A stretch of 34,649 nt of DNA from a bacterium (lineage in GTDB: Bacteria > Zhuqueibacterota > QNDG01 > DTFT01): the NCBI GenBank assembly GCA_016933415.1, contig JAFGAX010000034.1, positions 1 to 34,649 of the forward strand. Direction: 5' to 3'. A program made the translations under genes and the position numbers. Position 1 is the first letter of the stretch, and each line of letters opens with the position of its first letter. A model generated the notes under the pieces. It worked only from the letters and a program-made list of their open reading frames with translations. It was not told where the DNA came from and did no database searches. This document shows, piece by piece, positions 1 through 34,649 of the stretch.

Positions 1-221
1 AGGTCCTCTGTCTCCAGGCGGGGATTGCCCCGGAGAGCGGCCCGTAGCATTTCCAGCCGGATCCCCGGAGATGCGGAGGGCCCGTCTGGCTTGTGCGGCG
101 GATGGGCGGCCGGCACGAACAGGATCCGGTCCAGACCCGCTTCGTCCAGCGCGGTTTCCGCCAGAATGAGATGACCGATGTGAACGGGGTCGAACGTACC
201 CCCGAAAACGCCCAGACGCAC
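1..221 (-). CDS. nadD: Nicotinate-nucleotide adenylyltransferase, N-terminal part (C-terminus outside window)
   Basis: NadD transfers AMP from ATP to nicotinate mononucleotide in cytoplasmic NAD synthesis. The 73 visible codons begin VRLGVFGGTFDPVHIGHL, which carries the GGTFDPVHxGH nucleotidyltransferase signature (first HxGH-type ATP motif). The later stretch FVPAAHPPHK matches the usual NadD FVPA..PPHK segment. I chose a GTG start at 221, because the glycine-rich motif follows at once and bamD stops only six bases upstream. The gene runs off the left edge, so the second ATP motif (ISSTxIR) cannot be checked. It is the last visible gene of a long minus-strand run. The family call is very secure, and only the start codon is less certain. 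Confidence 0.93.
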   Translation of the reverse strand, partial: MRLGVFGGTFDPVHIGHLILAETALDEAGLDRILFVPAAHPPHKPDGPSASPGIRLEMLRAALRGNPRLETED

Positions 222-227
222 GGCCCC

Positions 228-995
228 TCAGCCTTTCCCGGCCAGGGATTTGAGACGGCTTTCGGCCTTCGAACGGTACGGGCTGTCCGGGTATTTCACG
301 AGCAGGGACCGCAGGGTCAGGTCGGCGGCTTCCGTCTCCCCCAGCTTCAGATGCGACAGGGCTTTGAGGTAGAGGGCGTCGTCTGCGAAGGACGTGTCGT
401 AGAACTGGTCGAGCACGACGTCGAATGAAATGATGGCGGCCTTGTGATGTCCCATTTTGGTGTACAACTCGCCGGTCTTGAATTCCTTGCGCGCCAGTTT
501 CTCGCGACATTCGGACAGCCGCTTTTCGCCCTCGCCCCTGAGTTCCGAGTCCGGATACTCCTCGAGAAATTTCTGGAACTGGTCGATGGCCTTGTAGGTG
601 TACTCCTGGTCCAGCGCGTATCCGGGCGACAGCCTGAAATAGCACAGCCCGATCTTGTACTGCGCATCGTCCACGTAGGCGCTCCGCGGCATGCTGCGGA
701 TGAGTTTTTCGTATTCGGAGATGGCCTCGATGTATTCCTTCAGGTTGAAATGCGATTCCGCCAGATAATACTGCGCGGCCTCGAAGGTCTCGCCCGCGGG
801 ATGGTTCAGGACGATCACGGTGAACAGGTTCTTGGCCTTGAAATAATCCTTTTTGTCGAATACGGCCTTCGCGTGCGCGAAGGCGTCCGCGGGCGAGGCG
901 CTCCGGGACAGCGACTGACGTCCCGAGCAGGCGAATCCGATAACAATGGACGCGGCCAGGGCCGCCGTCCGGATCAGGCGAATGTTTTTTTGCAT
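228..995 (-). CDS. bamD: BamD-like outer membrane assembly lipoprotein (TPR)
   Basis: BamD is the TPR lipoprotein of the BAM complex, which folds beta-barrels into the outer membrane from the periplasmic side. The 255-residue product begins with a basic, hydrophobic signal ending GFACSG, giving a putative lipid-modified Cys at residue 23. The lipobox is weak because Phe sits at -2. The rest is regular TPR helices: A..FDKKDYFKAKNLF, AQYYLAESHFNLKEY, AQYKIGLCYF and ALYLKALSHLKLGE, with the typical BamD phrase QFQKFLEEYPDSE. Length fits the family (about 240-270). The ATG at 995 is preferred over an in-frame TTG at 998 because AGGAG lies six bases upstream of it. It overlaps the stop of the preceding gene by one base. 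Another periplasmic TPR protein (YbgF/CpoB-like) is the main alternative. Confidence 0.85.
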   Translation of the reverse strand: MQKNIRLIRTAALAASIVIGFACSGRQSLSRSASPADAFAHAKAVFDKKDYFKAKNLFTVIVLNHPAGETFEAAQYYLAESHFNLKEYIEAISEYEKLIRSMPRSAYVDDAQYKIGLCYFRLSPGYALDQEYTYKAIDQFQKFLEEYPDSELRGEGEKRLSECREKLARKEFKTGELYTKMGHHKAAIISFDVVLDQFYDTSFADDALYLKALSHLKLGETEAADLTLRSLLVKYPDSPYRSKAESRLKSLAGKG

Positions 996-1681
996 CAACG
1001 GCTCCTAATGGAAAAAAAAGCGTAAACCGACCATCCGACCGCCGCGGCCGCGGCGGCTGTTTCAAGAATGCGGAAGCGCAATCCCGGAGACGGCCTCTCC
1101 GGCCGGCCGATCAGCAGTCCGCCCTGTTCGGCCGATTCCAGCGCGGACCGCGGAATCACGTCGCCGCAGGCCGAAGCCAGTGTGTCCGCGCGGACCGTCC
1201 CGTCCGCCGCCTGCCGGCGCCAGGTCAATGAAACAACGGCCGTGCGGCGGACGGACCCGGAGCGGAGAAAACCGCGGCCCTCCGCCCCGCTGTACCGGAC
1301 TCCGGCGGCCGACACGAAAACGAACCAGGCGCGCACGGGGTCCTGAGACCGGACCACCCGCACGTTCCTGCGGTCCAGTCCGAGCATCCATCTGGACAGG
1401 ACGTACTGTCCGCGGTCATCCGCCTCATCACCGCGTGTGGTCAGCCGGAGCGTGTCTCCTCCAGCAAGTCCGGCGCGCCGCATGAAAGCCGCGGCCGCTG
1501 AATCGGCCGCAACGGACAGAAGATCGATGTTCGTCCTCACGGAAAGGGGCGCCGCCCCGGTCCGTTGGGCCGGAGCCAGGAACAGGACGGCGGCGATCAC
1601 GGCCGCTCCCGGGTCAGGCACGAAGCGGATCCGGCGGCGCGGTCGGATTTCTTGAATGCCGGGATGTCGCATCGGACGCAT
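995..1681 (-). CDS. Hypothetical membrane-anchored envelope protein
   Basis: I do not recognise this family. The 228-residue product has a basic N-terminus, then a hydrophobic segment at about 25-38 ending in Ala-rich sequence that could be a signal peptide or anchor. A soluble middle of about 150 residues, rich in Arg, Asp and Val, follows. A C-terminal hydrophobic segment (about 207-222) ends in a short basic tail, FFSIRSR. The middle looks beta-rich (for example RAWFVFVSAAGVRYSG and TAVVSLTWR), which would suit a periplasmic domain held by a C-terminal helix. The start is uncertain: ATG at 1681 lies two bases after the upstream stop, and another ATG is at 1672. It sits between a PorV-like barrel and bamD, so a role in outer-membrane assembly or lipid handling is plausible but only inferred. 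Confidence 0.7.
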   Translation of the reverse strand: MRPMRHPGIQEIRPRRRIRFVPDPGAAVIAAVLFLAPAQRTGAAPLSVRTNIDLLSVAADSAAAAFMRRAGLAGGDTLRLTTRGDEADDRGQYVLSRWMLGLDRRNVRVVRSQDPVRAWFVFVSAAGVRYSGAEGRGFLRSGSVRRTAVVSLTWRRQAADGTVRADTLASACGDVIPRSALESAEQGGLLIGRPERPSPGLRFRILETAAAAAAVGWSVYAFFSIRSR

Positions 1682-1683
1682 TC

Positions 1684-2718
1684 TCACAGACACAGGGTTC
1701 CGGTCAGAAACACCCACCGGGTTCTGCCGGCCGGACTCCTGGATTCCACCAGCGCGGACCGGAGAACCCAGCGCGGACCCGCGTGCGGCCGGTCGGGCCG
1801 GATCCAGGCATGCTGATCGAGCAGGCAGAGTCCGACAGAAAAGGTCTCGCCCCCGTCCCCCCGTATCCGGAAATATCCGGATTCGATGGCCAGATGGCGG
1901 AGCGGAACAATCTCCAGGCCGACATGCGGCTCGCGAACCACTTCCTTGCCCTCGTCGCTGACGTTCCGCACGTCCAGGGCCAGCCTCAGCCACCCGGCGG
2001 GCGCGTAGGCCGCGCCGATGTTGAGCGTCGCATCGGCCAGCCTTTCCAGCAGGACACGATCCGCCGCATTGCCCTTCGGGAAATCGAAGTAGCACATGCC
2101 GAACGAGAGGTCGGCCCTGGGCCTGAGTTGTATGCCGTACCGGTATCCGAAACGGGCCCGCCTCCATGCACCCTCCCGCACGGTCATCTCGCCGGCCGCC
2201 CCGAGCGACACCTTGGGCGCCAGGTGAAAGGAGAAACCGAAGTCGGTGTTTGAATCCCGGCCGAAATCCCTGGCGTCGAAGAACCCGGGATGGTTTGAAC
2301 GGATCCGGACCGCGGGCATTTCACCCGCAAATGCGATTCCCCCGTGGAACCGGCCGAGGGCGCACCCCACACCTTGTACGACGCCGGACAGCGCGGGGAT
2401 CCAGGAATCGATGCGGGACGCATTGCCCAGCAGGAGAATCGGCCCGCCCGGATTGATAAAGGCGTGCACCCGTATTTCCTCCGGACCCTCCCCGAGCCGG
2501 TAGGCCGCCGGATTGAAGTCAAGAGCCGAAAGATCGTCCTCCACCGACGTGAAGGCTCCGCCCATTGCCAGCGGCCGCGTCTTGAACGTGTTCAATACCG
2601 AAGTCCGCAGATCGTCCGCGAATCCAGGTCCAAAACCGTTGAAGAGGAACACGGCCAGGATCGAGGCGGACGCAACGCGTCTCCGGTCCGGCAGCGGCCG
2701 GAACAATCGCCGGGTCAT
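1684..2718 (-). CDS. PorV/UPF0164-like outer membrane beta-barrel protein
   Basis: This 344-residue protein has an N-terminal signal sequence (hydrophobic 16-29, likely cleavage after GFA near residue 34). Shortly after comes RPLAMGGAFTSVEDDLSALDFNPAA, cited here only as its core MGGAF..VEDD..A..FNPA, which is the entry motif of PorV/UPF0164/PorQ-like barrels. The remainder alternates short amphipathic strands with Gly and aromatics (FGFSFHLAPKVSLGAAGEM, LDVRNVSDEG), as in a long-chain-fatty-acid-transporter-like barrel. In Bacteroidota PorV serves the type IX secretion system, but many homologues are not linked to it, and no other T9SS gene is visible here. The ATG at 2718 overlaps the lnt stop as ATGA. 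A second protein of this type lies at 12597-13646. Confidence 0.75.
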   Translation of the reverse strand: MTRRLFRPLPDRRRVASASILAVFLFNGFGPGFADDLRTSVLNTFKTRPLAMGGAFTSVEDDLSALDFNPAAYRLGEGPEEIRVHAFINPGGPILLLGNASRIDSWIPALSGVVQGVGCALGRFHGGIAFAGEMPAVRIRSNHPGFFDARDFGRDSNTDFGFSFHLAPKVSLGAAGEMTVREGAWRRARFGYRYGIQLRPRADLSFGMCYFDFPKGNAADRVLLERLADATLNIGAAYAPAGWLRLALDVRNVSDEGKEVVREPHVGLEIVPLRHLAIESGYFRIRGDGGETFSVGLCLLDQHAWIRPDRPHAGPRWVLRSALVESRSPAGRTRWVFLTGTLCL

Positions 2719-4277
2719 GCGGCCCCCCGCAGGCGCCGGCCGCGGTTTCGGAACCGGATGACCAGCGCGGCCAGCAGAAAAAACAGGTCCGCCCCAAGCA
2801 CGGTTCCTCCGAACAGTCGCGGGTGGCGCGTGAAAAAGGTCAACTCCGAACGCGGGACGATTTCTCCGGACAGGACTTCCTCCCGGTTGAAGCGGGTTTT
2901 CGAGACCATCCGGCCGCAGGGGTCGATGAATCCCGAAATGCCCGTATTGGCGCACCGGGCGATCCACCGGCGGTTTTCGACCGCGCGCAGGGAGGCGATG
3001 GCCGCGTGCTGTCTGGGTCCGGACGTATCGCCGAACCATCCGTCGTTCGTGATCACGATCAGAAATTCGGCGCCGGCCGCGGCGCACCGGACGGCGAGAT
3101 CGGGAAACACGGATTCAAAGCAGATCAGCGGAGACAGGCGTACCGACCGGCCGTCGCGGAGGGTCATGACGAACACGCCCGTGGAATCGCCCGCCGTGTA
3201 ATCTCCCATGTCCGAACGCACGCGGAACGCCAGCCGCCGGAGAATGGGTATCCGGTCCACCCACGGCACCCGTTCGGAGAACGGAACCAGCCGCATCTTG
3301 CAGTACCGGTCGATGTCCCACGATCCCGGCCGCAGAAGAAAGGCGGCGTTGTAGGTCCTGATCGAGTCCTCCGCGGACCAGTCGTAATCATGGGAGCCGG
3401 TCAGGATATGAAGATTCAGGCTGTCGGTGAGGTGTTTGATCCAGTTCAGGTACAGGAAACGATGACGCAGGTAGCACGCGGTTGCGGTTTCAGGCCAGAC
3501 GACGAGGTCGGGCCTGTATTCGACGGCGGCGCGCCGCGTCAGACGGTCGAAAATGATAAAATTCGAATCCAGAAAAGCCGGCGTCCATTTCTTGTAGGGA
3601 TCCACATTTCCCTGCAGAAGTGATATCCGAACCGGTTTCGCGGGTTCGGGAAGAGCCGGACGGCCCATCGCGCGGGTCCCGTATGCCAGGGGCAGCAGCA
3701 GGGCCAATACCAGGCCGGTCACTGCAGCAGCCGTGCGTTTCACATCCCGCCGGTTCATGAGGACCGCAACCACCAGAACATTCAGCAGGACGATCCAGAA
3801 CGAAACGCCCGCGGCGCCGGTGCGGTCCGCGAACTGAATCCACACCGGCCCGGGCGTGCAGACAACGGCCAGCATGTTCCAGGGAAACGCCAGATCCCCC
3901 CTGGCGGAAATGATCTCGAGACCCGCCCAGAGAAAGGGGGCGGTCACGAGGGCCTTTCCGCCCCAGACGCCCCCGAGCCAGGACAGGGCGCAGCCGAAAA
4001 CCGCGAACGCCGCCGGAAGAATCAGCATGGCGCCGATGAAACCCAGGGCGGTCGGCCAGGCGATCCAGTACAGGGTCGCCGCCGACCAGATGAGCCCCGC
4101 GGCATACCCGACGGCCAGCATGGCTCCGGGTCCGCGCCGCATCGCCGTGCGGAAAAACGGAACCAGCGCGACCGCGGCAATCGGTCCGAACGGCAGGGGC
4201 GGAAAGGCCGCTGCCAGTCCGAGCGGCGTCCAAAGCCAGCTCCATGGCGAATCGAAAAAGAGATTTCGGATCTTCAT
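2715..4277 (-). CDS. lnt: Apolipoprotein N-acyltransferase
   Basis: Lnt moves an acyl chain from a phospholipid to the N-terminal Cys of apolipoproteins, the last step of lipoprotein maturation in the inner membrane. The 520-residue protein has an N-terminal block of about six membrane helices (10-205), a periplasmic carbon-nitrogen hydrolase domain (215-485) and a final helix (492-510). The catalytic triad is visible: E263 in VVWPETA, K327 in CKMRLVPFSERVP and C386 in LICFES, in close register with E. coli Glu267, Lys335 and Cys387. Length matches the family. It overlaps ruvX upstream and the PorV-like gene downstream by ATGA, so it is translationally coupled. BamD three genes downstream is a potential substrate lipoprotein. 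Very secure. Confidence 0.97.
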   Translation of the reverse strand: MKIRNLFFDSPWSWLWTPLGLAAAFPPLPFGPIAAVALVPFFRTAMRRGPGAMLAVGYAAGLIWSAATLYWIAWPTALGFIGAMLILPAAFAVFGCALSWLGGVWGGKALVTAPFLWAGLEIISARGDLAFPWNMLAVVCTPGPVWIQFADRTGAAGVSFWIVLLNVLVVAVLMNRRDVKRTAAAVTGLVLALLLPLAYGTRAMGRPALPEPAKPVRISLLQGNVDPYKKWTPAFLDSNFIIFDRLTRRAAVEYRPDLVVWPETATACYLRHRFLYLNWIKHLTDSLNLHILTGSHDYDWSAEDSIRTYNAAFLLRPGSWDIDRYCKMRLVPFSERVPWVDRIPILRRLAFRVRSDMGDYTAGDSTGVFVMTLRDGRSVRLSPLICFESVFPDLAVRCAAAGAEFLIVITNDGWFGDTSGPRQHAAIASLRAVENRRWIARCANTGISGFIDPCGRMVSKTRFNREEVLSGEIVPRSELTFFTRHPRLFGGTVLGADLFFLLAALVIRFRNRGRRLRGAA

Positions 4278-4699
4278 GTCCGGGGTCTGTTGACGGAATC
4301 GAGATACGATTGCAGCATGAGGGCCGCGGCCAGCACATCGACCGACGGCTTCTCCCTCCCCGGCCGTTTTCCCATTTCATGCATCACGCGGTGGGCCTGA
4401 ACCGAGGTCAGCCGCTCGTCCCACAGAACAACCGGCACGGGACAGGAGGCCGACAGGGATCCGGCGAAACGCTCCACGGCGCCGCAGAACCGGCTCGCCG
4501 TTCCCTTGAGTGTGAGCGGATGTCCCACAACCACGCGTTCCACCCCCTCCTGCCGGACAAGCGCGACGAATCGTCCGATCAGCGAAGCGTCACGAACGCC
4601 CGTCCAGGCGCCGTACGGCTGCGCGGTGATCTGCAGTGGATCACTTAGGGCGATTCCGATCCGCCGCGTACCATAATCCACGCCCAGAATGCGTCCCAC
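4274..4699 (-). CDS. ruvX: YqgF/RuvX family Holliday junction resolvase-like nuclease
   Basis: RuvX/YqgF proteins have an RNase H-like fold and take part in 16S rRNA 5' end maturation; Holliday junction resolution was the original proposal. The 141-residue product has all three motifs: ILGVDYGTRRIGIALSD at the N-terminus with the first catalytic Asp, VVGHPLTLKG in the middle, LWDERLTSVQA with the second acidic residue, and KPSVDVLAAALMLQSYLD at the end with the third. Size is normal (about 140). I use a GTG start at 4699, eight bases after the HU stop, because the motif begins within a few residues. No strong SD is visible, so coupling to the upstream gene is likely. Family call secure, exact start less so. 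Confidence 0.92.
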   Translation of the reverse strand: MGRILGVDYGTRRIGIALSDPLQITAQPYGAWTGVRDASLIGRFVALVRQEGVERVVVGHPLTLKGTASRFCGAVERFAGSLSASCPVPVVLWDERLTSVQAHRVMHEMGKRPGREKPSVDVLAAALMLQSYLDSVNRPRT

Positions 4700-4706
4700 G
4701 GATCGT

Positions 4707-5021
4707 TCAGGGAAGCGGCTTCTTGAGCACTTCTTTGAGCAGTTTGCCGGCCTTGAAATGCGTCTTGCGGCGGGCGGGAACGTAGATGATTTCACCGGTC
4801 TTGGGATTGCGGGCCTTGGGCTTCGGGCGGGTCTTCTTGACCTCGAAAACGCCGAAATCGCGGATTTCAATCCGGATTTCCGGATCCGCCTCCTCCATGA
4901 ACTGGCGGAGCGCGTCGAAAACGCCGTCGACGATTTTCTCGGTCGTGTAGATCCGCTCCCCGACAAGCTTGGCGGTTTTCTTGGCGACATCCTTCTTGGT
5001 GATCGTTGGCATGGGATTCAT
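4707..5021 (-). CDS. HU/IHF-family nucleoid DNA-binding protein
   Basis: A 104-residue bacterial histone-like protein that binds and bends DNA as a dimer. It has the N-terminal helical part (TITKKDVAKKTAKL and IVDGVFDALRQFM), the core IEIRDFGVFEV, and the beta-arm with the family signature ARNPKTGEIIYVPARR containing the intercalating Pro. The C-terminal VPARRKTHFKAGKLLKEVL is typical. The longer basic tail and the IRDFGVFEV form sit between HU and IHF, so I do not assign a subunit name. The ATG at 5021 is chosen because AAGGAG lies six bases upstream; an earlier in-frame ATG at 5057 overlaps the rel stop and lacks support. It lies between rel and ruvX in the long operon. Confidence 0.93.
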   Translation of the reverse strand: MNPMPTITKKDVAKKTAKLVGERIYTTEKIVDGVFDALRQFMEEADPEIRIEIRDFGVFEVKKTRPKPKARNPKTGEIIYVPARRKTHFKAGKLLKEVLKKPLP

Positions 5022-5053
5022 CCTCGTCTCCTTCCGGTTCGTTGATTCCACGG

Positions 5054-7327
5054 TCAACTGGCCAACAGAGAAGCATCGGGCGTTCCGCTGTCCCGATTCA
5101 CCGAGATCACCCCCTTGATCCCCTGCAGGCGGCGGATGATCTGAGTCAAATGCGTCAGGTCCTTCACTTCCAGGATCAGCGAAGCGTCGATGAGCGTGTT
5201 CTCGCTCCGCATGTCCATTTTAACGATGTGCGTGTTCATGGCGACCAGGGACTCGGCCGTATCCTTGAGAAAATCCTTCCGTTCCGACGCGATGAGCCGG
5301 AGCTGAACCAGAAAGGCCCCCTGGCTGTCAACGTCCCAGGAAACCTCAATGATCCGTTCCGGCGACTCGCCGAGCCGGGCGCTGTTCAGGCAGTCCCGGC
5401 GGTGGACGACGATGCCGCGTCCCTTGGTGATGAAGCCGACGATGGCATCGCCCGGAACGGGATGGCAGCATTTCGCGAAACGGATGAGAAAATGGTCCAT
5501 GCCCTGCACCCGAATGCCCCTCGCGGAGCCCCGCGCGCGGGTCAGGAACTTCTCGAACAGGGTACCGGACTGAGGAGATTCCGGCTCGGTCAGCGGATGG
5601 TCGGGAACGAGAATCTCCAGTATCTTCTGCGCCGGAATCTCGCCCCGTCCCAGTTCGGCGTACAGTTCCTCGACGGACCGCTTTCCCAGGGTTTGCGCGG
5701 CCTGCCGCAGTTCCTTCGCGCCGGCTTTGATTTTATACCGCTTCATGCCGTTGGCCAGGATCTCCTCGCCGAGACGGATGGCCTCGTGGTGCTGGGCCTC
5801 CTTCAGCCACTGCTTGATGCGGCTCTTCGCCTTCGAAGTCCGGACAAAGGTCAGCCAGTCCTGGTGGGGCCGCTGGTGGGCCGACGTGATGATCTCGACC
5901 GAGTCGCCGTTCTGCAGGGCGGTGTTCAGCGAGACGATGCGGTTGTTGACCTTGGCCCCGATGCAGTGCACGCCGATGTCGGTGTGCACGGCGAACGCGA
6001 AGTCGATCGGCGTGGATCCCTGCGGCAGCTTCAGCAGGTCCCCTTTGGGCGTGAAGACGAAAATCTCGGTCCTGAACAGGTCGGTCTTCAGGATGTCCAT
6101 GTACTCCTTCGGATCGAGCGTGTCCTTCTGCCAGTCGATCATCTCGCGGAGCCAGGCGCTGTACCGGTCGAGTTCGTCGTCCTTTTTCCGGCCTTCCTTG
6201 TATTTCCAGTGCGCGGCGATGCCGATCTCGGCGACGCGGTGCATCTCCCGCGTCCGGATCTGAATCTCCACCATCTTCCCCGCGGGGCCGATCACCGTGG
6301 TGTGCAGCGACTGGTACATGTTGATCTTGGGTGTGGCGATGTAGTCCTTGAAACGGTCATGCACCGGCGTGTACAGCTTGTGAACGACGCCGAGCGCGAA
6401 ATAGCACTGGTCAATGTCGTCCACGAGAATCCGGATGGCCAGGAGGTCGTAGATCTCCTCGAAGGGCTTGAAACGCTCCTTCATCTTGCGGTAGATCGAA
6501 TAGAGGGACTTGCTGCGGCCCGCGATTTCCGACTGGATGCCCTCGTTCTGGAGCTCCCGTTGAATGGGATCGATTGTCCGCCGGATGAACCGTCCGCTTT
6601 CGTCGCTCCGGTCCTGCAGTTTGCGCGACAGCTGGTCATACGAGGGCCGGTCCAGCGCCTTGAGGGCGAGATCCTCGAGCTCCCATTTGATCCGTGCCAT
6701 TCCGAAACGGTGGGCCAGGGGCGCGTAGATCTCCCGGGTCTCCATCGCGATGCGTTCGGCTTTTTTCGCCGGAAGAAACTCGAGCGTCCGCATGTTGTTG
6801 AGACGGTCCGCAAATTTGATCAGGATGACGCGGAGATCCTTGGACATCGAAAAGATCATTTTCCTGAAATTCTCGGCCTGCTCCTCCTCGCGGCTGTTGA
6901 ATTTCAGTTCACTGATCTTCGTGACGCCGTCCACCAGCTGGGCGACGGGATCGCCGAACGCCTCGCGCACCTCGTCGATCGAGACGCCGGTGTCCTCCGC
7001 CACATCGTGCAGGAGCCCGGCGGCCACGGTCACGGCGTCCATCCGCAGTTCGGCCAGGGTCCGGGCCGTGTCGAGGCAGTGTTCGATGTAGGGAACCCCG
7101 GACTTCCGAAGCTGGTTCCGGTGGGCCTCACCGGCGAACCGGAACGCTTTCTCAAGCAGGTCCGCGTCGGCGTTGCGGTGGTGGGTCCGGACAAGGGACA
7201 CGATGGCGTCCATCTCCGATCGTTGACGGGCCGCGGTCTCCGGCCCGCCCGCGGCGTCGCGGGTCTCGTGCGCCGGGCGAACCACGTCCGGACCGGCCGC
7301 GGGCCGTTTGGATGCCGCTGTTTTCAT
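5054..7327 (-). CDS. rel: Bifunctional (p)ppGpp synthetase/hydrolase (Rel/SpoT)
   Basis: A long RSH enzyme that makes and degrades the alarmone (p)ppGpp. Domain order over 757 residues: HD hydrolase (about 60-190) with H83, H107-D108 in LLHDVAEDT and intact ED; synthetase (about 270-380) with EIQIRT; TGS (about 421-480); helical and zinc-finger-like linker with C-C residues near FAKCCHPVPGD; C-terminal ACT (about 680-755). The synthetase loop reads RFKD (325-328). The RxKD form marks bifunctional Rel/SpoT enzymes, whereas synthetase-only RelA has ExDD. With both sites intact this should be bifunctional. The first 40 residues are low-complexity and not conserved, so the start may be internal. 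It lies 31 bases downstream of dnaB, tying the stringent response to replication genes. Confidence 0.96.
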   Translation of the reverse strand: MKTAASKRPAAGPDVVRPAHETRDAAGGPETAARQRSEMDAIVSLVRTHHRNADADLLEKAFRFAGEAHRNQLRKSGVPYIEHCLDTARTLAELRMDAVTVAAGLLHDVAEDTGVSIDEVREAFGDPVAQLVDGVTKISELKFNSREEEQAENFRKMIFSMSKDLRVILIKFADRLNNMRTLEFLPAKKAERIAMETREIYAPLAHRFGMARIKWELEDLALKALDRPSYDQLSRKLQDRSDESGRFIRRTIDPIQRELQNEGIQSEIAGRSKSLYSIYRKMKERFKPFEEIYDLLAIRILVDDIDQCYFALGVVHKLYTPVHDRFKDYIATPKINMYQSLHTTVIGPAGKMVEIQIRTREMHRVAEIGIAAHWKYKEGRKKDDELDRYSAWLREMIDWQKDTLDPKEYMDILKTDLFRTEIFVFTPKGDLLKLPQGSTPIDFAFAVHTDIGVHCIGAKVNNRIVSLNTALQNGDSVEIITSAHQRPHQDWLTFVRTSKAKSRIKQWLKEAQHHEAIRLGEEILANGMKRYKIKAGAKELRQAAQTLGKRSVEELYAELGRGEIPAQKILEILVPDHPLTEPESPQSGTLFEKFLTRARGSARGIRVQGMDHFLIRFAKCCHPVPGDAIVGFITKGRGIVVHRRDCLNSARLGESPERIIEVSWDVDSQGAFLVQLRLIASERKDFLKDTAESLVAMNTHIVKMDMRSENTLIDASLILEVKDLTHLTQIIRRLQGIKGVISVNRDSGTPDASLLAS

Positions 7328-7358
7328 GGACGTGCGCTCATGTCAGCCCCGACCGCTC

Positions 7359-8765
7359 TCAAAACGGAGGACCCGCCGCGTCCTCGTCGAACGCCGGATT
7401 CTCGAACTTGGCCCATTGCTTGATGAAACTCAGATGCACGGTCCCCACCGGACCGTTCCGCTGTTTGCCGATGATCACCTCGGCCTTGCCCTCGACGGAC
7501 TGACCCTGATCATCCATCGCCTTGCCGTAAAATTCGGACCGGTAGATGAACAGCACCACGTCGGCGTCCTGCTCGATGGCTCCGGATTCCCGCAGATCCG
7601 ACAGCAGCGGCTTCCGCTCGCCCCCGCGTACCTCCACGGCGCGAGAGAGCTGGGACAGCACGATGACGGGAAGATCGATCTCCTTGGCCAGCGCCTTGAG
7701 GGAGCGCGTGATGGACGAGATCTCCTGCTGGCGGCTCTCGGCGTTCCGCGGCCCCTGCATGAGCTGGAGATAGTCGATCATCACCATGCCGACGCCTTTT
7801 TCCTTCTTGAGCCGACGGGCCTTGGCGCGCAGTTCAAGCGTTCCCATCGTCGAGGAATCGTCGATGTAGATCGGCGCCTCGGCCAGGTTCCCGACGCACA
7901 TGCTGAGCTTCTGCCACTCGTGATCGGCCAGGTGCCCGGTCCGGACCCCGTGGGCGTCCACGCGGGCCTCGGCGCAGAGCAGACGCATGGCCAGCTGCTG
8001 ATTCGACATTTCCAGGCTGAAAAAGGCGACCGGCACCTTGGCCTCGACGGCCGCGTTGCGCGCCACGTTCAGGCAGAAAGCCGTCTTTCCCATGGACGGC
8101 CGGCCCGCCACGATGACGAGTTCCCCCGGCTGGAATCCGGACGTGAGTTCGTCGAGCTTGGTAAAGCCCGTGGGCACGCCCGTCACGACGCCCTTGCGCT
8201 CGCGGTGGAAGCGTTCGATCTTGTCGAACGTTTCGTGCATGATGGGATCGATGTGCTGGAAGGTCTTCGTCAGCCGCTTCTCGGAAAGTCCGAAAATGCG
8301 CTGTTCCGCCCGGTCGAGAATTTCGAAGGGATCCCGTCCGGCCTCGTAGCAGTCGCGCGCGATCGCGATGCCCTCGGCGATCATGTTCCGAAGCACCGCC
8401 TTTTCCAGAACGATGCGGGCATGGTACTCGACATTGGCGGAAGACGGGATGGATTCGGCGAGTTCGGTGAGGTAGTAGGATCCGCCGATTTCGTCCAGAA
8501 TCTTCTGCCGTTTCAATTCCTCGGACAGGGTGATGAGATCGACGGGCTCGTTCCGCTCGTAGAGGTTCAGCGCGGCGGTGAATATTTTCTGGTGGGCGGT
8601 CCGGTAGAAATGGGAGGGGTCGATCATTTCGATCGCCTTCCCGATGCTCTCGTTGTCCAGCATCACCGATCCGAGGACCGCTTTTTCGGCTTCAATGGAC
8701 TGGGGCGGAACGCGCTCGAATCCGAGCGCCGATTCCATCCGGCTTTCGACGGACGGGCTCTTCAT
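7359..8765 (-). CDS. dnaB: Replicative DNA helicase
   Basis: DnaB is the hexameric helicase that unwinds DNA at the replication fork. The 468-residue protein has the N-terminal primase-interaction domain (about 18-125, starting VPPQSIEAEKAVLGSVMLD) and the RecA-like helicase domain (about 190-460). Walker A is GRPSMGKT (221-228), Walker B is VMIDYLQLM (328-336), and the Arg-finger region EVRGGERKPLLSDLRESGAIEQDAD is cited here by its core LSDLRESG. The length is typical and I see no intein. The ATG at 8765 overlaps the stop of the glycosylase gene as ATGA. It is downstream of yicC-gmk-rpoZ-coaBC-udg in the same run. Identification is secure. Confidence 0.98.
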   Translation of the reverse strand: MKSPSVESRMESALGFERVPPQSIEAEKAVLGSVMLDNESIGKAIEMIDPSHFYRTAHQKIFTAALNLYERNEPVDLITLSEELKRQKILDEIGGSYYLTELAESIPSSANVEYHARIVLEKAVLRNMIAEGIAIARDCYEAGRDPFEILDRAEQRIFGLSEKRLTKTFQHIDPIMHETFDKIERFHRERKGVVTGVPTGFTKLDELTSGFQPGELVIVAGRPSMGKTAFCLNVARNAAVEAKVPVAFFSLEMSNQQLAMRLLCAEARVDAHGVRTGHLADHEWQKLSMCVGNLAEAPIYIDDSSTMGTLELRAKARRLKKEKGVGMVMIDYLQLMQGPRNAESRQQEISSITRSLKALAKEIDLPVIVLSQLSRAVEVRGGERKPLLSDLRESGAIEQDADVVLFIYRSEFYGKAMDDQGQSVEGKAEVIIGKQRNGPVGTVHLSFIKQWAKFENPAFDEDAAGPPF

Positions 8766-9490
8766 GCGGACGGATTCCAGGCGGGCTTGTCCCCGACCCG
8801 CTCGTCGTACAGTTTCCGCAGCCGCTGGACGTCCTCCCACGTCGGCCTCTTCCATTCGGGGTTGCGGAGCAGGGCCGCGGGATGGTAGGTGGCGATGACC
8901 GGAACGCCGTTCCGCTCTTGAACGGCGCCGCGGAGTCGCGAGAGCGGATCCGCGCACGACAACAGACTCTGGGCGGCGAACCGTCCCAGGGCCAGGATCA
9001 GGCGCGGCTGGATGCGGTCGATCTGACCTTCCAGATAGGGCAGGCAGAGCGCCGTTTCCTCCGGAAGGGGATCCCGGTTGCGCGGCGGCCGGCATTTCAG
9101 GACATTGGCGATGTACACTTCCTCACGGTCGAACCCGACGGCATTGAGAATGCGGTCCAGGAGCCGGCCTGCTTCGCCCACGAAGGGCTCCCCGCGCCTG
9201 TCCTCCTCCTCGCCCGGGGCCTCGCCCACGATCATCAGCCGGGCGTCCGGATTACCGGCTCCGAATACCAGATGCGTCCGGCTCGCGGCCAGGCCGCATT
9301 TCCGGCAGTCCCCGATCTCGATGCGGAACGCTTCGAGTCTGCCGCCGGCCGGAGAAGGCGCGGGCCCGCGGAGACCCAGCGCGGGCAGCGCAAGCGCCAG
9401 CCCGTACAACTCAGGCCCCCCCAGATCGCGCTGCTGGGCGAGATAAGCTTCGGCCTTGGACGTCCAGACGTCCACGGCGGACTCCGTCAT
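8762..9490 (-). CDS. Family 4 uracil-DNA glycosylase (4Fe-4S, SPO1-type)
   Basis: Family 4 UDGs remove uracil from DNA to begin base excision repair. The 242-residue product carries CRKC (C62, C65), then C133 in VLKCRPPRNRD and C149, which should bind a 4Fe-4S cluster. The active-site motif GEAPGEEEDRRGEPFVGEAGRLLD is represented by its GEAPG core at 90-94, and the second motif is TYHPAALLR with H203. A poorly conserved 50-residue N-terminal extension precedes the catalytic domain, as is common when the protein is annotated as phage SPO1 polymerase-related. The ATG at 9490 overlaps the coaBC stop as ATGA, and the end overlaps the dnaB start. Its position between coaBC and dnaB suggests co-expression with replication. 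Confidence 0.94.
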   Translation of the reverse strand: MTESAVDVWTSKAEAYLAQQRDLGGPELYGLALALPALGLRGPAPSPAGGRLEAFRIEIGDCRKCGLAASRTHLVFGAGNPDARLMIVGEAPGEEEDRRGEPFVGEAGRLLDRILNAVGFDREEVYIANVLKCRPPRNRDPLPEETALCLPYLEGQIDRIQPRLILALGRFAAQSLLSCADPLSRLRGAVQERNGVPVIATYHPAALLRNPEWKRPTWEDVQRLRKLYDERVGDKPAWNPSA

Positions 9491-10704
9491 GTCCGGCCTC
9501 CGTCGGCTCTCAGCTCCTCGATCGCGTCCCAGACGGACGCCGCGGCTTCCCATTTCGGCATCAGCGGCAGGGGCCGGACGCGGTGTTTTATGTCGATGAG
9601 CGTGAGACGGTTGGTGTCGCTTCCGAAACCCGCATCCGGCTCGGAGGCCGGATTCAGGCAGATCAGGTCGAGCTTCTTGCGCGTCAGCTTTTCGAAGGCG
9701 TTGGCCTCTCCGTTTTCGGTTTCCAGCGCGAAGCCCGCCACGATGCGGCCGTTCTTGACGGCGGCGGCGCGGGCCACGATGTCTTCGGTCGGTTCCAGTT
9801 CAACCGTTCTTTTTTCAGCGGTTCTCTTCCACTTGATGGAAGGGACGGTCGCCGGACGGTAGTCGCCCACGGCCGCGGCCATCACGAGGATATCGTGATC
9901 CGGCCACTCCTTTTCGACCGCGTCCGACATGTCCGCGGCCGAGCGGACGGGTAAAAGGCGGATGCCGTCGGCCACGTGCCGGAATGCCGCGCCGGAGATC
10001 AGCGAGACGCGGGCGCCCCTGAGAAGCGCCTCTTCAGCCATGGCCAGGCCCATTTTCCCGGACGAGGGATTGGTCAGATAACGGACCGGATCCAGATTTT
10101 CGGCCGTGGGGCCCGCGGTCACAAGCACCCGGAGGCCGCCAAGAGTCGTCGAACCGCGGAGCGCCGTGCGCACGGCGTCGAGAATCCGTCCGGCGCCGGC
10201 CAGCCGGCCGCGGCCGGATGCGCCGCTCGCCAGGGGGCCGGATTCCGGGTCGACGAAACGGTGCCCCAGCGCCTTCAGGGTTTCGACATTCCGGAGATAG
10301 ACGGCGTTTTCAGCCATCCCGAAATCCATGGCGGGTGCCCAGACAACGGCCGTGCGCGCGGCCGCGATCGCCGTGGTGACGAAATCATCCGCGATGCCGC
10401 ACGCGGCCTTTCCGACGCTGTTCAGCGTGGCGGGACAGACCAGCGTGCACTCGGCCCATTCGGACCAGCCGATATGCCGCGTGGTGATGACCCGGTGCCC
10501 GGGAAACAGCGACACGGCCACTTCATGCCGCGACAGGGTTTCGAACGTCAGGGGCGCCACGAATTCCGCGGCCGCGGCGGTCATCGCGACGCGAACCTCA
10601 GCGCCCTCGGTCTGCAGGAGCCGAAGCACTTCGCAGGCCTTGTAGGCGGCGATGCCTCCGGTCACGCACAGGAGGATCCTCCTGTTTTCCAGGCGGCCCC
10701 TCAC
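9487..10704 (-). CDS. coaBC: Bifunctional phosphopantothenoylcysteine decarboxylase/phosphopantothenate-cysteine ligase
   Basis: CoaBC makes 4'-phosphopantetheine for coenzyme A: the C-terminal CoaB domain joins cysteine to phosphopantothenate and the N-terminal flavin-dependent CoaC domain decarboxylates it. The 405-residue protein has the CoaC motifs CVTGGIAAYK, H77 in RHIGWSEWA and PATLN, and the CoaB motif AGPTAENLDPVRYLTNPSSGK (core PVRYLTNPSSGKMG). The usual PAMN reads PAMD (D127), and the usual ACG of the flap reads ASG (S160); these correspond to Asn125 and Cys158 of E. coli Dfp. I recall the same pair in Bacteroidota CoaBC, so I read it as a lineage type and not a loss. The start is GTG at 10704, six bases after the rpoZ stop. 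Confidence 0.95.
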   Translation of the reverse strand: MRGRLENRRILLCVTGGIAAYKACEVLRLLQTEGAEVRVAMTAAAAEFVAPLTFETLSRHEVAVSLFPGHRVITTRHIGWSEWAECTLVCPATLNSVGKAACGIADDFVTTAIAAARTAVVWAPAMDFGMAENAVYLRNVETLKALGHRFVDPESGPLASGASGRGRLAGAGRILDAVRTALRGSTTLGGLRVLVTAGPTAENLDPVRYLTNPSSGKMGLAMAEEALLRGARVSLISGAAFRHVADGIRLLPVRSAADMSDAVEKEWPDHDILVMAAAVGDYRPATVPSIKWKRTAEKRTVELEPTEDIVARAAAVKNGRIVAGFALETENGEANAFEKLTRKKLDLICLNPASEPDAGFGSDTNRLTLIDIKHRVRPLPLMPKWEAAASVWDAIEELRADGGRT

Positions 10705-10710
10705 GGACGG

Positions 10711-11013
10711 TCAGCCCGCCTCTTCCGGCGGCAGAACCTCGTAGTGGATCCTGCCCTCCGCCATTTCCTCGATCGCGACTCGGGACGGCTTCGGGAATTT
10801 GGTGTGGTTTTTCAGAAGGGCCTCGTGATCGATTTCGACTTCGTCGAAATCCTCGTTCTCCTTGGGCTCCACAGGCGTCACCGCCTCCCGGTCCTTGTCA
10901 ATCAGCGCCTTCTGCTCGTCATTGACCTGGCGGGCCCGCCGGGCCATGACGACCACGGCCTCGTAGATATTCCCGGTCTTCGCGACCAGTTCATCCGTTG
11001 ATAATTCCTTCAT
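10711..11013 (-). CDS. rpoZ: RNA polymerase omega subunit
   Basis: Omega helps fold and place the beta' subunit of RNA polymerase. The 100-residue protein begins MKELSTDELVAKTGNIYEAV and continues VVMARRARQVND, matching the conserved NxYExVxVxAxRARQ core of omega. The C-terminal half is acidic (VEPKENEDFDEVEIDHEA) and ends in a segment predicted to pack on beta'. The ATG at 11013 has GGAGAG about six bases upstream. Placement directly after gmk is the classic gmk-rpoZ arrangement of many bacteria, which strengthens the assignment. The long acidic insert after the core is unlike E. coli omega, but such tails vary widely. Confidence 0.9.
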   Translation of the reverse strand: MKELSTDELVAKTGNIYEAVVVMARRARQVNDEQKALIDKDREAVTPVEPKENEDFDEVEIDHEALLKNHTKFPKPSRVAIEEMAEGRIHYEVLPPEEAG

Positions 11014-11035
11014 GGTTCTCTCCGTTGCGCTTGAA

Positions 11036-11611
11036 TCAGGGTTGCCTGTTCCCGGCAGGACGCAGGACCGCCAGAAGGCAGTCGACCGCATCCTCGAGCC
11101 GGTCGTTGAATACCAGAAAATCGTACTGTTCGCAATGCGCCATCTCCGTCTCCGCAGCGGCCAGACGCGACTGCACCGCGTCCGGGTGATCCGTTCCCCG
11201 CCGTTCAAGACGCTCGCGCAAGGCGGACAGGGAGGGCGGCAGAAGAAAAATCAGAACCGATCGGGCATAGGACCGCTTCACGTCGAGCGCGCCCTGCACG
11301 TCCAGGTCGAGAATCACACGCGCGCCCGCCTCCACCCAGTCGAGCACCGGTTCCACCGGGGTCCCGTACCGGTTTCCATGAACCTCCGCCCATTCCAGAA
11401 ATCGGCCGCTCCGGATCCGGCGGTCGAATTCCCCCGAATCCAGAAAATAATAATCAACGCCTTCGGTCTCCCCGGGCCGCGGCGGCCGGGTCGTCGCGGA
11501 CACCGAATACCGGAGTGACGGATCACGCCGGAGCACCGCGGACAGAACCGTCGTCTTCCCGCCTCCGGAGGGCGACGACAGGACGAACAGTTTCCCGGCG
11601 CCTCCGTTCAT
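11036..11611 (-). CDS. gmk: Guanylate kinase
   Basis: Gmk phosphorylates GMP to GDP with ATP in nucleotide metabolism. The 191-residue product has the P-loop SSPSGGGKTT (12-21), the GMP-binding segment SVSATTRPPRPGETEGVDYYF (core TTRPPRPGE), FLEWAEVHGNRYGTP, and DLDVQGALDVK. The lid region LERRGTDHPDAVQSRL with its RGTD motif is clear. Length is typical (about 190-205). The ATG at 11611 overlaps the yicC stop as ATGA. The order yicC-gmk-rpoZ-coaBC is a widely conserved cluster. Identification is secure. Confidence 0.97.
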   Translation of the reverse strand: MNGGAGKLFVLSSPSGGGKTTVLSAVLRRDPSLRYSVSATTRPPRPGETEGVDYYFLDSGEFDRRIRSGRFLEWAEVHGNRYGTPVEPVLDWVEAGARVILDLDVQGALDVKRSYARSVLIFLLPPSLSALRERLERRGTDHPDAVQSRLAAAETEMAHCEQYDFLVFNDRLEDAVDCLLAVLRPAGNRQP

Positions 11612-12486
11612 TCCAGATTCTGGGACTGCTCGCGCATTTTCTCGATCTCCTCCTTCATGGCCACGGCGGAGTGGCTGATCTCGGCGTCATTGGCCTTCGA
11701 GCAGATCGTGTTGACCTCCCGGTTCATCTCCTGCAGCAAAAAGGTCAGCTTCTTGCCGACGGCCCGGTCCTCGCCGAGCGTGCGCTCGAAGAGCGCGCAA
11801 TGGCTCCGCATGCGGACGCATTCCTCCGTCACATCCATGCGGTCCGAAAGCAGGGCGATCTCCTGGTGCATGCGGTTCTCGTCGAGATCCTTGTCCTCCG
11901 TCAGCTGACGCACACGGTCGCGCATCCGGCCGTAGATCTCCGGAAGCCGTTGCTTCGACAGGGCCTCCAGGGAATCCACGCCTTCGTACAGTCGGCGTGT
12001 TCGTTCGAGCAGGTCCGCCGCAAGGGCCCCCCCTTCCTGACGGCGCATGGCCTGCAGCCGGTCCAGCGCGGCGGAAACGGCTTTGCGCAAGGTCTCCCAA
12101 AGTGCTTCCGCGGTTTCCGGCTTGCTGTCCGGTTCCAGAATTTCCGTGAACTTCAGGTAATGTTCGAGAGTCAGCTTTTCGCGCAATCCGGCGGCTTTGC
12201 GTAATTCCTGCAATAATAATTGAATGGCCCGGACCTTGGACGCATTGATGCACAATCCGAGATCTTCGGGTTTCTCTCCCTGCAGAGAAACGTTCACATA
12301 AAGTTTGCCCCTGTCAACGGATTTGCGGATCAAATCCTTGATTTCTTTCTCGAAAGGCGTGAGGGACGGAGAGAGGCGGCAGGATATCTCCAGAAACCGG
12401 TTGTTAAAGGATTTGATATCGACCACCACAACAGACTGATTATAATGGACTTCGGATGCTCCAAGCCCGGTCATGCTGGCTGTCAT
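11608..12486 (-). CDS. yicC: YicC family endoribonuclease
   Basis: YicC proteins are RNases reported to promote decay of small RNAs such as RyhB; the Bacillus relative YloC is an endoribonuclease. The 292-residue protein starts with the family signature TASMTGLGASE, has IKSFNNRFLEISCRLS, and ends with the DUF1732 block (RLTSHC-like RMRSHCALFE, GKKLTFLLQEMNREVNTICSKAND, cited by core LLQEMNREVNT). The middle is a long helical region. GGAG sits five bases upstream of the ATG at 12486. It is the first gene after a strong sigma-70 promoter at 12532-12560 and heads the long housekeeping run. Family assignment is very secure; its RNA targets here are unknown. Confidence 0.96.
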   Translation of the reverse strand: MTASMTGLGASEVHYNQSVVVVDIKSFNNRFLEISCRLSPSLTPFEKEIKDLIRKSVDRGKLYVNVSLQGEKPEDLGLCINASKVRAIQLLLQELRKAAGLREKLTLEHYLKFTEILEPDSKPETAEALWETLRKAVSAALDRLQAMRRQEGGALAADLLERTRRLYEGVDSLEALSKQRLPEIYGRMRDRVRQLTEDKDLDENRMHQEIALLSDRMDVTEECVRMRSHCALFERTLGEDRAVGKKLTFLLQEMNREVNTICSKANDAEISHSAVAMKEEIEKMREQSQNLE

Positions 12487-12509
12487 GAAGACTCCAAAAA
12501 GAGACTAAC

Positions 12510-12526
12510 CCTAAAAGAATTTTAGG
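12510..12526 (-). promoter_or_regulatory. 5' leader hairpin of the yicC transcript
   Basis: A perfect 7-bp stem (CCTAAAA/TTTTAGG) with a three-base loop lies at the predicted 5' end of the transcript that starts near 12525. It could protect the RNA from 5' decay or act as a DNA operator. There is no U-tract right after it, so it is not an intrinsic terminator. Confidence 0.5.
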
Positions 12527-12531
12527 TTTAT

Positions 12532-12560
12532 ATTTTACAAAAAAAAATGGAGGATGTCAA
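12532..12560 (-). promoter_or_regulatory. Strong sigma-70-type promoter for the yicC operon
   Basis: The minus strand reads TTGACA at 12560-12555, a 17-base spacer that includes a nine-T run, and TAAAAT at 12537-12532. The -35 is a perfect match, the spacing is ideal and the -10 has five of six bases. The predicted start is near 12525, about 40 bases before the yicC ATG. It lies in an AT-rich gap between the PorV-like gene stop and yicC. Confidence 0.85.
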
Positions 12561-12596
12561 CGGGTTTTTTGTTTGTTTTTAAAAAGGTTATCAGAA

Positions 12597-13646
12597 TTAG
12601 AAGTGGAAGAAATTGTCTTTATCCCAGGTCATGGTGGTTGACAAACGATGACAGTTCCCGAGGTCGTTTTGTCCGGAGAAGCTGTAATCCACGTGAAAAA
12701 CGGAGAATCGCATGCCGGCGCCTGCCGTCATTCGGTCCACGTTGTATCCAACACGCAAAGCGACACGGTCTCGTACGCCCACTTCCAATCCGCCGTGCCA
12801 TTCTCCGTCCATGGAGCCGGAATGAAACGAAGCGGCGTTTCCGATGCCGTCCAGGCCGAATTCAAAATCCGAAACAGGCATGAAACGCAACGGCCCGATC
12901 AAGACCGGCAGTCCGGCTCCGAAACGCAGACGCGGACGGACCCACTCGGTGCGGCCTTCCCGCCAGACGACGGGCGTGGCGGTCGCGTCCTTCAGAACAA
13001 CGCCGAGCTGAACGCCGCGGACCGACCGCCAGAAGAGGCCGATGTCAAATCCCATTCCCCAGGCTGAATAGCGGTCCACGGATTTATGAATTGTCTTGAG
13101 GGTGACGCCCAGCGACATCCGGTCCGAACGCCGCACGGACATCGTGACCGCCAAAGTGAGTTCCTGGTCGTCCACGGACCGCTCCGCATAGGGCACGTTC
13201 AGACGGATATTGCCGTCGGCGTCCGTGATCCATGCGCCGAGCGGCCGAGACGGATCCGTGAGACGCGTGACCGGAATGCCGTCCACGCCCATGCGGTACA
13301 GGCCGACCGCCAGAGCGGTTTTCTCTCCGAACGGCATCCCGCCCGCCAGAAAATCCACATTCACCGCTCCGGCGAACCGTTCCGCGTGCATCCCGTGCAA
13401 CTGGGGACCCGGCATCCAGGCCAGCGCCGCAGGATTCCAGTACACGGCCGTGACATCCAGGGACGCCGCGGCGTTCGCGTTGCCGAGTCCCTCGGCCCTG
13501 GCACCGGCGCCGGCGCGGTAATACTCCATCGCGTACTTGGCGTCATTGCCGCTTCCCGCGTTCAGGAAGGCCGCGGAAACCAGAACGAGGAGCGCCGCTT
13601 CTTTTCGGGCATGGAATGCCGCTCGTATTGATTCAGATGTGGCCAT
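12597..13646 (-). CDS. PorV/UPF0164-like outer membrane beta-barrel protein (second copy)
   Basis: A 349-residue protein with an N-terminal hydrophobic segment (LLVLVSAAFLNAGSG), then RAGAGARAEGLGNANAAASLDVTAVYWNPAA. The GARAxGLGNAxxA...AVYWNPAAL core is the hallmark of the PorV/UPF0164 family. The body is made of regular amphipathic strands (ALAVGLYRMGVDGIPV, GFDIGLFWRSVRGVQLGVVLKD) and ends with an aromatic-rich strand closing in WDKDNFFHF; a terminal Phe is typical of barrels inserted by BamA. Start is uncertain: ATG at 13646, or GTG one codon earlier, with no clear SD. It differs clearly from the relative at 1684-2718 and is not a recent duplicate. The ligand or partner is unknown. Confidence 0.8.
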   Translation of the reverse strand: MATSESIRAAFHARKEAALLVLVSAAFLNAGSGNDAKYAMEYYRAGAGARAEGLGNANAAASLDVTAVYWNPAALAWMPGPQLHGMHAERFAGAVNVDFLAGGMPFGEKTALAVGLYRMGVDGIPVTRLTDPSRPLGAWITDADGNIRLNVPYAERSVDDQELTLAVTMSVRRSDRMSLGVTLKTIHKSVDRYSAWGMGFDIGLFWRSVRGVQLGVVLKDATATPVVWREGRTEWVRPRLRFGAGLPVLIGPLRFMPVSDFEFGLDGIGNAASFHSGSMDGEWHGGLEVGVRDRVALRVGYNVDRMTAGAGMRFSVFHVDYSFSGQNDLGNCHRLSTTMTWDKDNFFHF

Positions 13647-13693
13647 CACGTGGGGAAAGTAATCAACCGCGGGAATAAATGCAAGCGGGTTTT

Positions 13694-13737
13694 TGACGGG
13701 CCGCGTCCGCCGGCCGGATGATCCGGCCGGCCCGTCA
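13694..13737 (-). other. Large nested GC-rich hairpin spanning the stop codon of the REC-PAS-DHp gene
   Basis: Outer arms TGACGGGCC (13694-13702) and GGCCCGTCA (13729-13737) form a 9-bp stem. Inside lies CCGGCCGGAT/ATCCGGCCGG (13710-13719, 13721-13730) around a single base. The TGA stop of the REC-PAS-DHp gene is at the outer arm. No U-run follows, so this is not a classical terminator, although it may block 3' exonucleases or pause polymerase. Confidence 0.6.
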
Positions 13738-14802
13738 GGTGGAGGCTTCGATGTCGAGCATCCGCGTCCCCTTCAGGTATTCCTTGGTGACCGGATGCGA
13801 GATATTGGCGAGTTTCTGCGTGATGTCCCGGATGCGGAGGGCGTTCTTGACGATGACGCGCAGGCGCCTGCGGATATCCTCCTGCGGGAGACGTTCGTCC
13901 TGAAGCAGGAACTGGGCGTTTCCCAGAATGGGCACCAGGGGATTGTTGATCGCGTGGTTGACGGCGACGGCCGTTTCCACCACCGCGGTCACCCGGTCGG
14001 ATTCGTTTTTGTCGTACTCGGCGAATTGACCGGCCCCGATTTCCTTGCAGATGCTCAGCGTGCCCATGGGCTTTCCGGCGCTGTCCTTCATGATCGAGAG
14101 AGACAGATTGACGGGGATCCGCCGGCCGCCCCGCTTCAGAAGGAGAATCTTGTAGTTCTGCACCTTGTTGCGTTTCTTCAGAAGCGCGCTGATCTTCAAC
14201 AGGTCCGCGTTGCCGTTCACCATGAAGGATCCGACCCGTTTCCCCACGATCTCCTCGAAGGGAACGCCGAACAGCTCCTCGGCCGCCCGGTTGCAGTAGG
14301 TGACAACGCCGCGCGTGTTGGTGGTCACAATGGCTTCCGCCGAGCTTTCGACGACCCGCTCGAGAAAATCCTTGGCTTCTCGGATGGTTTCCCAGCAGTT
14401 GACCTCCTCCATCTTCAGCTGGTGGGAGACCATCACATCCTCGACGAATTCGACCAGTTCACTGGCGTTGAAGGGCTTGGAAAGGCAGGCGCTGAAACCG
14501 AGATTGTAGTAATGCGTCCGGTTCCGGATCCCGTTCGGCGTCAGGACGATGAAGGGCACGTCCCGGTTCGCCCTGAAGCGGGGATCCGTGAGGAAGCGCA
14601 TGTAGAATTCCTCTCCGGTCATGTCTTCCAGCTGTCCGTCCACGATGACGACATCCGGTATGCGGACCGCGATGGACGCGAGGCCCGCTTCCCCGTTCCG
14701 GCAGAGCCGGCAGTCGTACAGGCCGTGGTTCAGCGCCGATTCCGCGGTCCGGCGGTACTTTTCGTCGGCGTCAATAAACAGAATTTGCTTCGGATTTTCC
14801 AA
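13735..14802 (-). CDS. Receiver-PAS-DHp protein lacking an ATPase domain
   Basis: This 355-residue signalling protein has a receiver domain at 5-120 (acidic FIDADE, phospho-acceptor D55 in VVIVDGQ, T88, K109 in CLSKPF). A PAS domain follows (about 142-255: AIVTTNTRGVVTYCNRAAEELFG, core TYCNRAAEELFG). Residues 275-335 form a dimerisation helix pair with an H-box, AVNHAINNPLVPILGNAQ (H283). The protein ends at 355, with no HATPase domain and none of its N or G boxes. It therefore cannot autophosphorylate in the usual way; H283 could be phosphorylated in trans or pass phosphate on. The likely start is TTG at 14802, seven bases after the lone receiver gene, with which it forms a two-gene operon behind a sigma-54 promoter. 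Confidence 0.85.
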   Translation of the reverse strand: MENPKQILFIDADEKYRRTAESALNHGLYDCRLCRNGEAGLASIAVRIPDVVIVDGQLEDMTGEEFYMRFLTDPRFRANRDVPFIVLTPNGIRNRTHYYNLGFSACLSKPFNASELVEFVEDVMVSHQLKMEEVNCWETIREAKDFLERVVESSAEAIVTTNTRGVVTYCNRAAEELFGVPFEEIVGKRVGSFMVNGNADLLKISALLKKRNKVQNYKILLLKRGGRRIPVNLSLSIMKDSAGKPMGTLSICKEIGAGQFAEYDKNESDRVTAVVETAVAVNHAINNPLVPILGNAQFLLQDERLPQEDIRRRLRVIVKNALRIRDITQKLANISHPVTKEYLKGTRMLDIEAST

Positions 14803-14809
14803 TCGTCGT

Positions 14810-15178
14810 TTATCCCAGTTTCTGTTCCACGAGATTTTTCAGCGTCGACAGGTCCCAGGGTTTGGAAAGATAGTAGGTGCCGTTCCGTTCATCCTCGCGG
14901 ACCTCGCCGAACCGGACGTCGAAATATCCGGACGTCAGAACGCGAACCGCCTCTGGACGGGTCTCCCGCACCCGATCGAGAAAATCCGATCCGGACGAGT
15001 CGGGCAGTTTCAAATCGCTCAGTATGAAATCGACCGGATGCTGATCGACGATCCGGATGGCGTCGGACGCGCGGGTGGCGGTGTGGAGTTCATATCCCTC
15101 GTCCGAGAAGAAATCGACGAGAATCTCCAGGATGTCCGTCTCATCATCGACGAACAGCAGGCTTCTGGGCTGATGCAT
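14810..15178 (-). CDS. Stand-alone response regulator receiver
   Basis: A single receiver domain of 122 residues with no output domain. The acidic pair is DDE at 11-13, the phospho-acceptor is D55 in FILSDLKLPD, the Thr/Ser switch is T82 in VLTSGY, and K106 is in YLSKPWD. The SKPW form is common in receivers of phosphorelays. GGAGG is six bases upstream of ATG 15178, a strong start. Like CheY, Spo0F or DivK, it can act only by protein contact or by relaying phosphate. The REC-PAS-DHp protein follows seven bases downstream, so the two probably work together. Confidence 0.92.
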   Translation of the reverse strand: MHQPRSLLFVDDETDILEILVDFFSDEGYELHTATRASDAIRIVDQHPVDFILSDLKLPDSSGSDFLDRVRETRPEAVRVLTSGYFDVRFGEVREDERNGTYYLSKPWDLSTLKNLVEQKLG

Positions 15179-15196
15179 CGCGGCCTCCGGGTCGGA

Positions 15197-15213
15197 CGGT
15201 TCCGGCGGAACCG
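15197..15213 (-). promoter_or_regulatory. Leader hairpin 2 of the receiver operon
   Basis: Perfect inverted repeat CGGTTCCG-G-CGGAACCG, folding as a 7-bp stem with a three-base loop. It ends about ten bases before the GGAGG ribosome site of the lone receiver gene, so it could affect translation start. No U-run follows. Confidence 0.55.
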
Positions 15214-15245
15214 GTCCAGTTCGCAGGCCCTGAAGGTGATCCGAG

Positions 15246-15264
15246 CCGGGGAATCGTTCCCCGG
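15246..15264 (-). promoter_or_regulatory. Leader hairpin 1 of the receiver operon
   Basis: Perfect inverted repeat CCGGGGAA-TCG-TTCCCCGG, 8-bp stem with a three-base loop. It lies about 42-60 bases downstream of the predicted sigma-54 start at 15306. It could be a protein-binding operator or an RNA structure; no U-tract argues against termination. Confidence 0.55.
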
Positions 15265-15317
15265 AGTTTGCCCCATTCGTGCGGAACCATCAGGACCTGC
15301 ATATGCTTCGAGAATAC

Positions 15318-15332
15318 GCAAGTACCATGCCA
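15318..15332 (-). promoter_or_regulatory. Sigma-54 (RpoN) promoter for the receiver / REC-PAS-DHp operon
   Basis: Minus-strand TGGCATGGTACTTGC matches the sigma-54 consensus TGGCACG-N4-TTGC with one mismatch (T for C) and the exact GG-to-GC spacing. The predicted start is near 15306, giving a leader of about 128 bases to the ATG at 15178. The sigma-54 activator encoded next door (15658-17028) is the obvious candidate to drive it. Confidence 0.75.
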
Positions 15333-15393
15333 CCAATCACCAAATAGATTATCGTGTTGTTATTCTTATACTTGCAATGGCCTCCAATGTACG

Positions 15394-15411
15394 CATATGA
15401 TATGTCATATG
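15394..15411. promoter_or_regulatory. Palindromic candidate enhancer (UAS) for the sigma-54 promoter
   Basis: CATATGA-TATG-TCATATG is a perfect 7-bp inverted repeat with a four-base spacer. Its centre is about 97 bp upstream of the predicted sigma-54 start, where NtrC-family activators usually bind. The size suits a Fis-type helix-turn-helix dimer. Confidence 0.6.
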
Positions 15412-15582
15412 ATTTCTTTGTCAGGAAAGCTTTTCCGCACCGGGTACCCTTTTCCATGCTCTTACGCGGCCGCTGGAAAACGATCCGAATCCGTTAAAAC
15501 GGTTGATCGGACCGGATCGGTAGATGGATGGCATGAACTCGAGGCTGGAGATCCCGGGATCCGCGGCTGCCGGGTGCCGGAC

Positions 15583-15617
15583 AAAAAAAATCCCCCCCTG
15601 CCGAAGAAGGTGGGGAT
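15583..15617 (-). terminator. Intrinsic terminator after the NtrC-type gene
   Basis: On the minus strand ATCCCC pairs with GGGGAT, with further C-G pairs inside after one mismatch, and eight U residues follow (15590-15583). It lies about 40 bases after the stop at 15658 and would end the kinase operon before the regulatory spacer. Confidence 0.85.
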
Positions 15618-15657
15618 GAACGGAAACGGAATGCGGTCGGCCCGGCCGGGTGTCCGG

Positions 15658-17028
15658 TCAGATGCTGACGCCTTCCTCGCGGTATTCGTTGAGCTTGTTC
15701 CTCAGCGTACGGACGCTGATGCCGAGGAGTTCAGCTGTCCGGGTCCGGTTGTTGTCCGTCTCCTGGAGCGTCTTGAGAATGAGGTTCTTCTCCACATCGC
15801 GCAGGGTTCTCTGTGATCCGGCCGTTTCCGGAGCGGCGTCCGGTGAAACCGCCTCTCCGAAATAGAAATGCTGGACGTTCAGGGTGTCCACGTCCGGACC
15901 GCACATGACGACCGCCCGTTCGATGCAGTTTTCGATCTCGCGGACATTGCCGGGCCAGTCCCTCTGACTGAGGAGCTTCATCGCGGGCTCGGCGATGCCC
16001 TTGATGGGCTTGCTGTTTTCCCCGGCGAAACGCCGGACGAAGTGCTGAACCAGGAGGGGAATGTCCTCCCTCCTTTCGGAAAGCGACGCGAGATAAATGG
16101 GAACCACGTTGAGCCGGTAGAACAGGTCCCCCCGAAAACGGTTTTCCTCGACTTCCCGTTTCAGATCCCGGTTCGTGGTGGCGATGATCCGGACGTCCAC
16201 CGGGATCGGCTTGCCGCCTCCGACGCGCTCGATCTCGCGTTCCTGAAGCACGCGAAGCAGCTTGGCCTGCAGCGGCGGACTGATTTCGCTGATTTCATCG
16301 AGCAGCAGGGTTCCGCCGCTCGCCGTTTCGAAACGGCCCTTGCTCATGCGGTAGGCGCCGGTGAAGGCGCCCTTCTCATGGCCGAAAAGCTCGCTCTCCA
16401 CGAGCCCTTCGGGAAGCGCCGCGCAGTTCGTCGTGATGAACGGGCCGTTTCTCCGGTCGCTGTTGTAATGGATGGCCCGGGCCACGAGTTCCTTGCCGGT
16501 GCCGCTCGCGCCCTGGATCAGCACCGTGGCGCGGCTCTTGGCGACCATCCGGATCGCGTCAAACACCTTCTGCATCGGGTCGCTGCTGCCGACGATATTC
16601 GAGAAGCTGAATTTACGGTCCAGCTCGGAACGGAGATACTCGTTCTCTCCGACCAGGTTCTGGAATTCAAAAAACTTGCCGACGACCATTTCGATCTCGT
16701 CGAGCTCGAAGGGCTTGGTGATGTAGTCGAACGCGCCCTGCTTCATGGCCTTGACGGCGTTCTTGATCGAGCCATAGCCGGTGATGAGAATGACGCCGAG
16801 ATTCGGGTTCTCCTTCTTCGCCTCGGCCAGTACCTTCATGCCGCTGATATCCGGCAGTCGCAGGTCGGTGATGACCAGGTCATACGGATGGCCGGAAAGC
16901 TGGCTGAGCGCCTCTTTGCCCGTGGCCACGACGTCGACGTCATATCCTTTCCGCTGGAAGGTCTCCTTCAGAAGATCGCGGATCATCTCCTCGTCGTCCA
17001 CGACAAAAATGCGTTTCCCCGTTTGCAT
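15658..17028 (-). CDS. NtrC-family sigma-54-dependent response regulator
   Basis: A 456-residue bacterial enhancer-binding protein. The N-terminal receiver (1-120) has DDEE at 11-14, phospho-acceptor D55 in VITDLRLPD and K105 in YITKPF. The AAA+ domain (about 142-370) has Walker A GASGTGKE (173-180), the sigma-54 contact loop GAFTGA (220-225) and Walker B GGTLLLDE (238-245). The C-terminal Fis-type helix-turn-helix (about 408-450) reads NNRTRTAELLGISVRTLRNKL, core RTAELLGISVRTL. All key residues are intact, so it should activate RpoN promoters when D55 is phosphorylated. ATG 17028 starts two bases after the preceding HPt-like gene. A sigma-54 promoter and a palindrome lie just downstream of its terminator. 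Confidence 0.96.
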   Translation of the reverse strand: MQTGKRIFVVDDEEMIRDLLKETFQRKGYDVDVVATGKEALSQLSGHPYDLVITDLRLPDISGMKVLAEAKKENPNLGVILITGYGSIKNAVKAMKQGAFDYITKPFELDEIEMVVGKFFEFQNLVGENEYLRSELDRKFSFSNIVGSSDPMQKVFDAIRMVAKSRATVLIQGASGTGKELVARAIHYNSDRRNGPFITTNCAALPEGLVESELFGHEKGAFTGAYRMSKGRFETASGGTLLLDEISEISPPLQAKLLRVLQEREIERVGGGKPIPVDVRIIATTNRDLKREVEENRFRGDLFYRLNVVPIYLASLSERREDIPLLVQHFVRRFAGENSKPIKGIAEPAMKLLSQRDWPGNVREIENCIERAVVMCGPDVDTLNVQHFYFGEAVSPDAAPETAGSQRTLRDVEKNLILKTLQETDNNRTRTAELLGISVRTLRNKLNEYREEGVSI

Positions 17029-17030
17029 GA

Positions 17031-17741
17031 TCAGATCTCCCGCTTGATTTGAAGGAGCAGACACCGGGACCGCGGATCCGGCGCTTCCATCTTCAGCCGC
17101 CCCCCGAGCAGACGGCACAGTCGATCGGCCACGGCCAGTGAAATCCGCGCCTCCACCGGCTGGGCGTTCCTCAGGAGTTCGCTGATCCGGTCCGAGCGGT
17201 TCTCCGGCAGTCCGTTTTCGGGAAGCTCGTACCGGATGGTGACGGCCGCCGGCCTTCCGTCCGGCGCGGAGACGGTCAGGGCCCAGACCGTCTCGGCCGT
17301 CTGGCAAGTGAAATCCAGCAGATGGAAAAGCGTATCATCCAGGACGTCCGGATCGCCCGTCACCCGGACTTTCTGCGCTTTCCGGATTTTTTCCGGAAAA
17401 TCAACACCGGCCGTCCGTCCGCTCAGTCCGGTAACCCGGCCGGCGGCCGCGGCGAGCCGGTCTGTCAGTTCGATTTTCTCCCTGCGGAGTTCGGGCGTCC
17501 GGAACAGCTTCATCAGCCGGACGAACATCTCGTCCACCTGATCCACGCCCGACTGGATGCGCTGGACGTAACGCAGACGGGGATCGTCCTCCGGAAGCTC
17601 CTTCTGAAGAAGGTCGGCGAAACCGTGAATGCCGCCGAGCTTGTTTTTCAGCCGGTGAACCACATCGCCCATGAAACAGGCGAAAGCGTCATCTCGGTTC
17701 GCGGATCGGACCGGCAAACGGCGGCGCGACGGCTGTACCAC
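17031..17741 (-). CDS. Histidine-kinase-like protein with degenerate ATPase domain (ChpT/Spo0B-like phosphotransferase candidate)
   Basis: The 236-residue protein has a DHp hairpin with a good H-box, VVHRLKNKLGGIHGFADLL (H29), paired with a second helix ending near RLMKLF. A domain of kinase-ATPase size follows (about 90-235), starting ELTDRLAAAAGRV. Its ATP motifs are lost: the N-box position reads LFHLLDFTCQTAE without the Asn, the G1 DxGxG is replaced by ELPENGLPEN, and no GxGxGL is present, although a relic of the last helix-strand (ADRLCRLLGGRLKME) remains. Intact His with dead ATPase is the architecture of ChpT and Spo0B histidine phosphotransferases. GTG 17741 has GAGGGGGG just upstream. 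It sits between a hybrid kinase and the NtrC-type regulator, as a relay protein would. A divergent kinase is the alternative. Confidence 0.8.
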   Translation of the reverse strand: MVQPSRRRLPVRSANRDDAFACFMGDVVHRLKNKLGGIHGFADLLQKELPEDDPRLRYVQRIQSGVDQVDEMFVRLMKLFRTPELRREKIELTDRLAAAAGRVTGLSGRTAGVDFPEKIRKAQKVRVTGDPDVLDDTLFHLLDFTCQTAETVWALTVSAPDGRPAAVTIRYELPENGLPENRSDRISELLRNAQPVEARISLAVADRLCRLLGGRLKMEAPDPRSRCLLLQIKREI

Positions 17742-17751
17742 GATACCCCCC

Positions 17752-20202
17752 TCAGGCGTTCAAAGCGTTCTGAATTCCCTGAATCAGCGGCCGCACATGG
17801 AACGGTTTCAGGACGAATCCCTGCACCTGATCCCGGAGCGCCCGTTCGGCGGCTTCGCGTTCCCCCGGCCAGACCGAGGCCAGAATCCGGAGCTGGGGAT
17901 GCATCTGCGCCAGTCCGTCGAGCATTGCACCCGGCTGTGTGCCGTCCCAGATCATCAGGTCGATGCGCCGTCGTCCGCTCCGGAGAATCTCCTGGGCCTC
18001 ACGGCCGTCCGCAACCGCCAGAACCTGGTATCCGTACCGGTGAAGCATTTTTCTTCCAGTGTCGCGCAGGGCGGTTTCGGTCTCCACCAGGAGGACGTTT
18101 TCCCGGCCGCCTTTCAGGGTTCCGGATTTCGGCGCCGCCGGTTTGGCCGCCTGTTCGGTCACGGCCGGCAGATGGATTTTCACCACAGTCCCCTTGTTCC
18201 GTTCGCTGAAGACGGACACGAAACCCCGGTGCGATTCAACCGCAGTCCGGATCATCACAAGGCCCGATTCTCCTTCCGGCGGTGTCTCTCCGGCCGCTTC
18301 GCTCAGCTGTCGTTTCCGTTCACCGCTCATGCCCGAGCCGGTATCGCTGATGATGATCTGGATGTAAGCGCCCGGCCGCGCGCCGGGCCTGGAGCGGAGA
18401 TCGCTCTCGTTCAGCGTGCAGTTCCGTGTCTGAAAAACGATTTTTCCGCCGTTCGGCATGGCCTCCCTGGCGTTGACGGCCGCCTCGAGTATCGCCTGTT
18501 GGACGCGGACCGCGTCCGCGCGGATGCGGTACAGATACGGGTCCAGTTCAGCCCGTATCAGAAGTTCACGGGAATAGACCTTGGACAGAATGCCGGCGAC
18601 CTCGTTGACCAGGGGATTGACGTCCAGGTCCCGGACCTCATAGGGCGTGCCGTTGGCGAAGGCCAGCAGACGGGAAGCCAGGGCGGAGGAATTCTCCGCT
18701 GTGGCGAGTATCTGTTTCAGGTCCTGAAAGGCCGGATTGGTCCGGGGGATCGCTTCTCCGAGCATGGAGGCGTAGCCCAGGATGCAGGCCAGATGGTTGT
18801 TGAAATCGAGGACAATGCCGCCGGCCAGAAATCCAAGCAGTTCCATGCGCTTTGCGAGAAAGGCCTGCCGGCGGCCGTCATCGGGTTCCGGAGAGTCGAT
18901 CCAGTACCAGGTTTCATCCCCCTTCTTCGTTCGGGGAATGCGGCCGGGAAATCCGAGCGCGTGCCGGACCGGTCCCCCGTCGATTGCGGGTTTCACGCGG
19001 ACCGGTTCAGCCGTCTCTGAATCCGTCATCCCCCCGGCAATGGAGCGGTTGTCCGGATGAAAAAGTTCGGCAAGGGTTTTACCCGCCAGCGCTTCCGCGC
19101 CGCATCCAAGAAACCGTTCCATCCACGGATTCCATCTCCGGACCGCTCCGCCCCGGAGTTCCAGGATGCCGAGAAACGGAACATCGGGAAGAACCGTCTC
19201 CGATTCCGGAACGGCTTCCTGTTGGGACTCGGGCCTGCCGTCCGCTGTCCGGAACAGAGCGTTCATCAGGGTTCCGATGCACGAGGCGTCAGGAACGCTG
19301 AAGAAACCCGCCCTCCTGTCCGCGAGGATGAGGAAACGGGACGCATCCGATCCGGTCACCGGAAAGACGGCGAGAGAAGCATAATTGCCGAACGGCTCCG
19401 TAAACGGCCTGACGGACGGAACCGCGCTTTCAGTCGGTTGGGGGGAAGATTTGGGAGAGGCCTCTGAAGACGGTTCAACCCCGTCGAGCCGGATCACCAT
19501 TGCGCCGGTTTCGGTCGCTTCACAGGCCGGGTTGGCCGACAATCCCGCCATGAACCGCATCCAGGTCTGGGGCGCCCATCTCCGGAAATCGGAATCCTCG
19601 GATCCGGACTGGAATCCCGTCCACTTGCCGAAGCATTGGCATCTTCCGCCGGATTTCATCTCCGACCATCCGATGCCGTCGCATCCGACGGATTCCCGAA
19701 TCTGCTCGAGAAGCGGTTTCAGATCGATGGACCGGCCGGATTCCCGGTCCAGTGAGCCGAGCAGTCGAATCGAACATTCCGCGATGGATCGGGCGCGAAA
19801 CTCGGCGGAAATGTCCTTCAAGGTGATCCGGAGACCGGGCTCCTCATCCGAGGCTCCGGTCGGGGAAATCCCGCTGAGAAGAAACGGAACCGCATGGCGC
19901 ATTGAATCTTCGAGAAAAACAGGAATATCGCGTATATACCCCCTTCGAACGCAGAGTTCCAGGGAAGCGGCGATCCTGTTGCGGGTATCGGGGGTCACAA
20001 AATTAAGGAAAGATTTGCCGGTCAGATCAACGACGTCCCGTTCGAGAAAGGTTTCAACCGAACTGTTGCAGGAGAATATATTGAAATGGGAATCAAGTAG
20101 TAGATAGCCGATACCGGATTTTGAGTAGATTTTATCGTATGGGACAGGAGTCCCGGAGGCAACATAAATATCTGTTTTAATGTTGTTTAAGGTAGGATTC
20201 AT
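17752..20202 (-). CDS. PAS hybrid histidine kinase homologue lacking the phospho-acceptor His (pseudokinase candidate)
   Basis: This 816-residue protein has an N-terminal PAS domain (about 25-135), a GAF-like region (about 140-320), a second PAS-like segment (about 338-440), a DHp (450-515), an ATPase domain (525-680) and a C-terminal receiver (700-816). The H-box reads GGIVLDFNNHLACILGYAS, where its neighbour at 20294-22795 has GGIAHDFNNLL: the acceptor His is Leu (L465). The N-box (AAVNAREAMPNGG) and G1 (SDTGSGM) remain, but the G2 loop is ESGLVMI in place of GxGLGL. The receiver keeps D753 and K799, while its acidic pair is Glu-Glu (ETE). No membrane helices are seen. It probably regulates the sister kinase or receives phosphate in trans. 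The gene looks intact and not decaying. Confidence 0.88.
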   Translation of the reverse strand: MNPTLNNIKTDIYVASGTPVPYDKIYSKSGIGYLLLDSHFNIFSCNSSVETFLERDVVDLTGKSFLNFVTPDTRNRIAASLELCVRRGYIRDIPVFLEDSMRHAVPFLLSGISPTGASDEEPGLRITLKDISAEFRARSIAECSIRLLGSLDRESGRSIDLKPLLEQIRESVGCDGIGWSEMKSGGRCQCFGKWTGFQSGSEDSDFRRWAPQTWMRFMAGLSANPACEATETGAMVIRLDGVEPSSEASPKSSPQPTESAVPSVRPFTEPFGNYASLAVFPVTGSDASRFLILADRRAGFFSVPDASCIGTLMNALFRTADGRPESQQEAVPESETVLPDVPFLGILELRGGAVRRWNPWMERFLGCGAEALAGKTLAELFHPDNRSIAGGMTDSETAEPVRVKPAIDGGPVRHALGFPGRIPRTKKGDETWYWIDSPEPDDGRRQAFLAKRMELLGFLAGGIVLDFNNHLACILGYASMLGEAIPRTNPAFQDLKQILATAENSSALASRLLAFANGTPYEVRDLDVNPLVNEVAGILSKVYSRELLIRAELDPYLYRIRADAVRVQQAILEAAVNAREAMPNGGKIVFQTRNCTLNESDLRSRPGARPGAYIQIIISDTGSGMSGERKRQLSEAAGETPPEGESGLVMIRTAVESHRGFVSVFSERNKGTVVKIHLPAVTEQAAKPAAPKSGTLKGGRENVLLVETETALRDTGRKMLHRYGYQVLAVADGREAQEILRSGRRRIDLMIWDGTQPGAMLDGLAQMHPQLRILASVWPGEREAAERALRDQVQGFVLKPFHVRPLIQGIQNALNA

Positions 20203-20286
20203 GGCAACGGACAGAAGTATCCCTGTTTTTCATCCTTCTCAACGGACAGCCGCACTGGTCATGATATTTAACACTATATACTAACA

Positions 20287-20301
20287 GCAAATATTATTCC
20301 A
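20287..20301 (-). promoter_or_regulatory. Possible sigma-54 promoter for the pseudokinase gene
   Basis: Minus-strand TGGAATAATATTTGC keeps GG and GC at the exact sigma-54 spacing and a perfect TTGCT at -12, but the -24 element is weak (TGGAA). It overlaps the stop codon of the upstream kinase. The predicted start is near 20275, 73 bases before the ATG at 20202. Confidence 0.35.
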
Positions 20302-22795
20302 GTTTTCGGCCGGATTTTCGGGTGCCATTGTCCAACGCCGACTTGATGGTCTGATACAGGATCTCCGTATGAAAGGGTTTCTGCAGAAAATGAACTTCGG
20401 TCCCATCCATCAGATCGGGACGGTCATGGGGACCATAGCCGCTTGTGAATACAATACGAACTTTGGGATTGATTTTCTTCAACTCCCGGTAGGCTTCCTT
20501 GCCGTCCATTTCGGGCATGACCAGATCGAGGAGCACAACCGCGATATCATCCTTCATCCGGTTGTACATCTCAACCGCCTCCTTCCCGTTGCGCGCGAGA
20601 AGAACCTCGAATCCCTTCTTCCGAAGCATCCGGTCGCCCACATGCCGGATGATCTCCTCGTCATCCACGAGAAGGACCTTGTTGGAAACGACCGGCGGAG
20701 CCGGTTTTTCGGCTTCCGGTTCGGCCTGGATGTATCTCGGGAAGAACAGGGAAAGCACCGTGCCCCTTCCCAGCTCGCTCTGGACCTGAATGGCACCGTT
20801 GTGATTCTTGACAATGCCGTAAACCATGGAAAGTCCCAGGCCCTTCCGTTCATTGGCCGGTTTCGTTGTGAAAAACGGCTCAAAGATACGGGACTTGGTC
20901 CGCTCATCCATGCCCACACCCGTGTCGTTGAAACGGATCAGGGCGTAATCTCCCGTCTTGATTCCGACCTGCGTCTCCGGAGATTTCTCGTCGATATAAA
21001 CGTTTTCGGTCGTGATGATGATGCGCCCGCCGCCGGGCATGGCATCCACGGAGTTGAGCAGGATGTTGACGAATGTCTGGTGAATCTGACGCGAATCGCC
21101 ACGCACCGGCCACAGGTCCTCCGAAAGACGCGTTTCGAATTCGATGGACGGATCGACGGAATGCCGCAGAATGCCGACCACGTCCTCCGCGATTTTGTTG
21201 ATCCGGAGCGTCGAGACCTGGTACTTGCCTCCACGCGCGAAAGCCAGAAGGCGGTTCGTGAGATCCGCCGCTTTTTTCGCGGTTTCCGCGATGGCCAGCA
21301 GGTCCTGGTAGTAGGGATGGTCCTCCTTCATTTCAGTGAGAAGCAGGGAGGCGTACCCGAGAATGCCGCCGAGCAGATTGTTGAAGTCGTGCGCAATGCC
21401 GCCCGCGAGCGTGCCGATGGATTCCATCTTCTGGGTTTCCAGAAGCTGGCTTTCCCACAATTTGCGCTGGGAAATGTCCAGCACGTTGCCCATGACGGAC
21501 GGTTTCCCCTCGATCTCGATCCGGCGGCAGTGTATTTCGCACCAGCAGCGCGACCCGTCCTGCCGGATATAGCGCACCTGGTAGTGCTCCTCCACGGGCT
21601 CGCCCATCTCCCGGCGCGTTTCCCGGAGCGTGACCATGCTGCGCTCCTCCGGATCGATCCGGTCGAAATAATTGGTCCCGGCGAGCGTCTCCGGTGAATG
21701 CTGGAGAATCTCGGCGAAACGGGTGTTCGCGAAACGCACCGTCCCCTGCTGGATGATGAAGACGCCCACCAGAGACGATTCCACGAGCAGGCGGTACTTC
21801 TCCCGCTCCTCCCGGAGGCCCGCTTCCAGATGCTTCCGCACCGAGACATCGCGGATGAAGCTCTGGACGGCCTCCTTCCCCATGAAACGGACTTTCCGGC
21901 TGTTCACCTCCGCGTCGAACCGGGACCCGTCCTTGCGCGTGAGAAGCGCCTCGACGGGTGATGTTTGATCGTTCCTCAGCGTCCTGACGAAGGAGAGCGA
22001 AAGGGGCTCCACGAACCGTTCATCGGCCAGACGCGGCCAGCCGAGGCTCAGCAGTTCCCTGCGCTCGTATCCGAACAGGCGGCAGGAGGCACGGTTGGTT
22101 TCCAGAATGCGTCCGTCCCGGTCATGAACGACCACGCCGTCGTTGTTGCCTTCAAACAGGGCGTGGTACTGCAGTTCGCGTTCCAGGAGCTTCTTCGTGC
22201 CGTCTTCGATACGCTTCTCGATGTGTTCTGCCCAATCGTTGAGCTCGAGATCCTTCTGCTGAAGTTCGTTGTAGAGTCCGTGGTTGTGAAGGGCCAGCGT
22301 CAGAAGGGGACCGGCGTATTCGATCAGATCGAGCAGGCGGGATTCGTCCCCGAGATCCGAGGGATTCACCAGGATCAGCACGTGGGCCGAATCCTCCCGC
22401 ACGTGGAACGGATGGATGAGAAGACTCCGACAGCGCAGGGACCAGAACCGTTGTTCCAGGCCGGGATCTTCCGACAGATCCGTCAGCGACAGGATTTTCA
22501 TTTCGTCCTGCGCGCGGCGGCTTACGGTTTCGATGAGATCGGCGGGAAGGATCGATGGTTCATGTTCCGGAGCGGAATACGGGATTTCCCACCGGCTGTC
22601 GCCGGCATGGTGTGAGACGATCAACGCCTGGTCGCACAGGCTGCGCTTCTGTATTTCCCCGAGCAGGTGGGATACGCGTTTGGCGGGGTGCAGGGATCGG
22701 GCCAGAACATCGGAATGTCTGAGCCAGTCTCCGAAGGACGGTGTTTCCCTTCCGGGAATCCTCTCCCTTCTGTTTTTCTTGCGAAGCCAACTCAC
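20294..22795 (-). CDS. Soluble hybrid sensor histidine kinase, GAF-like/PAS-PAS-HisKA-HATPase-REC
   Basis: An 833-residue hybrid kinase with all catalytic motifs. An N-terminal GAF-like region (about 35-175) and a helix (175-208) precede two PAS domains (about 208-320 and 330-445). The DHp H-box is GGIAHDFNNLL (H469). The ATPase has N-box LLNSVDAMPGGG (N581), G1 NDTGVGM, F-box FEPFFTTK and G2 KGLGLSM. The C-terminal receiver (705-825) has DDE, D757 in VVLLDLVMPEMDG and K806 in FLQKPF. There are no membrane helices, so it senses cytoplasmic signals. The start is GTG at 22795, with no good SD. It is the first gene of the signalling cluster and the only one able to autophosphorylate by sequence, so it is the likely phosphate entry point. 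Confidence 0.95.
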   Translation of the reverse strand: MSWLRKKNRRERIPGRETPSFGDWLRHSDVLARSLHPAKRVSHLLGEIQKRSLCDQALIVSHHAGDSRWEIPYSAPEHEPSILPADLIETVSRRAQDEMKILSLTDLSEDPGLEQRFWSLRCRSLLIHPFHVREDSAHVLILVNPSDLGDESRLLDLIEYAGPLLTLALHNHGLYNELQQKDLELNDWAEHIEKRIEDGTKKLLERELQYHALFEGNNDGVVVHDRDGRILETNRASCRLFGYERRELLSLGWPRLADERFVEPLSLSFVRTLRNDQTSPVEALLTRKDGSRFDAEVNSRKVRFMGKEAVQSFIRDVSVRKHLEAGLREEREKYRLLVESSLVGVFIIQQGTVRFANTRFAEILQHSPETLAGTNYFDRIDPEERSMVTLRETRREMGEPVEEHYQVRYIRQDGSRCWCEIHCRRIEIEGKPSVMGNVLDISQRKLWESQLLETQKMESIGTLAGGIAHDFNNLLGGILGYASLLLTEMKEDHPYYQDLLAIAETAKKAADLTNRLLAFARGGKYQVSTLRINKIAEDVVGILRHSVDPSIEFETRLSEDLWPVRGDSRQIHQTFVNILLNSVDAMPGGGRIIITTENVYIDEKSPETQVGIKTGDYALIRFNDTGVGMDERTKSRIFEPFFTTKPANERKGLGLSMVYGIVKNHNGAIQVQSELGRGTVLSLFFPRYIQAEPEAEKPAPPVVSNKVLLVDDEEIIRHVGDRMLRKKGFEVLLARNGKEAVEMYNRMKDDIAVVLLDLVMPEMDGKEAYRELKKINPKVRIVFTSGYGPHDRPDLMDGTEVHFLQKPFHTEILYQTIKSALDNGTRKSGRKLE

Positions 22796-22859
22796 AGGAA
22801 TGCGGTTCCGCCTTCCCAGCCGGTGAAGTGGAAAATTGAAATATTACTGGGGAATAATT

Positions 22860-22886
22860 AAAAAAGAAGCCCGCGGAACGGGCCTC
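22860..22886 (-). terminator. Intrinsic terminator or attenuator ahead of the hybrid kinase gene
   Basis: On the minus strand GAGGCCCG (22886-22879), loop TTCCG and CGGGCTTC (22873-22866) form an 8-bp stem with one G-U pair, followed by six U residues. It can end transcripts of the membrane-protein genes upstream, but it also lies about nine bases after the predicted start of the promoter at 22902-22930. Confidence 0.85.
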
Positions 22887-22901
22887 CTCTTCCCTTGGTT
22901 G

Positions 22902-22930
22902 ATATTAATGGATTTATGACAGAAAGTCAA
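22902..22930 (-). promoter_or_regulatory. Sigma-70-type promoter ahead of the hybrid kinase gene
   Basis: Minus-strand TTGACT (22930-22925), a 17-base spacer and TAATAT (22907-22902); each hexamer has five of six consensus bases. The predicted start is near 22895, upstream of a terminator hairpin and about 100 bases before the GTG at 22795. Confidence 0.78.
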
Positions 22931-22952
22931 GAGGAATAATGTTACGATTCTG

Positions 22953-23486
22953 TCAAATAACCGTTTCCCCGGTTTTTCGGAAGGATTGAACGATGCGGTA
23001 CAGGAGCATCCGGATCCCCGAAACGATGAGAAAAAAAGGACCGAAATACCGGACCGCCGCATCCAGTCCTGCCGGCGCATCCATGAAGGATTCGGATGCG
23101 GCCATCAGGCCTATGTAAAGGAGCAAACCCGATGGAATGAGCAGACCCGGTTGTCCGGGGCGGATGAGAAAGAGCAGAAAAAACGAAAGTCCGAATGCGA
23201 AGAGGAATACGGGCCAGTATTCATCCGCGTCGATCCTGGCGATGATTCCGTAATTCCTCAAGAGGAAAAAAATGCCGGTCTGGAGAAGAAACACACTCCA
23301 GAAAAGAGAGGATGATCCGCTCCGCCGGAGGGCGTCAAAGAGCAGAATGACCGAAACAACGATCAGAAATACCGGCAGGAGCCGCTCGGAAAGACCCGGG
23401 GCGCAGTCGAACTGCCTGAACAGGAGCCACGAACCGGTCAGGATGAAAAGCAGTCCCGGTATCACGGATGTTTTCTTCGGTTTCAT
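22953..23486 (-). CDS. Small multi-pass membrane protein (LiaF/DUF5668-like)
   Basis: A 177-residue protein made almost wholly of hydrophobic segments: about 9-22, 36-50, 60-78, 91-106, 112-128 and 142-160, each separated by short charged turns. The first, IPGLLFILTGSWLLFRQF, resembles the G-x-x-x-I-x-x-G-x-x-x-L repeats of the DUF5668/LiaF transmembrane region. No catalytic motif is visible. I chose ATG 23486 because GGAGG lies eight bases upstream; an ATG five codons earlier is inside that SD. It begins 31 bases after the double-PspC gene, in the same operon. LiaF and PspC relatives act in envelope-stress sensing, so a shared membrane-stress role is a reasonable inference. Confidence 0.75.
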   Translation of the reverse strand: MKPKKTSVIPGLLFILTGSWLLFRQFDCAPGLSERLLPVFLIVVSVILLFDALRRSGSSSLFWSVFLLQTGIFFLLRNYGIIARIDADEYWPVFLFAFGLSFFLLFLIRPGQPGLLIPSGLLLYIGLMAASESFMDAPAGLDAAVRYFGPFFLIVSGIRMLLYRIVQSFRKTGETVI

Positions 23487-23516
23487 ACCGAAATCCTCCA
23501 TATGGCGTCCGTAACG

Positions 23517-24191
23517 TCAGCTTTTTTCCGGGATGACAATCCAGAGACAGAGGTAGAAAAGAACACCCGGAATCAAAGCGGTCATCATCGTGAACAGCAC
23601 AGCCAGAAGCCGGACCAGCGTCGGATCGATGCGGAATCGATCCGCCACTGCCCCGCATACGCCGGCAATCATGCGGTTGGAAGGGGACCGGAACAGAGCC
23701 GGTCGGAAACCGCCTCCCGTCCGGTCCGGTTTCCGGGTCTCTCCGCTTCCAGGCAGACTGCGGATCCACAAACCGATGCCGGTCAGGATGATCAGAAGCG
23801 GAAAGAGGAGGCGGAACGGAAGCGGCCGCCAGCCCCAGAAACCGCCGAACGGCCCGCCCCACCAGTCCCAATGATCCGATACCCATCCGGAGAGCAGAAG
23901 AAGACCCATGCCGACCAGGAGGAATCCCCACACGGACCCGGCGGAATGAACCATCCGGGACGATTCCTTTTTCCCGGATGCATCACGGGGTATGACCGTC
24001 AGAGCGATGATATACATAAGGGCCGTCCAGCCGCTGACAAAGGTCAGGAAAACGCAGGCCAACCGGACCGCCGCGGACGGAACATCCAGCGCGGCGGCGA
24101 TTCCGCCGCAGACACCGCCGAGCATGCGGTCGTTCCCGGAACGGACAAGACGCCGGATCGGCGCTTTTTGATGATCGGATTTCGCAGTCAT
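23517..24191 (-). CDS. Membrane protein with two PspC domains
   Basis: PspC domains occur in membrane proteins of the phage-shock envelope-stress response. This 224-residue protein has one at each end. The first (about 12-69) reads RMLGGVCGGIAAALDVPSAAVRLACVF, core GGVCGGIAAALDV, and ends ALTVIPRD. The second (about 166-223) reads RMIAGVCGAVADRFRIDPTLVRLL, core AGVCGAVADRFRIDP, and ends WIVIPEKS. Between them lie two helices (about 88-101 and 127-143) split by a Trp/Gly-rich turn, WDWWGGPFGGFWGW. AGGTG lies just upstream of ATG 24191. No pspA or pspF is in the window. The next gene encodes a LiaF/DUF5668-like membrane protein, and the histidine kinase cluster follows. Confidence 0.9.
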   Translation of the reverse strand: MTAKSDHQKAPIRRLVRSGNDRMLGGVCGGIAAALDVPSAAVRLACVFLTFVSGWTALMYIIALTVIPRDASGKKESSRMVHSAGSVWGFLLVGMGLLLLSGWVSDHWDWWGGPFGGFWGWRPLPFRLLFPLLIILTGIGLWIRSLPGSGETRKPDRTGGGFRPALFRSPSNRMIAGVCGAVADRFRIDPTLVRLLAVLFTMMTALIPGVLFYLCLWIVIPEKS

Positions 24192-24288
24192 GAGGCACCT
24201 CGCATTCGGTTTTGAGCGTCTTCACTCTCATGATACGGATGCGGTGCGTTCTTGTTTCGCGGGATCCGGAGCCGGCGGTTCGGCAGGC

Positions 24289-24930
24289 TTATCCGCCTGT
24301 CATGCGTACGAACCGAACGGGCATCAGCGTTTCTCGGCGGATGGTCCCTTCCCCCTTTTCCAAAAACACGAGGTCCTGCCGCGTCAGCCCCACCGGCACG
24401 ATCATTCGGCCGCCTTCGGCCAGCTGTTCCAGAAGCACTTCCGGAATCCGGTCCGGAGCGGCGGTCACGCAGATCGCGTTAAAAGGCGCCTCCGAAGGCC
24501 ACCCCTCGCTCCCGTCTCCGGTCCGGAAGCGGATGGCGGCATACCCGAGCAGACCGAGTGTCACCCGGGCTTTTTCCGCGAGTACGGGAAGGATCTCCAC
24601 CGTATGGACAGACGCCCCGAGTTCGGCCAGAACGGCCGTCTGATATCCGGAGCCGGTTCCGATTTCCAGAACCCGGTCGCCGGTCCGGATCCGGAGCGCC
24701 TCAGTCATGGCCGCCACGATATACGGCTGTGAAATGGTCTGTCCCTCCCCGATGGGGAGCGGATCATCCGCGTAGGCGGACGACTGCAGGGAGGCGGGGA
24801 CGAAACAATGACGCGGCACTTCGGTCATCGCCAGCAGGACGCGCTCGTCCCGAACGCCCCTGGCGCGCATCTGGTCGCGGACCATCCTTTCCCGCTCACG
24901 CCTCCGCTCATTCCGCAGGACGATCGTCAT
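24289..24930 (-). CDS. pcm: Protein-L-isoaspartate O-methyltransferase
   Basis: Pcm uses S-adenosylmethionine to methylate isoaspartyl residues in damaged proteins, starting their repair. The 213-residue product has the family opening RERMVRDQMRARGVRDERVLLAM, core MVRDQMRARGV, then VPRHCFVP, the substrate loop PLPIGEGQTISQPYIVA, and SAM motif I VLEIGTGSGYQTAVLA (87-102). RIPEVLLEQLAEGGRMIVPVG near the C-terminus, core LAEGGRMIVPVG, is also diagnostic. Length is typical. ATG 24930 overlaps the stop of the TrmH-type gene as ATGA, so the two are coupled. Very secure. Confidence 0.96.
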   Translation of the reverse strand: MTIVLRNERRRERERMVRDQMRARGVRDERVLLAMTEVPRHCFVPASLQSSAYADDPLPIGEGQTISQPYIVAAMTEALRIRTGDRVLEIGTGSGYQTAVLAELGASVHTVEILPVLAEKARVTLGLLGYAAIRFRTGDGSEGWPSEAPFNAICVTAAPDRIPEVLLEQLAEGGRMIVPVGLTRQDLVFLEKGEGTIRRETLMPVRFVRMTGG

Positions 24931-25499
24931 GCGGGACCGTGCTCGTGCGACCGGGGCAGACCGCTGTAAAATTCCCAGTGCTGACGCTGAATTTCGTGTA
25001 GAACGACGCCGAATGCGACGGCCACATTGATCGAATTCTTGAACCCGAACATGGGGATTTCGATGATGTCGTCCGCCAGGTCAAGCGCCTCCCGGGATAC
25101 GCCCAGGGCCTCGTTTCCGACCACGAGCGCGGCGGGAAGGGCGACGGCGCGTTCCCAGAGAACACCGCTCCGGTCCGTGGTCTCCAGTGCGACGATGCGA
25201 CGGCCGGCGTCCCGCAGTTCCCGGATGGCGGCGGCGGGTTCCGGCCGATGCTCCCATGGAATGAACGGAATGGTGCCGAGTGCGGTTTTCTCCAGCTTTT
25301 TGTTCGGCGGGTGCGCGGTGATGCCGCAGGTGACGATCTTTTCGACCAGGGCGCAGTCCGCGGTGCGGAATATGGATCCAACATTGAACGCGCTCCGCAG
25401 GTTGTCCAGAACGACCGTGACCGGGAGCCGGGGAATTTCTCGGAAGGCCTCGGGAGAAAGCCGCGCATCGAGGGATCGGACGTGAAATCGGGTTTCCAT
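24927..25499 (-). CDS. TrmH/SpoU-family RNA 2'-O-methyltransferase
   Basis: SPOUT enzymes methylate ribose 2'-OH in tRNA or rRNA using S-adenosylmethionine bound in a trefoil knot. The 190-residue product shows motif 1 DNLRSAFNVGSIFRTAD, motif 2 LVVGNEALGVS, and motif 3 IPMFGFKNSINVAVAFGVVLHE, cited by core GFKNSINVAVAFG. There is no N-terminal substrate-binding extension, so it is a short form, and its RNA target cannot be named. ATG 25499 is taken as the start; longer in-frame reading would run into the tRNA terminator hairpin. It sits just downstream of two tRNA-Lys genes, which is suggestive but not evidence of a target, and overlaps pcm. Confidence 0.92.
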   Translation of the reverse strand: METRFHVRSLDARLSPEAFREIPRLPVTVVLDNLRSAFNVGSIFRTADCALVEKIVTCGITAHPPNKKLEKTALGTIPFIPWEHRPEPAAAIRELRDAGRRIVALETTDRSGVLWERAVALPAALVVGNEALGVSREALDLADDIIEIPMFGFKNSINVAVAFGVVLHEIQRQHWEFYSGLPRSHEHGPA

Positions 25500-25560
25500 G
25501 AGCGGAATCCGGATTAGGGCGATTAAGAGGGAACCATTACGACAGGTGGTGGTTTTGCCG

Positions 25561-25591
25561 TTAAAAGAAACAAGCCCGCCGGTCGGCGGGC
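25561..25591 (-). terminator. Intrinsic terminator of the tRNA-Lys transcript
   Basis: On the minus strand GCCCGCCG pairs with CGGCGGGC (25574-25581 and 25584-25591), followed by a U-rich tail TTGTTTCTTTT. It starts ten bases after the tRNA-Lys(CUU) 3' end. Leaky read-through could reach the TrmH-type gene, which shows no clear promoter of its own. Confidence 0.85.
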
Positions 25592-25601
25592 CTGTCATCC
25601 G

Positions 25602-25674
25602 TGCGCCCAGTAGGAATCGAACCTACAACCCCCTGATTAAGAGTCAGATGCTCTACCAATTGAGCTATGGGCGC
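25602..25674 (-). tRNA. tRNA-Lys (anticodon CUU)
   Basis: A 73-base cloverleaf. The acceptor arms are GCGCCCA and TGGGCGC with discriminator A. The D arm is AGCTCAATTGGTAGAGC. The anticodon loop CTCTTAA gives CUU, which reads AAG (Lys). The T arm is GTAGG-TTCGATT-CCTAC. The CCA end is not encoded. It follows the tRNA-Lys(UUU) gene by 34 bases on the same transcript. Confidence 0.97.
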
Positions 25675-25708
25675 ATGTCAGCATAAAACACATCATGAGG
25701 ATGCGTCG

Positions 25709-25781
25709 TGAGGGTGCAGGGAATCGAACCCTGGACCCACGGCTTAAAAGGCCGTTGCTCTACCAGCTGAGCTACACCCTC
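25709..25781 (-). tRNA. tRNA-Lys (anticodon UUU)
   Basis: A 73-base cloverleaf. The acceptor arms are GAGGGTG and CACCCTC with discriminator A. The D arm is AGCTCAGCTGGTAGAGC. The anticodon stem is ACGGC/GCCGT around loop CTTTTAA, giving UUU, which reads AAA/AAG (Lys). The T arm is CAGGG-TTCGATT-CCCTG. CCA is not encoded. It is the first gene behind the promoter at 25806-25834. Confidence 0.97.
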
Positions 25782-25805
25782 GCGGATCTTCGAAAACAGA
25801 GCAAA

Positions 25806-25834
25806 AATATAAAGAAAAAACAGCCCTTTGTCAA
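25806..25834 (-). promoter_or_regulatory. Near-consensus sigma-70 promoter of the tRNA-Lys pair
   Basis: Minus-strand TTGACA (25834-25829), a 17-base spacer and TATATT (25811-25806). The -35 is perfect and the -10 has five of six bases. The predicted start near 25799 is about 18 bases before the tRNA-Lys(UUU) 5' end. It lies between the purA stop and the tRNAs. Confidence 0.88.
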
Positions 25835-25898
25835 TTGAAAAATGAGTGAATGTGTCTTCCCGCCGGCCCCGCGCGGAGACTGCGGGGCGCTTCGAGGG

Positions 25899-27197
25899 TC
25901 ATTTCCAGAGCGTGGCTTCCCGGTCCGCTCCGACCGACAGCAGACGAACCGGAACGCCCGCCAGGGACTCGATCTTTTCGATGTACGCGGCCGCGTTCCG
26001 GGGCAGATCGCCGTAGGACCGGATTCCAGAAGTGGGGATTTTCCATCCCGGAAGGGTGATGTATTCCGGTTCCAGTGCGTCCAGAACATGGCAAAAGGCC
26101 GGGAACGACTCCAGACGCTGACCGCCGGCGCGGTAGGCCGTGCAGATCCGTATTTCATCGAACCGGTCCAGCACGTCCAGTTTCATCATGGCCAGGCAGT
26201 CGATTCCGTTCAATTCGACGGCATACCGCGCCACCACGGCGTCGAACCATCCGCAGCGACGGGGTCTTCCCGTCGTGGCGCCGAATTCACCGCCCACGGT
26301 CCGGATGGCTTCGCCGGTTTCATCGTTGAGTTCCGTCGGGAAAGGACCGTTGCCGACCCGGGTCGTGTAGGCCTTGACCACGCCGATGACCCGGTCGATG
26401 ATGCGCGGGTTCATCCCCAATCCGGTCGAGGCGCCTCCGATCGTGGTGTTGGAGGAAGTCACGTATGGATAGGTTCCGAAATCGATGTCCAGCATCGTGC
26501 CCTGCGCGCCTTCCAGCAGGATGGTCTTTCCGGACGCCCGCGCTTCACGGATCTTCAGCCCGACATCGGCCACGCACACGCCGATTTTGGAGAGAAACCG
26601 CCGGAGCGTCGAGACCACGGCTTCTCCGGAAGGGCCGTCGGTGTCGTACAGCCTGCGGAGGATCTGGTTTTTCGCCTGCACTGTCTGCCGGACCTTGGAT
26701 TCCCACCCGGAAGGGTCGAAGAGCATTCCGATGCGGATGCCGATGCGGTTCGCCTTGTCCGCATAGGCGGGACCGATGCCCCTTCCGGTCGTTCCGATCC
26801 GCTCCCCGACGGTTTCCTCCTCGAAGGCCCTGTCCAGAAGATTGTGATACGGGAGAATGAGATGGGCGTTCGGGCTGATGAAGAGACGGCCGACCACGTC
26901 GATGCCCCTGGCTTCCAGGCCGTTGATTTCATCCAGAAGCGATTCCGGGTTGACGACCACCCCGTTGCCCATGAGGCAGACGGTATGGGGCCTGAGAATG
27001 CCGCTGGGCACCTGGTGCAGGATGTATTTCCCGCCGTTGAACAGAACCGTGTGTCCGGCGTTGGGCCCGCCCTGAAAACGCGCCACCACGTCGCATTTTT
27101 CGCCGAACAGATCGACGATTTTGCCCTTTCCCTCGTCTCCCCACTGGGCGCCGACGATCAGCTGAACCGAGGCGGACTCATCAAGTAAAACTGGCAA
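25899..27197 (-). CDS. purA: Adenylosuccinate synthetase
   Basis: PurA joins IMP and aspartate using GTP, the first committed step to AMP. The 432-residue protein has the GTP-binding opening VGAQWGDEGKGKIVD, FQGGPNAGHTV, the IMP region GTTGRGIGPAYADK, NGPFPTE, and the signature ATTGRPRRCGWFD. It ends with the LPxNAxxYIxxIE block (LPRNAAAYIEKIE). The reading frame has no ATG near the start. I chose TTG 27197 because AGAGGAAG lies six bases upstream and the length then matches the family. It overlaps the STAS gene by 17 bases. About 60 bases after its stop, the tRNA promoter begins. Enzyme call very secure; start fairly secure. Confidence 0.96.
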   Translation of the reverse strand: MPVLLDESASVQLIVGAQWGDEGKGKIVDLFGEKCDVVARFQGGPNAGHTVLFNGGKYILHQVPSGILRPHTVCLMGNGVVVNPESLLDEINGLEARGIDVVGRLFISPNAHLILPYHNLLDRAFEEETVGERIGTTGRGIGPAYADKANRIGIRIGMLFDPSGWESKVRQTVQAKNQILRRLYDTDGPSGEAVVSTLRRFLSKIGVCVADVGLKIREARASGKTILLEGAQGTMLDIDFGTYPYVTSSNTTIGGASTGLGMNPRIIDRVIGVVKAYTTRVGNGPFPTELNDETGEAIRTVGGEFGATTGRPRRCGWFDAVVARYAVELNGIDCLAMMKLDVLDRFDEIRICTAYRAGGQRLESFPAFCHVLDALEPEYITLPGWKIPTSGIRSYGDLPRNAAAYIEKIESLAGVPVRLLSVGADREATLWK

Positions 27198-27519
27198 TGG
27201 CGGCTTCCTCTTGGTCGTGCATTTCAAAAATCCGGTCGAGTTTGGTGATCTCCAGAAGCGAGCGGGCCTTTTTCCCGACATGCAGTAGTTTCAGCTGGCC
27301 CCCGCGGCTCCGTACCGTGCTGAGGCCGCCGATCAGGATGCCGAGGCCCGAGCTGTTCATCCAGTCCACTTTGGACATGTCGACCAGAAACCTCACCTTC
27401 CCCGCTTCGATGCATTCGTGTATTTTCTCGGACATCAGCGTGGCATCCGGTCCCCCGATCATCGGCCCTTCGAGGCGCAGCAGAACGACGCCCGACTGTT
27501 CCTGGACGGCGAATTTCAT
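27181..27519 (-). CDS. STAS-domain anti-sigma factor antagonist-like protein
   Basis: A 112-residue single STAS domain of the SpoIIAA/RsbV type. The sequence starts FAVQEQSGVVLLRLEG and has the phosphorylation loop VDWMNSSGLGILIG, where S56 matches the Ser phosphorylated by anti-sigma kinases; the usual Asp before it is Asn. In partner-switching systems such proteins free a sigma factor or control a phosphatase. No anti-sigma kinase, RsbU-type phosphatase or sigma gene is in the window, so its partner must lie elsewhere. It sits 12 bases after secF and overlaps purA, so it is expressed with housekeeping genes. Family secure, function open. Confidence 0.9.
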   Translation of the reverse strand: MKFAVQEQSGVVLLRLEGPMIGGPDATLMSEKIHECIEAGKVRFLVDMSKVDWMNSSGLGILIGGLSTVRSRGGQLKLLHVGKKARSLLEITKLDRIFEMHDQEEAAIASFT

Positions 27520-27531
27520 GGGATCACCCCG

Positions 27532-28464
27532 TTACTTTTTCCGTTTGGCCATTTTCAGTTCCGTGCCGATGCCCTTGCGGATGTAGTACTCATAGGCGAT
27601 CGGCGACGCGACGAACACCGTGGAATAGCATCCGACGATCGTGCCGAGCAGCATGGCGAAGGAGAAGCCGCGGATCACTTCGCCTCCGAACAGAAAGAGG
27701 ATCAGGCAGACCGTGAACACGGTCAGCGCGGTGATGATGGTCCGCGAAAGCGTCTCGTTGAGGCTCCGGTTCATCACCGCGGCCAGATTTTCGTTCCGGT
27801 GGAGCTTCGCGTTCTCGCGGAGACGGTCGAAGATGACGATGGTGTCGTTCAGGGAATAACCCACGATGGTCAGAAAAGCCGCGATCTCCTTGAGCGAGAT
27901 TTCCCAGTTGAGAATCGGGAAAAATCCGAGCACCACCAGAACGTCGTGGAACACCGCGGCGACGGCCGCCACGGCGAAAATGAACTCGTAGCGGATGGCC
28001 ACATACGTGAGGATCAGGGCCAGCGAGACCAGGATGGCCCAAACCGCCTTGCTCCTCAGTTCCTTCCCGATCTTGGGTCCGACTGTGTCGATCTGCCGCA
28101 GTTCGTACCCGGCGATCGCCGGATCCGAGTGGAAGGCCTGCTGGATGCGCTCCGCCACATCCTGCGCGCTGACGTCTTTCTGCTGCTCGACATAAATGAG
28201 ATACTCGTTTCCCCCTCCGAATTTCTTGATCTCGCATCCGCCGAAACCGGCGTCGCCGAGGACGCGCCGGATCTGTTCCGTTTTAACCTCGTCCTTGAAC
28301 CCGACGGCGACGGATGTGCCCCCCTTGAAATCAATGCTGTAATTGTATCCGCCCCGGATGATGGTGGCGGCGATCCCGATCAGGATCAGCAAGGCCGAAA
28401 CCACATAGGCGGGTTTCCGCTTCGATATGAAATCGATGTTCGGCGTCTTGAAAAAATGCATCAT
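27532..28464 (-). CDS. secF: Protein translocase subunit SecF
   Basis: SecF pairs with SecD in the inner membrane and uses proton motive force to pull secreted proteins through SecYEG. The 310-residue protein has one N-terminal helix (about 19-38), a periplasmic domain with GGYNYSIDFKGGTSVAVGF, core SIDFKGGTSV, and five C-terminal helices including the conserved EISLKEIAAFLTIVGYSLNDTIVIFDRLREN, core GYSLNDTIVIFDR. It ends with LNETLSRTIITALTVF and a basic tail. The start is the first of two ATG codons, with GAGGG and AAGGAC nearby. secD lies 41 bases upstream. Very secure. Confidence 0.97.
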   Translation of the reverse strand: MMHFFKTPNIDFISKRKPAYVVSALLILIGIAATIIRGGYNYSIDFKGGTSVAVGFKDEVKTEQIRRVLGDAGFGGCEIKKFGGGNEYLIYVEQQKDVSAQDVAERIQQAFHSDPAIAGYELRQIDTVGPKIGKELRSKAVWAILVSLALILTYVAIRYEFIFAVAAVAAVFHDVLVVLGFFPILNWEISLKEIAAFLTIVGYSLNDTIVIFDRLRENAKLHRNENLAAVMNRSLNETLSRTIITALTVFTVCLILFLFGGEVIRGFSFAMLLGTIVGCYSTVFVASPIAYEYYIRKGIGTELKMAKRKK

Positions 28465-28505
28465 GTCCTTTGCCCTCTCGTCAATTCCGGGAATGATCCG
28501 TTCCG

Positions 28506-30410
28506 TTAAATGCTGAGCTTCGTGAGCGTGAACCGGGAGGTGATGTGGTCATAGATGGTCCGGGTCACGACGATGGCCGTGAACAGATTGACGACCAGGC
28601 CGATCATCAGCGTCACGGCGAAGCCCCTGATGGCGCTGGTGCCGAAATAGTACAGCACAAAGCCGGTCAGGATCGTGGTGACGTTCGCGTCCGCGATGGC
28701 GGTGAAGGCCTTGGTGTAACCGGCCTCGATCGCCGCGCGGACGGTCTTGCCCGCGGTCAGCTCCTCGCGGATGCGCTCGAAAATCAGCACGTTGGCGTCG
28801 ACCGCCATGCCGATGGTCAGCACGATGCCCGCAATGCCGGGCATGGTGAGGGTGAACCGGAACTGCGCCAGGGCCGCCACCAGGAGCAGAATATTCAGGA
28901 ACAGGGCGACGTTCGCGATGAGGCCCGCGCCGCGGTAATAAACAATCATGAAAACGACCACCAGCACCGCCGCGATCAGGGCCGACCAGGAGCCCTTGGT
29001 GATTGAATCCAGGCCGAGAGACGGGCCGATAATGCGCTCCTCGATGATGGAGACCGGAGCGGGAAGCGCGCCGGCGCGCAAAACGATGGACATCATCTTG
29101 GCTTCCTGCATGTCCCCGATTCCGGTGATGCGGCCGCGGCCGTCGGGAATCTTGGTCTGGATGGTGGGGGCCGAGACCACACGCTTGTCGAGGATGATGG
29201 CAAGCCGTTTGCCGATGTTGGCGCCCGAGACGCGCGAGAAAATTCGCGCGCCCTGACGGTTCAGCTCGAAATTGACCTCGGGCCGGCCGGCGCTCTGGAC
29301 GTCCTGCCCGATGGTCACCTGGGCGTTGGTCAGATACTTGCCGGTCAGCTCGGCTTCTTTCTTGACGAGGTAGAGCTCGCGGAATACCTTGTCCCCCACA
29401 TTGTGCGTCTCGGAGGACCACAGAAGGTGCGCGTCCGGCGGGATGCAATTCCGGACATCCTCACGGGCCAGCAGCCGGTCCACAGCTCCGACATTCTCGA
29501 TCGGAACGCTCACCTCGTGTCCGCTGCGCGTGTTCCGCAGCAGGGCAATGAAGGGATTCTCCTCGAACATGCCCTCGTCCACGACCACCGAGGTGTCTTC
29601 GCCCGCGTCCGCGGCGGTCTCGGATTCTCCGAACAGCTCGCCGACGGAGATGGCCTTGTCCCGGGTGTCCTGGGCGGCTTTGCGGTCGGTTTGCGGCTCA
29701 ACCGGTCCGGCCGCCGCGGTTTTCGCGGCCGGCCCCCTGCGGTCTGCGGCCACGACCCTGTCGATGCGGTCGATCGTCTCGCCGAAAACAGTCGCATCCT
29801 TCAGCATGGCGAATTCGAGGAGCGCGGTCTTTCCGATGAGATTCTTGGCCTGTTCGGTGTCGGAAATGCCCGGAAGCTCGATGAGAATACGGGTGGTCCC
29901 CATGTGCTGAATGGAGGGTTCCGAGACGCCGAACTGGTCCACCCGGTTGCGTAGAATTTCAAGCGAACGGTTCATCGCCTCGGACGCCTGTTTGCCCAGA
30001 TAATCCAGTATCTTGGCGTTGGAATCGCCGTATTCGCCCCAATACCGGTTGAAGGGGATGTTCTCCTTCACGAAATGCCGGTTGAGAATGATCAGAAAGT
30101 CTTCACTGCTGACATTCATTTCCTGCTTGGACGCCTCGATCACCCGGTTCAGGGTCTCATCCTGCACTTTCGCCAGCTGCTGGATCAGCGTCGGCAGATC
30201 CACCTCGAGCGTGACGTACATGCCGCCCTGCAGATCCAGTCCCAGACGGACGGATTTGTTCATGATGGGGATCAGACGGCCCGAAGAGGTGTATTCCGCC
30301 TTCTGATCCGCGGTCAGGGTGTAGAGTCTGAACGTGGGCCAAAGGGCGTACAGCGCCCAGGCGATCAGAAGGACGATCAGGATGGTTTTGAACAGAAGTT
30401 TACCGCGCAT
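28506..30410 (-). CDS. secD: Protein translocase subunit SecD
   Basis: SecD is the larger partner of SecF in proton-driven protein export. The 634-residue protein has an N-terminal helix (about 8-24), the motif VRLGLDLQGGMYVTLEV, core GLDLQGG, a large periplasmic region, and five C-terminal helices holding GIVLTIGMAVDANVLIFERIREEL, core IGMAVDANVLIFERIRE. The periplasmic part carries an extra low-complexity acidic/Ala-rich stretch (about 225-285: PAAKTAAAGPVEPQTDRK and following), longer than in E. coli. ATG 30410 is chosen because AAGGAG lies eight bases upstream. A promoter at 30469-30497 inside the end of murI should drive it. Very secure. Confidence 0.97.
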   Translation of the reverse strand: MRGKLLFKTILIVLLIAWALYALWPTFRLYTLTADQKAEYTSSGRLIPIMNKSVRLGLDLQGGMYVTLEVDLPTLIQQLAKVQDETLNRVIEASKQEMNVSSEDFLIILNRHFVKENIPFNRYWGEYGDSNAKILDYLGKQASEAMNRSLEILRNRVDQFGVSEPSIQHMGTTRILIELPGISDTEQAKNLIGKTALLEFAMLKDATVFGETIDRIDRVVAADRRGPAAKTAAAGPVEPQTDRKAAQDTRDKAISVGELFGESETAADAGEDTSVVVDEGMFEENPFIALLRNTRSGHEVSVPIENVGAVDRLLAREDVRNCIPPDAHLLWSSETHNVGDKVFRELYLVKKEAELTGKYLTNAQVTIGQDVQSAGRPEVNFELNRQGARIFSRVSGANIGKRLAIILDKRVVSAPTIQTKIPDGRGRITGIGDMQEAKMMSIVLRAGALPAPVSIIEERIIGPSLGLDSITKGSWSALIAAVLVVVFMIVYYRGAGLIANVALFLNILLLVAALAQFRFTLTMPGIAGIVLTIGMAVDANVLIFERIREELTAGKTVRAAIEAGYTKAFTAIADANVTTILTGFVLYYFGTSAIRGFAVTLMIGLVVNLFTAIVVTRTIYDHITSRFTLTKLSI

Positions 30411-30468
30411 ACCATTCTCTCCTTCGACAAAAAAAACAAAAGATAACCGATGTAAAATCAAGAATTTT

Positions 30469-30497
30469 AATATAATTCATTTTTGCTGGTTATGCAA
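30469..30497 (-). promoter_or_regulatory. Promoter for secDF, embedded in the 3' end of murI
   Basis: Minus-strand TTGCAT (30497-30492), a 17-base spacer and TATATT (30474-30469). The -10 has five of six bases and the -35 three, and the surroundings are AT-rich. The predicted start is near 30462, about 50 bases before the secD ATG. The -35 overlaps the last murI codons. Confidence 0.65.
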
Positions 30498-31325
30498 GTT
30501 TTTTTTCACCCCTGGTTCCCCCGCATCCAGATCGACCTGCAACACCTGCTTCATGGCTTCGCCCAGACACAGTTCCCCGACTTTACGAAAATGCTGGGGG
30601 ATGTCGCTGACGAAAAACCGAGGTTCGGCCGCAGGACCGGGTCCTCCCGTAATTCCATCCGTGATGAGTTTTGCCGCCACAGTCCGGGCGGTTTCTTCTG
30701 CGGAATCGATCAATACGACGCCTTCGCCCATGATTTTCTGAATCACTGGCTTCAAAAGCGGATAATGAGTGCACCCCAGGACCAGCGTATCCACGCGTTT
30801 TTCCATGAGCGGCCTCAGATAGAGTTCCGCAACCTGTCCGGTGACGTCTCCTTCCAGCCATCCTTCCTCCACGAGCGGGACGAAAAGCGGGCATGCCTGC
30901 GGAAAAACGGACACACCCGGCCGCCTTGCGGCAAAAGACCTTTCGTAGGCGCCGCTGAGCACGGTGGCCCGGGTCCCGATGACGCCGATGCGGCCCGTCC
31001 GGGTGGCGGACAGCGCCGCCTCCACGCCCGGCTCGACGACGCCGAGAACCGGCAGGGGGAACGCCTCCTGCAGTGAACCGAGCGCGATGGACGAGACCGT
31101 GTGACAGGCCACGACGACCATTTTCACGTCCTGGCCGGTCAGGAACCGCGTGTCCTGAAACGCAAAATCGTACACCACGCGGGGCGATTTGGTCCCGTAG
31201 GGAACCCGGGCCGTGTCCCCGAAATAGACGAGGTTTTCCGCCGGAAGCTGCCTCCGGATTTCCCGCACCACGGTCAGGCCGCCGATGCCGGAATCGAATA
31301 TCCCGATGGGCCGGATGTCCTTCAT
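30477..31325 (-). CDS. murI: Glutamate racemase
   Basis: MurI makes D-glutamate for peptidoglycan. The 282-residue protein starts IGIFDSGIGGLTVVREI (D11, S12), then YFGDTARVPYG. Its two catalytic cysteines are C74 in VVACHTVSS and C185 in LGCTHYPLL. The first motif normally reads CNT; here the Asn is His (H75), which departs from the classical signature. Everything else, including length, is normal. ATG 31325 overlaps the amidase stop as ATGA, so two cell-wall genes are coupled. An aspartate/glutamate racemase of other specificity is unlikely given the GIFDSGxGG start. Confidence 0.94.
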   Translation of the reverse strand: MKDIRPIGIFDSGIGGLTVVREIRRQLPAENLVYFGDTARVPYGTKSPRVVYDFAFQDTRFLTGQDVKMVVVACHTVSSIALGSLQEAFPLPVLGVVEPGVEAALSATRTGRIGVIGTRATVLSGAYERSFAARRPGVSVFPQACPLFVPLVEEGWLEGDVTGQVAELYLRPLMEKRVDTLVLGCTHYPLLKPVIQKIMGEGVVLIDSAEETARTVAAKLITDGITGGPGPAAEPRFFVSDIPQHFRKVGELCLGEAMKQVLQVDLDAGEPGVKKNLHNQQK

Positions 31326-32836
31326 CCGATCTCTTCCTCGGACTTTTTCTTGAAATTCTGAATGCTCTCACACAGGGCTTCCGCCACGCTCTGTTGAAAT
31401 GACCGCGTCCGGAGCAGGCGTTCCTCATGGGCGTTGGACATGAACGCCGTCTCGACAAGAATACCCGGCATGCTGGCGCCGATCAGCACGAGCAGTCCCA
31501 TCTGGTGCACGCCCTGGTTCGGGATTTTGGTCCGCCGGCCGAGATTCTGGTTGACCAGCTCGGCGAGCTGCTGGCTCTCCTTCAGGTAGGAACTGAGCGC
31601 GATGGCATTGAGGATATAGTCGAAATCCTGATACTCCTGATAGGCTTCGGGTGCCTCTTCGTACTGGATCACCGAGTTCTCCCGACGGGCGACTTCGATG
31701 GCCTGCTGGGATTTGCCGACGCCCAGGAAATACGTGGAATACCCCCTGGCGTTCCGGCTGGCGTTGGCGTTGGCGTGGATGCTGATGAAGAGCTTGCCGC
31801 CCTGGGCGTTCGCGAACTGACCCCGCTCCTTCAGTCCGACGAAAACGTCGGTGCTCCGGGTCATGAGCACGCGGGTTCTCGGGAGGGCGGCCTTCAGCAG
31901 ATCCCGGAGCCGCAGGCCGATTTCCAGATTGATGTCCTTCTCCTTCGTGCCGGAACGGCCGATGGTTCCGGGATCCCGTCCGCCGTGTCCTGGATCGATG
32001 ATGATGGTATCGATGAGCCAGCGGCTCCGGACGGCATCCGGCACGGCCGCGGCGCTCCGGCCGGTTTTCTCGGAAGACCATACGGACAGCGTGACGCCGT
32101 TCGCGTCGGCCGACACCTGTCGGTCGATGATCTCCTTGTCAAACAGGAAGGAAATCTGGGCGGATTTGTCGAACTGGTAGGAGACCATTCTCCGGAAAAT
32201 GCCGGTGATGCCCTCCGAGGCCATCTGAACGGTGTCCAGAACGCCTCCGTAGAGGGTCATGTGCAGCCATCCCTGCTGGACGGAAACGGCGATATCGCTG
32301 GGTGAGAAACGCCGGGTGGTGTGCAGACGGATGACGACACCGTTGCCTTTTGCTTCGGCGTCGAAATCGGTGATGTTGCGCCGCACCTTCGAGAGCAGCA
32401 GCACCCGCCGCTCCTGCTGCAGTGAGGGCCGGTACGGAAAGGAACCGCCGAGCGCATCCAGAAAATGGGCCAGGGGAACGTAAAGCCGGCCCTTCATCGA
32501 GGTTGTGGGCAGGGCCATGTGCACAACCGCGTCGTCGATCATGACGAAAGGGTTGTAGGGGGAAATCTTGACCGATCGGGAACCGATCCGGAGAACGGCC
32601 TTTCCGTTGCGGGCGTTGACATAGGACGCGAATCCAAGGGCGTCGGCGAATTCCTCGACCGAAACGTACAGAACGCGGCCGCGCTCGAAAGCGGCCACGG
32701 TGTATGAAACCGGATCCCCCTCGAAGCCGATCTGGAGTTTGGCCGTGTCCGCGAACGAACCCGACCGGTCCGGAGAAAACGTCCCGAGCGTCAGCAGAAG
32801 AACGGCCGTGATCCGTGCGCCGATCGCCGGTCTCAT
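31322..32836 (-). CDS. N-acetylmuramoyl-L-alanine amidase (AmiC-like, Amidase_3)
   Basis: This enzyme cleaves the amide between muramic acid and the stem peptide in the periplasm, usually to split daughter cells. The 504-residue protein has a signal peptide (about 8-29), a copper-amine-oxidase-N-like region (about 33-150, with GRVLYVSVEEFADALG and GRLYVPLAHFLDALGG), an AMIN-like beta domain (about 153-255) and the catalytic domain (275-495). Zinc ligands are H284 in IDPGHGG, E305 in INLEIGLRL and H354 in SIHANA, and the catalytic Glu is E462 in VETAFMSN. A long insert at 365-420 between the last two probably forms the regulatory helix that needs an activator. It overlaps both neighbours by ATGA. 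Confidence 0.93.
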   Translation of the reverse strand: MRPAIGARITAVLLLTLGTFSPDRSGSFADTAKLQIGFEGDPVSYTVAAFERGRVLYVSVEEFADALGFASYVNARNGKAVLRIGSRSVKISPYNPFVMIDDAVVHMALPTTSMKGRLYVPLAHFLDALGGSFPYRPSLQQERRVLLLSKVRRNITDFDAEAKGNGVVIRLHTTRRFSPSDIAVSVQQGWLHMTLYGGVLDTVQMASEGITGIFRRMVSYQFDKSAQISFLFDKEIIDRQVSADANGVTLSVWSSEKTGRSAAAVPDAVRSRWLIDTIIIDPGHGGRDPGTIGRSGTKEKDINLEIGLRLRDLLKAALPRTRVLMTRSTDVFVGLKERGQFANAQGGKLFISIHANANASRNARGYSTYFLGVGKSQQAIEVARRENSVIQYEEAPEAYQEYQDFDYILNAIALSSYLKESQQLAELVNQNLGRRTKIPNQGVHQMGLLVLIGASMPGILVETAFMSNAHEERLLRTRSFQQSVAEALCESIQNFKKKSEEEIG

Positions 32837-33675
32837 CCGTCCTTCCGCCTGTTCCTCCGGTCCAGGTCGCGGCCCGCCTTGCGGAGTTTCTTACGGTCCG
32901 CTTCGGACAGCGTCTCTGATCCTTCGCGGTGGATCCGGTCCAGGATTTCGTTGACCGACTCATGGACCGCTTCGCTCTCCTGCCGGCGCCGAACCGCGAG
33001 CCGGAACCGCCGCTTGCGGCGCCATTCGCGGAAAACCGCGACCGGCGAGCGCGCGCGCCGGCCGGCGATCAGAATGACGGCGCCCACCAGCATGCCTCCG
33101 AGGTGGGCGAAATGGGCGATGCCGTCCGGACTGCCGAGTACGCCCAGCAGAAGCGACAGAAACGCGAGTCCGAGCGCCAGGACCTTGGCCTTCATCCGAA
33201 CCGGCAGGATAAAGAACAGAAGCAGGTGAAGCTCACGTTCCGGATAGGAAAGGGCATAGGCGGCCAGGACGCCGGACACGGCTCCGGAGGCGCCGATGGT
33301 GGGAACCGGGGAGTGCGGCGTGATCATCGCGTGGAAAACACCGGCGCCGGCGCCGCAGATCAGGAAATACCGGAGAAAGGCGCCGAATCCCCAGTCCCGC
33401 TCCAGTTCGGACCCGAACATCCAGAGCGCGTAGAGGTTGAAAAACAGGTGAATCCAGTCGCCGTGCAGGAACATGTATGTGACAAACGTCCAGAGGCGGA
33501 GCCCCTGCCACGCGGCGGCCGGCGTCAGGCCGAAATTCCAGGTGACCGCCGGATCCCACATCAGCTGCGCCACGAACCCGATGCCGTTCAGCAGCAGGAG
33601 AATTTTGATGGCCTCGCCGATGCCGCCGCCCTGCCCGAAGGAACGGAAGCGGCCGGATGAAGTTCCGTATGACAT
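32833..33675 (-). CDS. Rhomboid family intramembrane serine protease
   Basis: Rhomboids cut proteins inside the membrane. The 280-residue protein has six or seven helices in residues 22-205. The oxyanion residues H76 and N80 are in HLFFNLYALWMFG, the nucleophile S130 in GASGAVSG, and the base H191 in AHFAHLGG, so the Ser-His dyad is complete. After the last helix comes a soluble, very basic tail (about 206-280) with REWRRKRRFRLAVRRR, a helix HESVNEILDRIHREG and LSEADRKKLRKAG, like the C-terminal motif seen on many rhomboids of FCB-type bacteria. Its substrate is unknown. The stop overlaps the amidase start; the OM barrel gene ends nine bases upstream. Confidence 0.93.
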   Translation of the reverse strand: MSYGTSSGRFRSFGQGGGIGEAIKILLLLNGIGFVAQLMWDPAVTWNFGLTPAAAWQGLRLWTFVTYMFLHGDWIHLFFNLYALWMFGSELERDWGFGAFLRYFLICGAGAGVFHAMITPHSPVPTIGASGAVSGVLAAYALSYPERELHLLLFFILPVRMKAKVLALGLAFLSLLLGVLGSPDGIAHFAHLGGMLVGAVILIAGRRARSPVAVFREWRRKRRFRLAVRRRQESEAVHESVNEILDRIHREGSETLSEADRKKLRKAGRDLDRRNRRKDG

Positions 33676-33684
33676 GACCCCCGC

Positions 33685-34323
33685 CTAGTACAGCTCGACC
33701 CGGAGCCCGCCGCGGAAACCGATGCCGGAAAGATCGACTTCCTTCCAGCTGGGGATTCCCGAAATTTTCTTCCGGTCGCCCTTCACCGTGCATCCGTTGT
33801 AGAAAGCCTCCAGGGTGACCGATGAGCGGGTTCCGATGACCACTTCCGCTCCGGCCCGGGCCATCCATCCGAATCCGCCGAAGCGCGGATTGTCCTTTTC
33901 CCGGGTCAGGTAATTGGTGTATTTGTCGAACAGCATCTCGTAGGACAGACTGCCTCCGACGTAGTACCCCAGAGGCGGCTGGAACGGCAGGTGCAGCGTG
34001 ACGTTCGCGGTCAGCGGGATGATCGTTGTGGAATATTCGACCGGGGCCAGCACGCGCCGGCCTTCACTGCCGGCGCTTGTTTCAAAAGAATCGACGGATG
34101 TCGTCTCGGTATATCCTTTATGAAAAACCGAGAAACCCAGTCCCAGGTCCACCCGTTCGTCCACGGAAATCCCGTAATTCGCGCCGAAGATGAGACCCGC
34201 CCGGCGCGCGCCTTTGGGATTGAACACGCCGCCCTGGATTTCAAGAAAACGCATCTCCTGGGCGGACGCGGCGCAGAACCCTCCGATACACAGCAGAAAC
34301 GCCAGACTGCGGCTGATGTTCAT
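33685..34323 (-). CDS. Predicted outer membrane beta-barrel protein
   Basis: I recognise the general type but no named family. The 212-residue product has a clean signal peptide, ISRSLAFLLCIGGFCAASA, cut before QEMRF. The mature part of about 190 residues is a run of amphipathic strands typical of an eight-stranded OmpA/OmpW-like barrel: RAGLIFGANYGISV, VDLGLGFSVFHKGY, LGYYVGGSLSYEML, GWMARAGAEVVIG and SSVTLEAFYNG. It ends in GLRVELY, with a terminal aromatic as BamA substrates have. AAGGAGG seven bases before ATG 34323 makes the start firm. It leads the rhomboid-amidase-murI group, behind a palindrome-rich spacer. Ligand and role are unknown. Confidence 0.8.
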   Translation of the reverse strand: MNISRSLAFLLCIGGFCAASAQEMRFLEIQGGVFNPKGARRAGLIFGANYGISVDERVDLGLGFSVFHKGYTETTSVDSFETSAGSEGRRVLAPVEYSTTIIPLTANVTLHLPFQPPLGYYVGGSLSYEMLFDKYTNYLTREKDNPRFGGFGWMARAGAEVVIGTRSSVTLEAFYNGCTVKGDRKKISGIPSWKEVDLSGIGFRGGLRVELY

Positions 34324-34363
34324 ATGATTTCCTCCTTCGGCTGAAACGAAAGAACCGGTCCGA

Positions 34364-34384
34364 TCCGGGCCGGGACGGCCCGGA
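34364..34384. repeat. GC-rich perfect hairpin 1 of the leuS-barrel spacer
   Basis: TCCGGGCCG-GGA-CGGCCCGGA, a 9-bp stem with a three-base loop, about 40 bases before the barrel gene start. No U-run follows on either strand, so it is not a standard terminator. Confidence 0.65.
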
Positions 34385-34386
34385 TT

Positions 34387-34419
34387 GAAGCTCCCCGCCG
34401 CAAGCGGCGGGGAATCTTC
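34387..34419. repeat. REP-like hairpin 2 of the leuS-barrel spacer
   Basis: CCCCGCCG-CAAG-CGGCGGGG (34393-34412) is an 8-bp stem with a tetraloop. It is extended after a small internal loop by GAAG (34387-34390) and CTTC (34416-34419). The shape resembles REP elements linked to RAYT-type transposases. Confidence 0.6.
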
Positions 34420-34447
34420 TATCTGTAGAGAAGAGACATCTGATATT

Positions 34448-34538
34448 CGCTCGCTAACCCCGCGGCCCCGCTTCGCGGGATCAAGCTATTGTATTTTTAA
34501 GTTATTGAAGATAAGCCGCGGGGAATGCGCTCGCTGAC
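34448..34538. repeat. Imperfect direct and inverted repeats in the leuS-barrel spacer
   Basis: CGCTCGCTRAC occurs at 34448-34458 and 34528-34538. CCCCGCGG (34458-34465) has its inverse CCGCGGGG at 34516-34523. A small hairpin CCCGC-TTC-GCGGG lies at 34467-34479, and an AT-rich core fills 34480-34510. The layout suggests a small non-autonomous element or REP cluster; no transposase gene is visible. Confidence 0.5.
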
Positions 34539-34553
34539 AGATTCACTCCCTGA

Positions 34554-34649
34554 TTATTGTACAACCAGATTGACGAGTTTGTTCTTCACGACAATGGCCT
34601 TCCGCAGGGTCGCCCCTTCGAGATGGCGCGACAGCTTCGGATCGTTCCG
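34554..34649 (-). CDS. leuS: Leucyl-tRNA synthetase, C-terminal end (start outside window)
   Basis: Only the last 31 codons and the TAA stop are present. They read RNDPKLSRHLEGATLRKAIV and then VKNKLVNLVVQ, matching the C-terminal beta-strand region of bacterial leucyl-tRNA synthetase (typically ...V..HLEGK.V.K.I.V..KLVN.VV). This enzyme charges tRNA-Leu in the cytoplasm. The fragment is too short to judge the catalytic or editing domains. A 230-base spacer separates it from the barrel gene, so it probably ends an upstream transcript. Confidence 0.85.
   Translation of the reverse strand, partial: RNDPKLSRHLEGATLRKAIVVKNKLVNLVVQ

Follow-up and report, generated by a model that had tools for sequence, protein, structure and literature searches.

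A conserved six-gene signalling cluster with a proposed phosphorelay ending in a sigma-54 activator in an uncultured bacterial order

Described relays and their likeness to the cluster

Spo0B of the Spo0F-Spo0B-Spo0A relay is a DHp-type dimeric phosphotransferase with a degenerate CA fold. In the CckA-ChpT-CtrA/CpdR network of Caulobacter, a hybrid kinase acts on a DNA-binding regulator through ChpT, a kinase-derived dimeric phosphotransferase with a dead CA fold (PMC3433190, which also mentions the Spo0B dimer). The same pathway includes a lone receiver as well as DivL, a kinase without catalytic activity (PMC4211667). The PhyT-SdrG-PhyR pathway of Sphingomonas combines a dual-role kinase-like phosphotransferase with a lone receiver (PMC5898713).

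The window, that is, the whole stretch of 34,649 nucleotides that we analysed, contains six signalling genes on the minus strand at 13735-22795, in the order F, E, D, C, B and A. The domains assigned by Pfam and the regulatory sites are shown in Table 1. We found no published description of this six-gene set in the open-access literature.

Table 1. Genes and regulatory sites of the cluster
Feature	Positions	Strand	Basis or remark
F, hybrid histidine kinase	20294..22795	-	PAS-PAS-HisKA-HATPase_c-REC (Pfam)
E, second hybrid kinase, pseudokinase in this genus	17752..20202	-	Pfam and residue states
D, DHp protein with degenerate CA fold	17031..17741	-	Pfam, orthologue alignment, AF2 model
C, NtrC-type sigma-54 activator	15658..17028	-	REC (D55), AAA+ with GAFTGA, Fis-type HTH
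B, lone receiver	14810..15178	-	D55, T82, K106 (KPWD type)
A, REC-PAS-DHp protein without CA domain	13735..14802	-	Pfam, homologue alignment
Sigma-54 promoter for B-A, TGGCATGGTACTTGCG	15317..15332	-	in 11/11 orthologous B upstream regions
Proximal enhancer box, GGAAAAGCTTTCC	15424..15436	-	111 bp between box centre and -12 G
Distal box of the tandem enhancer, GGAAAAGGGTACC	15443..15455	-	motif search
Sigma-54-like promoter for E-D-C, TGGAATAATATTTGCT	20286..20301	-	overlaps the F stop codon

The cluster resembles the CckA network in that a hybrid kinase, a candidate kinase-derived phosphotransferase and a DNA-binding regulator occur together with a lone receiver and a dead kinase. It differs from that network in several respects: D lacks the Pfam domain of ChpT and comes closest to kinases of the NtrB/ZraS type, the regulator is of the NtrC type and sigma-54 dependent, the genes all lie together, the lone receiver belongs to the target operon, and A has no counterpart there. 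By analogy, the module would work like CckA-ChpT-CtrA without being a member of that family of systems. With NtrB-NtrC, AtoS-AtoC and ZraS-ZraR it shares an NtrC-family activator, and D is derived from their kinase class, but D lacks the sensor and ATP binding. Since D has lost both, its input would have to come from the hybrid kinases. A DHp-type phosphotransferase with a degenerate CA fold is common to the Spo0B relay and this module, whereas D has no Spo0B-type Pfam match, and the module runs from hybrid kinases to a sigma-54 activator. PhyT-SdrG-PhyR belongs to other protein families and has another order of steps, and it leads to a regulator of the alternative sigma factor EcfG.

Conservation of the genes and the origin of D

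The initial annotation had described six same-strand genes with these domains. The open reading frames and Pfam agreed with it, and its residue numbers proved correct (H469 and D757 of F, H29 of D, D55 of C, D55 of B, D55 and H283 of A). The six genes share one strand but do not form one gap-free operon, because C and B are separated by 479 bp, which contain a promoter and an enhancer. It had also staked its proposal on a conserved gene order in relatives, and this expectation held: the gene set is present in 11 of 12 genomes of the order, spanning five families with protein identity down to about 22%, and was not found in the remaining genome (G006). Because the set recurs across five families, we do not regard the cluster as a product of chance. 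D and C are adjacent in nine loci and B and A in ten; in one family (f5), B-A is located away from F-E-D-C. The residues H29 (D), D55 (C), D55 (B), H469 and D757 (F) and H283 (A) are invariant across orthologues. A link to T9SS through a neighbouring PorV-like gene was considered and dropped, since PorV follows A in families f1, f3 and f5 and not in f2 and f4.

F has the intact His, ATPase (N and G boxes) and receiver Asp of the hybrid kinase in a His-Asp-His-Asp phosphorelay, and H469, N581, D624, G652 and D757 are invariant in seven relatives. Its dN/dS against the sister species was 0.05. It is the sole complete kinase of the six; the earlier statement that only one of them could autophosphorylate is right for this window, and the predicted entry of phosphate at F (20294-22795) is supported to that extent. 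E has Leu at position 465, where relatives have His, and its G2 box and receiver acidic pair are also lost; N577, D620 and the receiver D753 are retained. Outside the genus, all of the covered relatives (7/7) have the His; the assembly of the sister species has a gap at this position (L020, L110). The dN/dS of E was 0.11 in the C-terminal part and 0.29 in the sensor part. The split of catalytic roles proposed earlier is seen in this window but is partly a local state, since E keeps its His outside the genus and the receiver Asp of A varies; the lost His of E is not supported as part of the design. In the ancestor, E would have served as a second input kinase; in this genus it may now be a regulatory pseudokinase.

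C is the terminal DNA-binding response regulator. It has the REC, Sigma54_activat (with GAFTGA) and Fis-type HTH domains of the NtrC family in the order REC-AAA+-HTH_8, and across the order it forms a single clade with support of 100/100. Its scores are below the curated equivalog cutoffs (AtoC 515/714, ZraR 432/760, NtrC 431/559 bits). A longer C reading frame reaching 17307 was an artefact.

D matches HisKA only and has no HATPase_c match, as is the case in 8/9 orthologues; one orthologue has a HATPase_c match at an E value of 0.25. H29 and N33 (H+4) are invariant and the H+1 residue is basic (motif H-R/K-x-K-N) in a protein that is otherwise poorly conserved, with only 11 invariant columns. 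An AF2 model (pLDDT 80.7) predicts a HisKA plus CA fold, and the solved folds nearest to it are ZraS, GacS, RetS and CpxA. The description of D as kinase-dead with a retained phospho-His was thus upheld at the level of sequence. At the same level D corresponds to the separate His phosphotransfer protein of a phosphorelay, one without kinase activity, and D and C do not form a canonical two-component pair, which would have a working ATP-binding domain. H29 of D and D55 of C, both invariant in all orthologues, remain candidates for the relay residues. We propose that D is a phosphotransferase, and possibly a phosphatase, for C.

Elsewhere in the phylum, homologues of C (46-58% identity) adjoin full PAS-HisKA-HATPase kinases related to D. 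In one family (f13), the C homologue adjoins a PAS-HisKA protein without detectable HATPase, an arrangement that is intermediate between the full kinase and D. D is a shrunken NtrB-type kinase, the former partner kinase of C, from which the PAS domain and ATP binding have been removed.

Promoters, tandem enhancer and the second layer

All 11 B promoters have the sigma-54 promoter together with an enhancer at a conserved distance, as expected for a target of an NtrC-family protein, and C is the putative binder. In 11/11 genomes, 109-112 bp separate the centre of the proximal box from the -12 element. The enhancer pair was also recovered independently in front of B in L072 and L073, and in family f5 both the promoter and the enhancer are still upstream of B-A, although its two loci were not used in building the motif. 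The sigma-54-like site before E has an equivalent in 8/8 loci (shuffle P <= 0.003). All sigma-54 sites were scored by an approximate matrix that had been derived from the published consensus and not fitted. A speed filter left the C-B site of L023, which scored 15.2 in the first scan, out of the shuffle test.

Because the genome has 17 sigma-54-activator matches, we only infer that the enhancer belongs to C, from adjacency and co-conservation. Genome-wide, tandem-enhancer matches beyond the B promoter occurred at about the control rate (20-bp spacing only), and a wide regulon of C was rejected. Since no recognisable enhancer pair was found upstream of the E promoter, we suggest only weakly that C controls E-D-C. 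Two other candidates for enhancers were discarded: the palindrome CATATGACATATCATATG in the C-B gap is confined to the genus, and a site inside E (20007) is explained by conserved GK.F codons.

H283 and N287 of A are invariant in 27 homologues, the motif at the His is H-A-I-N-N, and the C-terminal tail HPVTKEYLKGTRMLDIEAST is conserved. The receiver Asp55 of A is replaced by Asn or Glu in 3/10 genomes, and the idea of this receiver as a conserved phosphate acceptor is not supported. To judge from its residues, A cannot be a kinase: it has no ATP domain, and the acidic H+1 residue is lost in most of the order. A does keep the His and the H+4 Asn, so its likeliest role is feedback on receiver partners, for example B or C, by accepting their phosphate or dephosphorylating them. 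B and A are putative partners. The AlphaFold model of A (pLDDT 66.5 overall) was too poor in the DHp part for use. In the initial annotation, B and A formed a second layer; as a transcriptional layer this is supported by the sigma-54 promoter and tandem enhancer, but the suggested flow of phosphate from C to B and A is not.

Proposed mechanism, rival explanations and significance

We think, with a probability of about 0.6, that the cluster encodes a conserved phosphorelay whose last member is a sigma-54 activator with a target operon of its own. F would autophosphorylate at H469 and pass the phosphate to its own receiver at D757; D would accept it on H29 and donate it to D55 of C, as would have occurred ancestrally from E too. 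Bound to the tandem enhancer, phospho-C would act together with sigma-54 RNA polymerase to transcribe B-A, a second, induced layer that probably feeds back. E-D-C may likewise be raised by sigma-54, as the site before E suggests. The observations behind this reading are the conservation of the genes, the residue states, the promoter with its enhancer, and the full-length kinase relatives of D; from these we infer the direction of phosphate flow and every phosphotransfer step, C as the enhancer-binding protein, and the role of A.

There may be no relay at all, if F (and E in relatives) phosphorylates C directly, or another kinase does so, and the role of D is limited to that of a phosphatase or adaptor for C. 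By the HisKA rule, an acidic H+1 residue serves the kinase reaction and Thr or Asn at H+4 the phosphatase reaction, and DHp domains alone are enough for phosphatase activity in NtrB and EnvZ (PMC3510030). Given its retained phosphatase Asn and the absence of an acidic H+1 residue, D could act only as a phosphatase. We nevertheless consider this unlikely, because the phospho-His is strictly invariant in a protein with so few invariant columns, and because both hybrid kinases bear C-terminal receivers, the usual donors for a phosphotransfer protein of the kind of D (PMC9981736). Decay of the cluster, with E and D as pseudogenes on the way out, is already disfavoured and very improbable: the losses in E and D would fit, but the reading frames are open, with dN/dS values of 0.03-0.13 in the five genes other than E and in the C-terminal part of E, and D is degenerate in every family yet maintained.

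The two remaining alternatives concern kinship and function. Homology of the cluster to the alphaproteobacterial CckA-DivL-ChpT-CtrA/CpdR network is extremely improbable, and this idea survives only as an analogy. The parts match in outline, and among NCBIfam models F fits CckA best. Against this, F reaches 358 bits where the CckA cutoff is 1000, and B reaches 39 where that of CpdR is 180; a search of nine D proteins at E <= 1 gave no ChpT Pfam family; C belongs to the sigma-54 AAA+ activators and is not an OmpR-type CtrA; and the His loss of E is limited to one genus and gives Leu, not Tyr. A flagellar regulator of the lineage was suggested by A-like proteins that sit in flagellar operons elsewhere in the phylum and by C homologues near fliA, flgA or flgBC. 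In this order, however, rod proteins occur in 3/12 genomes and the module in 11, and the flagellated members carry a separate activator-kinase pair of another clade. We rejected a flagellar function for the order on these grounds (9/12 genomes without rod genes), and as a role of the module it is quite improbable.

A more specific picture can be offered tentatively, and we regard it as possible rather than probable. The module would be a closed signalling-to-signalling circuit, with B-A as its sole detectable dedicated target and A as a member of a phylum-wide, CA-less REC-PAS-DHp family of stand-alone phosphatases or phosphate sinks, and it would have been born by stripping a two-component kinase to a phosphotransferase under hybrid kinases.

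The promoter-enhancer layout is constant to within 3 bp across five families, and the module includes a conserved class of REC-PAS-DHp proteins without an ATP domain. Reconstructions of how a kinase-regulator pair becomes a multi-step relay usually have to draw on distant examples. In the present case, one phylum has C beside an intact kinase, beside a kinase with an unrecognisable ATP domain, and beside a bare phosphotransferase under hybrid kinases, so that the steps toward a relay can be rebuilt and tested. Clear cases in which a simple two-part sensor has become a relay are rare, and the module appears to be one.

Gene set and conservation in the order

The contig belongs to a metagenome-assembled genome (2.7 Mb, 76% complete). 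The six signalling proteins, F to A, are listed in the table below, and the residue numbers given for them in the initial annotation were correct on checking.

Signalling genes of the window in transcription order, with the Pfam domains of their products
Gene	Position	Strand	Domains
F	22795-20294	minus	PAS-PAS-HisKA-HATPase-REC
E	20202-17752	minus	PAS-PAS-HATPase-REC; no HisKA match
D	17741-17031	minus	HisKA only
C	17028-15658	minus	REC-Sigma54_activat-HTH_8
B	15178-14810	minus	REC
A	14802-13735	minus	REC-PAS-HisKA

We searched 59 relatives for D and fetched the matching neighbourhoods. In tblastn with all six proteins, wherever a relative of the order had a clear homologue of D, the identical set was present in the identical order. 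That is, the gene order behind the six-gene phosphorelay supposed in the initial annotation is conserved among these relatives. A search with an A profile brought in genome G003 and, from G005 and G010, their B-A pairs. In total, 11 of the 12 genomes of the order searched, in five families, carry the module or as much of it as is visible on the available contigs; it was not found in the twelfth, G006. All six genes stand on a single contig in five genomes (the window and loci L021, L025, L026 and L028); one additional gene separates E from D in L025, and B-A is located away from F-E-D-C in family f5. C keeps 68-73% identity in tblastn outside the genus, compared with 22-34% (D) and about 30-34% (E). 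By these identities, the conservation of the module is long-term.

The insertion in L025 (7386-9014) is a metabolic gene of 542 aa with an N-terminus that by eye resembles 2-isopropylmalate/citramalate synthase. Conserved neighbours lie upstream of F (LiaF-like, PspC, Pcm and SpoU methylase genes; window 22953-25598) and after A (PorV-like, YicC, CoaBC, DnaB and RelA/SpoT genes; 5054-13649), the PorV neighbour being missing in families f2 and f4. Two tRNA-Lys genes, with anticodons CTT and TTT, stand side by side at 25601-25781.

Hybrid kinases and protein D

The His, the ATP boxes and the receiver Asp of F were all invariant in the relatives compared. In the window, E has Leu465 at the His position, has lost the G2 box and has its receiver acidic pair replaced (VETE for VDDE), whereas the His is kept in 7/7 covered relatives outside the genus (GGIVHDFNN, GGIIHDFNN, GGMVHDFNN and similar). 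This comparison indicates that the pseudokinase state of E is recent and lineage-specific, and not the plan of the system. In the sister species the His position falls inside an assembly gap, and in L025 the receiver Asp of E is changed to Gln. The dN/dS value of E was 0.11 in the C-terminal part and 0.29 in the sensor part (0.03-0.13 for A, B, C, D and F), indicating that E remains under purifying selection.

The alignment of D contains just 11 invariant columns, including H29, K32, N33, GGI and D130, and 8/9 of the proteins have no HATPase_c. AlphaFold models D (pLDDT 80.7) as a HisKA hairpin with a domain like the ATP-binding domain of kinases; the nearest solved structures are the cytoplasmic parts of ZraS, GacS, RetS and CpxA, and ZraS also ranks first in a profile search with D. 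Full PAS-HisKA-HATPase kinases (L139, L146, L136) stand directly 5' of C homologues (46-58% identity) in other families. In family f13 (L140:9422-10792, L143:8073-9401) the adjoining kinase retains PAS and HisKA and gives no match to HATPase_c. This is apparently another loss of ATP binding, at an earlier stage. Because full and HATPase-less kinases adjoin C homologues elsewhere, D would most simply be the cognate kinase of C, reduced stepwise to a phosphotransfer protein.

ChpT, which has a kinase fold yet is unable to use ATP (PMC3433190), offers a parallel, but D itself is not a ChpT. On paper the module would work similarly to CckA-ChpT-CtrA; by the tests made it is not a member of that family. 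We also considered whether the module is the flagellar regulator of the order and rejected this.

Sigma-54 promoters and the tandem enhancer

The 479-bp C-B gap contains TGGCATG-GTAC-TTGC, which matches the sigma-54 -24/-12 consensus, and a sigma-54-like site precedes B in 11/11 genomes. The F-E gap has a second site, of the TGGAAY-N5-TTTGC type, in 8/8 loci. Shuffled gaps seldom scored as high: P was <= 0.015 for the C-B sites (ten tested) and <= 0.003 for F-E. Weaker sigma-54-like sites (TGGCAYGATTTA[AG]GC) are seen 5' of D, in the E-D gap, in L021, L024, L026 and L028.

Upstream of the B promoter, two palindromic boxes of the GGSAAA-N-TTTSCC type stand 19-21 bp apart, and the distance from the centre of the proximal box to the -12 G is 109-112 bp in 11/11 genomes; in L025 this box is degenerate and the distance unchanged. 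In L072 and L073, which were left out of motif building, boxes and promoter precede B although B-A no longer adjoins C. Such a layout is expected of an NtrC-type activator. The obvious candidate for the enhancer-binding activator of B-A is C, an assignment that we infer, since the genome has 17 activator-domain matches. A genome-wide search for the box pair at 20-bp spacing gave matches elsewhere at about the control rate, so B-A looks like a dedicated target. The second layer, B-A, is on this evidence transcriptional; for the proposal in the initial annotation that phosphate flows from C to B and A, we found no positive support.

In genome G000 and its sister genome, sigma-54-like sites precede very large secreted proteins (L100:666-3263, L103:661-6033, L108:796-7018, L109:2616-6821, L111:511-6861). 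Of four that were checked, three carry a match to the type IX sorting tail, in one case below cutoff; G000 has 71 such matches in total.

Protein A and the proposed mechanism

All 27 homologues of A compared, some from the order and some from other families in the phylum, have H283 and N287, and the missing ATP domain is the ancestral state. Outside the order, Glu is usual at the residue after the His and the receiver is intact; within it, this residue is Ala in 9/10 and the receiver Asp is changed to Asn or Glu in 3/10. Residues 336-355 of A (window 13738-13797; HPVTKEYLKGTRMLDIEAST) form a C-terminal tail that hardly varies within the order and can still be recognised phylum-wide as Y.G...MLDI..S.

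Some flagellar clusters in other families of the phylum include A-like proteins or C homologues. The A-like REC-PAS-DHp loci (L084:5194-9743, L089:6783-11246, L081:9319-18710, L075:2420-10051) show fliA, a GAF protein, A-like and flgA; or flgF/G, flgI and flgK; or motA/motB. In family f12 a C homologue lies upstream.

In HisKA proteins an acidic residue after the His is required for kinase activity and Thr/Asn at H+4 for phosphatase activity, for which the DHp domain alone can suffice (PMC3510030). In this order both A and D are without the acidic residue and have Asn at H+4.

F, and in relatives also E, probably autophosphorylates and passes the phosphate to its own receiver, and D probably carries it from there to C. 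Phospho-C would then probably activate transcription of B-A, and perhaps raise its own operon via the F-E promoter. The loss of the acidic residue from A, with the H+4 Asn retained, suggests, at somewhat less than even odds, that A has no kinase activity and works on receivers as a phosphatase or phosphotransferase, which would make it an induced feedback.
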